Of a DNA stretch of 64,000 nucleotides, positions 1-64,000 are shown piece after piece. A program made the position numbers and the translations under genes. Where the stretch lies: contig NZ_FNRJ01000001.1 of assembly GCF_900107855.1 (NCBI RefSeq), positions 1 to 64,000 of the forward strand, given 5' to 3'. The notes beneath the pieces are model-generated. The model saw only the letters and a list, made by a program, of their open reading frames with translations. It searched no databases and had not been told where the DNA came from. Position 1 is the stretch's first letter, and every line of letters starts with the position of its first letter. Origin of the DNA: Marinobacterium iners DSM 11526. Its GTDB lineage: Bacteria > Pseudomonadota > Gammaproteobacteria > Pseudomonadales > Balneatricaceae.

Positions 1-13
1 ATGCGGCCACTCC

Positions 14-499
14 TTAGAAGATGAAGCTAACAGTGCGCAAGAAGCCGTCCGCATGCAGCAGTTTCACGACCTTTTGCTCCAGTTTGAAACCGTCCGCGCT
101 CGGTTTCAGGCTGTACTCCACGTTGGCCGGGTAGGTCACCAGCTTGCCATGGCGCAGCTCGTTCAGTGTCATGGCGCAGCGTGCAATGACCAGATCATCA
201 CCTGCTTCAAGCACACGTACACGGGACATCATGCGCACGGTATCGCCAACCGAGATGGCAGAAACAGACTCACCGTTTTCCAGACGCGCCACGCGCATGC
301 GCCGCATGTCAGCATCGTCCATCGCCAGGTTCAGCGTGTTCAGATAATCCGTTTCATTCAGATCAGCCGGCACGATATAGAGGCCTGATTCGGTCCACAG
401 TGAAAGCCATTCCTGATAGCCCTTGTGGTCCAGCAGATCCGCTTCATAACCAATGAATTCGATCACCTGCGCCAGCAGTTGGGTATTGGATTTCATCAC
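14..499 (-). CDS. Ring-hydroxylating dioxygenase, beta (small) subunit
   Basis: 161 residues, the usual length for the beta subunit of Rieske non-heme iron oxygenases, a cone-shaped NTF2/SnoaL-fold protein that supports the alpha subunit structurally and has no cofactor. The N-terminal stretch around residues 10-60 (EADLLDHKGYQEWLSLWTE) and the central VARLENG...SRVRV pattern are typical. The gene follows the alpha subunit gene directly (stop at 500, start at 499), so the two are translationally coupled. The substrate is not readable from sequence; relatives act on benzoate-, anthranilate- or salicylate-like acids. Confidence 0.88.
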   Translation of the reverse strand: MMKSNTQLLAQVIEFIGYEADLLDHKGYQEWLSLWTESGLYIVPADLNETDYLNTLNLAMDDADMRRMRVARLENGESVSAISVGDTVRMMSRVRVLEAGDDLVIARCAMTLNELRHGKLVTYPANVEYSLKPSADGFKLEQKVVKLLHADGFLRTVSFIF

Positions 500-1789
500 T
501 TATTTCTCCTCTCCAGCAGCCATCATTTTCTTATACTGGCGATAGGCACCGCGCATGCCGGTTTCGGAACAGACCGATCCAGCCACATTACCGTCTTTGG
601 ACTGGTGCAGGTTGTTCATGCCGCGGTTGACCAGAATCCAGCCATCATTGCCTGCCATGGAGCCTTTCTGGACCCGTTCCCAGGCTTCACCATCATCCGG
701 CGTGCCGAAGCCCATCGGCCCCTGGAAGTGCTCGTGCAGACGCATGCGCTTGCGGTTAAATGGAGCCGGGGCGCCTTCACCGCCCAACGCTACGTGCTGA
801 ATCTCGGTCTCACCTACGCTGACCGGCCGCAACACTCGGAAAAACGCCATGGAGCAGGAGACATTCGGGAACAGGTTGAGGTTGAAACCAGTGCCGTGGG
901 CAGCACGGACCAGTTTCTTCACTTCGTCTTCCGTTTTGCCTTCATTGCGCAACTCCTGCGCCAGCTTTTCGAAGCGGGCCGGAATCGGCTGATCCAGATC
1001 CTCTTCCAGATCCACCAACTGCGGAATCATCACCATTACGCTGTGGCCGTTACCCAGGTCTTCGACAAACCCATCGCCATCGAGGAAGTCGAAAATGTCA
1101 GCCGTCGCATCATCCAGCGAGGTCAGGAACGACTTGTGAATGATCGGGAAATGGTAGGCATCGGTCGTGTTTTCCAGCTGGATTTTCCAGTTGCCCGGGA
1201 AATTGAAACGATGCTCGCCCAGTACCTTGACCGGATACCCACCGCCCTGCTTCATGAACAGGTCGATCCACTTTTTCGCACCACCGAGGAAGTCTTCCAG
1301 TGGCTCGATGTCATCTCTAAAAGTAGCAAATACCATGCCCTGATAGGTTTCCACCCGCAGGCTTTCCAGCGGCAGCTCATTCTTGTCGAACACGCCGTCG
1401 TACTCTTCCGGCTTGGGCAACGCGCGCAGGCTACCGTCAAGACCATAGCCCCAGCCGTGATAGGGGCAGGTGAACGCCTTGGTTTTGCCCTTGCGTGCTT
1501 CGCACACGGTGGCGCCACGGTGGCGGCAGCGGTTCTGCAGTACATGCAAATTCATCTTGCGGTCGCGGCTCAGGATAACCGGCTGACGACCGATGTATGA
1601 GGTCTTGAAACTGCCCGCCTCAGGTACTTCGCTCGCGTGGCCAACAAAGACCCAGGTGTTGTTGAACACCTTGTCCAGCTCTTCTTCGAAGATGGCCGGA
1701 TCAGAGTAAAGATCCTTGTGTACCCGGCCCTCTTCTACCATTTCAGCCGCTTTCAGGCTGATGTTTTGCATATCGATCAGTTCACTCAT
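500..1789 (-). CDS. Ring-hydroxylating dioxygenase, alpha (large) subunit, Rieske type
   Basis: Catalytic subunit that takes electrons through a Rieske [2Fe-2S] cluster and activates O2 at a mononuclear iron to hydroxylate an aromatic ring. From the ATG at 1789 (429 aa) the Rieske ligands are C88-x-H90 and C108-x2-H111, followed by GW. The iron site ENTTDAYHFPIIH supplies D210, H213 and H218. An upstream GTG extends the frame by 16 residues, but the ATG has a purine-rich AGAGAG about 8 nt upstream and begins the family-like MSELIDMQ. No ferredoxin or reductase gene lies in the window, so electron donors must be elsewhere. Benzoate/anthranilate-like substrate preference is inference. Confidence 0.92.
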   Translation of the reverse strand: MSELIDMQNISLKAAEMVEEGRVHKDLYSDPAIFEEELDKVFNNTWVFVGHASEVPEAGSFKTSYIGRQPVILSRDRKMNLHVLQNRCRHRGATVCEARKGKTKAFTCPYHGWGYGLDGSLRALPKPEEYDGVFDKNELPLESLRVETYQGMVFATFRDDIEPLEDFLGGAKKWIDLFMKQGGGYPVKVLGEHRFNFPGNWKIQLENTTDAYHFPIIHKSFLTSLDDATADIFDFLDGDGFVEDLGNGHSVMVMIPQLVDLEEDLDQPIPARFEKLAQELRNEGKTEDEVKKLVRAAHGTGFNLNLFPNVSCSMAFFRVLRPVSVGETEIQHVALGGEGAPAPFNRKRMRLHEHFQGPMGFGTPDDGEAWERVQKGSMAGNDGWILVNRGMNNLHQSKDGNVAGSVCSETGMRGAYRQYKKMMAAGEEK

Positions 1790-1837
1790 GGTCTTGCTCT
1801 CTTTATTCGTTGCCTTGCTGGCGCTGCCGCCGAGCAC

Positions 1838-2359
1838 TTATTCTTCAGGGACCGGCAGTGGCTGGGGGTTGTCCCAGGGGGTCTGCACGGGCCGATTGAA
1901 TCGACTGGTGGTACAGAAATGAGCGATCTTCCAGCGCCCGTCTTCCCGGCGAAAACGCACGTTCAACAGTGCACTGCTGAGCTGTGAGCGACCATCGGTA
2001 AAGGTAGCGGTCTGCAGCAGCACCCAGGTGCCTTCCGCTTCGGTTTCGCTCTGCACATTCACCTTTTCAGAGGTCAGAAAATGTACGTTCAGAGCAAAGT
2101 GCGCCGGCGGCAGGGTGTATTTCACGAACATGTCCCTGATCGCTTCACGTCCTTCACGGCGGCCAAAAGTAGCAGCGTAGCGCTTGCCCCTGCCTTCCCA
2201 GATGGCATCCCTAGTGAATAAATCAATAAGAGGTTCAATATCAACTCCCTCATCTAGATAATCACAAAGTGACATGTAGCGATGCATTACTTCAGCAACA
2301 TCACGCCCTGACTCTAGTTGTATCAACCTTGATACAACTTCGCTCATCTCAAAATCCAT
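1838..2359 (-). CDS. SnoaL/NTF2-like protein associated with the dioxygenase
   Basis: 173 residues with the SnoaL_4-type pattern (RYMSLCDYLDEG near residue 27, FTRDAIWEG near 48, LNVRFRREDGRWKIAHF near 132). Such proteins are beta-subunit-like or accessory members of ring-hydroxylating oxygenase operons; the exact role is unknown. It precedes the alpha subunit by 48 nt. The first 50 or so codons (about 2210-2359) are AT-rich like the TRAP genes upstream, while the rest matches the GC-rich dioxygenase genes, so the gene may be a recombination junction. Confidence 0.75.
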   Translation of the reverse strand: MDFEMSEVVSRLIQLESGRDVAEVMHRYMSLCDYLDEGVDIEPLIDLFTRDAIWEGRGKRYAATFGRREGREAIRDMFVKYTLPPAHFALNVHFLTSEKVNVQSETEAEGTWVLLQTATFTDGRSQLSSALLNVRFRREDGRWKIAHFCTTSRFNRPVQTPWDNPQPLPVPEE

Positions 2360-2448
2360 TATATCCTCTCAAAAAAAGAAGAAAGTTTGATTTTTTTATT
2401 TTGAAAATAAGCCATTTTTATAACCTCGTGAGGTATTGATTAATTTCA

Positions 2449-3762
2449 TTACTGAAGCAAAATAGAAGGCAATAACTCCACGATAGATGGATACATAAAA
2501 ATAAGCACTATAACTCCCACTTCTATTGCAACGTATGGAATAACAGCCTTATATATATTTTTAATATTCTCAGTTGGAACAACACCTTGCATAACAAAAA
2601 GAAGAAGACCAAATGGTGGTGTACAAAGCCCGACTTCTAAAACAATTAAAGTCATAACACCAAACCATACGGGATCTGCTCCTAAAATTGTGACTATTGG
2701 AATAAAGATGGGTAAAGTTAACATCATAATACTGACCTGATCCATAAAAAAACCAAGTACCAGCATAACCAAGAGCATCAGAATCAAAATATATGATGCT
2801 TCCATTCCTGAACCCGCTACTAAGGCAGACAACTTTTGAGTAGCGCCAGAAAAACCAAGTATTTGTGAAAAGCTTGATGATGCGCATATAACAAAAAGAA
2901 TCATTGAAGAAAATATCAATGTTTCTTTTACAGACTTATAAAAACCACGCGCTGTAAATTTTTTATAAATAACCGTCATAATAAGACTTGCAACACAACC
3001 AAGCGCCGCAGACTCTGTAGGAGTTGCAATCCCCCCAATCATACTTCCAACAACAACAGCAAAAATAGCAATAAGAGGTGCAACATGTACAATAAAAGGT
3101 TTTATTCGCTCCCCAAAGCTGACAATTTCAATTTCATATGCTGGTGCTACTTTTTCATTCAATTTACATCTAACAAAAACATATGTAAAAAACAAAAAAC
3201 AGATTATTAAAGCAGGTATGATTGATGCTATAAGAAGACTGTTTATGGATATTTTACCCATACTTCCCAAAAGCACAGCCAATGCTGATGGCGGTATCAG
3301 CATAGCTATTCCACCAACCGCCATAATTGGACCCATTGATATACTTGGCGAGTATCCTCTTGCCTTCATTTCGGGCATTAAAGTCTTACCTAGAATCGCT
3401 GTATTTGCCATTGTTGAGCCTGACAGCGATGAGAATATAGTACCTCCTATTATCGCAACCACTGATAATCTACCAGGTGTTTTAGCTAGTAATTTATCAA
3501 TTGAATCTATAGCTTTTTTGGCAACGCCTGATTGCAATAATATCTCACCCATTAGAACAAACAGCACAATCGGCACCAACGAGAAATTTGCAACCGAAGA
3601 CTGCATATTTCTTACCATTTGCTGTATCCCAATATCTCCTCCCATTATAAAAAACGAACCTAATATATTCATTGTCAAAAATGAGAATACAACAGGCACA
3701 CCTGCCAAAAGCAAAAAAATTACACCCAAAAACATACATGATAAAACATAATACCATTCCAT
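2449..3762 (-). CDS. TRAP transporter large membrane subunit (DctM)
   Basis: About 437 residues with some 12 hydrophobic segments and the DctM signatures GSTMANTAILGKTLMPEM and GYSPSISMGPIMAVGGIAMLIPPSA. DctM is the ion-coupled (usually Na+) channel of tripartite carboxylate transporters in the inner membrane. A TTG six bases upstream is also open, but ATG 3762 has GAGG upstream and is two bases from the dctQ stop. AT-rich compared with the dioxygenase genes. Likely imports the aromatic acid used by the oxygenase; this is inferred from context. Confidence 0.9.
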   Translation of the reverse strand: MEWYYVLSCMFLGVIFLLLAGVPVVFSFLTMNILGSFFIMGGDIGIQQMVRNMQSSVANFSLVPIVLFVLMGEILLQSGVAKKAIDSIDKLLAKTPGRLSVVAIIGGTIFSSLSGSTMANTAILGKTLMPEMKARGYSPSISMGPIMAVGGIAMLIPPSALAVLLGSMGKISINSLLIASIIPALIICFLFFTYVFVRCKLNEKVAPAYEIEIVSFGERIKPFIVHVAPLIAIFAVVVGSMIGGIATPTESAALGCVASLIMTVIYKKFTARGFYKSVKETLIFSSMILFVICASSSFSQILGFSGATQKLSALVAGSGMEASYILILMLLVMLVLGFFMDQVSIMMLTLPIFIPIVTILGADPVWFGVMTLIVLEVGLCTPPFGLLLFVMQGVVPTENIKNIYKAVIPYVAIEVGVIVLIFMYPSIVELLPSILLQ

Positions 3763-3764
3763 AA

Positions 3765-4253
3765 TCAAACCTCAGACGTCGATATTCTATTAACCATTTT
3801 AACTACTGATTCGCTGACCAACATCAACATTGAAAAAGGAATAATCCAATTTATATACCACTCAGGAAATGTAAGCATTTTAAATACATACCTATCTCTA
3901 TTTATTGACTCTATTAGAGAGCTGGTGCTGTAATAAAAAACAATAGACCCCAATAATAAAACCAAAAAATCAATGAAATATGAGTGCTTAACCTTGAAAT
4001 CATCACTTCTATTCAAAATCAAAATATCAACTTTGAGGTTACAATCCTTTTTATATACCCATGGAGCACAGAGCAATGCAATTGCAAGCAATGAATATTC
4101 TGATAGCTCAACTACCCCCACAAATAGTGAAACACCAAATGACCTGAGCATGACATCTAAAGGTATTATAAATGTCAAATAACACACCAATATACATGAC
4201 AGATAAAACCCAGAATTAACCAAAAAAGTTTGGATTCTTAAAAACTTACACAT
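3765..4253 (-). CDS. TRAP transporter small membrane subunit (DctQ)
   Basis: 162 residues with four hydrophobic segments (about 12-35, 45-65, 92-112, 132-152), the normal size and topology of DctQ, which pairs with DctM in the inner membrane. First gene of the minus-strand block dctQ-dctM-SnoaL-alpha-beta. A weak AAGG element lies upstream. It is divergent from the LysR gene, the usual arrangement for a LysR-controlled operon. Confidence 0.83.
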   Translation of the reverse strand: MCKFLRIQTFLVNSGFYLSCILVCYLTFIIPLDVMLRSFGVSLFVGVVELSEYSLLAIALLCAPWVYKKDCNLKVDILILNRSDDFKVKHSYFIDFLVLLLGSIVFYYSTSSLIESINRDRYVFKMLTFPEWYINWIIPFSMLMLVSESVVKMVNRISTSEV

Positions 4254-4441
4254 TTTAAGGCTCCTTTTATTTTTTTTATTAACAAAACCAATCTCCTTTT
4301 CTAGAATGATTTTAAAGATTTATATCAATCGAAATAAATTTAATATCCGGTTTTCCTTGACACATATCAAGACATGTAAGAATATTTATACAACTTATAT
4401 GCATCGTTAACAAATAAATATAATTTATAGTGATTATAAAC
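4254..4441. promoter_or_regulatory. Divergent control region between dctQ and the LysR gene
   Basis: 188 bp, very AT-rich, between divergent dctQ and lysR. A TTGACA-like -35 element for the LysR gene is seen near 4356 (TTGACACATATCAAGACATG), with only a poor -10 about 17 bp further on. LysR proteins normally bind T-N11-A sites in such intervals; several A/T dyads are present but I cannot single one out. Confidence 0.45.
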
Positions 4442-5359
4442 ATGGCGAATGAAAACTTTGATTTCAATCTTATAAAAGTATTTTGCTCCATTTACGAAAC
4501 ACAAAGCCTTACTGAAACCGCTGATGCCCTTTCAATTACACAGCCGGCCGTAAGCTATGCATTAAAAAAACTACGTGATAGTTACAATGACCCACTCTTT
4601 ATACGAGCAGAAGGAAAAATGATAGCCACCTCTCTCGCTAATAAAATCGCTCCTACTCTAAAAAACTCCAAAGAAATGATACAAAAGTCTTTCTACGGAG
4701 TTTATGATTTTGACCCACGCTTATCATCCAGGGTTTTTAAATTTTCCATGTCGGATGTTTCTCAAATTTTTTTTCTACCTCCCATTTGCTTGACATTAGA
4801 GAAATACTCCCCTCGAATTTCCATAGAAACCTTACAAATAGAACAAAATAATATTGAATTGAATTTACATAAGGGTGAGCTAGACTTTGCAATAGGTAAT
4901 CTTGCAAACCAAGAGGAAAAATTCAAAAATATATTAATTGATAAAATATTTGAAGATCGTTTTGTTTGTATGGTCAGAGAAGACCATCCTGCAGGCGTAG
5001 ATGAATCGAATAATTTCGATCTAGGGAGAATTAAAATATTAAGCGTAAGAAATAATATCACCGACCATTGTAATCAAATAAAAAAAATGAGTAGTGAGCT
5101 CCACAAAAATATCACACTAGTTGTTCCAAATTATGCAGCCACCCCCATCATAGTCAGTAAATCTGATTACGGTGTAATAATTCCATTATCCATAGCCAAA
5201 ATATATAATCACGATAATCAATTCGAGATATATGAAATTGATTATCCAAATAACAGTATAGATGTTAATTTATACTCTCATGTTTCTTATCAAGAAGATC
5301 CATCTATAAAGTGGATGAGAAACTTGATTTTGAAAAACTTTCATCATCATAACGTCTAA
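4442..5359 (+). CDS. LysR-family transcriptional regulator
   Basis: 305 residues. The N-terminal winged HTH (FNLIKVFCSIYETQSLTETA, then LSITQPAVSYALKKLR, residues about 8-62) is a clear LysR DNA-binding domain; the rest is the effector-binding domain. A GTG at 4430 would add four residues, and neither start has a strong Shine-Dalgarno. Divergent from dctQ, so it probably controls the uptake and dioxygenase operon with an aromatic acid as inducer (inference). Its stop codon lies inside the terminator hairpin at 5356-5394. Confidence 0.88.
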   Translation: MANENFDFNLIKVFCSIYETQSLTETADALSITQPAVSYALKKLRDSYNDPLFIRAEGKMIATSLANKIAPTLKNSKEMIQKSFYGVYDFDPRLSSRVFKFSMSDVSQIFFLPPICLTLEKYSPRISIETLQIEQNNIELNLHKGELDFAIGNLANQEEKFKNILIDKIFEDRFVCMVREDHPAGVDESNNFDLGRIKILSVRNNITDHCNQIKKMSSELHKNITLVVPNYAATPIIVSKSDYGVIIPLSIAKIYNHDNQFEIYEIDYPNNSIDVNLYSHVSYQEDPSIKWMRNLILKNFHHHNV

Positions 5360-5394
5360 AATGACGGGCATATAAAATATGCCCGTCATTTTAG
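5356..5394. terminator. Bidirectional intrinsic terminator, 17-bp perfect stem
   Basis: Perfect inverted repeat: 5356-5372 pairs with 5378-5394 around the 5-nt loop TAAAA. The outer stem supplies A and T tracts on both strands. It lies between the convergent lysR (stop within the stem) and dctP genes and can serve both. Confidence 0.85.
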
Positions 5395-5400
5395 TATCTA

Positions 5401-6369
5401 TTACTGAATGTCCATTAACAATTTAAGCTCGGATGCAAACTTTGAATTTCTTGTCAGCTCATCCCAGTATACTTTACGTGCCAGTACGGGAAGCTCGCTA
5501 CCTAAATCAATACTCTTAATTCCCAAGGAATCTTGATTAGCATATTCTTTTCTTTCAGCCTCCAAAAGCTCAACGTTTATTTTTTCTTCAAACTCTACAG
5601 CTGCTTCTCTCAGTAACTTCAACTCGTCATTTGTGAATTTTTCTTTTGCCTTATTTGAAAGAAAAACATTGAAGATTATATTATAGAATTTTGGGTCTAC
5701 TCGATATTTTGTCATCGTATCCCAGCCCATATCAGACAGCCCAAGACTACTCCATGAATAACCGTCCACCATATTCCGTTCTAATGCAGTAAATACTTCC
5801 GGAATTGGTATATTAATAGGCTGTGTTTTAAGCGCTTTGAGGAGAGGTTGTTGTAATACCGCTGTTCTGATTCTCAAACCTTTCAGGTCATTTATGTCTT
5901 TAATTTCGTTCGAAAGAAATATATGAAAACCCAGTCCTTCAGCATATGTTGCGAGTAGTTCTGCATCAAACCTATTATCAAAAACTTCTTTTAGTTTAGC
6001 ATACGCACCGTTTTTTCTTTGATCATCAACGCTAACATTTGAAATTTCCTGGACATTCGCCTCTGGAAATTCACTTCTATATGCACCTGGAAAAGTAGAT
6101 AGAATATCTATCATCCCAATTCTTAAAGCCTGCATTTGCTCCTGTGCTGGAATAGATTCAGGACCAACAACTCTAATTCTTAATTCACCTTCGCTTTTTT
6201 CACTTACTATTTCTGCATATCTTTTAAACGCATTTCCCCATACTGTATCTACAGGAACAGGTACTGCCGCTGTTAATGTTTTTTCCGCATTAGCTGCTGT
6301 AGCAGTTAATACCAGCATACAACTTATAAAACCACTAACGATTTTATGTTTGAATTTTTTACTCAGCAT
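5401..6369 (-). CDS. TRAP transporter substrate-binding protein (DctP)
   Basis: 322 residues with a cleavable signal peptide (KKFKHK, hydrophobic core, ANA at about residue 28). The DctP family features include GLRIRTAVLQQPLLKALK near residue 160 and a NMVDGYSWSSLGL segment near 200. The periplasmic protein delivers a carboxylate to DctQM. It is separated from dctQM by the LysR gene and transcribed from its own promoter, so it is probably the binding protein of that transporter. Confidence 0.85.
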   Translation of the reverse strand: MLSKKFKHKIVSGFISCMLVLTATAANAEKTLTAAVPVPVDTVWGNAFKRYAEIVSEKSEGELRIRVVGPESIPAQEQMQALRIGMIDILSTFPGAYRSEFPEANVQEISNVSVDDQRKNGAYAKLKEVFDNRFDAELLATYAEGLGFHIFLSNEIKDINDLKGLRIRTAVLQQPLLKALKTQPINIPIPEVFTALERNMVDGYSWSSLGLSDMGWDTMTKYRVDPKFYNIIFNVFLSNKAKEKFTNDELKLLREAAVEFEEKINVELLEAERKEYANQDSLGIKSIDLGSELPVLARKVYWDELTRNSKFASELKLLMDIQ

Positions 6370-7024
6370 AGTTCTTACCTTTTATAAATCCAATTTAATA
6401 ATTTTATTTTTCGAGCAATTTCTGAGTCTTATGTATATCACTACAGCAGCACTAAACAAAATAACAGATACTTATACTCAATATAACATATATTTATTAA
6501 TGAAGATGATCACGTCAGACATTGCTTCCTCTCAGGCTCCAGGGAAATGGGACGGAATCCCCCTGTTACGGCATTTGTGTGCCAGATTGGTAGATGGAAA
6601 AGCCCATCACAAAGGAAGAGGCATCTACCCGTTTTCCTAGACGTTTTTAAAAGGCAAAAAGCTTTAAACCCTGTTTGGCGACTCTATTAAAGATTAGAAA
6701 ATTATAGAATTCGCTCGATGTAATTCAAAATATACAGCAAGCCTCGTCTAATGTTCGGTATTGGCGATGATAAATACGCTCACGTTTGAACACCTGAAGA
6801 TGGACTTACCTCTGCCTCAGGTGGAGACTTGATCAAAAGCCTCCGTCCTGACCCCGCAAGTACGAATGTCATCGTACTCGATTATAAAAACCCTATGTAA
6901 TCGAACACTTCTGTACATACGTGCAAGGTCACGGGTTTTGTGAATCCTCTTCTTGATACGCTCCTCTTTTTCAAGCTACTCAAGATCGATTCAGCAACAG
7001 CATCAGCGCCTTGGGTTGACGTTG
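6370..7024. other. Non-coding stretch between dctP and the IS region
   Basis: 655 bp. The first 130 bp are AT-rich and should hold the dctP promoter. The rest shows no convincing gene; a short reading frame starting at 6595 (MEKPITKEEASTRFP, 18 codons) looks like debris. A CACCTGA/TCAGGTG dyad occurs near 6800-6830. Composition is unlike either neighbour, consistent with a decayed mobile region. Confidence 0.4.
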
Positions 7025-7318
7025 TCACACCACCATAGGAAGCGCATCATTGACGAGGAACGACGCAATGTCGCCTTCATACCACCCCTTCGGGCGTGAG
7101 AACACGGTCAACAACCGCCACCAGATATAATCAACCCTGCGATGAGCGGATATAGGTAAGGCCTTCGCTGAAGAAGATAGTCTCTCTACCTCCGCCAGGA
7201 GTTCCGGCGAGAACTCGTGGTCTGCCCCGGTCAAATCCATGTCCAGCGGTGATTCTTTCTTCCACCCAAGTCTTTTGAGCCTATCGGCTGTTTCCCGATC
7301 CGCGTCGAAGTGCGCCAT
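7025..7318 (-). CDS. Small hypothetical protein, MAHFDADRET family, copy A
   Basis: 97 residues from the ATG at 7318, which follows the purine-rich AGGAAGGGAAGG. I do not recognise the family. The first ten residues (MAHFDADRET) and the 5' flank match a second small gene at 20369-20563, after which the proteins diverge. Charged N-terminal half, then a Trp/Arg-rich C-terminus (DYIWWRLLTVFSRPKGWYEG). The IS3 element is inserted 35 bp upstream of the start, so expression may be altered. Confidence 0.5.
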   Translation of the reverse strand: MAHFDADRETADRLKRLGWKKESPLDMDLTGADHEFSPELLAEVERLSSSAKALPISAHRRVDYIWWRLLTVFSRPKGWYEGDIASFLVNDALPMVV

Positions 7319-7353
7319 TGGCCTTCCCTTCCTGATGATGAACATAAGCTGGG
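7289..7353. repeat. 65-bp repeat, copy A (pair at 20534-20598)
   Basis: Identical by eye to 20534-20598 in the same orientation. It covers the ribosome-binding region and first codons of the two MAHFDADRET genes and ends exactly at the left end of the IS3 element (7354). In copy B the sequence continues past this point into unrelated DNA with no IS. Confidence 0.85.
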
Positions 7354-7361
7354 TGTAGTGG

Positions 7362-8216
<855 letters not shown>

Positions 8217-8230
<14 letters not shown>

Positions 8231-8525
8231 TGAACTCGTCTGACATCAAGAGAGCGGAAGCCTTTTTTAATATGTCCTTTTCTTGCTCCAGTCGTTTAAC
8301 CTGGGCTTCTAATTCCTGAATACGCTTCTGCTCTGGTGTCATGGCTTTGCTGGCGGGCGTTTCACCACCTCGCTCTGCACGAAGTTGGTCTACCCAGCGC
8401 CTCAGCGCTGTTTCGCCTACATCAAGCGCACGACAAGCTTCTGATATGGAATACCCCTGATCAAGGACGAGGCTCGCAGCTTCAAGTTTGAACTCAGGGG
8501 TAAAGGAACGACGTTGTCTTTTCAT
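8217..8525 (-). CDS. IS3 orfA, helix-turn-helix protein
   Basis: 102 residues from ATG 8525 (MKRQRRSFTPEFKLEAA). It has the usual HTH (YSISEACRALDVGETALRRW) followed by a leucine-zipper-like coiled coil (IQELEAQVKRLEQEKDILKKA). OrfA binds the IS ends and is fused to OrfB by -1 frameshifting at the A6G run at 8262-8268. It appears intact, but its partner orfB is dead. Confidence 0.85.
8262..8268 (-). promoter_or_regulatory. Programmed -1 frameshift site A AAA AAG
   Basis: The minus strand reads TTAAAAAAGGC, giving the IS3 slippery heptamer in the orfA frame. The orfB frame (ALIDRLREFKPIKMV) lies in -1 just downstream, as needed for OrfAB fusion. Confidence 0.75.
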
Positions 8526-8589
8526 TGAACACCTCTTGGGTGGCAAGGGTACCACCTATCTGCGTGTCCGGAATCATTAGACCACTACA

Positions 8590-8730
8590 ATGGCTGCCTA
8601 CAGCCTGTTTCAACGCTCCGCCCTCAGCAGCGCCGCTTTCAGTGGTCGTTAACCTGAGTCGACTTGGTGCCGACCGAGGCCAGTACTGCCCTCTCCATGG
8701 CATCCTGTCGATATCCAACGGGTAGCAGGC
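8590..8730. other. Flank between IS3 and the moaA fragment
   Basis: 141 bp with no gene. Its beginning (CTACAATGGCTGCCTACAGC) and a block with CCCTCAGCAGCGCCGCTTTCAG also occur before the second moaA fragment at 18815-18880, where about 60 bp are missing. The same IS-end/moaA junction therefore existed before the duplication. Confidence 0.5.
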
Positions 8731-9214
8731 TCAGCCGCCGGTCATGTTCATGAATCGCAAAATTTGTGGCTCGTCATCGAGCCGAAATTCGTGTCGCTCG
8801 GGTTTCAGCGCCATCGCCTGGATGATGTACTGCTGCAGATCCTCGGGCGCACGCGCAGGATCACGCAGCACTTGTCGCAAGTCGACACTGTGTTCATGCC
8901 CCAGGCAGAGCAGCAAACGCCCTTCGGCGGTGACACGCACCCGATTGCAGTCGCCACAGAAGTTGCGGCTGTGTGGCGAAATGAAGCCGATGCGGCTGTC
9001 ACTGTCGGCCATGCGGAAGTAACGCGAAGGCCCGCCGGTCCGTTCGGTAGAGGGCAACAGCGGAAAACACGACGCAATGCGCGCGCGCAACTGCTCACTG
9101 GAGCAGAACTGCTCGGCACGGTCGTGCTCGCTGATCTGGCCCAGCGGCATCTCCTCGATAAAACTGATATCCAGCCCCCGCTCACGGGCGAACTCGACCA
9201 GCGCCAATACCTCG
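8731..9214. repeat. 484-bp direct repeat, copy 1 (pair at 18887-19370)
   Basis: Nearly identical to 18887-19370 in the same orientation (few mismatches, such as CACTGTCGG/CGCTGTCGG and ACAGAAG/ACAAAAG), offset 10,156 bp. It covers the last 160 codons of moaA. The copies diverge sharply after the codons for [12 protein letters not shown]. Confidence 0.9.
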
Positions 9215-9452
9215 TCGTCATTGCGACCGCGGAGAATGACGCTGTTGAGCTTGATGCGCCGGATGCCGGCTTCGCGGGCCGCATCGATACCGCGCAACAC
9301 TTGATTCAGGTCACCGGTACGGGTCAGTCGCTGGAAGCGATCGGCCTGCAGACTATCGAGGCTGATGTTGATGCGATCCACACCCGCCTCGGCCAGCGAA
9401 CCAGCCAGTTTCTCCAGCTGGGAACCGTTAGCCCGGATGTTGCAGCACAAAC
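8731..9452 (-). pseudogene. moaA: moaA 3' fragment, copy 1 (GTP 3',8-cyclase)
   Basis: About 235 C-terminal residues of MoaA, the radical-SAM enzyme that starts molybdopterin synthesis. Conserved parts are [29 protein letters not shown] and the second-cluster motif [14 protein letters not shown]. The N-terminal half with the SAM-binding CxxxCxxC is missing, cut at about 9450 by the adjacent IS1380-type element. Ends with the typical Gly-Gly. It cannot be functional. Confidence 0.9.
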
Positions 9453-9519
9453 AAGAGAGGCGACTTATTTTTTTGTTATAATTCAAGTGCTTACGTCGAA
9501 TATAACAACCAAATCGCCC

Positions 9520-10816
9520 ATGACAGATTGTAACCCGACTCTACCCTTATTGCCACGCTGCAAAAGCCGTCAAATCGAGACCAGTTTTGAAGATGGCAAC
9601 ATCACCTCGGATGCCGGCGTCATGCTGCTGCGGCAACTCGACTGCAACCTCGCCTTGACTCGTTCAATTACCCGCCGCATTAAGGATCCGCGCTGTACGC
9701 ACCAGCTTGAAACGATGCTGCACCAGCGTCTCTTTGGTCTGGCGCTGGGCTATGAAGATTTGAATGATCATCAGCATTTGCGACAGGACTTGGTGCTTCA
9801 GACCGCCGTTGGGACCGATCAGACATTGGCCAGCCAGTCGACGCTGTGCCGCTTTGAACTCAATGCCGATCGCCACTGGGCACTGGCGATCCACGAGGAA
9901 CTGGTCGAGCAATTCATCCGCTCCTATCGCAAGCCGCCAAAGCGCTTGATACTCGATTTCGATGCCACGGATGACAGTGTCCACGGGCAGCAAGTGAGGC
10001 GGCACTTCCATGGTCACTACGATGGGTACTGCTTCCTTCCGCTGCATGTGTTCTGTGGTCAAAAGCTGCTGGTCAGCTACATGCGCCCGGCCTACGAGGA
10101 TGCCGCCAAGCATGCTTGGGCGATCCTGGCCTTGCTGACCAAACGGCTTCGCGCCGAATGGCCGGATGTTCAGATTATCTTTCGCGGCGACGGCGGCTTC
10201 TGTCGGCCCCGGCTACTACGCTGGTGTGAGCGCCGCAAAGTCGGCTACATCGTCGGCATCGCCAAGGAAAAACTGGCGCTGCACCGTCGTTACGAGGCGG
10301 CTATCCGGTTCCGTGACACCCGTGTTAACCAGCGCCTGTTCACCAATTTTGAGTATGCGGCGAAGAGTTGGAAGAAGTGCAAACGCCGCATCATCGCCAA
10401 GTGCGAGTTCTCCCACCAGGGACCGAACAACCGCTATATCGTGACCAATCTAACTGGCACTCCAAAGTGGCTATATGACCGGCGCTACTGCCTGCGGGGC
10501 GAGATGGAAAACCGGATCAAGGAACAGAAGTGGCTGTTCTCCGACCGTACGAGCTGTCACGAGTGGTGGCCCAATCAGTTCCGCCTGCTGCTGTCAGGGC
10601 TGGCCTACCCCTATGTGTTGCTGGAACGACTCCGCAGTGGTTAATCTGCGCGGCACGCGCTACGTGCGCGCGCAGGTCACAACCCTGCGGCTACGCCTGC
10701 TGAAAATTGGCGCGGTCGTCACACGGAACACCCGGCGTATCCGGATCATGATGAGCAGCCACTATCCCGACCAAGTTCTGTACGCCAAGGTGATGCGCAA
10801 ACTGTTGTCCGGATAG
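9520..10816 (+). pseudogene. IS1380-family transposase, frameshifted near its 3' end
   Basis: From ATG 9520 the frame encodes 374 residues ([16 protein letters not shown]...) with family DDE blocks: LILDFDATDDSVHGQQ, IIFRGDGGFCRP and LRGEMENRIKEQKWLF. It stops at 10642-10644 after LLERLRSG. The usual C-terminus (VRAQVTTLRLRLLKIGAVVTRNTRR ... ARVM-like KVMRKLLSG) continues in another frame to 10816, so a 1-nt shift has truncated it. The catalytic residues precede the shift. The element interrupts moaA at about 9450; I could not identify its terminal repeats. Confidence 0.8.
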
Positions 10817-11139
10817 CAACGGCGGTGCTGTCCCCGGCACGGTATAAACAATGGGGTTTGGGGAAGCTGCGCCTGAAACACTGCCACTGATCGTTTATCG
10901 ATCACTTTTTCATGCGACGAACAGCGTGACTCTTATTGGTGGCCTGATCTGGGGCAGCCTCAGGCACCTGATGCAATATGCGGGCTAGTGCCCGTGCACC
11001 AGAAATCACCATCACTCGACGTGTCCGAAGTAGCGGGGTAGAACCCTCGATATCGAAGCGATCACCCTCCCCAAAATGCCGAAAGCCTTTACTTAACTGC
11101 AAGGCGTAAGGGCGGTTTCACTTGGACCGGCAATTTCCT
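10817..11139. other. IS1380 downstream flank, no recognisable gene
   Basis: 323 bp. A minus-strand frame at 10902-11102 (66 codons, ...RHFGEGDRFDIEGSTPLLRTRR) has no homology I recognise and could be the tail of a decayed gene. The right end of the IS1380 element should lie in the first 80 bp. Confidence 0.3.
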
Positions 11140-11370
11140 ATTGACACTGTCACGTTTACCGAAGGGCGGCAGCATCTACTATTCACAAGGCTGCAGCGAC
11201 CACGGCGTGACCTACACTCATGTAGCAGGCCGGCTGCTGGCCCAATCCCTGGCCGGTCAGGTCGAACGCTTCGATGCCTTCAACCAGCTTCCACTCTGGA
11301 GATCGCCTGTTCCGATCACCACATGGGTGCCTAGTAGTACAATATGCATGACAGGCTGGGGGATCTCGCA
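11140..11370 (+). pseudogene. C-terminal remnant of a DAO-family FAD oxidoreductase (PuuB-like)
   Basis: The + strand encodes LPKGGSIYYSQGC, HVAGRLLAQSLAGQVERFDAF and a following frame with MGA, two stops, then YNMHDRLGDLA. This matches the extreme C-terminus of gamma-glutamylputrescine oxidase-like flavoenzymes (YYxQGYSGHGV...AGRL...ERFDAF...MGxxYYxxxDRLG). In-frame TAG TAG codons and loss of everything upstream make it a relic. Confidence 0.7.
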
Positions 11371-11443
11371 GTGCCAACACCGTGAAGAACGAGCAGGCTA
11401 CCCGATGACATTTTTGCGGTCGAGAGAGAAACTCTGATCCTGT

Positions 11444-12403
11444 ATGCTGGCCTTGGATACAAGTAGGCATCAAAGGACTTTTTCATTGGATACAACACTT
11501 GTCGGCAAAACCCTTCCGGGTCTGCACTGCTTCGCATGCGCAGCACAGCATCTGAGTTTTACCAAGGCTGGTGAAGCCATGAACTTGTCTCAAAGTGCCG
11601 TCAGCCACCGCATACGAAAACTTGAAGAACAACTCGGATTCTTTCTCTTCAAACGTCTCACGCGCCAACTCGTATTAACCGAGGAAGGAAAACGCCTTTA
11701 TTCTGTTATCCAGTCATCCCTGGACGATATATCGGCCGAAATCCACTCTCTGCAAAATCAGGAGGTGGGCGGCACGCTACACATTACGTCGACCCCCTCT
11801 TTCAGCAGCTGCTGGCTGACGCCGCGTTTGTCTGACTTTGCTGAACAATATCCAAACATTTTTCTTCACTTGCGTACCCGAAACGACCGCGTCAATTTCA
11901 GTGCCGAAAGCGTGGATCTTGCTATCTACTATGGCAAAAGTGAACATCCAGGATTAGTGGTAACCCCGTTCATGGATGAGAAAGTGCTGCCGGTCTGCTC
12001 CAGAGATTACGCCGATCGTAAAAGCCTCTGGGGAGCCCCCCAGGCACTGGCCTCCTGCACTCTGCTGCATGATGCCCAGCCCTGGCCCAACGCCCAGTAT
12101 TTTTCGGAGTGGAAAAGCTGGCTTGATTTTGCAGGCCTGAATGATATCGATTATGAAGGCGGGCACAGTTTTGATCGCGCAGAACTTGCATCAGCTTGGG
12201 CAATGCAGGGTGGCGGTGTTGCCATGGGCAGACTTAGACTGGTTCAGGATCAGCTTGAATCGGGTGAATTAGTAGCCCCCTTTGAGATGGATTGCACAGC
12301 ATCCCAGTCCTATTACCTAGTGTCCACACAAGAGCGCAGCCAAACGACCCGCGTAGCCGCACTCTGTGAATGGCTACTCCAGCAAGCTCAGCAGCAGGCC
12401 TGA
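11444..12403 (+). CDS. dsdC: LysR-family activator of D-serine catabolism (DsdC-like)
   Basis: 319 residues. The HTH (LSFTKAGEAMNLSQSAVSHRIRKLEEQLGFFLFKR) and co-inducer domain follow Escherichia coli DsdC closely in pattern: PSFSSCWLTPRLSDF, SAESVDLAIYYG, EKVLPVCSRDYA, CTLLHD, FDRAELA, GVAMGRLRLVQ, SGELVAPF. DsdC activates dsdA with D-serine as co-inducer. Here it sits at the downstream end of, and convergent with, the dsd operon rather than beside its promoter. The first 25 residues could be over-extended; an in-frame TTG at 11486 is an alternative start. Confidence 0.82.
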   Translation: MLALDTSRHQRTFSLDTTLVGKTLPGLHCFACAAQHLSFTKAGEAMNLSQSAVSHRIRKLEEQLGFFLFKRLTRQLVLTEEGKRLYSVIQSSLDDISAEIHSLQNQEVGGTLHITSTPSFSSCWLTPRLSDFAEQYPNIFLHLRTRNDRVNFSAESVDLAIYYGKSEHPGLVVTPFMDEKVLPVCSRDYADRKSLWGAPQALASCTLLHDAQPWPNAQYFSEWKSWLDFAGLNDIDYEGGHSFDRAELASAWAMQGGGVAMGRLRLVQDQLESGELVAPFEMDCTASQSYYLVSTQERSQTTRVAALCEWLLQQAQQQA

Positions 12404-12438
12404 AGCTTCAGGACGCTGCCACCATCGAGCTAAGGGTG

Positions 12439-13902
12439 TTAACGCCCTAGCGTCCGTTTAATCACGCGCCCCGGACGAATTCCCGTGCCTTCTCCGTTCT
12501 GCCATACCAACTGCCCATTCACAATGACCTGCTCGATGCCTTTCGCCTTGGAGACTGGATGCTCAAAGGTAGATGTATCAATGATACTGTCTGGATCGAA
12601 GATCGTGATATCGGCAAACATGCCCTCTTTGATCTGCCCGCGCTCTGCCAAACCAAACTGCTGGGCAGACAGGCCCGTCATTCGGTGCACACCCTCCTCT
12701 AGCGTCATTAGCTTCTGTTCACGCACATAGCGTCCCAGTACGCGAGGGAAGGTTCCCCACAGGCGGGGATGGGGATGCTTGTCTTCCGGCAACCCGTCAG
12801 AACCTATCATGGCATCCGGAGATGACATGATCCTTTTCACATCTTGTTCATCCATCATGAAATAGATCGCACCGGCGGGCTGAAGCTTTTGGATTGCTTC
12901 ACTCAGGTTACAGCCCATTTTCTTGACAATGTCATTTAGATCAGTCGCCGTGAATTCCGGATGCGGATCAGACCAGGAAATGAGGGTTTTCAACGAATTG
13001 TTCACCATCGATTCTTCAAGCACGGTCGAACAGGCATCGTACGGATAGACGTCCAGAGCCAGCGCCTGATGCTCCTTCGCCTGACGAATCAGCTCTAGTG
13101 TTTGCGTGCTCTTACCAAAGTTCCGTTTACCCTGGCACTTGTGATGTGAAATCACCACGGGAGCCTGAATCTGACGGCCGATCTCAAGCGACTCTTCGAT
13201 GCTTTCGATAACCTTATCGGCCTCATCACGCATATGGGTCGTATAGATACCGCCGAAGTCTTTCAGTACCTTGGCGACCTCTATCACCTCCTCAGTCGAT
13301 GCACTGAACGCCGGCTCGTAAAATAAGCCGGTCGAAAGACCTATGGCGCCTTGCTCCAAACACTCTTTTAGTTTAGATCGCATCTGAGAGATTTCATCAT
13401 GGGTCGCCGTTCGATGCAGGTCATCATCCCCCATCACCTCCATTCTCAAAGTGGTATGACCGACTAGAAAGGCTGAATTTATTGCTGGTTGTGCGGCATC
13501 CACCTTGGCTATAAAGGCCCCCATACTCTCTGCAACGAAACTACCCGATTTGAACACAAGTCTCAGCAACCCCGGGGGATTTCCCTTGGATGAATATGGC
13601 GCACCACTAATTCCACAGTTTCCACAAATCACTGTTGTCACACCCTGACTGAGTTTTGCTGTCATGTCAGGACGCAAGATCAAAGAGGCATCATCATGAG
13701 TATGAACATCGATGAAGCCCGGTGAAACGATTTTTTCTTGAGCATCGACATGATGTTTTGCCGTTTTTCCGTCAAGATCACCGATCGCAACAATACGCTC
13801 CTTTTTAATCCCTACATCTGCAGAAAATGCAGGTCTTCCTGTACCATCCACAACCCGGCCATTACTAATCAAAATATCAAAAACATTATCTTTTATTAAC
13901 AT
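12439..13902 (-). CDS. N-acyl-D-amino-acid deacylase (D-aminoacylase)
   Basis: 487 residues, normal length for this amidohydrolase family, which hydrolyses N-acyl-D-amino acids to D-amino acids in the cytoplasm. Metal ligands and catalytic residues occur at the family positions: H67 and H69 (DVHTHDD), C96 (GNCG), H223 (TTHMRDE), H253/H254 (SHHK) and D369 (GSDG). It is the last gene of the D-amino-acid operon, 36 bp after dctM. The context suggests it feeds D-amino acids from acylated sources (peptidoglycan turnover or dissolved organic matter) to DsdA. Confidence 0.92.
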   Translation of the reverse strand: MLIKDNVFDILISNGRVVDGTGRPAFSADVGIKKERIVAIGDLDGKTAKHHVDAQEKIVSPGFIDVHTHDDASLILRPDMTAKLSQGVTTVICGNCGISGAPYSSKGNPPGLLRLVFKSGSFVAESMGAFIAKVDAAQPAINSAFLVGHTTLRMEVMGDDDLHRTATHDEISQMRSKLKECLEQGAIGLSTGLFYEPAFSASTEEVIEVAKVLKDFGGIYTTHMRDEADKVIESIEESLEIGRQIQAPVVISHHKCQGKRNFGKSTQTLELIRQAKEHQALALDVYPYDACSTVLEESMVNNSLKTLISWSDPHPEFTATDLNDIVKKMGCNLSEAIQKLQPAGAIYFMMDEQDVKRIMSSPDAMIGSDGLPEDKHPHPRLWGTFPRVLGRYVREQKLMTLEEGVHRMTGLSAQQFGLAERGQIKEGMFADITIFDPDSIIDTSTFEHPVSKAKGIEQVIVNGQLVWQNGEGTGIRPGRVIKRTLGR

Positions 13903-13938
13903 ATCAACAACCCTTGATAGCGAACAATTATTTTATTT

Positions 13939-15270
13939 CTATTGCCCTACCACCTTTCCCCCAAGCATTAATGTCGGTAGCCAAGTAGCTAGCGATGGTA
14001 TATAGGTCGTCAACATAAGAACCGGAATACCCACATAGAAAAGGTATTTCATCATAATCGGAGCTACTGCCTGGTATGCAGTGCCTGATAGCCGTGTTCC
14101 GACAAATAGTGACATCGCAAAAGGAGGAGTAATTACGCCCAAACCAATATTAATTATAAATATAGCACCCAAGTGAACGAGATTTACATCCAACTCGATC
14201 ATTAACGGTAGAACTAGTGGAACAGTAAGTATTAAAATTGGTATAGCTTCAATGAACATGCCCAGCAAAAGTAGGAATGCATTTAGGGATAGCAAAATCA
14301 TTTCGGGGCTTTCAAAAAGCCCAAGCATATGATCAGCGAGTGACTGCGCAGCACCTGCACGAACAAGATAACGACTAATGATACTACCTGATGCTATCAA
14401 AAGTGCTATCAAGCCGACAGATATTGTCGTATCCAAAAGGGCTATTTTGAACCGCTTTCTATTCAGATGTTTATAAACAAATAAGCCGACAATAATGCTG
14501 TAGATCACAGCTACAGCACCCGCTTCGTTCGGTGTACAGATACCACCATAGATACCGACCAGAATGACCAGCGGACAACCCAAAGCGGGCAGGGCTTTCC
14601 AGGTGACCCTTTTGAGATGTTGAACCCGTTCACTATAGCTGAGTACCTCCTCTACCTCACTACCGGAGACTTCATCAATGTACTTCGGTGCGATGAAGTA
14701 GTTCAGTACCGCATAGCCAAATGCAAGCAAAATAGCGGGCACTACTGTCGATAAGAAAACAGCCGCTACCGACTGCTGGGCCACCAGGCAATAGATCAGT
14801 GCCGGCACGCTGGGCGGAATCAAATATCCAAGAAAACTGGAGCTGCACAGCACGGCCGTGGTGTACTCTTTCTTATAACCTAGCTTGTGTAACCTAGGAA
14901 CCAGCAGAGGCACCAATGCAGACACACAAGGTACAGAGGAGCCGGTAAGCGCGCTCATAAATACGGTCGAAACAATGGCAACCAACGTCATGCCCCCCCG
15001 TATTTTTCCTACAAGAGCATGGGAAAAATCAACGATTTTATCTGCCAGGCCACCTGCCGATATAAGAGAACCGGCAAAAACAAAAAATCCAATTGACATC
15101 AACACATAACTGTTCAAAGACGAATAGAACGTGCCTATTAAAAAATTATCAGGAATACCATCGACGGAAAGGCCGATACCTGTACTTGCAATAAAAAGCC
15201 AACCTAAAGGGACGGCCAGCAACATCATGGTCAGGAACATGCCAATAGTAATAATAATTCCTATGGACAT
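13939..15270 (-). CDS. TRAP transporter large membrane subunit (DctM), D-amino-acid operon
   Basis: 443 residues with about 12 hydrophobic segments and DctM motifs (GKIRGGMTLVAIVSTVFMSALTGSS, LIPPSVPALIYCLV). Overlaps the dctQ stop by 10 nt, so coupled. Forms the inner-membrane translocator with DctQ. The substrate is inferred from neighbours to be a D-amino acid or N-acyl-D-amino acid, where enterobacteria would use the DsdX permease instead. Confidence 0.9.
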   Translation of the reverse strand: MSIGIIITIGMFLTMMLLAVPLGWLFIASTGIGLSVDGIPDNFLIGTFYSSLNSYVLMSIGFFVFAGSLISAGGLADKIVDFSHALVGKIRGGMTLVAIVSTVFMSALTGSSVPCVSALVPLLVPRLHKLGYKKEYTTAVLCSSSFLGYLIPPSVPALIYCLVAQQSVAAVFLSTVVPAILLAFGYAVLNYFIAPKYIDEVSGSEVEEVLSYSERVQHLKRVTWKALPALGCPLVILVGIYGGICTPNEAGAVAVIYSIIVGLFVYKHLNRKRFKIALLDTTISVGLIALLIASGSIISRYLVRAGAAQSLADHMLGLFESPEMILLSLNAFLLLLGMFIEAIPILILTVPLVLPLMIELDVNLVHLGAIFIINIGLGVITPPFAMSLFVGTRLSGTAYQAVAPIMMKYLFYVGIPVLMLTTYIPSLATWLPTLMLGGKVVGQ

Positions 15271-15788
15271 TTTAAACCTCCAGAATTAAACCCTTTGATA
15301 AAATCTAAAGTTTGCATAAGAATATGATGCAAAGTGTGAAATGCACATAGAGAAAGAGCGATGAGTACGCTTTGTCTAATCCAGCTCGTGTTAAACCATG
15401 GTACCAGAGTTCCATACTCAGGGTATTTAATTGCACTCATAAATTGTCTGTGTGCCATGGGAATAAGATATATAATTACAGAAAGCACCAGGATATTAAT
15501 AAAAATCTTTGAAAGCTTAATAAATTCTGGTTTATTTTTCAGTGACATCTCCATAAAAACATCTACAGATGTATGATGCTGCTCCCGTGTCGTGATAGCG
15601 ATTGAATAGATCAATGACGGGATGAAAAGATATAAAGATAAATCGCCGATCCACATTATTTCAAAGTGAAATATATATCTATTCAAAACCTGAAGCAAAA
15701 CAAGAAATGAACAGAGGATAAGCATTGAAAAACAAAATAGATTTTCAAGCGTTGATATACACTTGACTAAAAATAGGTACGCCTTCAT
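15261..15788 (-). CDS. TRAP transporter small membrane subunit (DctQ), D-amino-acid operon
   Basis: 175 residues with four hydrophobic helices (about 14-36, 50-66, 92-112, 135-157) and the DctQ core LQVLNRYIFHFEIMWIGDLSLYLF. Follows dctP after a hairpin and overlaps dctM. AT-rich relative to the flanking enzyme genes. Confidence 0.85.
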   Translation of the reverse strand: MKAYLFLVKCISTLENLFCFSMLILCSFLVLLQVLNRYIFHFEIMWIGDLSLYLFIPSLIYSIAITTREQHHTSVDVFMEMSLKNKPEFIKLSKIFINILVLSVIIYLIPMAHRQFMSAIKYPEYGTLVPWFNTSWIRQSVLIALSLCAFHTLHHILMQTLDFIKGFNSGGLKCP

Positions 15789-15825
15789 AGCTTAGACACC
15801 CTAATAGCATACTACTAAGTTAACA

Positions 15826-15844
15826 GAGGCCCCAAAGGGGCCTC
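15826..15844. terminator. Intercistronic hairpin between dctP and dctQ
   Basis: Perfect stem GAGGCCCC (15826-15833) with GGGGCCTC (15837-15844), loop AAA. On the minus strand it is followed by only a short T-rich run (TGTT), so it is more likely an attenuator or 3' end protecting hairpin that raises binding-protein expression over the membrane subunits. Confidence 0.6.
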
Positions 15845-15852
15845 ATCAAAGC

Positions 15853-16920
15853 TTAATCTTTGCTGCTTGCAACCTGATTAAGTGCTTCGAGCTGACTACG
15901 AAGTTTCTTGCTCATATTCTGATTCGGATACGCTTTTTCCAGCCAGGAATCAGCTAGTTCCGCCCAGATAGCGTCAATATTTGAGGCTTCACGCAGAGCT
16001 GCGCGCTCCTCATCGGTCAAACGAACAATGGTGAAGTCGCTCATTTCTTCAAGCTGCTGGATGTAACCGGACTCCGCTTCTTTGTGTAGCTGGTTGGAGT
16101 AGTCCTGAGCTTCTGCTGCAGCACGGGACACCGCTTCTTTCAGGTTGTCCGGCAGCTCATTCCAAGCGTTCAGGTTGATAGATACGTTTTGATTGTCCCA
16201 TGCAAAGTTGATGTCAGAGAAAAACGTCAATACTTCAGCATGTCGTTCGTCAACCAATGAGGGCCACATGGTCCAGTTTCCATCGATGACGCCACGGGAA
16301 AGGCCATTATAAATCTCAGACCAAGGCAGGGTTTGCAGAGTCATACCAGTGCCCTCACCCATGCCCTCCAGTGCACGGACAAAACCGATTGAACCCGACA
16401 CACGGATCTTGAGATTCTTGAAGTCTTCACTCTGTCGAATCGGGCGTACGGTATTACCAATACCATAAGCACCCTGAGAGATATGCATTAATGTATGCAT
16501 GCCGACCTCATTATACGCGGTTTCCAGTACATCATTCAGGGGGCCACCAACACTATAAGCCTTTTCAGCCGCATCCCAGTTTGAAATGGCCCAAGGCATC
16601 CAGTTCAATACGCCACCCGGTATGATTTTCGCGTATGGTGAAAACACTCCAATAGTTATGCTTCCATCCTGAACGCCATGAAACGTTTCTTCGTGATTAC
16701 CAAGCAGGCCATTTTTATACAGCTTGATTTCAATCTCACCATTACTGTACTCTTTCACCTTATCGATAAAGTGTTCAAATACCTTATTTGCAATAGGTCG
16801 AGTCCAGGGCTGTGAAAACGTCCACTCGTACTCTGCAGCATTCACACTTGAAGACAGTCCCATCAGCACTGCAACAATGGATAAAGAACCTGCTGTTTTT
16901 TTAATGATTTTCTTAATCAT
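15853..16920 (-). CDS. TRAP transporter substrate-binding protein (DctP), D-amino-acid operon
   Basis: 355 residues with a signal peptide (KKIIKKTAG, hydrophobic core, VNA before AEYEW). The DctP features are present: FKNLKIRVSGSIGFVRALEGMG near 165 and LSRGVIDGNW near 215. Periplasmic receptor for DctQM. Second gene of the operon, 70 nt after dsdA. Ligand inferred to be a D-amino acid derivative. Confidence 0.87.
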   Translation of the reverse strand: MIKKIIKKTAGSLSIVAVLMGLSSSVNAAEYEWTFSQPWTRPIANKVFEHFIDKVKEYSNGEIEIKLYKNGLLGNHEETFHGVQDGSITIGVFSPYAKIIPGGVLNWMPWAISNWDAAEKAYSVGGPLNDVLETAYNEVGMHTLMHISQGAYGIGNTVRPIRQSEDFKNLKIRVSGSIGFVRALEGMGEGTGMTLQTLPWSEIYNGLSRGVIDGNWTMWPSLVDERHAEVLTFFSDINFAWDNQNVSINLNAWNELPDNLKEAVSRAAAEAQDYSNQLHKEAESGYIQQLEEMSDFTIVRLTDEERAALREASNIDAIWAELADSWLEKAYPNQNMSKKLRSQLEALNQVASSKD

Positions 16921-16990
16921 ATTACCCTCTATATATTTTAGTATTATTAACGCGTGGGGGCATTTTATTTATCTAAATAGTTATGACTTT

Positions 16991-18334
16991 TTAAAGGCTT
17001 CGACCATTTTCGTAGTAGCATAACCAATCCTTATCGGGCACCATTCGTCCCCCCGTCGCCCAAACGATATGAGTAGAATTATTCATTTTGTTAGACAAAT
17101 TATGATCTTCTAGATACTCCGATTTTTGGGTTGCTCTGCAGTAACCATAGAATCCAGCAGCCGCAGACGGTTCGAGTTTTACTTTTTGAGTATCCCAAGC
17201 CATAGCCAAATATTGATAAAGCCGCAGATCATCAACAGTAACAACACCATCAATAAGTGGGCGCATGGTACGACAGACTAACCCTGAAGGCCGACTCACG
17301 GCCAACCCATCAGCGGCGGTAAGACCATCAAGTCCAAAATCCTGAGCACTGACATGTTCATCAAGACCGGTCGCTATACCCAGCAAAACCGCCGGTGCAT
17401 GTGTAGGCTCCACAAAAATACAGTGCACAGCATCTCCAAAAAAGAGTTTCAAGCCGAACGTAACGCCACCGGGACCGCCACCCACACCGCAAGGTAGGTA
17501 TACAAAAAGCGGATGCTCGGAATCAACCTGAACGCCCTGAGCATCAAGTTGTTTTTTAAGACGTCGGGCTGCCACCGCATAGCCCAGAAACAGATCTGCC
17601 GAATCTTCATCATCAACAAAGTAGCATTTCGGATCCTGTGCGGCTTGTTCTCGTCCTTCAATCACCGCATGCCCATAATCCGCCACATGTTCTACAACCG
17701 CCACCCCTTTGGTTCGCAGCAGATCTTTCTTCCATTGACGGGCATCTGCGGACATATGCACCGTGACCTTGAAACCTAAACTAGCACCCATAATTCCGAT
17801 ACTCATTCCGAGATTACCGGTAGAGCCGACAACAATAGAGTAATCACTAAAAAAAGCCTGCAACTCTTTTGAAGCAAATTTTTCGTAATTATCCTCATGA
17901 GTTAGCAGATCATTTTCCATCGCTAAATGTTCGGCATACTTCAAGACTTCATATATACCCCCCCGAGCTTTAATGGAACCAGAGATCGGCAGCTCGCTAT
18001 CGAGCTTTAACATCAATCGACCCACAGACTGATAGCCTAAAGCACGCTCAATCTCTGACTGTATCAGGGAAGCATCGATCAAGGGGGACTCGATTATTCC
18101 TCCATCAATCTCAGTTTCCGGAAAAGCCTTCGCAATATATAAGGAAAATCTTTCCAGCCTTTCGGCTGCATCAATCTCTTGCTCTCGATTGAACTCAATT
18201 AAATCCCTAGCTTTTTCAAATGGAATCTTATCTTTATTAATCCAAAAGCTTTCCTTACCAGCAATAATATCAGCTTCACTGATGAAAAATTTAGCACCCT
18301 TCAAGCAGTCAATATTTTTAAAATCCACTAACAA
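16991..18334 (-). CDS. dsdA: D-serine ammonia-lyase (D-serine dehydratase)
   Basis: 447 residues, matching E. coli DsdA (442). PLP enzyme that converts D-serine to pyruvate and ammonia in the cytoplasm. The PLP lysine is K122 in PISGSIKARGG; the phosphate-binding loop is GSTGNLG (170-176). C-terminal blocks VEPTHAPAVLLG, DGLAVSRPSGLVCR and EPSAAAGF are family-typical. First gene of dsdA-dctP-dctQ-dctM-deacylase. Likely activated by the DsdC homologue and used both for detoxification and for carbon and nitrogen supply. Confidence 0.95.
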   Translation of the reverse strand: MLVDFKNIDCLKGAKFFISEADIIAGKESFWINKDKIPFEKARDLIEFNREQEIDAAERLERFSLYIAKAFPETEIDGGIIESPLIDASLIQSEIERALGYQSVGRLMLKLDSELPISGSIKARGGIYEVLKYAEHLAMENDLLTHEDNYEKFASKELQAFFSDYSIVVGSTGNLGMSIGIMGASLGFKVTVHMSADARQWKKDLLRTKGVAVVEHVADYGHAVIEGREQAAQDPKCYFVDDEDSADLFLGYAVAARRLKKQLDAQGVQVDSEHPLFVYLPCGVGGGPGGVTFGLKLFFGDAVHCIFVEPTHAPAVLLGIATGLDEHVSAQDFGLDGLTAADGLAVSRPSGLVCRTMRPLIDGVVTVDDLRLYQYLAMAWDTQKVKLEPSAAAGFYGYCRATQKSEYLEDHNLSNKMNNSTHIVWATGGRMVPDKDWLCYYENGRSL

Positions 18335-18559
18335 GCTCCAAAAATATATATTTTAAAGATCTACGTATAAGAAATGTTTATATTCATTCTATGAATGCAT
18401 AAAAGCAGATACAAACGTATTGTTTTCGCACGACGCATTAGTGTGATTCATGCATAGTACCCTCGATATACGGGACAAGTTAGGGTTATGACTAAAAAGC
18501 CTACGGGGCTCACATCGGAGGTCTGCGGGCAAAAAGCGACAGCAAAAGCCCAAGAGGCG
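18335..18559. promoter_or_regulatory. Upstream region of the dsd operon
   Basis: 225 bp. The first 100 bp upstream of dsdA are AT-rich with TATATATTTTAAA-type sequence and a TTCATTCTATGAATG dyad near 18383-18397 that could be a regulator site. The rest merges into IS30 debris. No exact promoter can be assigned. Confidence 0.4.
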
Positions 18560-18745
18560 GATTTCTGCTTAGGACATCTGTACTCATCTTGGGAGCGCGA
18601 GCTGAATGAGAACCTCAATGAGCTACTGCACCAATACATCCCGAAAGGTATGGATCTGCGGACAATTACTAATGAGGATGTTCACAAAGCTGAGAAACGG
18701 TTAAATCTGAGGTCTCGCAAGTGCCTCGGGTTTAGGCAGCCTGGA
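18560..18745 (+). pseudogene. IS30-family transposase C-terminal remnant
   Basis: About 60 codons of the IS30 transposase C-terminus: LYSSWERELNENLNELL, QYIPKGMDL and RLNLRSRKCLGFRQP correspond to the conserved YSSWQRGTNENTNGLLRQYFPK...RLNxRPRKCLGYRTP region. The rest of the gene and one IS end are missing. Confidence 0.75.
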
Positions 18746-18886
18746 ATCATGATTCCAGAAACATCTTCAGGGTGCATAGGCGAGTACCGCTCTTCGGAGT
18801 TGAATTCGAGGACCACTACAATAGCCACCTACAGCGTGTTTCAGCCCAGCTGCCCTCAGCAGCGCCGCTTTCAGCGAGCAGCAGAC

Positions 18887-19370
18887 TCAGCCGCCGGTCA
18901 TGTTCATGAATCGCAAAATTTGTGGCTCGTCATCGAGCCGAAATTCGTGTCGCTCGGGTTTCAGCGCCATCGCCTGGATGATGTACTGCTGCAGATCCTC
19001 GGGCGCACGCGCAGGATCACGCAGCACTTGTCGCAAGTCGACACTGTGTTCATGCCCCAGGCAGAGCAGCAAACGCCCTTCGGCGGTGACACGCACCCGA
19101 TTGCAGTCGCCACAAAAGTTGCGGCTGTGTGGCGAAATGAAGCCGATGCGGCTGTCGCTGTCGGCCATGCGGAAGTAACGCGAAGGCCCGCCGGTCCGTT
19201 CGGTAGAGGGCAACAGCGGAAAACACGACGCAATGCGCGCGCGCAACTGCTCACTGGAGCAGAACTGCTCGGCACGGTCGTGCTCGCTGATCTGGCCCAG
19301 CGGCATCTCCTCGATAAAACTGATATCCAGCCCCCGCTCACGGGCGAACTCGACCAGCGCCAGCACCTCG
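18887..19370. repeat. 484-bp direct repeat, copy 2 (pair at 8731-9214)
   Basis: Second copy of the moaA 3' segment, same orientation, 10,156 bp from copy 1. Recombination between the copies would delete, or tandemly amplify, the segment carrying the whole dsd operon and dsdC. Confidence 0.9.
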
Positions 19371-19534
19371 GCCTGAGAGAAGGGATCGCGATGGGCCAGC
19401 GCATACAACTGCTCCTTGTCGGGCTCAGGCCAGTAAAGCGCAGCCGCCTGATCACCGATCTTCACCGCCACGCCGGAGCCCGGCACCAGATCATCACGAC
19501 CACAGAGGTCCTGCCAGTTCACGTTGCTGCTCAT
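18887..19534 (-). pseudogene. In-frame nirD::moaA chimera
   Basis: Starts as NirD, the Rieske-like small subunit of assimilatory nitrite reductase ([21 protein letters not shown]... to DPFSQA, about 56 codons), overlapping the nirB stop as TGATG. It then switches in frame to MoaA at [12 protein letters not shown] and runs to its C-terminus with FCGDC. The junction lies at a short similarity, GCCAGCACCTCG versus GCCAATACCTCG of moaA copy 1. Both halves lack essential parts, so neither activity is expected, although a protein of about 215 residues could be made. Confidence 0.85.
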
Positions 19535-20205
19535 CACGCTTCCTCCTCGACCAGTTCACGGGCCGGAATCAACTGCCCACGCTCAACCACTTGCACAATG
19601 CGCGCCCGGCCCGGCTCATCGGAATTAACAAAGCTGCGGAAACGCTTGCGCTTGTTCGGATCTTCCACCGCCTCTTTCCATTCGCAGCGATAGCTGTCGA
19701 CCACATGCTGCATGCGGGCTTCCAGTTCCGCCGCCATGCCCAGGCTGTCATCAATCACCACCTGACGCAGGTAGTTCAGGCCGCCATCCAGGTTTTCCAT
19801 CCACACCGAAGTGCGCTGCAGGCGATCGGCGGTGTAGATGTAGAACATCAGGATACGGTCGATGTAGCGCACTAGGGTTTCGTCATCGAGGTCGGTGGCG
19901 AACAGATCGGCATGGCGGGGCTTCATGCCGCCGTTACCGCAGACGTAGAGGTTCCAGCCGTTCTCGGTGGCGATGACGCCGATATCCTTGCTTTGCGCCT
20001 CGGCACATTCACGGGTACACCCGGAGACGGCCATCTTCACCTTGTGCGGTGTGCGCAGGCCCTTGTAGCGGTTCTCGATATCGATCGCCATGCCGACACT
20101 GTCCTTCACACCAAAGCGACACCAGGTACTGCCGACACAGGACTTCACCGTGCGCAGCGACTTGCCGTAGGCGTGCCCGGTCTCGAAGCCGGCCGGGTAT
20201 GCTTT
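19534..20205 (-). pseudogene. nirB: nirB 3' fragment (nitrite reductase large subunit)
   Basis: About 220 C-terminal residues of NirB, the siroheme and [4Fe-4S] nitrite reductase. HAYGKSLRTVKSCVG, WCRFG, VKMAVSGCTRECAEAQSKDIGV and YVCGNGG are the siroheme/iron-sulfur ligand region with its cysteines. Everything upstream of PAGFETGHAYG is replaced by an unrelated truncated gene at about 20205. The stop overlaps the nirD start, as in intact nirBD operons. Confidence 0.88.
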
Positions 20206-20326
20206 GAGCGTGAAGACGTTCGTTAAGTGCCTTCTGCTGCTGGTCCAGTTCAACCCACCGGCGCAGATCATCAAGATGCTGATCGTCCAAATTGGCTGTT
20301 GCGAGTTCCGTTCCTTGATGCTTCAT
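20206..20326 (-). pseudogene. Truncated unknown gene, 5' end only
   Basis: ATG at 20326 preceded by a strong GGGAGG at 7-nt spacing, then about 40 codons (MKHQGTELATANLDDQHLDD, later WVELDQQQKALNERL). The frame then runs out of phase into the nirB fragment. I do not recognise the protein. A recombination breakpoint is inferred at about 20205. Confidence 0.5.
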
Positions 20327-20368
20327 TGAGCAACCTCCCTGTTATCGTTTGTTATGGTGCCGGAGGCT

Positions 20369-20563
20369 TCAGGCTTCTGAGTCTGGTTCTGAATCCTGCG
20401 ACCCCTCGCTCGAATCGAATGGCCTCAAGGCCGCTTCCAGCTCTTCCGGCGACAATACGAAGCGGGCCTCGTCTGGATACTGAATGTCCTGAGGTGAGGT
20501 TTTCCTCGACCCATTTTTTCTGTACCAGTCGATTGTTTCCCGATCCGCGTCGAAGTGCGCCAT
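20369..20563 (-). CDS. Small hypothetical protein, MAHFDADRET family, copy B
   Basis: 64 residues from ATG 20563 with the same AGGAAGGGAAGG leader as copy A (7318). After MAHFDADRET it differs (IDWYRKNGSRKTSPQD) and ends acidic (DSSEGSQDSEPDSEA). Function unknown. It lies between the nirB debris and the tRNA attachment site, and it lacks the IS3 insertion seen upstream of copy A. Confidence 0.5.
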   Translation of the reverse strand: MAHFDADRETIDWYRKNGSRKTSPQDIQYPDEARFVLSPEELEAALRPFDSSEGSQDSEPDSEA

Positions 20564-20598
20564 TGGCCTTCCCTTCCTGATGATGAACATAAGCTGGG
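20534..20598. repeat. 65-bp repeat, copy B (pair at 7289-7353)
   Basis: Identical by eye to 7289-7353, same orientation, spanning the leader and first codons of the MAHFDADRET gene. Its intact continuation gives the uninterrupted form of the site next to which the IS3 lies in copy A. Confidence 0.85.
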
Positions 20599-20730
20599 AG
20601 TACTTCTGACAGCACGACATGCCACCGGCAACCAGGCCCAGGTTTTGAGAAGTAGATGCGGGATGGTTCAGCAAGCAAGTTGCAAATGGCAACCGAGCGG
20701 CAACCAGAACGGCTATAAAGCCCAGAAACG

Positions 20731-20752
20731 AAAAAATCGCCAGAAGGCGATT
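20731..20752 (-). terminator. Intrinsic terminator downstream of the tRNA locus
   Basis: On the minus strand, AATCGCC TTCT GGCGATT followed by TTTTT. It lies 22 bp beyond the CCA end of the tRNA fragment and reads in the tRNA direction, supporting a genuine host tRNA 3' flank. Confidence 0.8.
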
Positions 20753-20773
20753 CACGTAACTCTTTGATCTAAA

Positions 20774-20801
20774 TGGTCGGGACGGCAGGATTTGAACCTG
20801 C
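20774..20801 (-). other. attL: 3' end of a tRNA gene (probably tRNA-Pro)
   Basis: The minus strand gives a T-arm and acceptor end: GCAGGTTCAAATCCTGC, then CGTCCCG, discriminator A and CCA. The matching 5' half (CGGGACG, D and anticodon arms) is absent from the following 80 bp. So this is the 28-bp identity segment left on the chromosomal side when a phage integrated into the tRNA 3' end. tRNA-Pro is inferred from the CGGGACG-type acceptor. The reconstituted tRNA should be at attR, outside the window. Confidence 0.8.
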
Positions 20802-20826
20802 TTTTAGGGTATTTAAGGGTATTACT

Positions 20827-20867
20827 GGGTGGTCTGTCAACGAAAGAATCAGCCTTTCAGGCCACCC
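20827..20867. repeat. Inverted repeat next to attL
   Basis: GGGTGGTCTG (20827-20836) and CAGGCCACCC (20858-20867) pair over 9 of 10 bases around a 21-nt loop. GGGTATT occurs twice just before it. These could be integrase arm-type sites or a terminator of the phage end; only the repeat is certain. Confidence 0.5.
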
Positions 20868-20942
20868 GACACCCTGTAACACCCTGAGCAATACCACCCG
20901 CAGCCCCCAAAACCGCCCCCTTCTCGCCGGCTGTATTTGCCA

Positions 20943-21113
20943 TCAGCAGACCGCAAGGTACTCGTCACACACAGGCATACCTGCGGAGCAAATGGCGATC
21001 AGCCGCTGTCTGTGATCTGATTCTGATTCAATAAGCAGGTTTCCAGTTGAGTCAACAGAAACGTAGAGGGTTCCGGTAGGGGTGTAAATGACTTCTTTTA
21101 AGCGCTGCTCCAT
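20943..21113 (-). CDS. Small phage protein, 56 residues
   Basis: ATG at 21113 has a strong GGAGG six bases upstream. The product begins MEQRLKEVIYTPTGTLYVS and ends ICSAGMPVCDEYLAVC. No known domain; the beta-rich N-terminus and terminal Cys pair are its only features. Divergent from the HTH gene at 21253. Judged real because of the Shine-Dalgarno and its position just inside attL, which leaves no other coding option there. Confidence 0.55.
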   Translation of the reverse strand: MEQRLKEVIYTPTGTLYVSVDSTGNLLIESESDHRQRLIAICSAGMPVCDEYLAVC

Positions 21114-21180
21114 GCAGATCCTCCAACGCTACATTCCTTTGAAAAGCTGTAATGAACCTTACAAGATTTTTTGCATGGGC

Positions 21181-21240
21181 GTTTTAGTCAGGCTAAAACT
21201 GTCGCAATTTGATCATATACAATAGTCTAATTGCGTACCC
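21181..21240. promoter_or_regulatory. Operator-like dyads between divergent small genes
   Basis: Two dyads precede the HTH gene: GTTTTAG-N5-CTAAAAC (21181-21199) and CGCAATT-N19-AATTGCG (21203-21235). Between them is AT-rich promoter-like sequence (TTGATCATATACAAT). Autoregulation by the HTH protein is plausible. Confidence 0.45.
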
Positions 21241-21252
21241 AGCCGGCAAAAT

Positions 21253-21495
21253 ATGCATCAAGAGATTGCTCAACGACTCAGGGATGCGATGGGAGCTGAA
21301 GGAGTTAGCGTGACAGAAATGGCCGTTATCATGGGCGTTTCGACAGGACGTGTCAGCCAAATCCGAAGCGGAGCCCCCATGAGCCAATCCCAAATCATTC
21401 AAGCCTGTCTGACCCTAAAAGCCTCACCAACTTGGTTATTACTCGGGATTGGCCCACCAAAACTTGCTTCACTACCGGAACTGGTGGATGAATAG
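21253..21495 (+). CDS. Cro/CI-type helix-turn-helix protein
   Basis: 80 residues. IAQRLRDAMGAEGVSVTEMAVIMGVSTGRVSQIRSG is a clear HTH_XRE domain (residues 5-41), and LKASPTWLLLGIG is the tail often seen in phage repressor-like proteins. No catalytic C-terminal (LexA/CI) domain. It could repress the divergent small gene or tune lysogeny; the main repressor is not in the window. The Shine-Dalgarno is weak. Confidence 0.75.
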   Translation: MHQEIAQRLRDAMGAEGVSVTEMAVIMGVSTGRVSQIRSGAPMSQSQIIQACLTLKASPTWLLLGIGPPKLASLPELVDE

Positions 21496-21511
21496 ATACG
21501 CAGACACCTTT

Positions 21512-22288
21512 CTATTCACGCGGCGCAAGTGCAGGCAGCCTCATCGAATGCCCCATGTAACTCTCTACCTCTGCGACTGTGTTACCAGCTGCCGCAGCTG
21601 AAGTGGAAGCCTTTTCCATAAAATGTTGTGTCATGGCTGCTTGGTTGCACAGCTGCCATAGCAGTGAGAATGGAATATGCGCCAACTCCTCTGATTTCCA
21701 GCTGGAGCCTGACTCCATGGCGATCATCTGCTGGAAAAATTCAATGCCGCGCTCAGCCTGCATGTCATCAACAACACCGAGCTCACTGACCCCAAGGTAG
21801 CTCTGCGCAAGCCTGTCCACATCTACGGGACGTCCTCTGCGGCGCACCAGGTCGCGGTAAACGCCCATCACACTAGCCAAGCGGATGACAGGGCCAGATG
21901 CGGGCGGCAGTTTATCCGCGCCAGCAGCAATCCTCTCACGCAGCTGCAGCTGATCGGCCATCCAGTTGAAGGCGTTGATGTACTGCTCTTTAACTTGTGC
22001 TGCCTTTTTGCCGGTAAACCCCATGACCAAGAACATGAAGCCGTCTTTGGTCATTTCCCACATCGGTAGTTTTCGCCCTGTAGCATCCTGATATTCACTC
22101 AGCGCAAAATTACGCTCAGTAAATTCTGACGAGCAATCGAGAGAATCCAGCTTTCTCAGAACATCTTTATGCTGTTTACCAAACGCCTCGGCCACCTTCA
22201 GTGAAGTGGTGCGTAGCTGATCATCGTGAATGAGGATAATGTTTTTCGGGTTCAGGCCGGTTGCCTGAGAGGTGAGTTGAGCAGCCAT
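21512..22288 (-). CDS. Rha-family phage regulatory protein
   Basis: 258 residues starting after AAGGAGG at 5-nt spacing. Residues 20-115 form the pRha domain (TTSLKVAEAFGKQHKDVLRKLD, WEMTKDGFMFLVMGFTGKKAAQVKEQYINAFN). Rha proteins are phage regulators; in lambdoid phages such as phi80 and P22 they impair growth in hosts lacking IHF. The C-terminal half (about 130-258) is specific to this phage and has no known domain. Transcribed toward attL. Confidence 0.88.
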   Translation of the reverse strand: MAAQLTSQATGLNPKNIILIHDDQLRTTSLKVAEAFGKQHKDVLRKLDSLDCSSEFTERNFALSEYQDATGRKLPMWEMTKDGFMFLVMGFTGKKAAQVKEQYINAFNWMADQLQLRERIAAGADKLPPASGPVIRLASVMGVYRDLVRRRGRPVDVDRLAQSYLGVSELGVVDDMQAERGIEFFQQMIAMESGSSWKSEELAHIPFSLLWQLCNQAAMTQHFMEKASTSAAAAGNTVAEVESYMGHSMRLPALAPRE

Positions 22289-22554
22289 GACGGCCTCCTT
22301 TGTAATTTCTCTGAAAGTACCCCTATTCCGTAGGGGTGCCGGGAGGTTCAGAACGGCTACAAAGAAACCGCGGAGTTATTTCCCCGAAGGGTATTGTATT
22401 CCTCGCCCTCCCGACTTAACGGGGTTGCGCACAGAGTCCAGGCGGATTTTGGGCGCAAAAAAACCAACGCTGACGGGGTTGGGCTGGTCCGCTTTATAAG
22501 AGGTTCTGACGCCTCGTACCGCGAAAGATAGCCGTGGTGGAACATGGTGTCAAC
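22289..22554. other. Intergenic region between Rha and the secreted-protein gene
   Basis: Together with the operator and leader that follow, 340 bp lie between divergent genes. Contains the Rha promoter side and several C/G-rich short repeats (GGGGTTG twice). No gene seen. Confidence 0.35.
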
Positions 22555-22571
22555 ATTTGGTATAACCAAAT
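22555..22571. promoter_or_regulatory. Palindromic operator upstream of the secreted-protein gene
   Basis: Perfect dyad ATTTGGT-ATA-ACCAAAT, 58 bp before the ATG at 22629. A possible promoter overlaps it (TTGGTA at 22558, 17-bp spacer, TACTGT at 22581), so a repressor bound here could block initiation. Confidence 0.5.
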
Positions 22572-22628
22572 CAATACAGATACTGTCGCTGATTAGAAAT
22601 AGACCCGACATTCAAAGGAGTGAATTTC

Positions 22629-23129
22629 ATGAAGAGGCTTTTCGCCGCTGCGCTGATCTCTTTCGTAGGATCCCTACCTGTTGTCGCTGCAGATAGTCCA
22701 AGCCCTACCTCTCCTATCGTAATGGAATTGATAGAGACTATCCCCGAGCTGGAATCTTGGCGTCAATCGAATGAGCGGTTATGGGCTCTTGCTGTTGCTG
22801 AAGATGTCCGTCTTCGGAGCACACCTCTTTATCAAGATCTCTCTGTTCGTGACCGACTACTCATTGTTGTCAATCGGGTGAAAAAGCAGGATCGTCTTAC
22901 AGTCGAAGAGTTTCCCTTGTACAGACTGATAATGGAGCAAGGAGCTACACAGACAGCACCGCTGCCCGGCAAGGCTGCGCATGAATGGATCAAGTCATTA
23001 AATCCACAGGAAAAAGCGGCGTACCTTTTAACAGTGCAAGAAGGTAGCGATAAAGAGAGAGCAGCCTTGGCAGAAGAAGCACGAATAGCCATTGCTGTGA
23101 AGCTTATTTCCACACCGATATTTGAGTAG
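22629..23129 (+). CDS. Secreted or periplasmic protein of unknown function (prophage moron)
   Basis: 166 residues from ATG 22629, which has AAAGGAG eight bases upstream; an earlier in-frame GTG at 22620 overlaps that site and is less likely. Signal peptide MKRLFAAALISFVGSLPVVAA with cleavage near AADS. The mature part is helical and charged with no recognised domain. Own promoter, opposite to the late operon and next to attL: the pattern of a lysogenic-conversion gene. Function unknown. Confidence 0.7.
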   Translation: MKRLFAAALISFVGSLPVVAADSPSPTSPIVMELIETIPELESWRQSNERLWALAVAEDVRLRSTPLYQDLSVRDRLLIVVNRVKKQDRLTVEEFPLYRLIMEQGATQTAPLPGKAAHEWIKSLNPQEKAAYLLTVQEGSDKERAALAEEARIAIAVKLISTPIFE

Positions 23130-23162
23130 ACACTTTATTCATGAACCAAAGAGGGCAACGGA

Positions 23163-23348
23163 ATGCCAAAACTCACACTCAGTCGCCGGGCCGGCTAAAC
23201 AATCATCATTGATCACGATATTCGCGTCACGCCCACTGAACAGAGAGGCTGCAATATCCATGTGACTATCGAAGCTCCGAAAGACGTGGATATTATCCGG
23301 GAAGAGTTGGGGAACGTCTGGCCTATCGAGGGAGAGTCAGAAGTGTAG
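23163..23348 (+). pseudogene. CsrA/RsmA-like RNA-binding regulator with in-frame stop
   Basis: The frame from ATG 23163 (leader GAGGGCAACGGA) reads PKLTLSRRAG, then TAA at 23196-23198, then TIIIDHDIRVTP, CNIHVTIEAPKDVDIIREEL and NVWP. It follows CsrA (LxLTRRVGETLMIGD...VRIGVNAPKEVAVHREEI). The stop replaces the conserved Glu codon of GET (GAA to TAA by one change). The rest of the frame is intact for 50 codons, implying very recent loss, or readthrough. It is 33 bp after the secreted-protein gene. Confidence 0.75.
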
Positions 23349-23352
23349 GCAC

Positions 23353-23377
23353 AAAAAACCCGCTCAATGAGCGGGTT
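23353..23377 (-). terminator. Intrinsic terminator between csrA-like and 23395 genes
   Basis: AACCCGCTC (23357-23365), loop AAT, GAGCGGGTT (23369-23377). On the minus strand it is followed by TTTTTT, so it ends the gene at 23395-24036; it may also slow plus-strand transcription from the conversion genes. Confidence 0.8.
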
Positions 23378-23394
23378 CTTCAGGTCATTACCAG

Positions 23395-24036
23395 TTACAC
23401 ACTGGCAATAACGGCCAAGCGCTCTCGATGGAAATCCATCTGACCCCAAAGCCATTTTTCCTGTGCAGCCAGTTCTTTCTCATTGTGGATCCGCGTGACT
23501 TTACCGTTAATGGCATCACCAACAGCCGCCATCAAACCTTCTGTATCAATGGCAATGTCTAGCAATCGCTCCCACATACGCTTACCGTTGCGGGTTTGTT
23601 CGCAGTCGCTGACGACAATGTTGTACTCATGTACCAGCTTGCGGAAGAAAACGGCTTCCACAACATCACGAGTCGCCACGCTGTCGGCTTTCCGGTTCTG
23701 GCGCCAGATCATCGCCTGCTTGACTGGCTTATCGCTGATTCCGTCCAAATGGTAGTTGGTCTTTTCAATACGATTGAACAGAGCAACACGCTTGGTTTCA
23801 TGGTTTAGCACAAAAATTTCGAGCTCTTTCTCTTCGTTGCGATGCTCGATCATACGCAGCTCATACCCTTCGGGTAGATCGATGCCCAAAGAGGCGCCCA
23901 GCTCAACGCTTTCCTGTTGCATTAGACGTGCGTACTCCTCCTGGTTCTGATCAGGATCAGACAGGTGGGCAAAGAGCTCGTGCTCTTTCTCGTCTCTCAG
24001 CAGCAGCGGCATATCAGTAGCCTTAAACGCAAGCAT
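23395..24036 (-). CDS. Phage protein of unknown function, 213 residues
   Basis: No domain recognised. N-terminal acidic segment (LRDEKEHELFAHLSDPDQNQ), a central beta-strand pattern (ELEIFVLNHETKRVALFNRIEKT), then a helical domain with VVEAVFFRKLVHEYNIVVSDCEQTRNGKRMWERL and WLWGQMDFHRERLAVIA near the end. It lies downstream of the late operon on the same strand but about 310 bp away, with its own terminator, so it is probably a separate lysogen-expressed gene. Confidence 0.6.
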   Translation of the reverse strand: MLAFKATDMPLLLRDEKEHELFAHLSDPDQNQEEYARLMQQESVELGASLGIDLPEGYELRMIEHRNEEKELEIFVLNHETKRVALFNRIEKTNYHLDGISDKPVKQAMIWRQNRKADSVATRDVVEAVFFRKLVHEYNIVVSDCEQTRNGKRMWERLLDIAIDTEGLMAAVGDAINGKVTRIHNEKELAAQEKWLWGQMDFHRERLAVIASV

Positions 24037-24349
24037 ATCAACCTCCCAGACTCACACCCAGGATCACTTAATGTGGCCAAATGGCACAAAGGGCCAACCC
24101 TTTTCAACCATTATACGAGCTATTATACACTTTGTGTACTTGGTGGTTGTGCATTCACCCTTTAGCATGAGGGCTATTAGCCAAACACCTATTATCTGCT
24201 AGCATTCTTTGAGCGCTTGTACATCGTGGTTACTTCTCGTCGCAGCGCCAGCCAACGCCTCTCCCTCAAACTTTACATGACCACATACAGGCAATACGTG
24301 CGAAAGCCGCCAATGTGCGCCGTTAACCGCCGCACACTGGCTTTCCATG
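24037..24349. other. Gap after the late operon, with terminator-like hairpin
   Basis: 313 bp without a gene. At 24309-24341 an 11-bp stem (GCCAATGTGCG with CGCACACTGGC, one mismatch) begins 9 bases after the stop of the giant protein and could terminate the late transcript, though it lacks a T run. The remainder should contain the promoter of the 23395-24036 gene. Confidence 0.5.
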
Positions 24350-27300
24350 CTACTCCACAAACCTCCCGTTCTCAGTCAGGTACCGAAGCTTCCTGTCCAC
24401 CACGATCCCTTGTATCTGGTCACGGCTATGACTCCTGCGGGAGCGCATAGAGCGCATCAGATGGCCACGGGTGATCCGGATCGGTGGGTTATGCTTATTG
24501 AAGCGAACAATCTCCCGGCGAACCTCGGCCAGAAACTCGGGATCATTCTGCCGATACGCCAACGCAAATCGATTCATCAGCAAGCGACGCCGGTCCTTAA
24601 GGCGCTGCTCGGCATTCTTGATCGCGTTATTGGCCTCATACCGCTCCTGCAGCTCCGCCGGTGTCATACCCAGCATCTGGGACACAACCTTGTCCCAGTC
24701 CATGCTTTCCACCAGTGTGTCTCCGCGCAGGTTATTCACACCCTCATTGTGATAACGAATCGCCTTAAGCCCATCCTTCAGGAACTTCGGCACCGTTGAC
24801 TCAATGGCGCGCCAGTGGTGGCCCTCGCTCCACAGCTGAGATGCAGTGCCGGCACCCAGCGCAATACCTCCCATTGGCCCCAGCAGCTGCTCAAACCAAT
24901 ACTGCACCTTGTCCCGCCCTTCCAGTTCACGGTTCGATTCGCGCAGCCACAGGTTGTTCAATGACACACGGCCAGAGATACCGTAACCGGTCAGCGCCTG
25001 CACAGGGCCGTGCGCGATTGCATGCCCCACCTCTTTGCCAAAGGTGTCTGCCAAGAAGTTGCGGAACTCGGTGTCGAATTCCCATGGGTCATCCTCATCA
25101 TCAAAAATGGCATTGAGCACACCACCCAGCACGCTCCACAACGGCAAACCCATCGCGCCAGCGAACATGAAGTGCATACCCAGAATGCCGGCCAGCTGAC
25201 GCCGTGCCAGCTGCTTCACCTCGGGCGATTCACCCTTCAGAGAGTTGTACGCATCACGCGCCAGCCGGTAAGTCATGTTCAATGAGAACTGGCGGAACAT
25301 CAGGATTACCTTGGCAACATCGCCTTGCATGAACCGGGCCTTGTTGCCGCTGGAATAGTCGAAGTGACTATCCCAAACAAACTCATGAGCAAAGTCGACA
25401 GCAGCACGGTGCGTCCGGCCTTTTGCTCGCGCCAGGTCATATGCCGCCATGTAGGTCACTTCACGGTTCAAGCGCTCGGCGTTGTGGAAAGACCAGCTGA
25501 TCACCGACATGACCTTGTGGCGAACCGGATTGTAGGTTGCTCCCTCCTGGCTTACGGCTGCCAAATCGTGCGCCAGCGTTTTATCAATCACGCCTGTCCG
25601 TACAGCCTCTCGATAAGCCTTCAGGCGGTCACCGGTCAGTACCGATTCAACACCGCCTTTACCTGCAACGAATTCCCGACTCGCATTCATCAGGGCATCT
25701 GCTGATTCTTTCCAGCCGTAACGGGCGGCCAGCATAGGGAATGCCACCATGGGGGTCTGTGTTACGTTCACCAGCGCAGCGGCCGGGGAAACACCCAGAT
25801 ACCAGGTAAAGCCAATGGAGCTTGCCATGTTGGCCCACGCGGCCCCTTTCGGATTCATGGCCCACTCATGGCGCTTCAGCATCTCGTTATACAGGTCGGT
25901 CGCTTTCACCTTATCTCGACCGATTTGCTTGGCTGCCTGGGCTGTACGCTCAAGACGCCCGAATTCAGCTTTTGTCTTGGTTGGCTCCTTCCGGTATTTA
26001 AGCGCCAGCTGGGCAACCGCTTTTTGGTGTAGATCGTCCTTATCCGGATCACCCTTCGCGTTGTTGATACGACGCTGCGCATCACCCAGCATTGACCGGA
26101 TGGACCCTTCCGCCAGCTTGCTGTAACCCTGCGCCTCGTCATGCAAAGCCAGGTCAGCAGCCACCTGCTCAGGGTCTGCCTCCAGCCCTTCGCGCATTTC
26201 CCGCAGCTGCTCATCCAGCAAATCAGAATACTCAAGACGCGCCAGCTGATAGGACCCATGGAACATGGAGTCAGCATAGGCACGCAGTGCGTCCTTCGCG
26301 TAGCCCGCTGTCTTTTTGCGGTGGATAAAGTGCTTTCGCAAGCTCAAATCAGGCAGCGTCTGCAAATACATCTGGTAGATATCATCACGCAGGGCATCAA
26401 CCTTCGGCCAGTCACCCAGCCGTTCATCGAGCATGCCGTCAAGCTGGCCAATAAACTTGGCCGACACTCCATCAAGCTGCTTCAGGTCATCCAGCTTGGC
26501 GCCGTGGCGCACCCGATAGCCTTGGCGGTTCATCTTATCGATGTACTCCGCCTGCTGCTTGGCCTCTTCGAACATCTCAAAAACACGCTCATCGCCACGG
26601 GTAGCGGACACCCAGTAACGACCGAAACGCGCCAGCGGGAAATAGGGCTCTTGCACTTGCACCGATTCAAACTTGGCACGCAGTGCATCCAGCAGTGCCT
26701 TGGCCTGTTCCCCATCTTCCAGCGTGCGACCAATACGGCGCTCCAGCGCTTCCATAGTCATGCGTTGGCGATCCTTGTATGCATCGCGCACTTCACGGTA
26801 GAGTGCCTGCGCTTCCGGGCTCAGAGAGTTGAAACGTCGTTCTAGCCCAGCGCGTGCTTTGGCCCGGTTGCGCTCCTGCGCCAGCGTTGTTTCAGCGTCC
26901 TCGATCTCTTGGCGCAAGTGCGCATCGCTGCGAATGCCAGACTTGCCACCACCAGCACCATCCTTGCTACGCTCCTTGATCAGCCGTGTGTTCTTCTGAC
27001 GCAGCGCTTCTACATCCTCTGGCGTGGTCAATACGGTGTACTTCCGGGACGGGTCAACTCCAGCAATAGTGGTATCGTGCATCAGCTCGGCCAGCTCCTG
27101 CGCTTCCTTTCGGTTGCGCAAGTTGAAAGCCGTCCATTTTTCAGCCAGCTCAGATCCAACGCTCAGCAACTCATTACGGCGTGCATCCATCAGGCCGGCC
27201 GTCTTCACATACCGCTTAATCTGCGGCAATGTATTGCCAGCCAAGTCAGCCAAATGGCGGCGAGTCAACGCACCCAGCCATGCTGGGCGAAGGTCTGCGG

Positions 27301-30300
27301 TCCAGTTCTTTTTGAAGGCACTCTTCACGGTATTAGTCAGCGTACTGCCGTAGTGCTGCACCTCTTCCAACACCTTGCCTTCAGGGTGGGCACTGAACAG
27401 AGTCGATGAGCTGTTATCATCGGGGGCATCCTTCTCTTGCGAGAAGAGCACCTTGTTATTCTTGCCACCGTTGGTTATATTTTCATCATAGCTGTCCGAT
27501 AGGGCAGGCTGCTCCTGGGAGGGTTGGGCAGAGTCTTCACCCTTAAGGTCAGGTGTCATGTAAAGCAGCCTGCCCGCCGATATCGCCTCAAGCACCTGCT
27601 TTTCTCGTTTCCGATAGGCTGAAATCATCACTTCCTGGCCATCTTTCTGGACCGTTGCTGCTACCAGCTCAATGAAGCGCCCCCTCGCTGTATCCTCAAA
27701 AGATTTGATAAACAGATAACTCTCGTCACGCTCTGCATGCTCGTGCGGTTTATGCTCTGCAACCACCAGCAACGGCCTTTCAAGAGTTGGGGCAACCATT
27801 GCAGCTTCTTTATGGCGGCCACGCTGCAGCAATTTTTCAACCTGATTCTGCCCGAGTTTTACGGTACCTATTGGCGTTTCAAAAAACCCATGCTCAAGTT
27901 GCTCACGTACACCAGGGTGGCTGATGTCTGCACTGGGCACAGGCTCAGCCTTATCCCTCATAGCAGCCAGAATGGCGGCGCTGTCAGGCTTGGCAAGCTC
28001 TTCTGTGCTCTGCGCAAAAGCAATTGGCATCATGCCTGCGCCAGTGCTGGAAGAGTCTACGCTGTAATGACCGGGTTTTCGCCCCGTTTTCAGGTAGCGA
28101 ACAGCATCAACCAGCATTTCATTCAACTCGGTCATACCGAACTGAAAATCTGCGCCCAGCTTACGCAAAAAGCGGCGGACAGCGGCCAACACCTTGGTTA
28201 GAATCGGGTGCTTCACACCGGTTTCAGCCATCTTGGCAACAATCTCGGCCGACTCAATATAGGGGTCTTTCTCTCCCTTTACCTGCTCGGCCAATTTGCG
28301 AATCGTGGGATTGGTCTGCTTCAGGTACTGGATGCGGTTCATTGCGTGGTCGAAATCATCACCCAGCATCCGCATCACAGCAAAGTGCCCCACCGCCTCA
28401 TGTGCCAGAATCTGACGAGCATGGTGTGGCGTGCGCAGATTATCGGCCACCAGCCAGATAGAACCGTCTTCGTAATCGTTCACGCCGCTCACGTTCTGAG
28501 CCTTCCTCATCCGGATCTGGCTCTGAATATGCTGCGGCAGATCGGTAATCGACTGCACCACATCAACTATCGGGCCTTTAGGCCAGCTCAGTACCTGCTT
28601 GGCAATGGCTTTCTGTACTTGATCAACGGTTTGACGCTTGGTCGGCTGACGCGCTTCTTGGCGGAACAGTACAATGTTCCCGGCGTCATCGGCACGTGTT
28701 TCAATCGTATTGAAAAGCTTGTCGAACGCATCTGACACTGGTCCCTGCTCGTCGGGCTTCAGGTACGGGTAGCGTCCCGGATCACGCTTGAAGCGCTCAA
28801 AACTGGTGACATTCGCCAGGAAGTCGTTGCGGTAATTCTGTTCGGCAAGCTTTGCAATAATATGGGTTTCGAACGACCGCGCTGATCGCTCAATGATCTG
28901 TGACCAATAACCATCAACCTTGCCCTTGTCGATAACTTCGGCGCGGGTTTTCATTGGTGACTCATCGAGTGTCGCCACAAGCTCAGCAAACGCACGCTCT
29001 ACTTCAGGGCGGATGCCTTGCGGATGGTTCGGATCTTCTATCCACTGTGACTCTTCAAAGCCCATGCCGCGCTCTTTGCGACGGTTATATTCAGCTTTGG
29101 TAATCAGGTAGGGCTCACGACCACCCTTTATGCTGGGCTTGTACGCCATCATTGGCTCAGGGTGGTAGGTAACAAAGCTACCTTTTCGGTACTCGGCTTG
29201 GTTGCCATTAAACCCCGTACCGCCACGCTTGCTGCTGAAATAGTTATCGAGCGCGTGAAACCATTCATGCGCCAGCGATCCCGCACCTTTGGTTTTAGTC
29301 AGGTTAATCACAGCGTTACCCGGCTCGTAGTGCGCTGCTGCGCCGCCGCGTCCACGCGAGCCAAAACCAATACCAAGCCGCCCTTCCAGGCTCAGCGCTT
29401 TAGGCGGCAGGTTCAGCACCTTTGCCAAGTCCATGAAGGCGTCATAGGCAACATTCAGCAACCCCTGCCGCTCTTGGCCGGACTTACCCTGCTTCACCCA
29501 ATTACCAAACTCAACCCCACGGAAACCGAAGGCCTCAATAAATTCATCCGGGGTAATATCCTTGCCGCCACGATAGTCCTGACCACTGCGCTCACGGTTC
29601 TTATCGCCCCGCATATCCGCCTTGGTGACGTTATCGCGTCGTTTCACCGCCTCCCATGCTTCCACTAGGTCGGCGTTGTTGTTGCGTAGATAATCGCGTG
29701 CTTCCGGCAAAGTATCGAAGGTTTTGAGTGCTCGGTACTCAGAGTCACCCGTCTTGTTGATCGAATACACGCCTGAGCGACTGTCACGGCGAATTTCGAA
29801 CTTCATTTCCGGCTTGGCAATATCATGCTTGCTCAACTTCTGCTGTACGTCGGCAATGATTTCTGCCACATCACCCCTGCCATAGAAGGCTTCATAACGA
29901 CCATCAATGGTTACACCTATCCACTTACCAGGCACCATCTTGTCGCCATCGTTGTAGCGGCCGGACGCCTTTTCGACTCGGCCAATACGATCCCACTGGC
30001 TGCGATCAATGCTAGCCAGAAGTTCTACACGGTCAGCAAAGGGCTTAAGGGTAACGCTGTCACCGGATCTAATTTTTTCAAGGATTCGACCAGAACCTAT
30101 CTCATCAACCAAACGCAGAACATCGCGGGCATGTTTCACTTGCTCAACCCAGCGCTTGATTTTGTAGCCGGCGCGAGGCTTGTTTGGTATTTCGCTGCGG
30201 GCTACATAGTAGATTGCGGCACTAACCGGATCTTCGATCCTTTTAATCTCATCCTTTGGCCAAAGCTTCGACATGGTAGTGGCGGCGATCTGCTTGTCAT

Positions 30301-33300
30301 CCATGCTTTCCAAACGTTCGCGCGCAGTACGCAGTTCATCCTTGCGAGCCCCGCCCAGCTTTTCACCGGCATCTTCGACAGCGGCTGGCGGCTCGGAACG
30401 CTCGGTATTACTGTCTGCTTGGTCATCAGCGGACTGGGCCTGTAGCGACTCTTCAAGCACCTGCTGAGTATCCAGATTACTTACAGGCTGCACCTCTTCA
30501 TCTTGCGAAACGGGTTTGCTTTTAACGCTTGATTGGAGACCAGCCGCCTCACCATCTACCCGATCATCGCCAGCCCGGCCATCAGTATCAGCGCCAGCGG
30601 CATCTGCAGACTCAGCATCAATAGCGGGTTCGACTCCCTCAATCTGAGCTTTATCCTGTCCACGTGCCTGACCACCCTCATTTCCTGCCCGGCGATAGCC
30701 ATATCCGTCACCTACCGGGACAATTTCATACTCATCAACAGCCCCTTCAACCTTATCGTCACGTACCTTGGAGCGCAGAGACGCCATTGCGGCCTTCTCT
30801 GACTTGAATGGCGCACCGCTGGCCGACACCTGTACATCCGCTTTTTGCTGTCGGCTTTCTTGCTTGTCTGCTTGCCTGTTCGTCTGAGTCACAGGCGTTG
30901 CAGGCATCTCTTTGCTGTCGGCTATTTCAACAGCCTGACTTACAGAAGGGGGCTCGCCCACCGATGGAACCGCCGTGTTATCAGCCACATTGAACAACCG
31001 GCTCAATTGCGCAGCTACATCAGCCTGCCGCTTCTTCGGCACCATCCAGCCCTGCTCCTTGCGGCGCCAGATCGCGTTCAGACCATTCTTGCCCAGCTTT
31101 TCCTTGTGCTCTTTCGGAATACCTTTGATGATCACCGCACGCTCGGTCAGCGGCTCAATGGTAGCGGTTACATCTGGGTATTGCGGGCCAGACGTATTAC
31201 TTTCAGCCTGTTCTGCAGCAGCGTCAGCCTCGGCCTTGCTGTCGGCTTTTTCGGTCTGCAGCGCCAGTGGCTGAGTAGTATCACCCTCTTTCAGCCACCG
31301 CTTGAAGTCAGCCTCTGTCATCTCAGAGGTTTGACCCAATCCCTGCCAGCCATCCTCATAGCTGGCCCTGTACCCGGCTTCGGCCTCCTCTAGGGAGTCA
31401 AAGCCAACCATCACCTTATGCTCGTCAAACTTGCCGGTCTTCGGATCTATCTGATCGACCACAAACACCCGGTCAGACTGGGGGTTGTCGCCAATGAATA
31501 CATCAATGTCCTCACCATCAGCCCCTTTATGGCCTTTGATATCACCGTAATGGTGCGCCATGCTGGTTTCCCAGCGGTTACCGTCGGCATCTTCGCCGGA
31601 TCGTGTCGAGCCCTTCGGGTTTTCAATGGCAATACTCAGGCCAGCGATATTTACACGGCCCTTCTTGTAGTTGTCCGCGTCGATCTGTGCCTGGGTGGGT
31701 TCTGTATTGGTTTCAGCGGCTGCAAGCTCCACTTGCTTGGGCGTCGGCTTTACCCCCTCGCGCATGAATTTTGGTGGTTCTGTGCGCAAGGCCGCCGCAG
31801 CAGCACGCTCTTCTTCGCGGCGCTTCGCATCAGCATCCGCCTCGGCAATCATCTCCCTCATCCGCCCATCCAGCCGTTCGCTTTCGCGAGACTTGCGCAG
31901 CCAGTCGGCATTGCCATGCATGTTGCCGGTTTCTGTATCCATCAGAACCGTCTCGCCATCCACTTCTTCCCAGCGGTAGCGAGTGCCGTTATAGGGCTCT
32001 GGCTCAGGTGCCGGCGGCGCATCACTGACGCGACCCTCCGTGTCCACATTACCGGCGGGGTCCACGGTCATGACTGGCTCAGGTGGCACAGGTGGTTTGC
32101 CTACTTCACCTTCAAGCCTCAGGGGCCCACCTGCCTTATCAAACCCATCCAGCACTGGTTTAAATGTTTTCTCTACTTCATTCAGGCCCTCTTCTAATAC
32201 CGCTTGCTGTCTATCACCCTCCGCTTTCAAACCCGATACTGTGCCAGCGGCACCCCCGTAACCACCGCCGGCTACAGCACCTGCCACCCCCTGATCCAGC
32301 GCTTCGGAGAACGACATGGCAGCATCAGTACCAAACCGCTCACCGACATACTCGATCATCCCTTCCTGAACAAATTCGGTCAGGGCTTCTTTCGACGCAG
32401 CCTTTCCGCCAGCCTGCGACACTCTTTTGGCTACGTGCTGAAAGCCTGCTTTCAGCATCTCAGCGCCCAATTGCTCTTTGCCAGCATCAGTAATGCCTTT
32501 TGCACCAATTCTTTCCAAAAGCGCAGAACCAACCGCAAACGGCGCAGCTTCAAGTACATCCTCAAACTCAGCAGTTTGCTTACCCTTGTTCTCAGCACGT
32601 GCCTGGCCAATCTCGCCTGACCTTGCAACGATATAAGCCGGCAAACTGAATACAGCTGCTGCCATGTCTGGGATCGACTTAATGCCTTGCTCCGTGGCGT
32701 ACATCGCAACTTCAGCCCATGCACTTCCGGCAAAGGGGCCGTTATTGCCAAACTCGCTTTTCACTTTTTCCCAAGTGTGATTTGGCACATACCCTGCATC
32801 AGTTTTTTCCCATGCATCGGCAGCAATATCCAACGCCCCCCTTATACCAGCCTTTTCCATTTTTACGCGGTACTCTTCCGGCCCATCGTATTTGAGGACG
32901 AAGTCATCACTCAAGCTCAGCCCCCCTAGAGGCAACAGCTCATCACCCTTATTTGCAACAGTATCCGCTGCCCTAAAAAGCCCACCCAAAAGCTGGCCTC
33001 CTCGTTCAAGCGCCCCGCGAGCCATGTTGTATTCCGGTGCAGCGGAGGCACTGCCTAACGCGTCCTTAGCGCCAAGGCTACGCTGCAGGTCCTCTCCGCT
33101 CCTGTCCAGAAGGTCTCTGGTGCTATGTTTATGCAAGCCTTGCGAAGGTGCTATATCGGGCTGAGTCATTTGATAAAAACGGTTACGCACCTGCTCTTCT
33201 GGAATCCCGCTTTCAAGCGCCCCTGGTAGAACGTGGTCTTTGAAATACGTATCTCGAACAATTCCTTTTTGCTCATCGGTGAAGCCTTGAAATCTTTCAC

Positions 33301-33334
33301 TTGCAGCCAGATCAGGCCACTGAAGAACTGTCAT
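24350..33334 (-). CDS. Giant polyvalent virion protein (2,994 aa) with several enzyme-like domains
   Basis: Last gene of the late operon. ATG 33334 follows GGAAGG. Visible regions: helical, partly hydrophobic N-terminus (about 100-370); inorganic-pyrophosphatase-like polyvalent domain (about 555-690, HHYGDIKGHKGADGEDIDVFIGD); a GIPKEHKEKL...QGWMVP module (about 720-785); a zincin-like LPD1 region with HEWFHALDNYF at about 1353; a second HEAVGH at about 1642; and a PBECR-type RNase-fold module (ETPIGTVKLGQNQVEKL ... VISAYRKREKQVLEAI, about 1815-1925). The C-terminal 500 residues resemble large polyvalent-associated domain LPD38. Polyvalent proteins are thought to be injected with phage DNA to counter the host. 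Position after the ejection proteins fits. Individual domain names are pattern-based. Confidence 0.85.
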   Translation of the reverse strand: MTVLQWPDLAASERFQGFTDEQKGIVRDTYFKDHVLPGALESGIPEEQVRNRFYQMTQPDIAPSQGLHKHSTRDLLDRSGEDLQRSLGAKDALGSASAAPEYNMARGALERGGQLLGGLFRAADTVANKGDELLPLGGLSLSDDFVLKYDGPEEYRVKMEKAGIRGALDIAADAWEKTDAGYVPNHTWEKVKSEFGNNGPFAGSAWAEVAMYATEQGIKSIPDMAAAVFSLPAYIVARSGEIGQARAENKGKQTAEFEDVLEAAPFAVGSALLERIGAKGITDAGKEQLGAEMLKAGFQHVAKRVSQAGGKAASKEALTEFVQEGMIEYVGERFGTDAAMSFSEALDQGVAGAVAGGGYGGAAGTVSGLKAEGDRQQAVLEEGLNEVEKTFKPVLDGFDKAGGPLRLEGEVGKPPVPPEPVMTVDPAGNVDTEGRVSDAPPAPEPEPYNGTRYRWEEVDGETVLMDTETGNMHGNADWLRKSRESERLDGRMREMIAEADADAKRREEERAAAAALRTEPPKFMREGVKPTPKQVELAAAETNTEPTQAQIDADNYKKGRVNIAGLSIAIENPKGSTRSGEDADGNRWETSMAHHYGDIKGHKGADGEDIDVFIGDNPQSDRVFVVDQIDPKTGKFDEHKVMVGFDSLEEAEAGYRASYEDGWQGLGQTSEMTEADFKRWLKEGDTTQPLALQTEKADSKAEADAAAEQAESNTSGPQYPDVTATIEPLTERAVIIKGIPKEHKEKLGKNGLNAIWRRKEQGWMVPKKRQADVAAQLSRLFNVADNTAVPSVGEPPSVSQAVEIADSKEMPATPVTQTNRQADKQESRQQKADVQVSASGAPFKSEKAAMASLRSKVRDDKVEGAVDEYEIVPVGDGYGYRRAGNEGGQARGQDKAQIEGVEPAIDAESADAAGADTDGRAGDDRVDGEAAGLQSSVKSKPVSQDEEVQPVSNLDTQQVLEESLQAQSADDQADSNTERSEPPAAVEDAGEKLGGARKDELRTARERLESMDDKQIAATTMSKLWPKDEIKRIEDPVSAAIYYVARSEIPNKPRAGYKIKRWVEQVKHARDVLRLVDEIGSGRILEKIRSGDSVTLKPFADRVELLASIDRSQWDRIGRVEKASGRYNDGDKMVPGKWIGVTIDGRYEAFYGRGDVAEIIADVQQKLSKHDIAKPEMKFEIRRDSRSGVYSINKTGDSEYRALKTFDTLPEARDYLRNNNADLVEAWEAVKRRDNVTKADMRGDKNRERSGQDYRGGKDITPDEFIEAFGFRGVEFGNWVKQGKSGQERQGLLNVAYDAFMDLAKVLNLPPKALSLEGRLGIGFGSRGRGGAAAHYEPGNAVINLTKTKGAGSLAHEWFHALDNYFSSKRGGTGFNGNQAEYRKGSFVTYHPEPMMAYKPSIKGGREPYLITKAEYNRRKERGMGFEESQWIEDPNHPQGIRPEVERAFAELVATLDESPMKTRAEVIDKGKVDGYWSQIIERSARSFETHIIAKLAEQNYRNDFLANVTSFERFKRDPGRYPYLKPDEQGPVSDAFDKLFNTIETRADDAGNIVLFRQEARQPTKRQTVDQVQKAIAKQVLSWPKGPIVDVVQSITDLPQHIQSQIRMRKAQNVSGVNDYEDGSIWLVADNLRTPHHARQILAHEAVGHFAVMRMLGDDFDHAMNRIQYLKQTNPTIRKLAEQVKGEKDPYIESAEIVAKMAETGVKHPILTKVLAAVRRFLRKLGADFQFGMTELNEMLVDAVRYLKTGRKPGHYSVDSSSTGAGMMPIAFAQSTEELAKPDSAAILAAMRDKAEPVPSADISHPGVREQLEHGFFETPIGTVKLGQNQVEKLLQRGRHKEAAMVAPTLERPLLVVAEHKPHEHAERDESYLFIKSFEDTARGRFIELVAATVQKDGQEVMISAYRKREKQVLEAISAGRLLYMTPDLKGEDSAQPSQEQPALSDSYDENITNGGKNNKVLFSQEKDAPDDNSSSTLFSAHPEGKVLEEVQHYGSTLTNTVKSAFKKNWTADLRPAWLGALTRRHLADLAGNTLPQIKRYVKTAGLMDARRNELLSVGSELAEKWTAFNLRNRKEAQELAELMHDTTIAGVDPSRKYTVLTTPEDVEALRQKNTRLIKERSKDGAGGGKSGIRSDAHLRQEIEDAETTLAQERNRAKARAGLERRFNSLSPEAQALYREVRDAYKDRQRMTMEALERRIGRTLEDGEQAKALLDALRAKFESVQVQEPYFPLARFGRYWVSATRGDERVFEMFEEAKQQAEYIDKMNRQGYRVRHGAKLDDLKQLDGVSAKFIGQLDGMLDERLGDWPKVDALRDDIYQMYLQTLPDLSLRKHFIHRKKTAGYAKDALRAYADSMFHGSYQLARLEYSDLLDEQLREMREGLEADPEQVAADLALHDEAQGYSKLAEGSIRSMLGDAQRRINNAKGDPDKDDLHQKAVAQLALKYRKEPTKTKAEFGRLERTAQAAKQIGRDKVKATDLYNEMLKRHEWAMNPKGAAWANMASSIGFTWYLGVSPAAALVNVTQTPMVAFPMLAARYGWKESADALMNASREFVAGKGGVESVLTGDRLKAYREAVRTGVIDKTLAHDLAAVSQEGATYNPVRHKVMSVISWSFHNAERLNREVTYMAAYDLARAKGRTHRAAVDFAHEFVWDSHFDYSSGNKARFMQGDVAKVILMFRQFSLNMTYRLARDAYNSLKGESPEVKQLARRQLAGILGMHFMFAGAMGLPLWSVLGGVLNAIFDDEDDPWEFDTEFRNFLADTFGKEVGHAIAHGPVQALTGYGISGRVSLNNLWLRESNRELEGRDKVQYWFEQLLGPMGGIALGAGTASQLWSEGHHWRAIESTVPKFLKDGLKAIRYHNEGVNNLRGDTLVESMDWDKVVSQMLGMTPAELQERYEANNAIKNAEQRLKDRRRLLMNRFALAYRQNDPEFLAEVRREIVRFNKHNPPIRITRGHLMRSMRSRRSHSRDQIQGIVVDRKLRYLTENGRFVE

Positions 33335-33338
33335 AACA

Positions 33339-34613
33339 TCACCTTCCAAAACCGAATTTATTTAGATAGAGGTCTACAGCGGGTGCTGTTTGCTGTGGGT
33401 TTGGCTGCCCTTGCTGTGAGTTGTTTTGCTGAACGTTCGACACCCACTCCACGGCACCAAATTCATTGTTTGGATCAACCGGCTTGAACGAACCAACCAC
33501 ATCACCGGAGGCAATATCAACAAGCACCCTAGACCCCGAATCCGGATCAGAAATCAGCTTATGCGTACCATAGGCCACACCTCGCGCCACACTATCCGGC
33601 ACACCAAGCTCCAGCATCTCTTGATACTCACGCTGTTTGGTTGTGGCCTTGCCGCCACCAGGCGTGCCGCCAAGATCACGAACTTGGCCATCGGACTTGT
33701 TGTATATGGCGTCATCATTCAGGCGCGCCCATTCGCTTGTCCCAGCCGGCAACCAACCATGTAGCTTGCCGTACTGCTTCACTCGGCCGCGAAACTCTTC
33801 TGTATTGGTGATTTGAGCCATCTGCTGGTACCCAGCCAGTTGTTCGGCAATATCCCCCAGTGACACCTGCATTACATCCAGGCCTTTGCTGTCACGGCCA
33901 ACCGTCATCGGCGCACGGTAAGGCTTGCCGTTCTCTGGCTCCACCTGCAGATCGAACACTAGCGTCCCCGGCTCGAAGCCGGGCAATACCGCCGCTATTC
34001 TCTTCTTGCCGCCTTCGCCCTTGTTGATTTGAGTGGCATACAGGGTATTGAAAGCCTCCAAGGCTTCGGGGTTGTTTGCGAACTTCAGTACCGAGTCATC
34101 GTTGTTCAGGTCGCCTTTGTTTGCGGCATCCGTCAGGTACTGAATAGACTGGCCCACAGCAGGGTTCGCCAGGTGCAGGGGCGACAAGTGCTGATAGCTT
34201 TGGTTCTCGAAAACTCCCATCTCATCGTCACCAACATCACCACCAATAGCCAGACGCTGGTAGATACTCCCTATCCGCTCAAGATCCCGCTTACGCTGCT
34301 GCTCTTCCTTTTGCATTCGTAACGCTTCTGCTGAACGCTGCCCTTGTGCTTCCTGCAGCCCCAGCATGCGTCCGCGATAATCGGCATTCTCAGCATCCAG
34401 TTTTGTCTGCCGTTCCTCCTGCCGGTCCAGGCGGGTCGTTCTGTCTTCGAACTGGTCCATCCGCAGCCCAAATTCTTGTTTGCGGTACTGGCGGTTCTCA
34501 TCGTCCAGTGTCTGCTGTCGTTGCTTCTGTTCTTCCTTGTCGTAATACCGGTCCACAAACGAAAAGCCCCGCATGAACCCATCGGCCAGGCCGCGTGTAT
34601 CCAATCCCGCCAT
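33339..34613 (-). CDS. Internal virion (ejection) protein, coiled-coil rich
   Basis: 424 residues from ATG 34613, which overlaps the previous gene's stop (TAATG). Residues 15-110 are a long charged coiled coil full of Gln, Arg and Glu (QKQRQQTLDDENRQYRKQE ...). The C-terminal part is mixed and ends in a Gln/Asn/Pro tract. Such proteins line the ejection channel of podoviruses. Immediately precedes the giant protein (4-nt gap). Function inferred from location and composition. Confidence 0.65.
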   Translation of the reverse strand: MAGLDTRGLADGFMRGFSFVDRYYDKEEQKQRQQTLDDENRQYRKQEFGLRMDQFEDRTTRLDRQEERQTKLDAENADYRGRMLGLQEAQGQRSAEALRMQKEEQQRKRDLERIGSIYQRLAIGGDVGDDEMGVFENQSYQHLSPLHLANPAVGQSIQYLTDAANKGDLNNDDSVLKFANNPEALEAFNTLYATQINKGEGGKKRIAAVLPGFEPGTLVFDLQVEPENGKPYRAPMTVGRDSKGLDVMQVSLGDIAEQLAGYQQMAQITNTEEFRGRVKQYGKLHGWLPAGTSEWARLNDDAIYNKSDGQVRDLGGTPGGGKATTKQREYQEMLELGVPDSVARGVAYGTHKLISDPDSGSRVLVDIASGDVVGSFKPVDPNNEFGAVEWVSNVQQNNSQQGQPNPQQTAPAVDLYLNKFGFGR

Positions 34614-34873
34614 TAGAACAACTCCCCTGCAATAAAGCCGATAGCCGCACCAATAGCAGCACCCCACGGACCACCCACTGAGCCAGCTTGAGCACCCGCT
34701 GCCCACCCGACAGCCGCGCCGGTACCGGCCATGCCCATCTGCTGAGATTTCTGCGCTTGCTCCATCTGCTCTTCAGCGATTTTGTTTCGCTCCTGATCCT
34801 GAGATAGATCGCGGAAGGCATTAATTGCCTGCCCTTCCATATGGTCCTTCAGACCGAGTAATCCATAGCTCAT
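34613..34873 (-). CDS. Small glycine-zipper virion protein
   Basis: 86 residues from ATG 34873 (GAGGTGG upstream); a GTG nine bases earlier is also possible. The C-terminal half is a Gly/Ala-rich hydrophobic zipper (GMAGTGAAVGWAAG, then AAIGAAIGFIAGELF), a membrane-inserting type sequence. Likely an ejection protein that helps the DNA channel cross a membrane; inferred. Confidence 0.6.
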   Translation of the reverse strand: MSYGLLGLKDHMEGQAINAFRDLSQDQERNKIAEEQMEQAQKSQQMGMAGTGAAVGWAAGAQAGSVGGPWGAAIGAAIGFIAGELF

Positions 34874-34883
34874 ATCAACCACC

Positions 34884-35381
34884 TCACATCTGGTTCAGCA
34901 CTTTATCTGGGATCTGATTCAAGCCGGCGTTGCCTGCCAAAACTGACTGCTGAAGATCGATTGCTCCTGCGCGGGCATCATTTGCTGACTGCACGGCAGT
35001 CGCTGCACCAGACAGCGCAAATTTACGGTCCTGTGCTGCCTGTTCATCAGGCGCCAGCTGTAGGCCATAGCTGGCTTGATTCATTTTCAGGCTGTTCTGA
35101 GCGTTGCTGTTGATCTGGTTCGCAGATGCATAAGCTTGGTCGCTGGCCCGTGTGGCCAACTGATCATCGGTCGCGATTTCCGTCAGCCGGTCGACATATG
35201 GTGAAAATCGAGCCTTCCAGTCCTCCCACTGCGCCCGTGAGAGCTGACCAAGAAGCTTGGATGCACCTTGATCACCCCGGAACGCTTGCCCGGGATCAAC
35301 GCGAGCCAGACCCGAGAACTCGGGGCCTACATCGCTTTGCCCAGTCACAGATGGATAATTGATCCCATTTAGTCCAAGCAT
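34884..35381 (-). CDS. Virion protein of the ejection block, 165 residues
   Basis: Ala/Gln-rich helical protein with no known domain (LLGQLSRAQWEDWKARFSPYVDRLTEIATDD). Sits between two other internal-protein candidates in a tightly packed set, so a capsid-internal or ejection role is the best guess. Confidence 0.55.
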   Translation of the reverse strand: MLGLNGINYPSVTGQSDVGPEFSGLARVDPGQAFRGDQGASKLLGQLSRAQWEDWKARFSPYVDRLTEIATDDQLATRASDQAYASANQINSNAQNSLKMNQASYGLQLAPDEQAAQDRKFALSGAATAVQSANDARAGAIDLQQSVLAGNAGLNQIPDKVLNQM

Positions 35382-35392
35382 GATCGATCACC

Positions 35393-36064
35393 TCACGAAT
35401 AGCGCTGGTTCATATCCAGGCCGAAGTTATTGCCACCGCCGAAGCCAGAACCCAGCGGCTGATCGGCAATGCCGCCCAGCTGGTCTGCAGACTTCATCGC
35501 GGGCTGATTCATGTAGTAACGCGTACCTGCGCCAGCCAGCGTGCCAACCGTATTCAGGTTCGATGCCCGGCGATTGAACGCGCCATATGCGTCTGCACGA
35601 GCCTGCTGTGCTGAAAGTGAAGACATATCAGTGAGACCCGCCAGCGCTCGCGTATCCTGACCACTCCCGATTGCCAGCACATTCTGCAGGCCTGCCACTT
35701 TCTGATTGTCCTGCTCAGCCATCGCTCTGGCCGCTACTTCGCCTCCAGCGCTCGCAGCTTCAGCTGTTGAATCCATCATCATTCCTTTGAATTTGCCGGA
35801 TGACGGATCAATCCCTGCCGCTTGAGCCTGATTGCCCAACTGCTCCGCCCCTCGACCTATTGCCGCCTGAGTCCCTTGGTTGGCTCGCCCCATGATGTAG
35901 GCCTTACGGCCTGGGCTATCCATCTGCTCGACCTGCTGCATATATTCATTCTGCAGTGGTGCCAGCTTATCCTGTGCAAAATTCCACTTTTCGGCTGCTA
36001 CCTGGGCCAGATACTTCTGCTCAGGAGTATCCTCGATATTGTTATCACCGCCGCCGCCACTCAT
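35393..36064 (-). CDS. Virion protein of the ejection block, 223 residues
   Basis: Starts MSGGGGDNN. Helical (YLAQVAAEKWNFAQDKLAPLQNEYM) and Ala/Gly/Gln-rich with NQGTQAAIGRGAEQLGNQAQAAG, similar in style to the 165-residue neighbour. Related podoviruses have comparable proteins in front of the ejection genes. No enzymatic motif. Confidence 0.55.
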   Translation of the reverse strand: MSGGGGDNNIEDTPEQKYLAQVAAEKWNFAQDKLAPLQNEYMQQVEQMDSPGRKAYIMGRANQGTQAAIGRGAEQLGNQAQAAGIDPSSGKFKGMMMDSTAEAASAGGEVAARAMAEQDNQKVAGLQNVLAIGSGQDTRALAGLTDMSSLSAQQARADAYGAFNRRASNLNTVGTLAGAGTRYYMNQPAMKSADQLGGIADQPLGSGFGGGNNFGLDMNQRYS

Positions 36065-36068
36065 AGGC

Positions 36069-36524
36069 TTACCCTCTCAAGTCGTTTATGTAGTCGCTCA
36101 AGGAATCTTCATGGAAGTGCCGCCGGATCTGCGCTGATACACTTTGCATCCAGTCATAACCACCGATCAGGTACGCGCACTGGATTACTACAGCCGTCAG
36201 CTGGTCGCGCAGCACAAAAGCCAAATGCATTCCATGCTCGTCACCCGCTCGCTCCATGCCCGTGGCATCCGTCCAGTCCTGTAAAGCAGACGCCATCAGT
36301 GGCCGCAGGTAAGGCTCATGCTGCCGGTAAAAGGGGTTCGCCGGCAGTTCGATCAACGCCATCCAGAAGGCACCGGTAATGGCGGCATCCGATACCGGCT
36401 TATCTCTGTCGATCAGATCATCCAGTACCTGCGATATACGGAATAGCTGCTCGCAAAAACATACTGCCGGCGAACAGTCCTGAAGGACGCTATTCAGAAA
36501 CTCACGCTCATCAGACCTGGGCAT
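36069..36524 (-). CDS. Hypothetical phage protein, 151 residues
   Basis: Start taken at MPRSDEREF (36524). Mostly helical (FCEQLFRISQVLDDLIDRDKP, GAFWMALIELPANPFY, AVVIQCAYLIGGYDWM). No domain recognised. It is the first gene after the terminator at 36541-36564, so readthrough or a local promoter is needed. The small size and position between fibres and ejection proteins suggest an assembly factor (guess). Confidence 0.5.
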   Translation of the reverse strand: MPRSDEREFLNSVLQDCSPAVCFCEQLFRISQVLDDLIDRDKPVSDAAITGAFWMALIELPANPFYRQHEPYLRPLMASALQDWTDATGMERAGDEHGMHLAFVLRDQLTAVVIQCAYLIGGYDWMQSVSAQIRRHFHEDSLSDYINDLRG

Positions 36525-36540
36525 GGCTAACTCCAAACAC

Positions 36541-36564
36541 AAAAAACCCGGACGCGTGCCGGGT
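36541..36564 (-). terminator. Intrinsic terminator after the fibre genes
   Basis: ACCCGG (36546-36551) pairs with CCGGGT (36559-36564) around ACGCGTG; the minus strand continues TTTTTT. Divides the tail-fibre genes from the ejection-protein genes in the late transcript. Confidence 0.8.
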
Positions 36565-36618
36565 CATTGGATATTTAGACTACAGCGTTGGCTGTAGAAA
36601 TTAAGGGGGGGTCGCTGC

Positions 36619-36936
36619 CTAAGCTGTATCTTTTCCAGCCCACGCGGCTGCCATTATTCCTTCATCATGGGAATCAACAGCGTCAGCAAACTGCAGAAAC
36701 TCGCTGGCTGAGAATGTAACGAATCCGTTGTCAGCTGTGCGCCAGATGAAGGGCTCTATTGATTCGCCCAGTAACTGACGCTTTATCAGCTTCAATGCAC
36801 GCCGTGCAATTCTGAGCTGGCTGCGTTCATCAACCTGAAACCGGTACCCATTCCAGTCAATGCCATCCTTAAGCTGAGCATCGCGTGCGTCGTTGAATCG
36901 TTCTTTCTTGTCCGGTGATTTATGGCTGATAATCAT
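36619..36936 (-). CDS. Fibre-associated protein (DUF4376-like)
   Basis: 105 residues from ATG 36936, overlapping the previous gene by 17 nt. KKERFNDARDAQLKDGIDWNGYRFQVDERSQLRI...FIWRTADNGFVTFSASEFLQFADAV is the pattern of DUF4376, a small domain found at the ends of tail-fibre assembly proteins. Probably a chaperone or component for the fibre encoded upstream. Confidence 0.65.
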   Translation of the reverse strand: MIISHKSPDKKERFNDARDAQLKDGIDWNGYRFQVDERSQLRIARRALKLIKRQLLGESIEPFIWRTADNGFVTFSASEFLQFADAVDSHDEGIMAAAWAGKDTA

Positions 36937-37264
36937 ACTCAAAAACCTTTTCAAGATACTGCGGGCCAGCGTCAACAAAAATTTGGTAAGTACCAGGCGC
37001 GTCAAAAACAAACTCAGGTTGTTCATGACAGCGATACTCATGCCCTTCAATGTAAACAGTGCACGGGAGCGGAAGGCTGTTAAGCTGATAATCTTTCCGT
37101 CCTGCCAGGCGACCACCATCCCAATACTCTGAATCCGTATCAGGAACACGGTCGATATCGACAATTTCTACCACTGGGGGCTGCAAATAATTGCGCAACA
37201 GTTTCTCATCCACATTTTGCAAATACCCAAGGATACGCCCACCGGTACCAATCAAACCCTTCAT
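36920..37264 (-). CDS. Small tail-fibre-linked protein, 114 residues
   Basis: ATG 37264 overlaps the fibre stop as ATGA. Central VDIDRVPDTDSEYWDGGRLAG and the C-terminal beta-rich FVFDAPGTYQIFVDAGPQYLEKVFEYDYQP are typical of short phage accessory proteins located between fibre and DUF4376 genes. Role unknown. Confidence 0.55.
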   Translation of the reverse strand: MKGLIGTGGRILGYLQNVDEKLLRNYLQPPVVEIVDIDRVPDTDSEYWDGGRLAGRKDYQLNSLPLPCTVYIEGHEYRCHEQPEFVFDAPGTYQIFVDAGPQYLEKVFEYDYQP

Positions 37265-38904
37265 CGCTTCAGCCCTATAACGGTAAGGGTCCGCTCTTGG
37301 ACATATGCCCCATTGGTTGGGGCATATATCCATACTGAGTATTCCTGTGTGATGTTGCCAGGGCTCTCGTCTATCCAAGACATGAACAGAGTTCCCCAGC
37401 CTATAGAAGACTGCCCGTATTGCGACGTTGAGTAAGTCTTACTCTGAACAACAGTGTTACCCCGTCTAACCTCAAGGGTGAAATGCGCGGGGTTATAACG
37501 TGCAGGCTCACCATTGTCCATGAAGTCAGCAGGCCTAAACCAACCGAGAAAGTTAATAAATGCTCGCCCGTTTTCACTATTTACGTAGAGCGACGCAAGC
37601 CTATAAGCCGTTCCAACACGAACGAAATTACTAAACCCAAGCTGGCCAGGGCTGGCAGGGTTTCCTACGTACACTTTATTAAGATAATATGCCCCGCTTG
37701 GTATTGTTACAGCTTGGCCTTTTATTTTTAACGTGCTCACAGACAAGTCTTTTATGTGGCCCTCACCCACAATATCAAGAGAATTTGCTTTTAGGCTCGA
37801 AGCCTCTATATCACCCCTTGCATAAATATCCCTGAAATACGCGATTCCGTTTCGATAGATCGCCCATCCCTTGGTGGCAGAATAGTTGTCCGATTGTATG
37901 ATATTGGCAAGTTTTGCAGATCCAATTTGTGCGTCACCTATCTTTGCAGACTGAATTGACCCGTCCGCGATCTTGGCGCTATTAATAGCAGCGTCGCCAA
38001 TCTGGGCTGTGCCGATGGTGCCGTTTCTAATGTACGCGCCATCCATGACGGTTTTTCCATTAAACACACCGAAGACAAGCTGTTGTGATGCAGATGGGTG
38101 AAAAATGCCAAACTGATCTGCGTTGATAATAAATCGACTGGTGTTACTGCCTGCCTTATTCGGTTCAGACGACAGGCCATACCCAGCCACTCGGCCATTG
38201 GCGTCAATCTTGACCGTGTAACTGGCCGACAGCCCGTCGATTTTCTTCTTTTGTTCGATTATGGTTTCGTCTGTTTCGGTCAGCCGCGTAGTAAGGTCTT
38301 CGTGAAGCTGGCTTTCCGTCAGGCGCCCTTCCAGCAATTTTAAGACATACTCCGGGTCCATCGCAGGTGCAGCAGAAACCCCATTGGTGTCGTGAGGCGG
38401 CCCCTCAACGCCCTGTTCTGAGACAAATACCACCCAGTAAAAGTATGTGCGAGCCTCCCCGGTTTCATCATCTATTTCGCTGCCGTGAAGGTTGTCGACA
38501 TACATCGTCCCAGCGGCTGTGCCGATAACCGCCGCGTTTGCGAAGTTATCCTCACCCGCTCGATATATTCTCGCGTAGCCATGATTGCTGTAACGAGGCG
38601 AATCCCATGTAATGAATATCGTCCCGAGCCCCGGCGTAGCCACCACTCCGCTTGGTTTTGGTGGCGTCGACATGTCAGGCTTACCATCGATGCCCGGCAG
38701 AATATTACCAGCGTCACCGGGGCGCATCCCCGGCTTGATCCGCGCAATGCCTGATCCGAGCAAGTCCCTGAGCGTTACCTTACGGTCCAGCGGGTCGCCA
38801 CGGACACCCTCCCCAATTTCAACTAGCTCCTTGATCGCCTGCTGGAACTGGAGCTGTTGCCTGTCTTGGCTATTCGGGACGTTGGGAAGCCCTCTTTTCA
38901 TCAA
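37261..38904 (-). CDS. Tail fibre or host-specificity protein (protein J C-terminal type)
   Basis: 547 residues. Fibronectin-III-like segment (about 80-175, PSGVVATPGLGTIFITWDSP), then a helical stretch and the DUF1983-type core (SYTVKIDANGRVAGYGLSSE, SRFIINADQFGIFHP, VFNGKTVMDGAYIRNG). A 10-residue-type repeat follows (IGTAQIGDAAINSAKIADGS). The C-terminal 150 residues are the likely receptor-binding part. The same architecture ends lambda protein J. Overlaps both neighbours as ATGA. Confidence 0.8.
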   Translation of the reverse strand: MMKRGLPNVPNSQDRQQLQFQQAIKELVEIGEGVRGDPLDRKVTLRDLLGSGIARIKPGMRPGDAGNILPGIDGKPDMSTPPKPSGVVATPGLGTIFITWDSPRYSNHGYARIYRAGEDNFANAAVIGTAAGTMYVDNLHGSEIDDETGEARTYFYWVVFVSEQGVEGPPHDTNGVSAAPAMDPEYVLKLLEGRLTESQLHEDLTTRLTETDETIIEQKKKIDGLSASYTVKIDANGRVAGYGLSSEPNKAGSNTSRFIINADQFGIFHPSASQQLVFGVFNGKTVMDGAYIRNGTIGTAQIGDAAINSAKIADGSIQSAKIGDAQIGSAKLANIIQSDNYSATKGWAIYRNGIAYFRDIYARGDIEASSLKANSLDIVGEGHIKDLSVSTLKIKGQAVTIPSGAYYLNKVYVGNPASPGQLGFSNFVRVGTAYRLASLYVNSENGRAFINFLGWFRPADFMDNGEPARYNPAHFTLEVRRGNTVVQSKTYSTSQYGQSSIGWGTLFMSWIDESPGNITQEYSVWIYAPTNGAYVQERTLTVIGLKR

Positions 38905-40505
38905 ACCAGTTCCTCCGGTGACTGAGCGATCTGCACGCTGAATACTTCGGCGGTACCTTCCAGTTCAATCTGCCATTCTCGGACACGGTTATAACCGGCC
39001 GGCAACCTGAACATGCTGCCGTTTGGTACGGTGTATTCAAACGCAGTTTGACCGTCGCCAATCAGTCGCAGCATGGTCGGTCCATCGGCAATGACTTTGC
39101 CGCAAGTGAAGCCAGTGCGACCGGTCTGTACCTCAAAGATGCCGGATCGCCACAGGTAAGCAGCCTGAGCACCTTTGTCCCACTCCTTTAGCGTTGACCC
39201 AAGCGACACGCACAGGGTGTCTGTGTGGCGATCATAGTAGCCACCATGAGCGTATTCGCTGCAGAAGGTAACGCCCCGTTCCGGTGAGAATACAAAGCTG
39301 CCAGGCGTGCCGTTATCGTAGAACGCCACATAACTGGCACCGACACGATAGGCATGGATGGTTGCCGGATTCAGTGCCTGCCATTCCTTCTCTGAAAATA
39401 CCTTGCTGGTGATCAGCTGGGCGCCAGAGCTGGACACAGCTACCAACCCGTCCGGGCTGGCATAAATGGCAAACTCACCCATGTCCACCATTGAGCGCTT
39501 ACTGACGCAGGCCCGGTTATCGTCAATGCGTACCGCCGACATGGCGGACGGGCTAGAGCCGGTCACAATCACCGGCGCCCCTTTGGTAGTGACCAGCAGG
39601 CCTGCCGTTGTCTCAGCAACGGCAACGATGTCATCCTGTAATGACAGGCGGTACCCAATCGGCCACGCATGTGGCCTACCGGCTTCACTGAAGGTCAGAA
39701 CATTATCGTAGAAGCCGTACAGTGCCCCGCCAGGTGAATACCCTATGCCGGACATGTTTTCAGCAGGCGGGTCCCAGTCGATAGACGGGCATGCGATACC
39801 GAGCTCGGCGCTCAATATGTTATCGATATAACTTGTTGAGCCGTAAGGCACATCAGCAACATACTGAAACGATCCAGACTCGGCGCGATATATCCGGATT
39901 GTTCGTATGTCCGTTGCTGCGGTTAACCCACCGGGAATAGTGACCAGCACACCGCCAACACTTCCTTCATCATCCGCATCCCATCGCACAACAGGATTGC
40001 TTGGTGGGCTGGGCGGTCCTTCTTCGTCGTACGCCGTAACAAAAGTGAACACATAAACAGCCGTTACAGCCGTAATCGGCTCTTCCCCTCTGTCAGAATC
40101 CGGTGTGGCGGCCGGGGGGGATTCAGGCGCAGGCACACCCAACCTTAGTCCAGATCTTGGATATGGCATGCTGCCTGCTGTGGCCGTGCTGATCGACGCC
40201 ATCATGGGATGCGCATACCCGCCACCGCACCAATAAATCCGTTCCCATGCATCATCGATAATCGGTGACCGCACAACATCCACCTCGTCAGCAAAGGCGA
40301 GCCACTGGCCGTTTGCATACTTGTAGACAGTCTTCGGGTTTGTTCGGCCTGTTGTAATACCTGAATCACGCAAGCCTTTCATCGCCTGCAAAGATTGGAG
40401 TGACGTATCGGCATTGCGTGCATACTGAGCAAAGCCAGGCTGGATTCGTCTCGGTGTAATACCCGGTAGTGCAGAGTTAAATGCACTAATTTGAATGGCG
40501 GCCAT
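38901..40505 (-). CDS. Tail tube/nozzle-like structural protein
   Basis: 534 residues, nearly all beta. Blocks such as GTTGRTNPKTVYKYANGQWLAF-like, TFVTAYDEEGPPSPPSN and NMSGIGYSPGGALYGFYDNVLTFSEAGRPHAWP look like repeats of a propeller or nozzle protein common in podoviruses, comparable in role to T7 gp12. No homology can be claimed beyond that. Directly upstream of the protein J-like fibre. Confidence 0.6.
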   Translation of the reverse strand: MAAIQISAFNSALPGITPRRIQPGFAQYARNADTSLQSLQAMKGLRDSGITTGRTNPKTVYKYANGQWLAFADEVDVVRSPIIDDAWERIYWCGGGYAHPMMASISTATAGSMPYPRSGLRLGVPAPESPPAATPDSDRGEEPITAVTAVYVFTFVTAYDEEGPPSPPSNPVVRWDADDEGSVGGVLVTIPGGLTAATDIRTIRIYRAESGSFQYVADVPYGSTSYIDNILSAELGIACPSIDWDPPAENMSGIGYSPGGALYGFYDNVLTFSEAGRPHAWPIGYRLSLQDDIVAVAETTAGLLVTTKGAPVIVTGSSPSAMSAVRIDDNRACVSKRSMVDMGEFAIYASPDGLVAVSSSGAQLITSKVFSEKEWQALNPATIHAYRVGASYVAFYDNGTPGSFVFSPERGVTFCSEYAHGGYYDRHTDTLCVSLGSTLKEWDKGAQAAYLWRSGIFEVQTGRTGFTCGKVIADGPTMLRLIGDGQTAFEYTVPNGSMFRLPAGYNRVREWQIELEGTAEVFSVQIAQSPEELV

Positions 40506-40516
40506 CTCGCAATGCC

Positions 40517-40954
40517 TTAAAGTGAGAATTCGGGGTTATCGAGAATTTTCCGCGCTCGCTCAATAGTTATGATCCCTTGAGCAACAACATAAGCAACACC
40601 CTTATTCAGGTCAGGATCATCTTGTGCAACAACCGGCGTAGCAGCAAGATCGTCAATAAAAACCTTAATCATAATATTGGTTTCAGCTGCTTGATAAAGC
40701 GCGATTTTTTCATTAGGAGTAAACCGCATCCGAAAGTCTTTTAGTGGCCATCGAACACTTTCAGATTCATATGCTAAATTAGGATCAGGGTATTCAGACA
40801 CTGTAAACCATTTCCTTCCATCCCATACGTGGAACCCGTCACCTTGTGGAGGCGGCACGTTAACAAAATTTCGCGGGACTGGGTCACGGAACATAAATTC
40901 ACGGGCCTCACCGGTGAATACTTTATTACCGTCTAGCCCATACCAAATACCCAT
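40517..40954 (-). CDS. Probable tail-fibre assembly protein, 145 residues
   Basis: N-terminal MGIWYGLDGNKVFTGEA and a GFHVWDGRKWFTV segment resemble phage tail-assembly chaperones. The C-terminal part is helical with a repeated hydrophobic pattern (GVAYVVAQGIITIERARKILDN). Three bases after the propeller-collar gene, so likely its dedicated chaperone. Confidence 0.5.
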   Translation of the reverse strand: MGIWYGLDGNKVFTGEAREFMFRDPVPRNFVNVPPPQGDGFHVWDGRKWFTVSEYPDPNLAYESESVRWPLKDFRMRFTPNEKIALYQAAETNIMIKVFIDDLAATPVVAQDDPDLNKGVAYVVAQGIITIERARKILDNPEFSL

Positions 40955-40956
40955 AA

Positions 40957-42117
40957 CTACACCTCTTCTACTCGAATCAATGGCCGCGCCAGCTGTGAAT
41001 TACCAAGAGATAGCGCGGGCAAATCTGGCAGCTGGAGCACACCAGCGATAACTATGTTGTTACTAAAAACACGGTATCCCGGGGACCCGCTGAAACCAAC
41101 TACCGCGTAATCCCCGTCTGGGTGTATATCGCATGAATACGATGAAACACCTCCGCTGGAATGCAAAAGGGTTAACGAGGAGGCGTCATAAATGCGGTAC
41201 GTATCCCCGTACTGGGTGGTGGCGATTAAAAAACTGCCGTCTGCCGTATACGCAATTGATCTTATGGAGTTAGTGCCAATAGTGTTAACAGAAGGTAGAA
41301 GCGTCCACGCAGAAGCGTCTAGCTGGTACAAGTAAGGGTATGAGGTGGTAGCAACTGACACAACCGACCCATCCGGGGTAAACGCAACATCCGTCGGTGT
41401 ACCACCAATGGTAAAGCTGCTACCAAAACTGACGGCAGAGAAATCAGCCGAGTTATATACAAAAATACGTGGGGCAGACGATGATACCGTAGCAATCTTA
41501 CTACCATCCGGCGACTCGGAAAAAGATATAACGGAGTGTCCGGTAATATTAGATCCCGCAACCTCAGCCCAAGTAGCGGTGTCGAATGCCCTGAAATATG
41601 GCGATGACGAATAGGCGATATATACACGCGAACCGTCATTGCTAAATCGTATCTTATTGCCCTTAACCTGATGGCCAAACTCATTTGTTAGGCGAACAAC
41701 CTGACTCCAATCTGCGGTGCTTATGATATCGGTATAGGCCGACGTGCAATACGCCATGAGGCTGGAATCCGGACTAAACGCGATACCATAAACAGCAGAA
41801 GTAGGGACTATGCCATGATCAACAGTAGACCAATCGTTAACACGACGGATAGCCAAGCGCCCATAGTTATTATGGCCACACGCTAAATACATACCATCAG
41901 GACTGAAAACAGTCGCCCGGTGGTAATCACTAGCTCCCCAAACACCATTAACGGCCTCAGTGAACGGGAGCTGTGCAAGCCCTTCCTGCCCAGCATCCGA
42001 GAAAACACGAGCCAGCGCGGGGTACGCATCGGCATTAATAAGCGAACCATCCGCCGGAAGCGTGCCAGGTAAAACACCCGAGATACCTGCAATGATATCC
42101 CCTACCTTCGCCGTCAT
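40957..42117 (-). CDS. Tail adhesin: WD40-like beta-propeller within a collar-like domain, copy 2
   Basis: 386 residues. The N-terminus (GDIIAGISGVLPGTLPADGSLINADAYPALARVF) looks like the first strand region of a phage collar domain, and the matching end (VLQLPDLPALSLGNSQLARPLIRVEEV) returns at about 355. Between them lie about six or seven repeats with FSPDGMYLACG, FSPDSSLMAYC, FSNDGSRVYIAY, ESPDGSKIATV, FTPDGSVVSVA, YTADGSFLIAT and HPDGDYAVVG, each followed by a hydrophobic strand and often W. This is a WD40/YVTN-like beta-propeller. Paralogue of the gene upstream. A receptor-binding role is inferred. Confidence 0.7.
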   Translation of the reverse strand: MTAKVGDIIAGISGVLPGTLPADGSLINADAYPALARVFSDAGQEGLAQLPFTEAVNGVWGASDYHRATVFSPDGMYLACGHNNYGRLAIRRVNDWSTVDHGIVPTSAVYGIAFSPDSSLMAYCTSAYTDIISTADWSQVVRLTNEFGHQVKGNKIRFSNDGSRVYIAYSSSPYFRAFDTATWAEVAGSNITGHSVISFSESPDGSKIATVSSSAPRIFVYNSADFSAVSFGSSFTIGGTPTDVAFTPDGSVVSVATTSYPYLYQLDASAWTLLPSVNTIGTNSIRSIAYTADGSFLIATTQYGDTYRIYDASSLTLLHSSGGVSSYSCDIHPDGDYAVVGFSGSPGYRVFSNNIVIAGVLQLPDLPALSLGNSQLARPLIRVEEV

Positions 42118-42118
42118 A

Positions 42119-43357
42119 CTAAACCCTCGCTACTATTAATGGCTTGTAGCCCGTAGAACCGCTAACACTGGGGTAAGTAGCTTCAAGATTCGGCAGTACC
42201 AAATAACCATCCGGCGCCCACAAAGGGCCATACGCCAAACTACCACTATTAGAAGCCAACGCGACGAAAGCGCCATCATCTGAAATAGCTCCTCCATACT
42301 GGCTCATCGTAACCTCACCAAAAACTGTATGACTCATATCAGCCAAGGAAATAATGTGATTTCCTGCCAGCAAGAAATCCCCAAATCCTTTTATTGCGTC
42401 AGAACCTACGTAGTAAGGTAGAGGGCCTATAACAGCGACCTCAGAGCGGTCACTGACCAGATATTTACGGAGATAATTACTCGAATCCACAGTGAAGAAA
42501 TGCAGGCCATCTGGGCTAAAACACGCACCTTTCACTAAATTAATAGTGCCTGCACCATCGCTAACCAGCGTACCATCAGTCGCGTCATAAAGCCCATATC
42601 CCTCAGCACCAGAGCTAGAGGTAATAAGAAAATAACTGCCTGTAGGGTCAACGGCTAGACGGTTTGATCCGAGGGCGACATTAAACGCAAAGTCAAACGA
42701 AGGGTAAGTCCGGGCGCGCAGGGTGTTACCCTCTTTATAGAAAAAATGCGTGTCGCTAAAATTAAAACCAGAAACAACATTAACAGCCGTAAGGACAGTC
42801 TGATCTGACCAGTCAACTGTAGAGAACTGTTTTAAACGCCCCGTGCCTGAGTGAGCGACGATAAGTAAAGCACCGTCGGGTGAGAAAATTACATCGGCCA
42901 CATAATTCTGAGACGAGGGTCCGTCAGCCACCGGCTCCCAAGTAGTTGTATCATAAATAACTAAATATGGCGCTACGCTGTACCCAACGGCCAGGTAGTT
43001 GCCATCTGGCGAAAACGATACGGCTCTTGAATCACGGAGAATGGTACTGTTTATAGTGTCAAAATTTTTTGTTTTAAGAACTGCGGCCAGTTCAGGCCAT
43101 TCAGCTGCGCTAATAAGACTACCGTCACACACTAAATATTTATCAGACGCATACTCAGGCAGGCCATTAAACGCATACATTTCCAAAGTGTTATATACCA
43201 ACTGGCCAACAACTTCACCACCCCGGGGAAGGTCAGCTATAACAGCTGGGTACTGCGTAAACGGAATTCCAGAAAGGTCCACCCCTCTATCAGTCAAAGC
43301 GGTCTTTATTCCCGTTTTCACGTCCGCGAGCGTCTGCAGCCTATTAGCGATAGTCAT
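42119..43357 (-). CDS. Tail adhesin: WD40-like beta-propeller within a collar-like domain, copy 1
   Basis: 412 residues. N-terminal helical adaptor (LQTLADVKTGIKTALTDRGVDL), then collar-like YLVCDGSLISAAEWPELAAVL near 73-95. Propeller repeats follow (FSPDGNYLAVGYSVAP, FSPDGALLIVAHS, DPTGSYFLITS, FSPDGLHFFTV, ISDDGAFVALAS), and the collar end YLVLPNLEATYPSVSGSTGYKPLIVARV closes the protein. One base separates it from copy 2. Repeats are more degenerate than in copy 2. Same inferred role. Confidence 0.7.
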   Translation of the reverse strand: MTIANRLQTLADVKTGIKTALTDRGVDLSGIPFTQYPAVIADLPRGGEVVGQLVYNTLEMYAFNGLPEYASDKYLVCDGSLISAAEWPELAAVLKTKNFDTINSTILRDSRAVSFSPDGNYLAVGYSVAPYLVIYDTTTWEPVADGPSSQNYVADVIFSPDGALLIVAHSGTGRLKQFSTVDWSDQTVLTAVNVVSGFNFSDTHFFYKEGNTLRARTYPSFDFAFNVALGSNRLAVDPTGSYFLITSSSGAEGYGLYDATDGTLVSDGAGTINLVKGACFSPDGLHFFTVDSSNYLRKYLVSDRSEVAVIGPLPYYVGSDAIKGFGDFLLAGNHIISLADMSHTVFGEVTMSQYGGAISDDGAFVALASNSGSLAYGPLWAPDGYLVLPNLEATYPSVSGSTGYKPLIVARV

Positions 43358-43719
43358 ACACCAAGCACCCCATCAAGCACAGCAGCTACATCGCCCAGCT
43401 GGCTACCCACCAACTCAACCAGCAGGCCCGCGTTAACCCGCGCCTCACCCCGCGTATTCACCGACCACTCACGCGCAGTAGTATTGTCCTGCTCACGCTC
43501 AATTGTCAGTTCATCGCCGAGCACCGCCGTGACTTTAACAACCTCCCAATCAGTCTCCTGCCCATTCGTGACCTCAATGAGCGTCAGGTAGAAATAGTCA
43601 CTCGCCCCAAGGGCCGGAAACTGGGCACCTTCACCCGCTTGCAGAAATAGCGTGGTACCACCAACAGCCAGCGGCATTGCCAACCGAATAGATTTATTGT
43701 TGAGCAACTTGATAGCCAT
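43354..43719 (-). CDS. Phage tail-fibre-region protein, 121 residues
   Basis: Beta-rich with GGTTLFLQAGEGAQFPALG and LTIEREQDNTTAREWSV, a pattern common in podovirus proteins placed before fibres and giving a small baseplate or fibre-attachment domain. Overlaps the adhesin gene as ATGA. Role inferred. Confidence 0.55.
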   Translation of the reverse strand: MAIKLLNNKSIRLAMPLAVGGTTLFLQAGEGAQFPALGASDYFYLTLIEVTNGQETDWEVVKVTAVLGDELTIEREQDNTTAREWSVNTRGEARVNAGLLVELVGSQLGDVAAVLDGVLGV

Positions 43720-44021
43720 CAGTAATCTCTCACCCGTGCGCGAAGCTCAACCTGCTTTGTACGACCCTCACGCGTTGTGGTCGTAACCTCAACCTTATAT
43801 GACTGCCCGCCTAGACCTTTTTCGAGCCAGATTTTGGCAATCGGCGTACTGTTAATCACATACTTGGTAGCCAGATCATCCGTGCTGATGGCAACCCCAT
43901 CCAATCGAGTAATATCAACATTGATCGTCTGCAGCGTATCTCCGGCCCTAAGCCACTCGCTAAAATCGATGTCGTAATCCAGCACTTCAGCTGGTTGCTT
44001 CGTAATAGAGCCTATATTCAC
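43719..44021 (-). CDS. Small phage fibre/tail adaptor-like protein, 100 residues
   Basis: AEVLDYDIDFSEWLRAGDTLQTINVDITR and VINSTPIAKIWLEKGLGGQSYKVEVTTTTREGRTKQVELRARVRDY are typical of the Ig-like, about 100-residue phage proteins linked to fibres. Single-base overlap with the next gene. No enzyme motif. Confidence 0.6.
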   Translation of the reverse strand: MNIGSITKQPAEVLDYDIDFSEWLRAGDTLQTINVDITRLDGVAISTDDLATKYVINSTPIAKIWLEKGLGGQSYKVEVTTTTREGRTKQVELRARVRDY

Positions 44022-45472
44022 GCGACAAACCTCCTGTCATCATCGGGCACAGCAAATTCGGTAATGTAGCCAGGGACAATGAATGTACGGAATTCTGGCG
44101 CGGGCCTACTCAGGTTGGAGCCAGGCTCCGCCCTTGCAGTCAGTAGCTCAAGCCCGCTGAACGCAGCCATATGGCGAACAGTGAAAGGCTGTGACAAAGA
44201 GCTGAACGCATAACCGGCGTGCTGCATGCCCGTATCCACTCTTCGGTAGACGTTTATCCACCCAGTTTCGGGAGATAATGAAATCTCAGACACAGCCCTA
44301 AAGCCGCGAGAGGTTTGCCCAGCGCCAACACCAGAAAGCACGCAAGCGCCATCTGCTCGATAACCGCGAATGATCGTTGAATATTCAAAGCTATCTACGC
44401 TGAACGAAGCGATCCCCTTCGATAGCCGCGTGCGGGTAGGGCCTGCAACAGAAGCACTGAAATCAAAGGCTGTAACCGCGTCAGCAAGCGACGCAATGTT
44501 CCACAACAAAGGATCAGCACTGAAACCGACTGTCGTTTTTGCTGCAACGTATAGCCGTGTCCACGCCCTCGCCGTACTCCCAAAGCCAAAGTCTGCCAGG
44601 CCATGTACATTCGTGCGCACGCGTGCGTCATCGGACGCAACCACCTTTCCAAATGACCCAGTCGCTGTGGCTTCATGTATGCCATTGATCGCCGGCTGTG
44701 CTACAGAATCAATGGAAAGCACTGCCGCGCCTTTGGCATCGGACAACACCATCTGCCGGGCAGTACCTGTAACTGCAACTTCAGCCCTGCCCCGGTAGCC
44801 AATGATCGGGTTACCGCTACCGCTTGCCGTCAGGCTGATATACGCATCTTCAGGACGAATCCCGCCTGCTGAAAGCGACACAAATCCAAATTGAGCATGT
44901 TCGATAGAACCAGACTGCGTAACCGTTTGGCGCGCAGTACACGCCATCCCCAAAGCAGCCCCAACATGGGTGTAATGAACCTTACTGCCTACTGCAGAAT
45001 CCGTTGAAATCGAAGTCCGCACCTGTGACCCGAGCGCAGGTACTCGCCGCGTACCCTCTGCAGTCGGAGTGAGATGCAGCTGAACCGCATCACCATAGCC
45101 CCATGTGGCAACACGACCACGACCGCTGGCATTTATCCCGGCTTGCGCAACGCCTGCCATGTATCGAGTCACAGCCGCTGTGCAGCTTGTATCAATGCAT
45201 ACGGCGCCAGCTCCAATCGGTTTTACCCAACGAGTGCCACCACCACTCACCTCAAGATCAGTGAGCGTTTGTCCGTAGCCATTTGTTTCAACACGCATCG
45301 ACACGTCATGCGACGCGGTGGCAATGGTCGCCTGACCTGCCGCGGGCTGAATAACGGAAATATATGCGGATGCAGCAAGGCCAAGCACCGCGGCCGCTGC
45401 TCCATCCTTGAAATAGGACGAACCGCCACCGTTCAGTGACGATCCGTTAATGGCGGTACTATTGAGCGCCAC
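44018..45472 (-). CDS. Large beta-repeat phage structural protein, 484 residues
   Basis: Rich in Ala, Gly, Ser and Thr, with repeats of roughly 38-45 residues such as ATASHDVSMRVETNGYGQ, AGVAQAGINASGRGRVATWGYGD and ATATGSFGKVVASDDARVRTNVHGLADFGFGSTARAW. Probably an elongated tail or head-appendage protein. No known domain recognised. Compositionally like its neighbours and in the same coupled chain. Confidence 0.55.
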   Translation of the reverse strand: MALNSTAINGSSLNGGGSSYFKDGAAAAVLGLAASAYISVIQPAAGQATIATASHDVSMRVETNGYGQTLTDLEVSGGGTRWVKPIGAGAVCIDTSCTAAVTRYMAGVAQAGINASGRGRVATWGYGDAVQLHLTPTAEGTRRVPALGSQVRTSISTDSAVGSKVHYTHVGAALGMACTARQTVTQSGSIEHAQFGFVSLSAGGIRPEDAYISLTASGSGNPIIGYRGRAEVAVTGTARQMVLSDAKGAAVLSIDSVAQPAINGIHEATATGSFGKVVASDDARVRTNVHGLADFGFGSTARAWTRLYVAAKTTVGFSADPLLWNIASLADAVTAFDFSASVAGPTRTRLSKGIASFSVDSFEYSTIIRGYRADGACVLSGVGAGQTSRGFRAVSEISLSPETGWINVYRRVDTGMQHAGYAFSSLSQPFTVRHMAAFSGLELLTARAEPGSNLSRPAPEFRTFIVPGYITEFAVPDDDRRFVA

Positions 45473-45482
45473 TGGTCAGTCC

Positions 45483-45899
45483 TCAGGTAGCCGCAATCTG
45501 CAAAGCGCCGATAGCAAACGATAGTACGTCGTCGATCAGCAGCGTCTTGGCCGTAGTCATCGGGCCATGGATCAGCAAGTTACCACCCGAAGAAGCATCG
45601 TAGATGCCATAATGGGTAATGGTTGTCTGCGCATCGGTAACAGGCGCAAAGGTGACAACCTTGGCGTTAGACGTCACGCCGTTTGATGGCGCTGTAAAAG
45701 CCGAGTTGATGGGGCCACCACCCGCCAAGTCTTGGCGCACATACCACTGTCCCGTCTCCTCATTTGCGACGACATTCGCATCAGTAGGGTCCGCAGTAAA
45801 AAGAGCCAAATACAATGAGCTGGGAGTTGGGAATGCCGCGCCTCGAAGAGTCGCATTGATCAATGCATTTTCAAGGTAATCGGAAGCTGAGCCTGGCAT
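45483..45899 (-). CDS. Tail-fibre-type structural protein, 138 residues
   Basis: DYLENALINATLRGAAFPTPSSLYLALFTADPTD is a conserved N-terminus of short phage tail proteins, ending with a TTITHYGIYDASSGGNLLIHGPM strand pattern. Widespread in podo- and siphoviruses as a head- or tail-associated component. Exact position in the virion unknown. Confidence 0.7.
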   Translation of the reverse strand: MPGSASDYLENALINATLRGAAFPTPSSLYLALFTADPTDANVVANEETGQWYVRQDLAGGGPINSAFTAPSNGVTSNAKVVTFAPVTDAQTTITHYGIYDASSGGNLLIHGPMTTAKTLLIDDVLSFAIGALQIAAT

Positions 45900-45949
45900 A
45901 ATTAATACTCTCCTGATTTAAAATCTTTCGTTTAGCTAGTGATAAGAAA

Positions 45950-46627
45950 CTACGCGGTGCGGGCTACTCCGCCCGCATTGGGTGACCCGCTCATATCCAT
46001 TCGCCCTTTTCCACCTAGTTGCGTATTGAACGCGTTGTAATGCATAGCCGAACGGTTGGCATTACCGGCGAAGTCAGCATCCTTTGCGAAGGCTCGATAC
46101 AAAATGTAATCAACAATGGCGGGGGCATAGCTGTCATCCAGCCTGATCACGTCACCCTTGTTGGTTTCGTAGTCACCGTGAGGAGGAGGGACAGCTGAGT
46201 AAATAATCTCTACACGCGTTCCTTCGGCGGCAGGCGGGTAAACGTAAAAGTGGCGGGGGTCCATTTCATCAAAAACGAAATGCTCAATTTCATCCGACTC
46301 TTTCTCGCCATGCCAGTTACGCACTGTCATATCCAGCTGCCGACGATCACAGACCAAAATCGCCATACCGCTTTCTGACAAATTACGTACCACATCCAGC
46401 AAACGCATGCCTTTGTCCGGAATGGCCTGCTTAGTACCCGCGTTAAGCTCAATGCTTTGATTCACAGCAGCAGAATCTGGGCGCAGGCCAACGATCACCT
46501 GATATGATTCATTCAACCAACACAGCAGCTCTGCATTGGTCCAACGTATTCCATCCGGCGCCAGCTCTTGCAACACAACTTTTACCCGCTGATCAATGAT
46601 GTTTTTCACGGTCGTAGTTGCTGCCAT
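45950..46627 (-). CDS. Head-tail adaptor protein (DUF6682-type)
   Basis: 225 residues from ATG 46627. Helical N-terminus with RWTNAELLCWLNESYQVIVGLRPD, then DKGMRLLDVVRNL and DEMDPRHFYVYPPA, the order seen in podovirus adaptor or tail-tubular-A-like proteins that bind under the portal. Follows the connector candidate closely. Assignment by pattern. Confidence 0.68.
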   Translation of the reverse strand: MAATTTVKNIIDQRVKVVLQELAPDGIRWTNAELLCWLNESYQVIVGLRPDSAAVNQSIELNAGTKQAIPDKGMRLLDVVRNLSESGMAILVCDRRQLDMTVRNWHGEKESDEIEHFVFDEMDPRHFYVYPPAAEGTRVEIIYSAVPPPHGDYETNKGDVIRLDDSYAPAIVDYILYRAFAKDADFAGNANRSAMHYNAFNTQLGGKGRMDMSGSPNAGGVARTA

Positions 46628-46641
46628 CACCATTCCTCTTA

Positions 46642-47238
46642 CTAGAAATATTGGCCGCCTCGCCTTAGGCGGGTATGGGTCTGCTCGGTTTTATATCCTT
46701 CTTGCACATCCCTGCGAGCCCGACTAATCCCCTCCCTGAAAAGAGACACATGCCACCCAACCTTGCTTGGGTCATGCCATGCCGATCCAGGCATTGCGAA
46801 CAGCCGAGCTGCCGCGCCATGGCAAACGGCCTCGGAGTAGTGCGCATAGATTGATTCGGGTACCAGTGACACGCCAGGAGTAGGTTTTACAGCCGCCTCA
46901 ACCGTCACAGCCCCAACAACAGAAGCATCAAAGCGCATTGAGCTGGGGCTTGTGATTTCGTACAGATCTGCATCCAGTTTTTCACCAAGAAGCCTGCAGC
47001 AAATGTAGCCCGCAAAGACTGTATCCTGAGGCATCTCAAGATCATGCACGCGGTCAGTACCATCAGGGCGCAGATCACCCAGCTGCTCTCGCCAGTAACT
47101 GCTATCACCACAAAATTCGGTCAAGGCTGCTACCAACTGCAATCGAGCAACAGGCGACGTAACCCCGGGAATCAAACCATTGAGCACTGGCAAAAAGTTG
47201 CTGATCTTGATTCGCCGATCATCTGTCAGCCCCGTCAT
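46642..47238 (-). CDS. Head-tail connector-type protein, 198 residues
   Basis: Helical N-terminus (KISNFLPVLNGLIPGVTSPVARLQLVAALTEFCGDSSYW) and a C-terminal SEAVCHGAAARLFAMPGSAWHDPSKVGWH pattern common among small podovirus neck proteins. No catalytic motifs. Position between capsid and adaptor genes fits a connector. Confidence 0.6.
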   Translation of the reverse strand: MTGLTDDRRIKISNFLPVLNGLIPGVTSPVARLQLVAALTEFCGDSSYWREQLGDLRPDGTDRVHDLEMPQDTVFAGYICCRLLGEKLDADLYEITSPSSMRFDASVVGAVTVEAAVKPTPGVSLVPESIYAHYSEAVCHGAAARLFAMPGSAWHDPSKVGWHVSLFREGISRARRDVQEGYKTEQTHTRLRRGGQYF

Positions 47239-47241
47239 GAC

Positions 47242-47715
47242 TTACACCCGGAACTCATCTTTGATTTCAGAGAACGCGGCGTTAAGATCCTTGGCGCTCA
47301 GCTCAAAACCCTCCGGCAGCTGTTCGCGTACGGCATCGATCTTCGGCGCACCGCTGGAACCAAAGTGTTCAGTGTTGGCCCGATCCAGCTTGCGGATCGC
47401 TTCCTGAATCAGCTTGATCGGGGTAGCGTCATGCTGATCGGCAGCTTCAGGCTGAGGGGCAACCTGTTGGGCAGGAGGTGCATCAACCACAGGCAGGGAT
47501 GCCAGGCCGGTAGCGGCGTCGGCACCGTCTTCCTCATACAGCTCTCTGAAATCCTTCTCGCTCATCCAAACGGTCGGAAAGTCACACAGGCGCTGCGCTG
47601 CCGCTTCCAGCACCAGGCGGTAACTGCCAAAACCGCGCCACACATGATTTGTGCCGGCAACGGTGTCTTTCTTCACCGGTTTATCACCGATATAAAAAAC
47701 CTTCACTTCGCTCAT
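47242..47715 (-). CDS. Hypothetical virion protein, 157 residues
   Basis: N-terminal beta segment (VKVFYIGDKPVKKDTVAGTNHVWRG), helix (MSEKDFRELYEEDG), Pro/Gln/Ala linker near 75-95 and a charged C-terminal helix. No known domain. It is the first gene after the terminator at 47734-47756, in the head region. Confidence 0.5.
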   Translation of the reverse strand: MSEVKVFYIGDKPVKKDTVAGTNHVWRGFGSYRLVLEAAAQRLCDFPTVWMSEKDFRELYEEDGADAATGLASLPVVDAPPAQQVAPQPEAADQHDATPIKLIQEAIRKLDRANTEHFGSSGAPKIDAVREQLPEGFELSAKDLNAAFSEIKDEFRV

Positions 47716-47733
47716 TGCGCATTCTCCAGCAAT

Positions 47734-47756
47734 AAAAAACCCGGCGCGGGGCCGGG
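47734..47756 (-). terminator. Intrinsic terminator after the decoration-protein gene
   Basis: CCCGGC (47740-47745) pairs with GCCGGG (47751-47756); the minus strand continues TTTTTTATT. Confidence 0.82.
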
Positions 47757-47779
47757 CTGATCAGTTTCAGTGGGTCGGG

Positions 47780-48187
47780 TTACTTCACGCCACGCACAAT
47801 GCCGGTCGGCATGATGATCAGCTCACCGGTACCGGCGCCACCTTTCAGCGTCGCCACCAAGATCACGTCATCCTCGAACATCACCGGCTTGGCAACGGAC
47901 GCTTTTACCCCCGCGGCTGCGGTGCTGTGGTTGCCCCAGTATGCAACTTCATCGGTACCGTTATCCGGATCAATGTAGCGATAGCCGATATCCACGTTGG
48001 TACCGGCACCCAAGTTGTCATGGTTAGCGACCAGCCCAGTCACTTCGATTCCTGCTGGAATCACCCCCATCTCAATCTCGGTACCGGCCGTATCGCCCGT
48101 CAGGACCACCTTGAACACTTCGCTGGCCATATTGCCGTGAGTACCGCTGTACATTGTCTTGCGGCGAGTCGCTGCTTGCTTAGACAT
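47780..48187 (-). CDS. Probable capsid decoration/stabilising protein
   Basis: 135 residues, beta-rich and small, immediately after the major capsid gene: VFKVVLTGDTAGTEIEMGVIPAGIEVTGLV, DIGYRYIDPDNGTD. The placement and size match decoration or minor head proteins of N4-gp56-type capsids. Isolated by terminators on both sides, implying a high and separately tuned dose. Confidence 0.6.
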   Translation of the reverse strand: MSKQAATRRKTMYSGTHGNMASEVFKVVLTGDTAGTEIEMGVIPAGIEVTGLVANHDNLGAGTNVDIGYRYIDPDNGTDEVAYWGNHSTAAAGVKASVAKPVMFEDDVILVATLKGGAGTGELIIMPTGIVRGVK

Positions 48188-48214
48188 AACTCATTACCTA
48201 TTCAGAATCAGAAT

Positions 48215-48238
48215 AAAGCGCCCGGACGCTCGGGCGCT
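48215..48238 (-). terminator. Intrinsic terminator between decoration and capsid genes
   Basis: AGCGCCCG (48217-48224) pairs with CGGGCGCT (48231-48238), loop GACGCT; the minus strand continues TTATTC. The hairpin lies downstream of the decoration gene start only by transcription from capsid-distal sources: reading on the minus strand it follows the capsid stop (48245) and precedes the decoration start (48187). Confidence 0.75.
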
Positions 48239-48244
48239 GTCGGG

Positions 48245-49474
48245 TTACAATCCGCTAACCGCCGTATCGACCACCATGGAGCCGTGGTCAGTAATGTAAC
48301 CATCCTTGTTTTTGAAGCGGATCTTGCCCATACCGTCCATCCAGGCAATCACCGTCTCAGTGCTGTTGCCGTGGTCTGCTGGCTCTTCAGTCATGCTGAA
48401 GTGGTGGCCACCTGCATCCTTCTTGCCAGCACGGCCCCACGCATGGCCCAGCGCCTGAGCACCCAGCAACAAGGAGCGCTCGACGGTAACACCCGGTGCG
48501 ATCTGGGTAACGGCTGCATTCTTGGTGTTGGTGCACACATTCACCGGACGCCCAGCGGTGAAGCGAGTGGTTCGGTTCATCTTCTTAATCAAGATGCCGT
48601 TCCACATAGCGCACTCACCTTTGAACAGAGGGTGATTGAAGCCCTGTGAGCGCTTCATCGCGTCGGCAGTCATTTTCTGCCAGTCCTTCATGGACGTGCT
48701 TTCCTGCAGGTCAAACCACTGACGCGGGGTAATGTAATAACCCCACATCGGATCATGCAGTCGCTGTTCATCCGCCTCAAACTGCAGTGGCTGCAACGGC
48801 GAACCGGACTCATCCAGGAACAGACGGAGGTTATCCACCACCGACAGCGACATCAGATCTGCAGCATCGAGGTTATCCAGCGCAGTTGCATCACCGCCAT
48901 ACATGTGGCGATTGTAGGTCGGTGGTGTGACCGGGTTCACCATGATCTCACCAAATTCGGTGTGATCTTCCATAGGCAGAATGGTGTTCTCGTTTGAGAA
49001 GTCACCACGTGCGCCCATCAAGTGAACCTGGGTGACCTCATCCTTGAGTCGGCCATACCAGCCGGACAGCAACTTACGGCTGGTTGCACGCAGATTGTGC
49101 TGGGTGCGTTTTTGGCTCATCTTGCCGCCAGCGTCCACCAGATGTCGGCCCTGATCGATCTTCAGATCGAAATGCGCTTGGCTCATGGACTCGCCACGGC
49201 CTTCCAGCTTGCGGTCACCCATGGTCGGGGTGCCTGTCAGGTTGTGGAAAATATCCATGGTGACTTCATCACCGGCGGTCTTTTCCAAGTTCGTGACACG
49301 CACAATTGGCGCACCCGGCTCAGTCTGTTTCTGACCGGGTTTACCTTTCACTTCAGTCGGTGCGCCACCGGTCATCATGTTGAGCCAGGTCGGGGCCTGG
49401 GTTGCAGCAGTGAACAGCGCGACATTCTGAAGCTTATTCGCGCCGGCGCTGCCGGATTTAACTTGAGTACCCAT
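48245..49474 (-). CDS. Major capsid protein (N4-gp56/DUF4043-like)
   Basis: 409 residues. N-terminal ALFTAATQAPTWLNMMTG, then VRVTNLEKTAGDEVTMDIFHNLTGTPTMGD, the RKLEGRGESMSQAHFDLKIDQGRH region and WGYYITPRQWFDLQ are the pattern of N4-gp56-family capsid proteins of podoviruses. It should form the icosahedral shell and lies, as expected, between scaffold and decoration genes. A terminator follows 7 nt after its stop. Confidence 0.82.
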   Translation of the reverse strand: MGTQVKSGSAGANKLQNVALFTAATQAPTWLNMMTGGAPTEVKGKPGQKQTEPGAPIVRVTNLEKTAGDEVTMDIFHNLTGTPTMGDRKLEGRGESMSQAHFDLKIDQGRHLVDAGGKMSQKRTQHNLRATSRKLLSGWYGRLKDEVTQVHLMGARGDFSNENTILPMEDHTEFGEIMVNPVTPPTYNRHMYGGDATALDNLDAADLMSLSVVDNLRLFLDESGSPLQPLQFEADEQRLHDPMWGYYITPRQWFDLQESTSMKDWQKMTADAMKRSQGFNHPLFKGECAMWNGILIKKMNRTTRFTAGRPVNVCTNTKNAAVTQIAPGVTVERSLLLGAQALGHAWGRAGKKDAGGHHFSMTEEPADHGNSTETVIAWMDGMGKIRFKNKDGYITDHGSMVVDTAVSGL

Positions 49475-49488
49475 CAGGCATTACTCCA

Positions 49489-50583
49489 TCAAGAAATCTG
49501 AGACAACAGGGCTTCGCGCTGCGCTTCAGTCATGTTCGCCATGCGAGCCTCGACCTCTTCTTCGGAAAGATCGGCCAGCTGCTCGACAAGGGGACGGTCC
49601 GGAGACGTAGCGCCCACACCCATATTGGAAAGGGACGGCGGCGGTGCGGCAGCTTCTTCTGCTGCGCGCATCTTGTCGTCCAGTTGTTGTTGATTGGATG
49701 ATTTGCCCGCGTCCGAAGACGTATCAACGTCCCCGAATACCGCTTTAGTGCGGCGTACCGCTTCAGCAAATCGTTCGTCGTAAGAGGTATTGGCAAATTT
49801 CTGATCGGCCTGCAGGATCTGATCGATCCGCACGGCTTCCTGCCAGCGCGCACTATCCCCCGTCCGCCAAGCTTCCAGATCGGCATTACGGGAGATGGCC
49901 TGCATCAGCGCCTGCTGCTCATTGTCAGCAGAAGGCTGCTCTGCAGGTTGTTGCGTGGGGGATTCAGGCTGCGGCGGTTGGCTCTGAGCCAAACGGGTAT
50001 ACATCGCCACCATGGCCTTACCCATCTCGCCGTAGTCCTCGATCAGCTCCCGCTGCTTCTCTTCCGTAAGTTGGTAATCCTCCGGCAGGCTTTCAGCTTC
50101 CAAGCCATGCTGCTCCAGCTGCTTCGTCAGCAGTTCCAGCTGACGCTCCATGCGGCTGTTTTCCTGCGCCTGCTGTTGCAGCTGCTGTGCACGCTGTTCG
50201 GCCTCTTGAGCCCGACGATCCGCCTCCCGCGCCTGTTGCCGAGCGGCTTCCAGTTCTGAATAAGGGATGGTGTTGTTTCCATGCTTCCCTTCAATTACCG
50301 GGCGGCTCTCGCCCCGTCCGCCTTCCTGCGGCTTGGCCGGCACGTCCAATGCACCTTGCTCATCTGCGGAGTCTGCACCGGCTGCAGTATCGTCTTCGGC
50401 GCCGGGCTCAGCGCCTGTTTCTTCAGTCGCTTCCGCATGATCGTCACCATCGGTTGCGCCTGTATCGCCCTGTTTGAAAACAATGCCTTCGTCGGTTTCC
50501 TCCATCTGATCCAGAAGCGCCTCAATGGCGTCCGTATCATCTCCGGCCAGAATTGCGTCGATATCCAAGTCGTTAACACTCAT
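49489..50583 (-). CDS. Scaffolding-type protein
   Basis: 364 residues, start MSVNDLD after GGAGAGG. Acidic N-terminal third (EETDEGIVFKQGDTGATDGDDHAEATEE), then a long coiled coil (residues about 110-165, LEAARQQAREADRRAQEAEQRAQQLQQQ) and a helical C-terminus. The composition and the place between portal and capsid genes are those of a phage scaffold. No protease motif seen. Confidence 0.78.
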   Translation of the reverse strand: MSVNDLDIDAILAGDDTDAIEALLDQMEETDEGIVFKQGDTGATDGDDHAEATEETGAEPGAEDDTAAGADSADEQGALDVPAKPQEGGRGESRPVIEGKHGNNTIPYSELEAARQQAREADRRAQEAEQRAQQLQQQAQENSRMERQLELLTKQLEQHGLEAESLPEDYQLTEEKQRELIEDYGEMGKAMVAMYTRLAQSQPPQPESPTQQPAEQPSADNEQQALMQAISRNADLEAWRTGDSARWQEAVRIDQILQADQKFANTSYDERFAEAVRRTKAVFGDVDTSSDAGKSSNQQQLDDKMRAAEEAAAPPPSLSNMGVGATSPDRPLVEQLADLSEEEVEARMANMTEAQREALLSQIS

Positions 50584-50663
50584 TTGCCTTTACCTCTCCC
50601 AGTTTTCGGATGGGTCCGAGTTGTGTTTCGTGGTTGCCTTCTTTCGCTCCGGCAGCGGAAACG

Positions 50664-50687
50664 AAAAAGCCCGCACAGGGCGGGCTT
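50664..50687 (-). terminator. Intrinsic terminator after the portal gene
   Basis: AAGCCCGC (50667-50674) pairs with GCGGGCTT (50680-50687), loop ACAGG; the minus strand continues TTTTTCG. It separates packaging genes from the scaffold and capsid genes. Confidence 0.83.
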
Positions 50688-50706
50688 CTTCAAAATCGAT
50701 TATTCG

Positions 50707-52785
50707 TTACTGTGGCAGCAGCTGCGGCTGCGGTGCTGGCATGTTGTGGCCTGCCTGCAGGAATGCACTGCCCTGCAAACGGTCGGTCAGCTGCTTCAGC
50801 TCACCCAGTACCTTCAGCGTCTGGGCTTCGGTCAGCTCATCTTTGACCGCCTGGGACTGGGCAGCGGCCTCGTCCTTGCTGGCAGCGGCCAGCTTGCGCT
50901 TAGCGTCTGCCTCCAGCCCTGCAATCTTGGTCTGCAGCTCCTGCATCGCCAGCTGGTTCTGCATGGCCTGTGTCTGCTGTTGCTGCTGCCACTGGGTGCG
51001 TTCTTCCTCGCTCATATCCTCCGGATTCACACCGATACCGGTGGCGCGACGGATGCGCTTGATAAACTCATCTTTCTTCGGCACATCGGTGCTCATAATC
51101 ACCAGATCGATGACCGCAGCCTGCAGGTTCGGCGGCAATGTCTGTACCAGCTCCATCATGCGCTGAGTCAGGTGCGCACGATATCCCGGGGTGTTGACGA
51201 TATCGTCCAGCACCACACTCGCCTTGGTGCGCATCACGTCATTGCTGATCACCTGCTGACCCTGTTCGTTCAGCGTTATTTGGTTCAGATCGATGGCAGC
51301 GGTCGGCTCCGGCTTGTTTACGTTTACCATCACCCTGCGTGGCTGTCGGCCAATCTCCTGCACCTTGAACGCCAACATCAACTCGCCCACTTTCTGCCGG
51401 GCAAATCGATAGTTATCAAACAGCTCAGCCATCGTGGTAGAGCCCTGTTCGATCAATCCGTGAATAGCCACGCCACTGGTAGCGTTGCTCTCTTGCCCCA
51501 GCATTGCGCTGAACACACCGCCACAATCCTGAATGTTCTGCTTGGCATCCTGCATGATTTGGAACTGCTGAACAGCAATGCCGCTTTCTGTTTCAACCCA
51601 AAACCCGCGGTGCTCCACGTTTTTACGATCCTTGTTTAGCGTTACTACCCCGTCAGGCCTGTTGACCTCATCAATCAAATCCTGATCGCTCATCGCTGTA
51701 GCATCATCGTCCTTGATGATGCGCTTGCTGTTCAGCAGGTATGTCAGCTTGGAGCGCCGGAAATTCACTTCATCCTGTGGGCTTAGCATGCGGCGAATCA
51801 GTCCATACGGCACATTTGTTGTGTCCTCGCGGAACCCCCAGAACGGCACATACGGGAAGTTGTTGTGCGGGTGCTGGCTTGGCCCCTGGTAAATCAAGTG
51901 TGGGCCGATATACCACGCCTGGTACATTCGCTTGTAAGGCGCGTTCACCAACTCGGCGTGCCCCGCATTCACAACAGCTACATGCATCGGATTGTTGCGC
52001 TCAAACCTAACCCTGCGCCCATCCGGCATACGCATCACAAGACCACGCTCAAACACCCGGTAATACACCTCATGCACACGTACTCTGTGCCGATCTGTAT
52101 CAAACAGCTCATCCTCTCGCCACTGATTATCGGCATAGTCCTGGTAGGCGCTCATCAGCTGAGGACGGGTCTGCATCTCCAGTGTTGCCAGTGCATTGGC
52201 CCAGCCGCCGGCAGCGTATTTGATCAGGTCCCGGTGCTTCGGAAAGAACGCAGCGGCCTCATCCTCATCCAGCCAACGGCGACGCAGCAACCAACGCGCA
52301 TCATGTAAATCAGGTGCTTTCGAATGCCAGTCCCACCAAATCTCATCACGGTGCACATAGTTCGACTGGTAGGGGTACTCGAACTCGTCTGAAGAGCGGT
52401 TGACCTCTACCCACCCCAAACCGGTTTTGATCTGTCCGGCAAAGGCATCAGCAATTGCCCGGTCGACATTCGTCATCCGAGCCATCTCCGACACCTCTTC
52501 GTTCAGCGCCTCGGCTACCTGCAGATTTTCATCATTCTCTGCACGCACCATAAAGCTTTGCCGAGTCTTGGCCTCCATGCCCAGCACGCCATCAATGGTC
52601 GGGCCGATCAGGTTGTGGATCAGCACCGGCTGGCCACGCTCTTTCATTGCGGCAACCACATCCGGCTCCAGCTGCTTGCCGTCATAGTAATCAGCACAGC
52701 GAGAGGCTTCCTCCCGCCACGTCGGCTGACGGTCGATATCAGACAGCAGGCGTTCCAAATCCTTCGCTGAAAAACTCTTGCTCAC
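50707..52785 (-). CDS. Portal protein (P22-like)
   Basis: 692 residues from GTG 52785, whose GTGA overlaps the terminase stop; a TTG 12 nt upstream is also open. N-terminal region DLERLLSDIDRQPTWREEASRCADYYDGKQLEPDVVAAM and LIHNLIGPTIDGVLGMEAKTR are P22-portal-type. The C-terminal barrel/coil is Gln-rich (QWQQQQQTQAMQNQLAMQELQ). Forms the dodecameric DNA gate at the capsid vertex. Confidence 0.88.
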   Translation of the reverse strand: MSKSFSAKDLERLLSDIDRQPTWREEASRCADYYDGKQLEPDVVAAMKERGQPVLIHNLIGPTIDGVLGMEAKTRQSFMVRAENDENLQVAEALNEEVSEMARMTNVDRAIADAFAGQIKTGLGWVEVNRSSDEFEYPYQSNYVHRDEIWWDWHSKAPDLHDARWLLRRRWLDEDEAAAFFPKHRDLIKYAAGGWANALATLEMQTRPQLMSAYQDYADNQWREDELFDTDRHRVRVHEVYYRVFERGLVMRMPDGRRVRFERNNPMHVAVVNAGHAELVNAPYKRMYQAWYIGPHLIYQGPSQHPHNNFPYVPFWGFREDTTNVPYGLIRRMLSPQDEVNFRRSKLTYLLNSKRIIKDDDATAMSDQDLIDEVNRPDGVVTLNKDRKNVEHRGFWVETESGIAVQQFQIMQDAKQNIQDCGGVFSAMLGQESNATSGVAIHGLIEQGSTTMAELFDNYRFARQKVGELMLAFKVQEIGRQPRRVMVNVNKPEPTAAIDLNQITLNEQGQQVISNDVMRTKASVVLDDIVNTPGYRAHLTQRMMELVQTLPPNLQAAVIDLVIMSTDVPKKDEFIKRIRRATGIGVNPEDMSEEERTQWQQQQQTQAMQNQLAMQELQTKIAGLEADAKRKLAAASKDEAAAQSQAVKDELTEAQTLKVLGELKQLTDRLQGSAFLQAGHNMPAPQPQLLPQ

Positions 52786-54413
52786 GCTGCTCTCCAATCC
52801 CGCTGTACGCGTTTAACCGGTTCGATTTCTTTAACGGTTCGCGGCATTACCCGCACCATCTCATGGGCAATCGCCAAACTCATCACGCGGTCGTCATGGC
52901 AATTGACCTGCGCACCGTAGCGACCCTTTCCGTCAACCACATAGGTATGCGCCTCCGCGATAGTTTCCTTCGAGCGGATGCCCGACTCACCATCACGCAG
53001 CAGGTTACTCAGGTTGCCAATGATGAAAGGCTTGGTTGCCTGGTTGGTGTGGAAGCCCACCTTTCGGGTTTTCTTGTCGCGCTTCTCGTCGATCTTTTCT
53101 TCAACGTGAAGGTTCGGGTAGTTCAAATCCTTCAGCTTATTCAGTACGGCATGGCCATGGTTGTTACGCTCAACGCCCAAGTAAGCCATGTTGTACAGCT
53201 TGCCCAGCTGGAACAGCACCTGGCCGAACAGATCCGTGCTGATATGCCCGTGCCACTGCGCCACCTGCTGTCCGAAGCCGTCCAGAACATCGGCACTGCT
53301 GTAGTCGAGGTCTTTATCTTCCTCACCCACTTCCTTGCCTTCCGCCACGTCTGCACCAATGGCGTAGAGCTCGTTCGGGTCCGGCATCTCCCAGATTTTC
53401 AACTCGCCCTGGGCAATCTCGTTCAGCTCACCGTTGACGATGGATATCTCACCCACGAACAGTGGCTCGTAACACATTTCCTCGGCAGCGTTCAGGTGGT
53501 TGGCATCAAATGCCTTACGGCCTGAAAACAGGAATGCCTCTTCCGGAGTGGACGGATACTCCTGCTTCATCTCCTTGCCGTAGGTGCCCTCCGTGACTAC
53601 GTACCAGTAACGCTTGGCCGGGCTCAGCTCCTGCTGAATCTTCCGTTCAAGGCCGTCAAAATACTTTGTGTGTTCGCGGCTGAACTCGTAATCACGGGGG
53701 CATGGCAGCTCATACTTCGAGTCCTTCCACCACGCGAAGAAATGAAACTTGTAATCCAGACGGGTCAGCTCGGTTTCGGCATCCGCAAGCCTTTTCGCCT
53801 GCATGCTCAGCTCATGAAAGTGACCACCAACCCCCTCTGCCGTGCTCTCAATGAACACCATGCCATTCTGGTGAACGGTAGGCAGAGAACCCGTCTTAAC
53901 CTCTTTTGCCTTTTCCGGATACCGTGCCCACAGCTTGCCGTACTCCGAAATATGCAGCACCTGCAGTGTTCCGGATCGCATCGACACCGCTACACGAATA
54001 CTGGAACCGTTTGAGAACTTCAGGTGGTTTGCCGCTTCCTTCTCAGCTGTCACCATGGCTCGGATGTCCATCGGCAGTCGCTGATAGGCGTACTGGACCT
54101 TCTTGGCGAATATCTCGATCACGTCATCCTTGGTATGAGCGATAATCCCGCACGCCTGGTTGGCGTTGAAGATGGCACGATCCAGAATGAAAATATCAAT
54201 CGCGGTCGTGAACCCCAGCTGTCGCGCCTTCAGAATCACGTTCCGGTACCACGCCAGCATCAAGAACAGCTTTTGTATCGGGCGCAGCTTAAACAGCACC
54301 TCGTTACCGTCCTCGTCCTGAATGAAGTACAGGTTATCCAGACGCCACCACACATCCCTCATGCAGTTGTACAGCGCTTGCTCTGACTGGTTCAGCTTCA
54401 CCATGGCACCCAT
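52782..54413 (-). CDS. Terminase large subunit
   Basis: 543 residues, ATPase and nuclease that packages DNA. Walker-A-like KARQLGFTT at 62-70, Walker B LQVLHISEYG with E157, and nuclease acidic residue D355 in YAIGADVAEGK with a later NCHDDRVMSLAIA motif. Start overlaps the small subunit stop (TGATG). The family is close to P22/BPP-1-like packaging proteins by pattern; the packaging mode cannot be read off. Confidence 0.92.
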   Translation of the reverse strand: MGAMVKLNQSEQALYNCMRDVWWRLDNLYFIQDEDGNEVLFKLRPIQKLFLMLAWYRNVILKARQLGFTTAIDIFILDRAIFNANQACGIIAHTKDDVIEIFAKKVQYAYQRLPMDIRAMVTAEKEAANHLKFSNGSSIRVAVSMRSGTLQVLHISEYGKLWARYPEKAKEVKTGSLPTVHQNGMVFIESTAEGVGGHFHELSMQAKRLADAETELTRLDYKFHFFAWWKDSKYELPCPRDYEFSREHTKYFDGLERKIQQELSPAKRYWYVVTEGTYGKEMKQEYPSTPEEAFLFSGRKAFDANHLNAAEEMCYEPLFVGEISIVNGELNEIAQGELKIWEMPDPNELYAIGADVAEGKEVGEEDKDLDYSSADVLDGFGQQVAQWHGHISTDLFGQVLFQLGKLYNMAYLGVERNNHGHAVLNKLKDLNYPNLHVEEKIDEKRDKKTRKVGFHTNQATKPFIIGNLSNLLRDGESGIRSKETIAEAHTYVVDGKGRYGAQVNCHDDRVMSLAIAHEMVRVMPRTVKEIEPVKRVQRDWRAA

Positions 54414-55042
54414 CAGTGAGCGGACTCCCCGGGCAGGCCCTCCGGCTCTCCCATGATCATCTGCATCACAGTGCGCACCTCAGCAGAGGCATTACCCTTG
54501 TCTTCCTTCTCATCCAGCCCAAACGCCTGGCGTTCCAGCTGCACCACACGCTGGTAACTGCCGGTCACGTTGTTCAGCGTCTTGGCAGCGGCTTCCAGAT
54601 CAATAGGGACCTTGATCGGGGCTTCGCCTTCGCCACCCGGTATTTCTATATACCCGCTGGCCACCTGATCGCTCAGGTGCTGGGCAATCCTCATCGACGT
54701 ACCGCGCAGCAACGCCAGATCACCTCGATGCCGCTGAACCAACTCCACCTGAGTTGCAGCCGCAAACTCAATGATCTGGCGTTCTCGTTGCTCCGGTGTC
54801 GCGCCTTCATCCAAGGCCCGGTGAGCAACCGCCATGCTCTGCTGCAGTTGCTTGTTCGCTTCCTGGTTGATCTGATCCGTCAGATCACGCACCCAACCTT
54901 CTTTATCTGCCCGGCGCTTGATGCGGCCACGTGAAATGCCGTAATCAGCTTCCAGCTGACGATCAGACTTGATACCGGCACGGTAATCCCGCTCCAGCGC
55001 AGACCAATCAACAGCAGAATCCGGCTTACGCTTTGCAGACAT
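54413..55042 (-). CDS. Terminase small subunit
   Basis: 209 residues from MSAKRKPD (55042). The N-terminal HTH (DWSALERDYRAGIKSDRQLEADYGISRGRIKRRADKEGWV) binds the packaging site. Then helices and a C-terminal segment (LERQAFGLDEKEDKGNASAEVRTV) that contacts the large subunit. The same KRR-GW type N-terminus occurs in many phage small terminases. First of the packaging genes. Confidence 0.85.
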   Translation of the reverse strand: MSAKRKPDSAVDWSALERDYRAGIKSDRQLEADYGISRGRIKRRADKEGWVRDLTDQINQEANKQLQQSMAVAHRALDEGATPEQRERQIIEFAAATQVELVQRHRGDLALLRGTSMRIAQHLSDQVASGYIEIPGGEGEAPIKVPIDLEAAAKTLNNVTGSYQRVVQLERQAFGLDEKEDKGNASAEVRTVMQMIMGEPEGLPGESAH

Positions 55043-55044
55043 GC

Positions 55045-55287
55045 TTAACTCTGGGCACCCGAACCGCGCACAGCATCCAGATCCAGCCCGTGCGCCTCGC
55101 CAAGGTTGCCACTCCAGCACACAAGCTCATCACGCTGAACAACTGCAGCAAACGACACAGCCTTCAAGTCACCAGTGCGGGCCATCATCGCGAGCTCATC
55201 CATCAGCTTCACCAGCCTATCCTGATCGTTTACCTCAGGATCTTTCTGCGCAAACAGCGGCACAACTTTGCAGGCACGCTCAGGCAT
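55045..55287 (-). CDS. Small phage protein, 80 residues
   Basis: PEVNDQDRLVKLMDELAMMARTGDLKAVSFAAVVQRDELVCWSGNLGEA is the pattern of a small conserved phage family placed near terminases and of unknown role. Overlaps the DUF1353 gene by 8 nt. Confidence 0.6.
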   Translation of the reverse strand: MPERACKVVPLFAQKDPEVNDQDRLVKLMDELAMMARTGDLKAVSFAAVVQRDELVCWSGNLGEAHGLDLDAVRGSGAQS

Positions 55288-55819
55288 TCAATACCCCTTC
55301 TTTGCACTCAAGTAGCTCTCGGTGGGCAAGGCGATACTTGTCTCGCAGGTTGGTCGGAACAAATACCTCCTTGAATCCGCGATCCCAACGACTACCACCC
55401 GCCGCAACAACCGCTGCATACATTGCTTTGCGCTTCCAGCTGGACACGCCCAGTGCCTCGCACGCATCCAGCAAAACCAAGTCCGCCATTTCGCGAGTAA
55501 CATCAATGCCCAGCTGGCGGGAGCAATACAGCAGGTCATGAGGCAGTGCTGCATATCGATGCTTACCGTTCACCTCAATCAGCCAGCGTGCATACCAAGG
55601 AATACTGGCCAGATCGGTCACGAACCATTGTGGAATCACTATTGCTCTCTGCATGCGGTGTGACCAAACCAGCGCATCAGTCAGCGTCAGCCACTCCTGC
55701 TCACCTTCGTCGAACGCGTCTAGCGCCGTGCGCTTAATCACGCTGGTTTGTGAGCGGTCAAAGCGAGCGTTCACTCGGATAACCGCTTCGTTGTATGTCA
55801 GCAGATAAGCGCTACTCAT
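55280..55819 (-). CDS. DUF1353-family phage protein
   Basis: 179 residues from ATG 55819, overlapping the lipoprotein gene stop. Core: WLTLTDALVWSHRMQRAIVIPQWFVTDLASIPWYARWLIEVNGKHRYAALPHDLLYCSRQL, the DUF1353 pattern (VPxGFxTDxASxP...AaxxHDxL). Common next to lysis genes of phages; the function is not established. Confidence 0.8.
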   Translation of the reverse strand: MSSAYLLTYNEAVIRVNARFDRSQTSVIKRTALDAFDEGEQEWLTLTDALVWSHRMQRAIVIPQWFVTDLASIPWYARWLIEVNGKHRYAALPHDLLYCSRQLGIDVTREMADLVLLDACEALGVSSWKRKAMYAAVVAAGGSRWDRGFKEVFVPTNLRDKYRLAHRELLECKEGVLNA

Positions 55820-56120
55820 TGCTCTGCGCCTGCGTTTTGCCCGCGGCATACACCAGCACCCCCAGCGGGTCATCACAAACACCTCCTGGTGGATATTCAG
55901 GGTTCACGAACACACGATACAAATCCAGCAATGCCGCACGGGCACTGCTGACACCGCCGTTACAGCCCAACTCGTGCAGGCGCACAGCCTCGTATGCAAC
56001 AGCACGCGTTGCGTCACCCAGCTGATAGCCATCGGCCAGCTGAGACTTGACGCTTTCACAGCCCACCATTGCAACGGCTGCCCCAATGATCACTACATTC
56101 CGTACTTTCCGCGCATGCAT
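55812..56120 (-). CDS. Putative lipoprotein in the lysis cassette
   Basis: 102 residues with positive N-terminus (MHARKVRN), hydrophobic core and lipobox AMVGC-ES at residues 18-21, so a lipoprotein is predicted. Follows the endolysin candidate by 3 nt. An outer-membrane spanin subunit is possible by position, but it lacks the usual Pro-rich sequence. It has extra Cys residues (LGCNGG, GGVCDD). Confidence 0.6.
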   Translation of the reverse strand: MHARKVRNVVIIGAAVAMVGCESVKSQLADGYQLGDATRAVAYEAVRLHELGCNGGVSSARAALLDLYRVFVNPEYPPGGVCDDPLGVLVYAAGKTQAQSNE

Positions 56121-56122
56121 AA

Positions 56123-56722
56123 TCAGTGCACTCCTTTCAGCAGCTGCTCATCCAGCAGCGTGTAAGTGAATGTCTCCCCCCAGTGCTTGCTTGCGATATC
56201 AACCAAAGACATCAACAAATCGAAGTCACTGGAGTCAGCCACCACCTGGCAGCCTGCAGACCATCGATCAACCAAATTCGAACGGCCATCAACACGTGCC
56301 CGGTGCAGGTTGATACCGAAGTAACCGGTCTGAATGCTGCTCTCGTTTGGCTCTAACTTGGCATCCCGGTCAGCATCTCGGTACAAAGGCAGCTCACGCG
56401 CCTGAACCAGTGCGTGATACCCCTTGTGCTTCCCAACCCGGAACGCACCCGAATACTGACCCGGCACCAGAAAGCCGGTACCGGCTGCATTCGCCAGATT
56501 CTCGCGCCAATAAACACCCGGATCGGTTGTCGCCGGCAGCGACACCACAATAGGCTCACCCGCTACACGCCAAGCGATATAGATCAGGTCGTTGAATGTG
56601 TTCGCCTGCAGATCAGCAGAGCGAACACCAATGATGTTCAGGTTGTAGTTACCATCATCGAAGAACCGATAACCGCGTGCGCTGCACGCCTGCTGCAGCT
56701 GCTCATAAGAAAGAGGTTTCAT
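56123..56722 (-). CDS. Putative endolysin with L,D-transpeptidase-like site
   Basis: 199 residues. C-terminal GYFGINLHRA ... DRWSAGCQVVAD contains a His and an SxGC pair in the arrangement of YkuD-type Cys catalytic sites (HG...SHGC). Similar proteins occur beside phage holins. The substrate peptidoglycan bond is not known. It overlaps the holin stop (ATGA) and precedes the lipoprotein, as in a lysis cassette. A non-lytic cell-wall role cannot be excluded. Confidence 0.55.
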   Translation of the reverse strand: MKPLSYEQLQQACSARGYRFFDDGNYNLNIIGVRSADLQANTFNDLIYIAWRVAGEPIVVSLPATTDPGVYWRENLANAAGTGFLVPGQYSGAFRVGKHKGYHALVQARELPLYRDADRDAKLEPNESSIQTGYFGINLHRARVDGRSNLVDRWSAGCQVVADSSDFDLLMSLVDIASKHWGETFTYTLLDEQLLKGVH

Positions 56723-57111
56723 TCTGCCTCCTTCTGTCCGTAACGAATTTCGTTCAGCAGCCGTTGACGGCTTTCAATGAACACTTCATCGATCAGATCA
56801 AAGACCTTCGGGGCGAGGAATGCAGCAACCCACATGCTCAAGCAGGTCAGCGGGTACTTGAATACAAAAAATTCGTTACTGCTTGGGTCAGGTTTATCAA
56901 GCTGAAAGTGATAGCACAGCAGCGATACCAGAAACGTGGCTGACAGCGATAACACCATCTCACCAATAGAACGACGAATCAGAGCCCAGCGCGACAACTG
57001 ACGACCAGCGCGGACTCGGCGGTACGTACCCACAAGGCCACCCCACAACGCCAAACCCAACCCGGTCACAACAAACCCAAGCTGGTAGTTGTTCGGATCA
57101 CGGTATTCCAC
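56719..57111 (-). CDS. Membrane protein, probable holin
   Basis: Start at GTG 57111 (GGGAGAGG upstream) gives 130 residues; an ATG at 57174 is open but lies inside the terminator hairpin at 57157-57187. Hydrophobic segments at about 10-30 (FVVTGLGLALWGGLVG), 45-65 (EMVLSLSATFLVSLLCY) and 80-97 (PLTCLSMWVAAFLA) form a three-segment membrane protein. First gene of the lysis module, so holin by context. Confidence 0.6.
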   Translation of the reverse strand: MEYRDPNNYQLGFVVTGLGLALWGGLVGTYRRVRAGRQLSRWALIRRSIGEMVLSLSATFLVSLLCYHFQLDKPDPSSNEFFVFKYPLTCLSMWVAAFLAPKVFDLIDEVFIESRQRLLNEIRYGQKEAE

Positions 57112-57156
57112 AACCTCTCCCTCGGATCGGATAACGGCGCCGTGCTTGGCGCACCA

Positions 57157-57187
57157 ATAAAAAAGGGTCCTCAAATGAGGACCCTTT
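57157..57187 (-). terminator. Strong terminator ahead of the late operon
   Basis: 11-bp perfect stem: AAAGGGTCCTC (57162-57172) with GAGGACCCTTT (57177-57187), loop AAAT. The minus strand continues TTTTTTATT. It lies between the leader region and the holin, so transcripts from upstream must read through it to reach the late genes, as at the tR' site of lambdoid phages. Confidence 0.88.
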
Positions 57188-57615
57188 AGGAAACAACAAA
57201 CCCAGCATGAAAGTATGTTGAAGCGAGGTAACGCTCGCCGGTAAAACCAGGGGACCGGCGAGCTGACTGATCGACTACGGTGTACTGCTTTGTCACCACG
57301 ACCAGCTTGGTTACAACAATAGACCAGCAGGAAACTAAAATCAACAAACAGGTAAAGCCAATTTTACACCCCTAATCACCCCTCGCGCTCCACCGCACGA
57401 ACCACGGACGCACCAGTGGTTCATTTCGCCCCCTCACTCCCAACTCTAAAAACCGCCCAACCCCTCGCCACACCTACCTCCCAGCCCAAACCACCCCGGT
57501 TCAAAACTGGTGCGCTCTGGTGGTGTGTTTTGGGCATGAAGTGGCTGGAAGGCATCATTTAAGGCGCTATACTGATCCCTTGATTGCTCTCAACTACATG
57601 CAGGAGAAATACCAT
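57188..57615 (-). promoter_or_regulatory. Late leader region, hairpin and divergent promoter
   Basis: 428 bp without coding potential. On the minus strand a possible promoter near 57300-57345 (TTGATT, 17 bp, TATTGT) points to the terminator. A 10-bp perfect stem GCTCGCCGGT/ACCGGCGAGC occurs at 57233-57263. The plus strand is unusually C-rich from 57360 to 57500. A TATACT -10 element at 57568-57573 may serve the plus-strand gene at 57616. Confidence 0.5.
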
Positions 57616-58500
57616 ATGGAAAGAAAGAAAAGAGGGCGCGGCAAACAAGGCCCACAAATGAAAGGGGAAGCCGGTAACTTTGTATCACGGAAAAACACTG
57701 GCGAGGTGGAGTATTCTCCAGTATTTCTCGGAAATTCTACACGCAATTCCGACAGCGGAAAGGCCACACCCATTGCTAACTACAGCTTTCATAGAAATGT
57801 TTTATCCTCTCAACCAGAGCTCGCCCAAATGAAGCAGCGGATAAGAAAGATTGAAACCGCCCTGGATAGCGTGCTCAAAGAAAACAAGCGCCTGAATATG
57901 GAGCTTGAATACAGAGAATACTTGCACCGGATCGGAGTCTCCTCTGACCAAGTGAGAGGTGGAACTACTATTCCTGTGCGCATCTATCTTAGTGACACAA
58001 AAGGCAAAGAGAAAGCTGAAGCAGCCCTCACAAGACTGTTTGAAAGCAGCGGTATTGAACTGGTCGCAGAGGGTGATGAAGTCTATGGATCTTGGTACAA
58101 AATCGCGATGGCAAGGCTTCGCGGCTTTGATGTCGACCAGTACGAATACCTTCTCCACAAGGCGGCTGAAATGAAGCTTGTTGGCAAACAACAAGCCGAA
58201 ATGGACAACATTAACGCTACCACCATAAAAATATTGAAAGACTCCCTTGCCGAAACCTCATCCGGAGCGGCTCAGGCCGGGGCTGTGCTGGTGGTAAAAT
58301 TCCTCGATTCCTCTGGGCATACCCAGCTGGTCGCAAAGGTTCTTTCTCCTCGAGAGATGCGCCACCTTGAAATGAACCAGCAGCTGCTAAAACAGCCAAC
58401 TATCATCCTTGAGAAACTGTCCGAGGTTATTGCCGTCGAGGACAAGCAGATACCGCCACCTCAAAAAGGCCTGCCGCGATCCCCTGCTGAGAAGCATTAA
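57616..58500 (+). CDS. Plus-strand accessory protein of unknown function (moron candidate)
   Basis: 294 residues from ATG 57616 (CAGGAG at 8-nt spacing). Basic N-terminus (MERKKRGRGKQGPQMKG), coiled coil (about 70-105, MKQRIRKIETALDSVLKENKRLNMELEY), then an alpha/beta module TTIPVRIYLSDTKGKEKAEAALTRLFESSGIELVAEGDEVYGSWYK and a C-terminal QAGAVLVVKFLDSSGHTQLVAKVLSPREMRHLEMN segment. The IPVRIYLSD...GSW pattern recurs in bacterial conflict-type proteins. Only plus-strand gene in the late region, with own promoter and terminator. Function unknown. Confidence 0.6.
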   Translation: MERKKRGRGKQGPQMKGEAGNFVSRKNTGEVEYSPVFLGNSTRNSDSGKATPIANYSFHRNVLSSQPELAQMKQRIRKIETALDSVLKENKRLNMELEYREYLHRIGVSSDQVRGGTTIPVRIYLSDTKGKEKAEAALTRLFESSGIELVAEGDEVYGSWYKIAMARLRGFDVDQYEYLLHKAAEMKLVGKQQAEMDNINATTIKILKDSLAETSSGAAQAGAVLVVKFLDSSGHTQLVAKVLSPREMRHLEMNQQLLKQPTIILEKLSEVIAVEDKQIPPPQKGLPRSPAEKH

Positions 58501-58507
58501 ATTTGTA

Positions 58508-58536
58508 GATATGAGTGGTCATCGACCACTCATATC
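58508..58536. terminator. Bidirectional hairpin, 13-bp perfect stem
   Basis: GATATGAGTGGTC (58508-58520) and GACCACTCATATC (58524-58536), loop ATC. It lies between the convergent accessory gene and the 58530-59033 gene, whose TGA is inside the stem. No long T tract. Confidence 0.75.
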
Positions 58537-59033
58537 CTCGCCCACCCCCTATCACCAAAAGCATCCTCCAGCCGTAGCAGTACCGCGCTCAACTCATTTT
58601 CCAGCCAGCTGATCAACTCGCCGTTCCGGCTGGCCAGCGCTCGCGTGCTCAGCTCCAGCACCTTCGCCCACTCCTGCTGCGTGCGTGTCGGCTCCATGCC
58701 AGCCCAGCGAGCAATCTGATCAACCGTGTACCGCTCAAACTCCGGTACCGGCTGCGGTGACCAGTCAGCCACCACGCCACAGCTGTCCACTCGGCGCGAG
58801 GCTGTCTGGCAATAACGAACCTCCACCAGGCAAAACCGAACGTGACTCAAAGTCGAGCGCGCACACTGCACGATCAGCCCAGCTTGGGCCACATGGTCCT
58901 GACGGGTCATACCACTGGGTAAGGATCGGCCGCTGCTGGCCATCCAGCGGCCCAGCATGGATTCACCGTAATGCGACCATGCCTCAACCCCGAACGCGTA
59001 CTGTAATGCCTGATCAGCTGTATCGAACTTCAC
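58530..59033 (-). CDS. Candidate late antiterminator (Q-like by position)
   Basis: 167 residues from GTG 59033, preceded by AGGAGG. Helical, with LQYAFGVEAWSHYGESMLGRWM at the start, a central VEVRYCQTASRRVDSC Cys pair, an HTH-like DQIARWAGMEPTRTQQEWAKVLE and C-terminal ELISWLENELSAVLLRLEDAFGDRGW. No family recognised with certainty. It is the last early-side gene before the late leader and its terminator, the position of lambda Q. Confidence 0.5.
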   Translation of the reverse strand: MKFDTADQALQYAFGVEAWSHYGESMLGRWMASSGRSLPSGMTRQDHVAQAGLIVQCARSTLSHVRFCLVEVRYCQTASRRVDSCGVVADWSPQPVPEFERYTVDQIARWAGMEPTRTQQEWAKVLELSTRALASRNGELISWLENELSAVLLRLEDAFGDRGWARI

Positions 59034-59064
59034 ACCAACCTCCTGTAACCCAGAGCGGACCGGG

Positions 59065-59484
59065 CTAAATCTCGACTTCCGCAAACTGCATGCGGCCGTA
59101 GTTTTTGCACTCAATACAAAGAATCTTGAAGGGGTACAGGCTCTCAACCATCCGTTTCTTATCCCGAAACTGAGCTGTCACCTTCCCTTTCACGTCCACG
59201 TAGGTAACCGTCCCATCCACTTCTCCTTCCAGGAAGTCCACCACATACCGAACACCACCCGGCAACCGGATCGGCACCTGCAGGAGTTGATACGCCAGTT
59301 GGCCCTGCTCGATGCGCAGCTTATTCAGCTGGTACCGAATGCTCTCGGCCTTGCTATCGAACGTGATTTGATCAATCACCACCTTCTCAGCGCCATACTT
59401 GTTACGGCTCTTGGTTGCCGGCGCCAGCTGTTTCTCCACCTGCCTGCGGATATGCGCCGGCAGATGTTTGGGATCAATCGCCAT
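59065..59484 (-). CDS. DUF1064-type nuclease-like protein
   Basis: 139 residues. NKYGAEKVVIDQITFDSKAESIRYQLNKL, then GVRYVVDFL, TVTYVDVKGKVTAQFRDKKRMVESLYP and ILCIECKN match DUF1064. Its D...VK core is PD-(D/E)XK nuclease-like (E in FDSKAE, D in VVDF, DVKG). Likely a phage recombination or Holliday-junction-type endonuclease. Part of the early operon. Confidence 0.78.
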   Translation of the reverse strand: MAIDPKHLPAHIRRQVEKQLAPATKSRNKYGAEKVVIDQITFDSKAESIRYQLNKLRIEQGQLAYQLLQVPIRLPGGVRYVVDFLEGEVDGTVTYVDVKGKVTAQFRDKKRMVESLYPFKILCIECKNYGRMQFAEVEI

Positions 59485-59511
59485 AAAACTGCCTGCCTCT
59501 GAACTGTGGTG

Positions 59512-59733
59512 TTATAAATCTGTCTTGTCCGTCCCGATCGCCTTAACAACGCTGGCTGCTTCCATAATTTCCAGCGTGGCCTGACGCAATAAATCGGTGA
59601 ATCTCTGTTCAACCCGCATCGTTGTGTTGTGCATATAGACGCCTTCAGGCAATTCCTTCTGCCCTAAAAGCTGATCGAACTCGCGCATCTTTATTCGCAA
59701 ATCAATCCATGCTTCATCAAGTGTTCTACTCAT
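59512..59733 (-). CDS. Small phage protein, 73 residues
   Basis: Helical and charged (LDEAWIDLRIKMREFDQLLGQKELPEG, TTMRVEQRFTDLLRQATLEIMEAASVVK). No domain recognised. In line with the minus-strand early genes. Confidence 0.5.
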   Translation of the reverse strand: MSRTLDEAWIDLRIKMREFDQLLGQKELPEGVYMHNTTMRVEQRFTDLLRQATLEIMEAASVVKAIGTDKTDL

Positions 59734-59805
59734 TGAAATCTCCAGTATCGATTTATAACAACTCGCACCACGCGGACCCTGTAACAGGGCCGGTGTGCTT
59801 CGGGG

Positions 59806-59994
59806 TTATGAAGCGCGCTCCAGCGCCCTGCGCAGCTTCTCGATCTTCAGCTGCTGAATCTGCTTTTCCTCAGCTGTTTTATGTTTCTGGAAAAACGAAT
59901 CGTAGCCCTGTTGAAATATCCAATGATCACAGGTAATGAATACCGCCATAAATATCCAGAATCCAAGCCATGCTAATCCTGAATTAATATCCAT
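59806..59994 (-). CDS. Small single-span membrane protein
   Basis: 62 residues from ATG 59994 (GAGG eight bases upstream); an ATG at 60024 would add ten. One hydrophobic segment (LAWLGFWIFMAVFITC) followed by a charged coiled coil (TAEEKQIQQLKIEKLRRALE). Possibly a superinfection or lysis-timing protein; no evidence beyond topology. Confidence 0.5.
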   Translation of the reverse strand: MDINSGLAWLGFWIFMAVFITCDHWIFQQGYDSFFQKHKTAEEKQIQQLKIEKLRRALERAS

Positions 59995-60051
59995 CTTCGT
60001 GTCCTCGTGGTTAACGCTCTTCATAACAACGGCTCTCAAATTAGCGCGGCG

Positions 60052-60324
60052 TTACTCGTCTTTCAGGTCCACGCCTTCCTCGCCGTCTTCAAGCATCTGG
60101 GAAACAGCGTTATCGAACATTTCATGTACCGGAGTAGTGCCGTCCTCTTCCTCTCGGCACAATTGCAAAACCATACCTTTCAAGAAGAGCTCTTTATCCG
60201 TAATTTTTATTCCGTCCAGTCCGTACATGCGACCTGTCTCGCAGGCATGGCACAGAATATCTACGCCAATTGAGATTGATAAAACCTCATTTTCTACCGC
60301 TACTTTCAGTTGCTGGCCTTTCAT
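60052..60324 (-). CDS. Hypothetical early protein, 90 residues
   Basis: Start MKGQQLKVAVENEVLSISIG (60324). Contains a CHAC pair (ILCHACETGRMYG) and an acidic C-terminus (LEDGEEGVDLKDE). Role unknown. Confidence 0.5.
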   Translation of the reverse strand: MKGQQLKVAVENEVLSISIGVDILCHACETGRMYGLDGIKITDKELFLKGMVLQLCREEEDGTTPVHEMFDNAVSQMLEDGEEGVDLKDE

Positions 60325-60374
60325 GGTGTATCGCCTCCGACGAATAACAATCATTTAAACTGGGAGCGCCAAAC

Positions 60375-60719
60375 CTACTGTCGTAGCGAGTGGCGGAATT
60401 CCATCATCTGAATTTCGCTTCCCAAGCTGTCTCTCTTGGTTTCAGCCTCATACTGCTTATCCAACAGCTTCGACAGATCTTTATTCAATATCTTCTGCGC
60501 TTTATCTCTGCGAACTCGCAGGGATTCCAGCTTTTTAACTATGTGCTCGCCATACTCTTTTGAATTCAATATTTCCGAGAACTCTTTATGAATCGCAAGC
60601 AGCTCTGAACCAACATTCATATTCTCGTCAACATCAGCCTTTGCTTTATCCGCAAGTCGAGAAAGCCGCTTATGCTCTTTCTTCATTGCAGATAATGCTA
60701 TTTCTTTGCCGCTTATCAT
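60375..60719 (-). CDS. Coiled-coil early protein, 114 residues
   Basis: ATG 60719 with GGGAG upstream; begins MISGKEIAL. Almost entirely coiled coil (MKKEHKRLSRLADKAKADVD ... LESLRVRRDKAQKILNKDLSKLL). Overlaps the preceding gene by 50 nt. No domain recognised. Confidence 0.55.
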   Translation of the reverse strand: MISGKEIALSAMKKEHKRLSRLADKAKADVDENMNVGSELLAIHKEFSEILNSKEYGEHIVKKLESLRVRRDKAQKILNKDLSKLLDKQYEAETKRDSLGSEIQMMEFRHSLRQ

Positions 60720-61227
60720 CAATATCTCCCGTCAGCCCCTCAACCCGAGTATTAACCGGCGCCAGCTGCCAGACAGTGTGTGGCTTCATGACGATGGTTT
60801 TAACTTCAACCTGTCCACAGTAAAGGCAGGTACGACGGTCGCCCTCTTCATCCCATTCATGAGCAAAATCCCCATGGATGGCACACACGCCCTTCTTCAG
60901 GTAATCAGCCCAGAACGCCTCAGTAACATCTGTCCAGTTTCGGGTATCGTGACCGGGTCCATAGGCCCAACGCTCCAGCCCCGAATTATGGCAGCACAGG
61001 TTTCTCAGTTGGCGTGCATGTATCCAGAATCCATCACGCTCAGAGCCGATATAGAGCTGCGGGCTTTCAGGATCGATGCCTGTTGCGCTGTTCCAAGTCC
61101 CTGCCCAAATGCGCTGCTGTGACGCATACGGGTACTTTCTGAGGTAGCGATAAAGCTGCCAACTGAAAAAGTCTGACTGCCCTCGTACTTTCGGTTTCAC
61201 CATTTCGGGTGTTGGTATGAGACTCAT
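60670..61227 (-). CDS. Hypothetical early protein with zinc-finger-like Cys pairs
   Basis: 185 residues. FFSWQLYRYLRKYPYASQQRIWAG at the start, then WIHARQLRNLCCHNSG, CAIHGDFAHEWDEEGDRRTCLYCG: a possible Cys/His zinc site (C and H at AIHGD, CLYC). Overlaps both neighbours, so translationally coupled. Function unknown. Confidence 0.55.
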   Translation of the reverse strand: MSLIPTPEMVKPKVRGQSDFFSWQLYRYLRKYPYASQQRIWAGTWNSATGIDPESPQLYIGSERDGFWIHARQLRNLCCHNSGLERWAYGPGHDTRNWTDVTEAFWADYLKKGVCAIHGDFAHEWDEEGDRRTCLYCGQVEVKTIVMKPHTVWQLAPVNTRVEGLTGDIDDKRQRNSIICNEERA

Positions 61228-62135
61228 GCTGACACCTCCTCGCCCACCTGACGGCGGTTACCGGTGTCTTGACTCATGATCCAGTTGCGCAAGGCCTTCA
61301 TTTCCTCGTTTCGGAACAGCGAGGTGACGTAAATGAAAGGCTTTCGGAGGTTGTGGCCATTGATGGCCAGGAAGTCTTTGCAGCCCTGCTCGGTAAAGCA
61401 GGCGGTGACAAATTCGTCGATTTTCTTGACTGCGAGCCGGCGCCATTCAACGCCATCCAGCTTGATCTCGCTTTCGTGCCAGTGGTCGCTGTCCACGTCC
61501 TCTCGCAGCTCGTCGAGGTGTTGCGCTGTCTCATCATCCGCTTCGCCTTCATCAGAACACCACACAATGCGGTCATAGCCGTAGTCCGCATCTGTGACGA
61601 TCTCGCGCTTTTGGAACACGCAGAACAACGGGTCGGCGGTGATTCGATTGTCCTGAGTGGTGATCAGTGTTGCCATATCGCGAATAAACCTGGGGATTAC
61701 CGGCTTCTTCACAAAGATCGGCCCCGGCCCCTCCTTCCGAATCTGCGCCATCAAGTCGCAAAGACTGGCCTGTTCTGCAGCGCCAGCAGCGTTCAGTGCA
61801 ATATCCAGCTCACGGGTGAGCCGCTTCACATCTTCAAGGCACTGCTCAAGCGCTTGATTCTTCTCCACCAGCCGCTTGCATTCCTCCCTGCTGTCGACCA
61901 GCGCTGTAGCCTCATCCGCCCAGCCCTCTACCGCGCCGCGATGGAAACGCACTTCTTGCTCAAGTAAATCTGCTCTCACATACCGAGTAGCTTCAGCCGG
62001 GTCCATATCGGTACCGGGTGCCGGATCTTCACACCACACATCACAAACCGCCCCGTCGCACTCGACGGTTATCAGGTATATAGTTTCCGGGCGGTTGTTC
62101 GTATCGCCTTCACGCTTAGCTGCTGTCTGTTCCAT
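61224..62135 (-). CDS. Hypothetical early protein, 303 residues
   Basis: ATG 62135 overlaps the previous stop (TGATG) and follows GAGGTG. N-terminal beta region with Cys (YLITVECDGAVCDVWCEDP), central coiled coil (EECKRLVEKNQALEQCLEDVKRLTRELD), and a C-terminal mixed domain (LFCVFQKREIVTDADYGYDRIVWCSDEGEADDE). No family recognised. Confidence 0.55.
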   Translation of the reverse strand: MEQTAAKREGDTNNRPETIYLITVECDGAVCDVWCEDPAPGTDMDPAEATRYVRADLLEQEVRFHRGAVEGWADEATALVDSREECKRLVEKNQALEQCLEDVKRLTRELDIALNAAGAAEQASLCDLMAQIRKEGPGPIFVKKPVIPRFIRDMATLITTQDNRITADPLFCVFQKREIVTDADYGYDRIVWCSDEGEADDETAQHLDELREDVDSDHWHESEIKLDGVEWRRLAVKKIDEFVTACFTEQGCKDFLAINGHNLRKPFIYVTSLFRNEEMKALRNWIMSQDTGNRRQVGEEVSA

Positions 62136-62368
62136 CACTTCACCTCGCTCTGTTGTTGCTCAAAGTGCGCTTCACAAAGCGCCATTGCTCCCTTGGCCGT
62201 ACTCCGAATCCCCAGCATCCGGTAACAGTCAGGCCAATCCATGCGCCGGCGCTTTGGGGGCCAAGCCTCAAAGTGGCGACGCTTACCCGGCTCGCGCCAG
62301 GTATACCGGGTCACGAAATACCCGGCGTCTGATTCAATCCGGTCAACGGTCTTCCGTTCCCAGTTCAC
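62135..62368 (-). CDS. Small basic early protein, 77 residues
   Basis: Start at GTG 62368, whose GTGA overlaps the previous stop; a GTG 12 nt upstream is also open. Basic and Trp-rich (YFVTRYTWREPGKRRHFEAWPPKRRRMDWPDC), possibly nucleic-acid binding. No known domain. Confidence 0.5.
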   Translation of the reverse strand: MNWERKTVDRIESDAGYFVTRYTWREPGKRRHFEAWPPKRRRMDWPDCYRMLGIRSTAKGAMALCEAHFEQQQSEVK

Positions 62369-62676
62369 TCCCCCACCCACTCCTTCAAATCCACACCACA
62401 GGACTCAGCCCACGCCAACGCAGCGCCTTGCTGCTTCAGGTAGCCGCGCCGAATCTTATTCATCATCTCGACGGCCTCTGGCTGGTGATCAATCTGCGCA
62501 CGACTCGACACCTGGCAGGCCTCAAGGAAGAACACCCGCGCCGCATCCGGCGTAGTCGTACCCACCGGGTAACGGCGACGCATATCAATCCATGCCCTGA
62601 ACAGCGGGTTCTCACCCAACATGGCTGCCAGTCTCGCCAGCTGACCGCCCTTCACCGGTTTCTGAGTTGCATTCAC
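62365..62676 (-). CDS. Early protein downstream of the initiator, 103 residues
   Basis: GTG 62676 overlaps the initiator stop (GTGA). Helical (QLARLAAMLGENPLFRAWIDMRRRYPVGTTTPDAARVFFLEACQV). Its place directly after the initiator is that of lambda P-type helicase loaders, but it is short and carries no ATPase motif. Unknown. Confidence 0.5.
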   Translation of the reverse strand: MNATQKPVKGGQLARLAAMLGENPLFRAWIDMRRRYPVGTTTPDAARVFFLEACQVSSRAQIDHQPEAVEMMNKIRRGYLKQQGAALAWAESCGVDLKEWVGE

Positions 62677-63761
62677 CACAACGCGGGCTCCTGTGCTAAG
62701 AACGGGGCTTTCTCGGCCACCAGCCTGACCAGTTCGCCAGCAGTCGTTTCTTGCTTGCGCCCCTGATCGAAACGCAGCGTCACCGAGTCTGAATCCGGCA
62801 GCGCCAGCGGCGGCTCACCAGGTGGTAAATCATCAAGGCCCATCTGGGTCAGCAGCGTATTGATCGCCTGATCGGCGTCATAAGCGACCACCAGCGCCTC
62901 ACCGGGCAGGCGCCACAGGCGCAGACTGCTCAATGGGCGTAGCTCGCCGGGTTTCTGGTAGCGCTGGTAATTGGCATTCGACTCGCGGACATACTCATCC
63001 ACGAAAGATCGGAAGTAAGTGGGATTATCCGGACGGCGCCCATTGGCCAGCTTGGCTTGCCCCATTGGGATACAGCGGCGAATAAGCCCTGCAGACAGGC
63101 CCCGTGTATGCCAGTTCTCGAACATGGCCAGGCATGCAGGCTTGTGCAGATCAGCAGAGGTGTACCCCAGCTCCGCCATGAAAAACTGAATCCAGCCATC
63201 AGCCGAAGGCACTTCATCATCGCGCACGCGCGTAATAGGTACAGTACAGTCCAGTACAGTACAGTAATGGTGTGTGTCGGCTTCTTTGTCGGGATTGCTG
63301 TCGGCTTGGCTGTCGAGTATTCGCCCCAAATCCGAATAAAGACGTTTTATTTCAGATGGTTGCAAAAGGTTATAGCTGTCGGGATCAATTGCAGAAATGG
63401 CGTTTTTGCTGTCGGCTAACCTGTCGGCTTTATTTGAGACGGAAAAATCCACCACCGCCAAAGGCAGTTCAAAAATAAGCTGACGCCCCTGGCTGCGCGA
63501 TAACAACAACCCGTGCTTCTCCAGCTGCTTACTGGCGCGGCGACACTGCTGCTCACTGGGCGCCTCTGCTTTGATGCCAGGCACCCCATGCGTCTCCAGC
63601 CACTCAGAGAATGCCTTCCAGCTCACCTTCGGGCGTACACCGACTGTCATGGTTACCTTGTCCATCCGAGGCCGAATCGCCAACACGTACAGCAACTGCG
63701 CCAGCGGCGGCAGCCCGTACAGGGCGTCCTGCTCAGCCTCACTGAGGAAATACCCAGCCAT
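62673..63761 (-). CDS. Phage replication initiator with DnaT-like domain
   Basis: 362 residues. The N-terminal winged-helix-like region (SEAEQDALYGLPPLAQLLYVLAIRP ... QCRRASKQLEKHGLLLSRSQGRQLIFEL) resembles HTH domains of phage O-type proteins. Residues about 188-235 (GWIQFFMAELGYTSADLHKPACLAMFENWHTRGLSAGLI) match the DnaT DNA-binding domain. The central linker is encoded by the repeat array at 63239-63427, a probable origin. It should bind these repeats and load host helicase. Confidence 0.75.
   Translation of the reverse strand: MAGYFLSEAEQDALYGLPPLAQLLYVLAIRPRMDKVTMTVGVRPKVSWKAFSEWLETHGVPGIKAEAPSEQQCRRASKQLEKHGLLLSRSQGRQLIFELPLAVVDFSVSNKADRLADSKNAISAIDPDSYNLLQPSEIKRLYSDLGRILDSQADSNPDKEADTHHYCTVLDCTVPITRVRDDEVPSADGWIQFFMAELGYTSADLHKPACLAMFENWHTRGLSAGLIRRCIPMGQAKLANGRRPDNPTYFRSFVDEYVRESNANYQRYQKPGELRPLSSLRLWRLPGEALVVAYDADQAINTLLTQMGLDDLPPGEPPLALPDSDSVTLRFDQGRKQETTAGELVRLVAEKAPFLAQEPALW
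63239..63427. other. Putative prophage replication origin (iterons inside the initiator gene)
   Basis: Seven TGTCG(G/A) motifs at 63275, 63287, 63299, 63311, 63377, 63410 and 63422. The first four are spaced exactly 12 bp, and the last pair also 12 bp. Between the two groups is a stretch of about 60 bp, AT-rich for this region. Beside them at 63239-63266 is a quasi-palindromic run of ACAGT repeats. This is the layout of lambdoid origins embedded in the O gene. Confidence 0.65.
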
Positions 63762-63764
63762 CGA

Positions 63765-63989
63765 CTACTTGCCTTGAGAAAACAGAACATAGCGACGCCG
63801 GCCTGCAAGCGCGTTGCCGGCCAACTCAGACAGTCGGGTTTCAACCAGCCCCAGCTCATCAACAAGCTGCTGCCGTTTCCGCTCCAGAACCTCCGGCGAC
63901 TCCTGCGAGCGCTGAATCCTCTCAGGGGGTTTGCACCCAACCTGAGCCGAAATCCACTCCAGCGGTTGCAGCCGGTCAAGGGCTCGCAT
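63765..63989 (-). CDS. Hypothetical early protein near the window edge, 74 residues
   Basis: Begins MRALDRLQPLEWISAQVG and contains a helical, charged segment (PEVLERKRQQLVDELGLVETRLSELAG). Three bases upstream of the initiator gene. The start cannot be verified because the window ends 11 bp further on. Confidence 0.45.
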   Translation of the reverse strand: MRALDRLQPLEWISAQVGCKPPERIQRSQESPEVLERKRQQLVDELGLVETRLSELAGNALAGRRRYVLFSQGK

Positions 63990-64000
63990 CAGATGCGCCA

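What the first reader, a model, noticed from the sequence alone, without database searches (positions are those of the whole stretch)
40957..43357. Tandem tail adhesins built as WD40-like propellers inserted in a collar-like domain
Both genes start with a collar-like (P/C)xDGSLI...A(Y/W)P.LA element and end with an LP(D/N)L...(R/K)PLI strand pattern. Between them run FSPDG-type propeller repeats. The pair is duplicated back to back with strong divergence. A propeller carried as an insertion in a collar scaffold is an unusual adhesin design; two divergent copies suggest a widened or switched receptor range.
Basis: partly seen in the sequence, partly recalled or inferred. Interest (0 to 1): 0.75.

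Follow-up and report, generated by a model that had tools for sequence, protein, structure and literature searches.

The report
Phage adhesins: propeller inside a collar
Two neighbouring genes of a virus integrated in a bacterial chromosome seem to encode cell-gripping proteins in which a propeller-shaped domain sits inside a small holder domain, a layout that also turns up in several unrelated viruses of bacteria and may be an interchangeable host-recognition part.

Summary
A (40957-42117, minus) and B (42119-43357, minus) are collinear (27% identity). Each has the N-terminal half of a PF07484 tail-collar domain, then WD40-like repeats of about 44 residues (about seven, counted by eye), then a short LP(D/N)L...PLI end. 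They lie in a Bcep22/Lessievirus-like prophage, near a fibre-tail adaptor gene.

The layout is not unique. By sequence I count 12 such proteins in 9 phages or contigs, including Salicola phage CGphi29, Caulobacter phages Percy and KSC, and a three-gene array on one 168 kb contig. CGphi29 encodes next door the same collar without a propeller, which marks the insertion point. Inserts are of at least two repeat types. T4 gp12 and gp37 also carry their tip within a collar, but after the LPDxRG strand; here the insert comes before it.

Six WD40-like inserts of this set are not one clade (AU p 8.5e-5), which suggests repeated exchange. Whether A and B are sister copies is unresolved (p 0.23). No structure could be predicted (tool off). 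The C-half of A is weak and that of B is not found by a model of the others. Receptor binding is inferred.

The parts
40957..42117 (-). gene A, 386 aa: collar N-half, WD40-like propeller, collar-like C-terminus
41974..42105 (-). A residues 5-48: collar N-half (GDII...LPADGSLINADAYPALARVF)
   Evidence: PF07484 profile 13-35 of 57, E 0.044; model of other N-halves, 0 of 2000 shuffles as good
41044..41973 (-). A residues 49-358: propeller repeats; repeat motifs at residues 71, 114, 158, about 201, 246, 290, about 333 (last count by eye)
   Evidence: Pfam WD40-type models; motif positions; repeat offsets 43-46, 88, 132, 173-176
40960..41043 (-). A residues 359-386: putative collar C-half (LQLPDLPALSLGNSQLARPLIRVEEV)
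   Evidence: aligned with other C-halves; statistics weak
42119..43357 (-). gene B, 412 aa: N-terminal helical-looking module, collar N-half, propeller, collar-like C-terminus
43223..43357 (-). B residues 1-45: N-terminal module (LADVKTGIKTALTDRGVDLSGIPFTQYPAVIADL), which A lacks
   Evidence: translation and alignment; nature by eye only
43052..43222 (-). B residues 46-102: collar N-half (YLVCDGSLISAAEWPELAAVL)
   Evidence: PF07484 profile 10-37 of 57, E 5.4e-4; 0 or 2 of 2000 shuffles as good
42212..43051 (-). B residues 103-382: propeller repeats, more degenerate than in A
   Evidence: repeat offsets 43 and 122
42122..42211 (-). B residues 383-412: putative collar C-half (LVLPNLEATYPSVSGSTGYKPLIVARV)
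   Evidence: similar to A's end, 11 of 5000 shuffles as good; not found by a model of the others
43354..43719 (-). separate 121-aa tail-fibre anchor; its stop overlaps the start of B (ATGA)
   Evidence: 8jov_1 putative tail fibre protein E 6.3e-15; phrog_8469 E 1.1e-20; Burkholderia phages 43%
43719..44021 (-). fibre-tail adaptor
   Evidence: PF23148 Gp77 E 3.8e-18; 8jou_D E 3.6e-16
40517..40954 (-). 145-aa protein directly downstream of A, function unknown
   Evidence: phrog_25252 E 2e-9
38901..40505 (-). internal virion protein; the Lessievirus gene at this position is called head closure protein
   Evidence: phrog_511 E 1.4e-140; position in JC1

Best explanation
A and B are receptor-binding tail proteins of a Bcep22/Lessievirus-like podophage (prophage). 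Each is built on a tail-collar chassis. The chain makes the first part of the collar (to the helix YPxLA), leaves it to form a WD40-like propeller of about seven blades, and returns to make the last collar strands (LP(D/N)L...PLI). The first and last blades of a propeller meet, so it can sit on one loop without breaking the collar. The collar would trimerise as in T4 short and long tail fibres, presenting three propellers; a separate short anchor protein and an adaptor join the assembly to the tail. The propeller face or rim would bind a surface sugar or protein of the host. Two divergent adhesins in one operon, and propellers traded between phages, would let the lineage keep up with host surface change. 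Shown by sequence: collar N-half, propeller repeats, gene slot, the same layout with an empty counterpart elsewhere, more than one propeller lineage. Inferred: co-folding of the two collar halves, trimerisation, anchoring, receptor binding.
For: Collar N-half and propeller. Insertion point: CGphi29 SLPG_00038 is a PF07484 member above its cut-off (27.1 against 24 bits); against its neighbour SLPG_00037 it aligns in two pieces, the second 18 of 34 identical and lying after the propeller (that end pair 0 of 5000 shuffles). In the split proteins that the Collar model finds, the match stops at profile position 35-41 of 57 (A, B, CGphi29 gp37, G193, L166, Percy), while an ordinary collar (L170) and T4 gp37 match 1-57. 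L170, which carries the same YLQSAYP motif, matches T4 gp12 1ocy from the collar to the last strand (E 1.6e-8). A search with the collar N-halves of G193 and Percy alone gave 4 distinct new proteins, 3 with a repeat insert and 1 ordinary. Gene slot.
Against: No structure prediction ran. The C-half of A and B is not secure by sequence, nor is that of L166 (127 of 2000), L169 (932 of 2000) and Percy (224 of 2000). The Collar matches of A and B are below Pfam's cut-off; the three G194 proteins (limit 0.5) and L168, L169 and KSC (limit 0.05) have none. A and B lack the GP4-type anchor, so their place on the virion is inferred from gene order.
Confidence: 0.7

Rival explanations
1. Serial domains: an N-terminal collar fragment used as a linker or trimer seed, then a C-terminal propeller with its own short closing tail; no shared collar fold.
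For: The C-half is weak by sequence in A and not found in B. Many propeller proteins of phage contigs do without a collar: by eye 26 of the 28 loci printed (29 stretches matched).
Against: CGphi29 gp37 and gp38 share the collar end with and without the propeller. The C-half model finds CGphi29 gp37 and L168 better than any of 2000 shuffles. A and B share the end motif with each other (11 of 5000).
Confidence: 0.15
2. The propeller is an enzyme (glycosidase, lactonase or sialidase-like) that cuts the host surface, and the collar merely holds it.
For: Propeller enzymes are common, and weak Lactonase (PF10282) and BNR (PF02012) matches occur in relatives.
Against: For A and B the best Pfam matches are WD40-type binding propellers. 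Active-site residues were not examined.
Confidence: 0.1
3. A and B are not adhesins: assembly factors, or worn genes of a decaying prophage.
For: They lack the anchor domain that Lessievirus tail fibres carry. B is more degenerate in its repeats.
Against: Both frames are intact and tightly packed, they occupy the tail-fibre slot, and the collar occurs in annotated tail fibres of isolated phages.
Confidence: 0.05

Closest known systems
T4 gp37 distal long tail fibre and gp12 short tail fibre (collar with tip)
   Same: Collar made of two separated chain pieces with the distal part carried between them: gp37 D10 811-881 and 1010-1026 with D11 882-1009 inserted (PMC6957217, passage); in gp12 the collar and the last strand match an ordinary collar with the head between.
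   Different: In T4 the cargo follows the whole Pfam collar (gp37 816-863), after LPDxRG, and is a needle or head. Here it comes before LPDx, at about profile position 36, and is a propeller; the T4 loop is shrunk to about 10 residues.
Phage Tail Collar Domain PF07484
   Same: Same N-terminal part (P.G.L..DGS......YP.L).
   Different: Ordinary members run straight on to FnLPDlRG; here 280-600 residues intervene.
Salicola phage CGphi29 SLPG_00037 and SLPG_00038
   Same: gp37 has the same layout; it stands in tandem with a collar paralogue.
   Different: The paralogue is empty, whereas both window copies are filled.
Propeller tail proteins without a collar (Rhodobacter phage RcHartney gp27, Pseudomonas phages USP_18, ZRG1, POR1)
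   Same: FSPDG-type repeats related to those of A and B.
   Different: No collar motif found by eye; RcHartney gp27 and USP_18 end in another small domain.
Lessievirus (Bcep22-like) tail-fibre locus
   Same: Adaptor, anchor-type fibre N-terminus and gene order.
   Different: There the fibres carry the anchor in the same chain and, in DC1 and JC1, other tips; here the anchor is a separate 121-aa protein.

Membership tests
Phage Tail Collar Domain PF07484 | match above the curated cut-off (24 bits) | tested here: not met
   A 14.2 and B 20.3 bits; the empty paralogue CGphi29 gp38 meets it with 27.1
Phage Tail Collar Domain PF07484 | N-terminal half with DGS and the YPxL helix | tested here: met
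Phage Tail Collar Domain PF07484 | LPD strand and last strand completing the domain | tested here: inconclusive
   present as a motif; statistics weak for A and absent for B
WD40-like beta-propeller | repeats of about 40-46 residues with significant profile matches | tested here: met
WD40-like beta-propeller | closed ring of a set number of blades | not testable with these tools
   structure prediction switched off
T4-type tip-in-collar adhesin | tip inserted after LPDxRG | tested here: not met
   insert lies before LPDx
T4-type tip-in-collar adhesin | homotrimer binding a host receptor | not testable with these tools
   needs structure or binding experiments
Lessievirus-like tail fibre | GP4-type anchor at the N-terminus of the same chain | tested here: not met
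   the anchor is the separate ORF 43354-43719
Lessievirus-like tail fibre | gene slot next to the adaptor | tested here: met

The most novel reading that the evidence does not exclude
The collar loop between the YPxL helix and the LPD strand is a general propeller socket: a phage receptor-binding chassis, distinct from the T4 one, that has repeatedly taken up beta-propellers of different superfamilies in phages of different types and hosts, so that host recognition changes by exchanging whole propellers while the collar stays.
Probability: 0.5. Interest if true: 0.72.

Novelty: new variant of a known kind. Interest (0 to 1): 0.6.

Why it matters
If true, it defines a second insertion loop of the tail-collar fold and a modular adhesin design that ordinary annotation misses: 'hypothetical protein' in CGphi29 and plain 'tail fiber protein' in Percy and KSC, with Collar matches mostly below cut-off. 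It would help to pick receptor-binding genes out of prophages and viral contigs, and it offers a natural with/without pair (CGphi29 gp37 and gp38) for asking what a propeller adds to a collar.

Tried and rejected
Close relatives: none in phages at DNA level; for A only partial propeller matches in 3 records, for B none at 1e-5; in IMG/VR only the prophage itself. Related genomes: A matched 75 of 193, almost all over about residues 100-340 of the query; the one that I read through, in the own genome (L004), looks like a cellular YVTN-type propeller. B matched only the own genome (1 of 193). A profile of collar N-halves (A7) in 369 and 398 partly overlapping genomes found, besides the own, 3 and 2 genomes, all with ordinary collars by eye. 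So the layout is rare in sampled genomes.

My motif scan of 90 loci asked for two FSPDG-like motifs and found the full layout only in the window's own copies; it missed CGphi29, which a loose tblastn and reading revealed, so it understates. Of 257 phage records matching the G193 collar at E up to 10 I fetched 8 and read 7 proteins: 1 (Percy) has a propeller-like insert, 6 do not. The eighth (phiH2) matched on the strand opposite its annotated gene and was dropped.

Duplication: the tree of 20 WD40-like propellers has few firm branches and several long rows (A's neighbour RcHartney27 among them); grouping of the six split ones is no tighter than in 65 of 500 shuffles. The tree leaves out L166 and the BNR-like inserts. 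A repeat without the long rows was planned, but the script failed before it. For Percy the repeat test is not convincing (22 of 200 shuffles) and a PDB search of its insert found nothing; its insert is called propeller-like by eye and by its relative KSC.

Full report
What is there. A (40957-42117) and B (42119-43357) are two minus-strand ORFs of 386 and 412 aa, one base apart; B starts inside the stop of a 121-aa ORF (43354-43719), and A is followed two bases on by a 145-aa ORF. The window lies in a 3.92 Mb, 50-contig genome, and the region is held in IMG/VR as a 54.9 kb provirus-type record. Terminase, portal and major head protein genes, and a 2999-aa multidomain protein, lie around it. The gene order around A and B (adaptor with PF23148; fibre anchor; phrog_511 protein) follows Burkholderia phages DC1 and JC1 of the genus Lessievirus. 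The anchor and the adaptor match solved tail proteins 8jov_1 and 8jou_D (E 6.3e-15 and 3.6e-16).

Anatomy. Both proteins start with the first part of a tail-collar domain: Pfam Collar covers profile 13-35 of 57 in A (E 0.044) and 10-37 in B (E 5.4e-4), both below the curated cut-off. Models of collar N-halves without the window proteins score A above all 2000 shuffles and B above all but 0 or 2 of 2000. Then come repeats with WD40-type profile matches and a period of 43-46 residues. I count seven in A by motif and eye (residues 71, 114, 158, about 201, 246, 290, 333; one search lists most of them) and think B has as many, though only some are clear. The ends read LPDLPAL...ARPLIRVEEV and LPNLEAT...YKPLIVARV. 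A and B align from the collar piece to the PLI motif at 27% identity, E 3e-12; their ends alone are alike beyond all but 11 of 5000 shuffles.

The same layout elsewhere. (1) Salicola phage CGphi29 SLPG_00037 has a collar N-half, about 320 residues of repeats and a C-half; the next gene, SLPG_00038, is the same collar without the insert. The pair aligns in two pieces that flank the propeller, the second 18 of 34 identical, and SLPG_00038 is a Collar member above cut-off. This is the clearest evidence that the end of the chain belongs to the collar. (2) A 168 kb viral contig (G194) has three such genes in a row, two with exactly seven FSPDG motifs 46-47 residues apart, each joined to a laminin-G-type lectin domain. 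(3) An 85 kb contig (G193) has the collar N-half followed by a different repeat (YGNGLFVAVA...SPDGITWTQ, 40 residues) at one end of the record, and the same repeat followed by YDPITQFQLPNQP...AYIKAEDIA at the other end. That this is one gene across a circular end is inferred. (4) Caulobacter phages Percy and KSC: a T7-type fibre N-terminus, a collar N-half, about 580-600 residues, and a C-half. (5) A search of IMG/VR with the G193 and Percy collar N-halves alone gave 7 loci; setting aside the two queries (L165, L171) and one copy (L167, identical to L166 where printed), 3 of 4 carry a repeat insert (L166 WD40-like, L168 BNR-like by Pfam E 3e-5, L169 by its 40-residue period) and 1 (L170) is an ordinary collar. 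In all I count 12 proteins in 9 phages or contigs: A, B, CGphi29 gp37, G194 x3, G193, L166, L168, L169, Percy, KSC. The count is by sequence and partly by eye; for Percy the repeat test fails to convince (22 of 200 shuffles), for L168 it gives 1 of 200, for the other ten 0 of 200 (in which only the C-terminal part of G193 was tested).

The insertion point. Wherever the Collar model finds a split protein, the match stops at profile position 35-41 of 57. The ordinary collar L170 and T4 gp37 (residues 816-863) match 1-57. L170 bears the same YLQSAYP helix as the socket collars and aligns with T4 gp12 (1ocy, E 1.6e-8) through the LPD strand to the last strand NYIIK. In T4 gp37 the tip (882-1009) is an insertion in the collar (811-881 and 1010-1026) (PMC6957217, passage), that is, after the Pfam domain. 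So the T4 fibres and the propeller proteins both split a collar, but at different loops: T4 after LPDxRG, the propeller proteins before it, with the T4 loop cut to about ten residues.

History. In a tree of 20 WD40-like propellers the six split ones do not form one clade (AU p 8.5e-5), and A groups with L130 and RcHartney gp27, which have no collar (96/91), apart from B; a clade of A and B is not rejected (p 0.234). Long rows make single placements unsure. With a second repeat type in the same slot (G193, L168 and probably L169, Percy, KSC), this favours repeated uptake or exchange of propellers, although loss of the collar from some lineages cannot be told from gain on this tree. Propeller proteins without a collar are commoner: of 29 viral stretches found with an FSPDG-type DNA pattern, 28 were printed and 2 (the window's own and G194) have a collar by eye.

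Mechanism. I think A and B are the host-binding tips: collar for trimerisation and attachment, propeller for binding, the anchor and adaptor linking them to the tail. The chain leaves and re-enters the collar at neighbouring points, which suits a ring whose first and last blades touch. This mechanism is inference from anatomy and from T4. What would overturn it: a structure without co-folding of the two collar pieces, or absence of A and B from virions. The weak point is the C-half of A and B, which no model of the others secures (A: 8 of 2000 shuffles as good, 277 of 2000; B not found in either).

Known or new. Ten paper searches in the open PMC library showed, in titles and abstract starts, no paper describing a propeller within a tail collar. 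'phage' with 'collar domain' and 'WD40' gave 0 papers; 'phage' with 'tail collar domain' and 'propeller' gave 1, whose two passages concern other proteins. One search listed 15 of 115 papers. Of the papers I saw passages of PMC3004832, PMC6957217, PMC6851490 and PMC10743442 and only listings of the others. Subscription papers are not held. I therefore call it a new variant of a known kind: tip-in-collar adhesins with a different loop and a different cargo.

Noticed in passing
L088:7055-8122 (Salicola phage CGphi29 SLPG_00039): The gene after the collar pair looks by eye like an FGE/C-type-lectin-fold protein of the kind that diversity-generating retroelements vary; no retroelement was sought.
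   Followed up: no
L156:1182-7899: Three collar-propeller genes in a row on a 168 kb viral contig, each also carrying a laminin-G-type lectin domain, placed before the collar in one and after it in two; two of the propellers are near-perfect repeats.
   Followed up: partly
window 44018-45472: A 484-aa ORF in the tail module without a Pfam or PHROG match at the limits used.
   Followed up: no
window 37261-38904: A 547-aa protein with a Phage_Tail_Tip match (PF09327, E 4.4e-23) in a podophage-like module, so this prophage may have a further fibre.
   Followed up: no
window 24350-33349: A 2999-aa protein with DarB-like, methyltransferase, endolysin and helicase-type PHROG matches, like the giant multidomain protein annotated in phage DC1.
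   Followed up: partly
window 43719-44021: phmmer also lists WD40 chains for the adaptor (2ymu_A E 3.3e-10), but with no single stretch passing; probably an artefact of summing over repeated targets.
   Followed up: no
L108:5954-7957 (Pantoea phage PdC23): A tail fibre with the same N-terminal anchor type whose body looks by eye like a glycoside-hydrolase type propeller.
   Followed up: no
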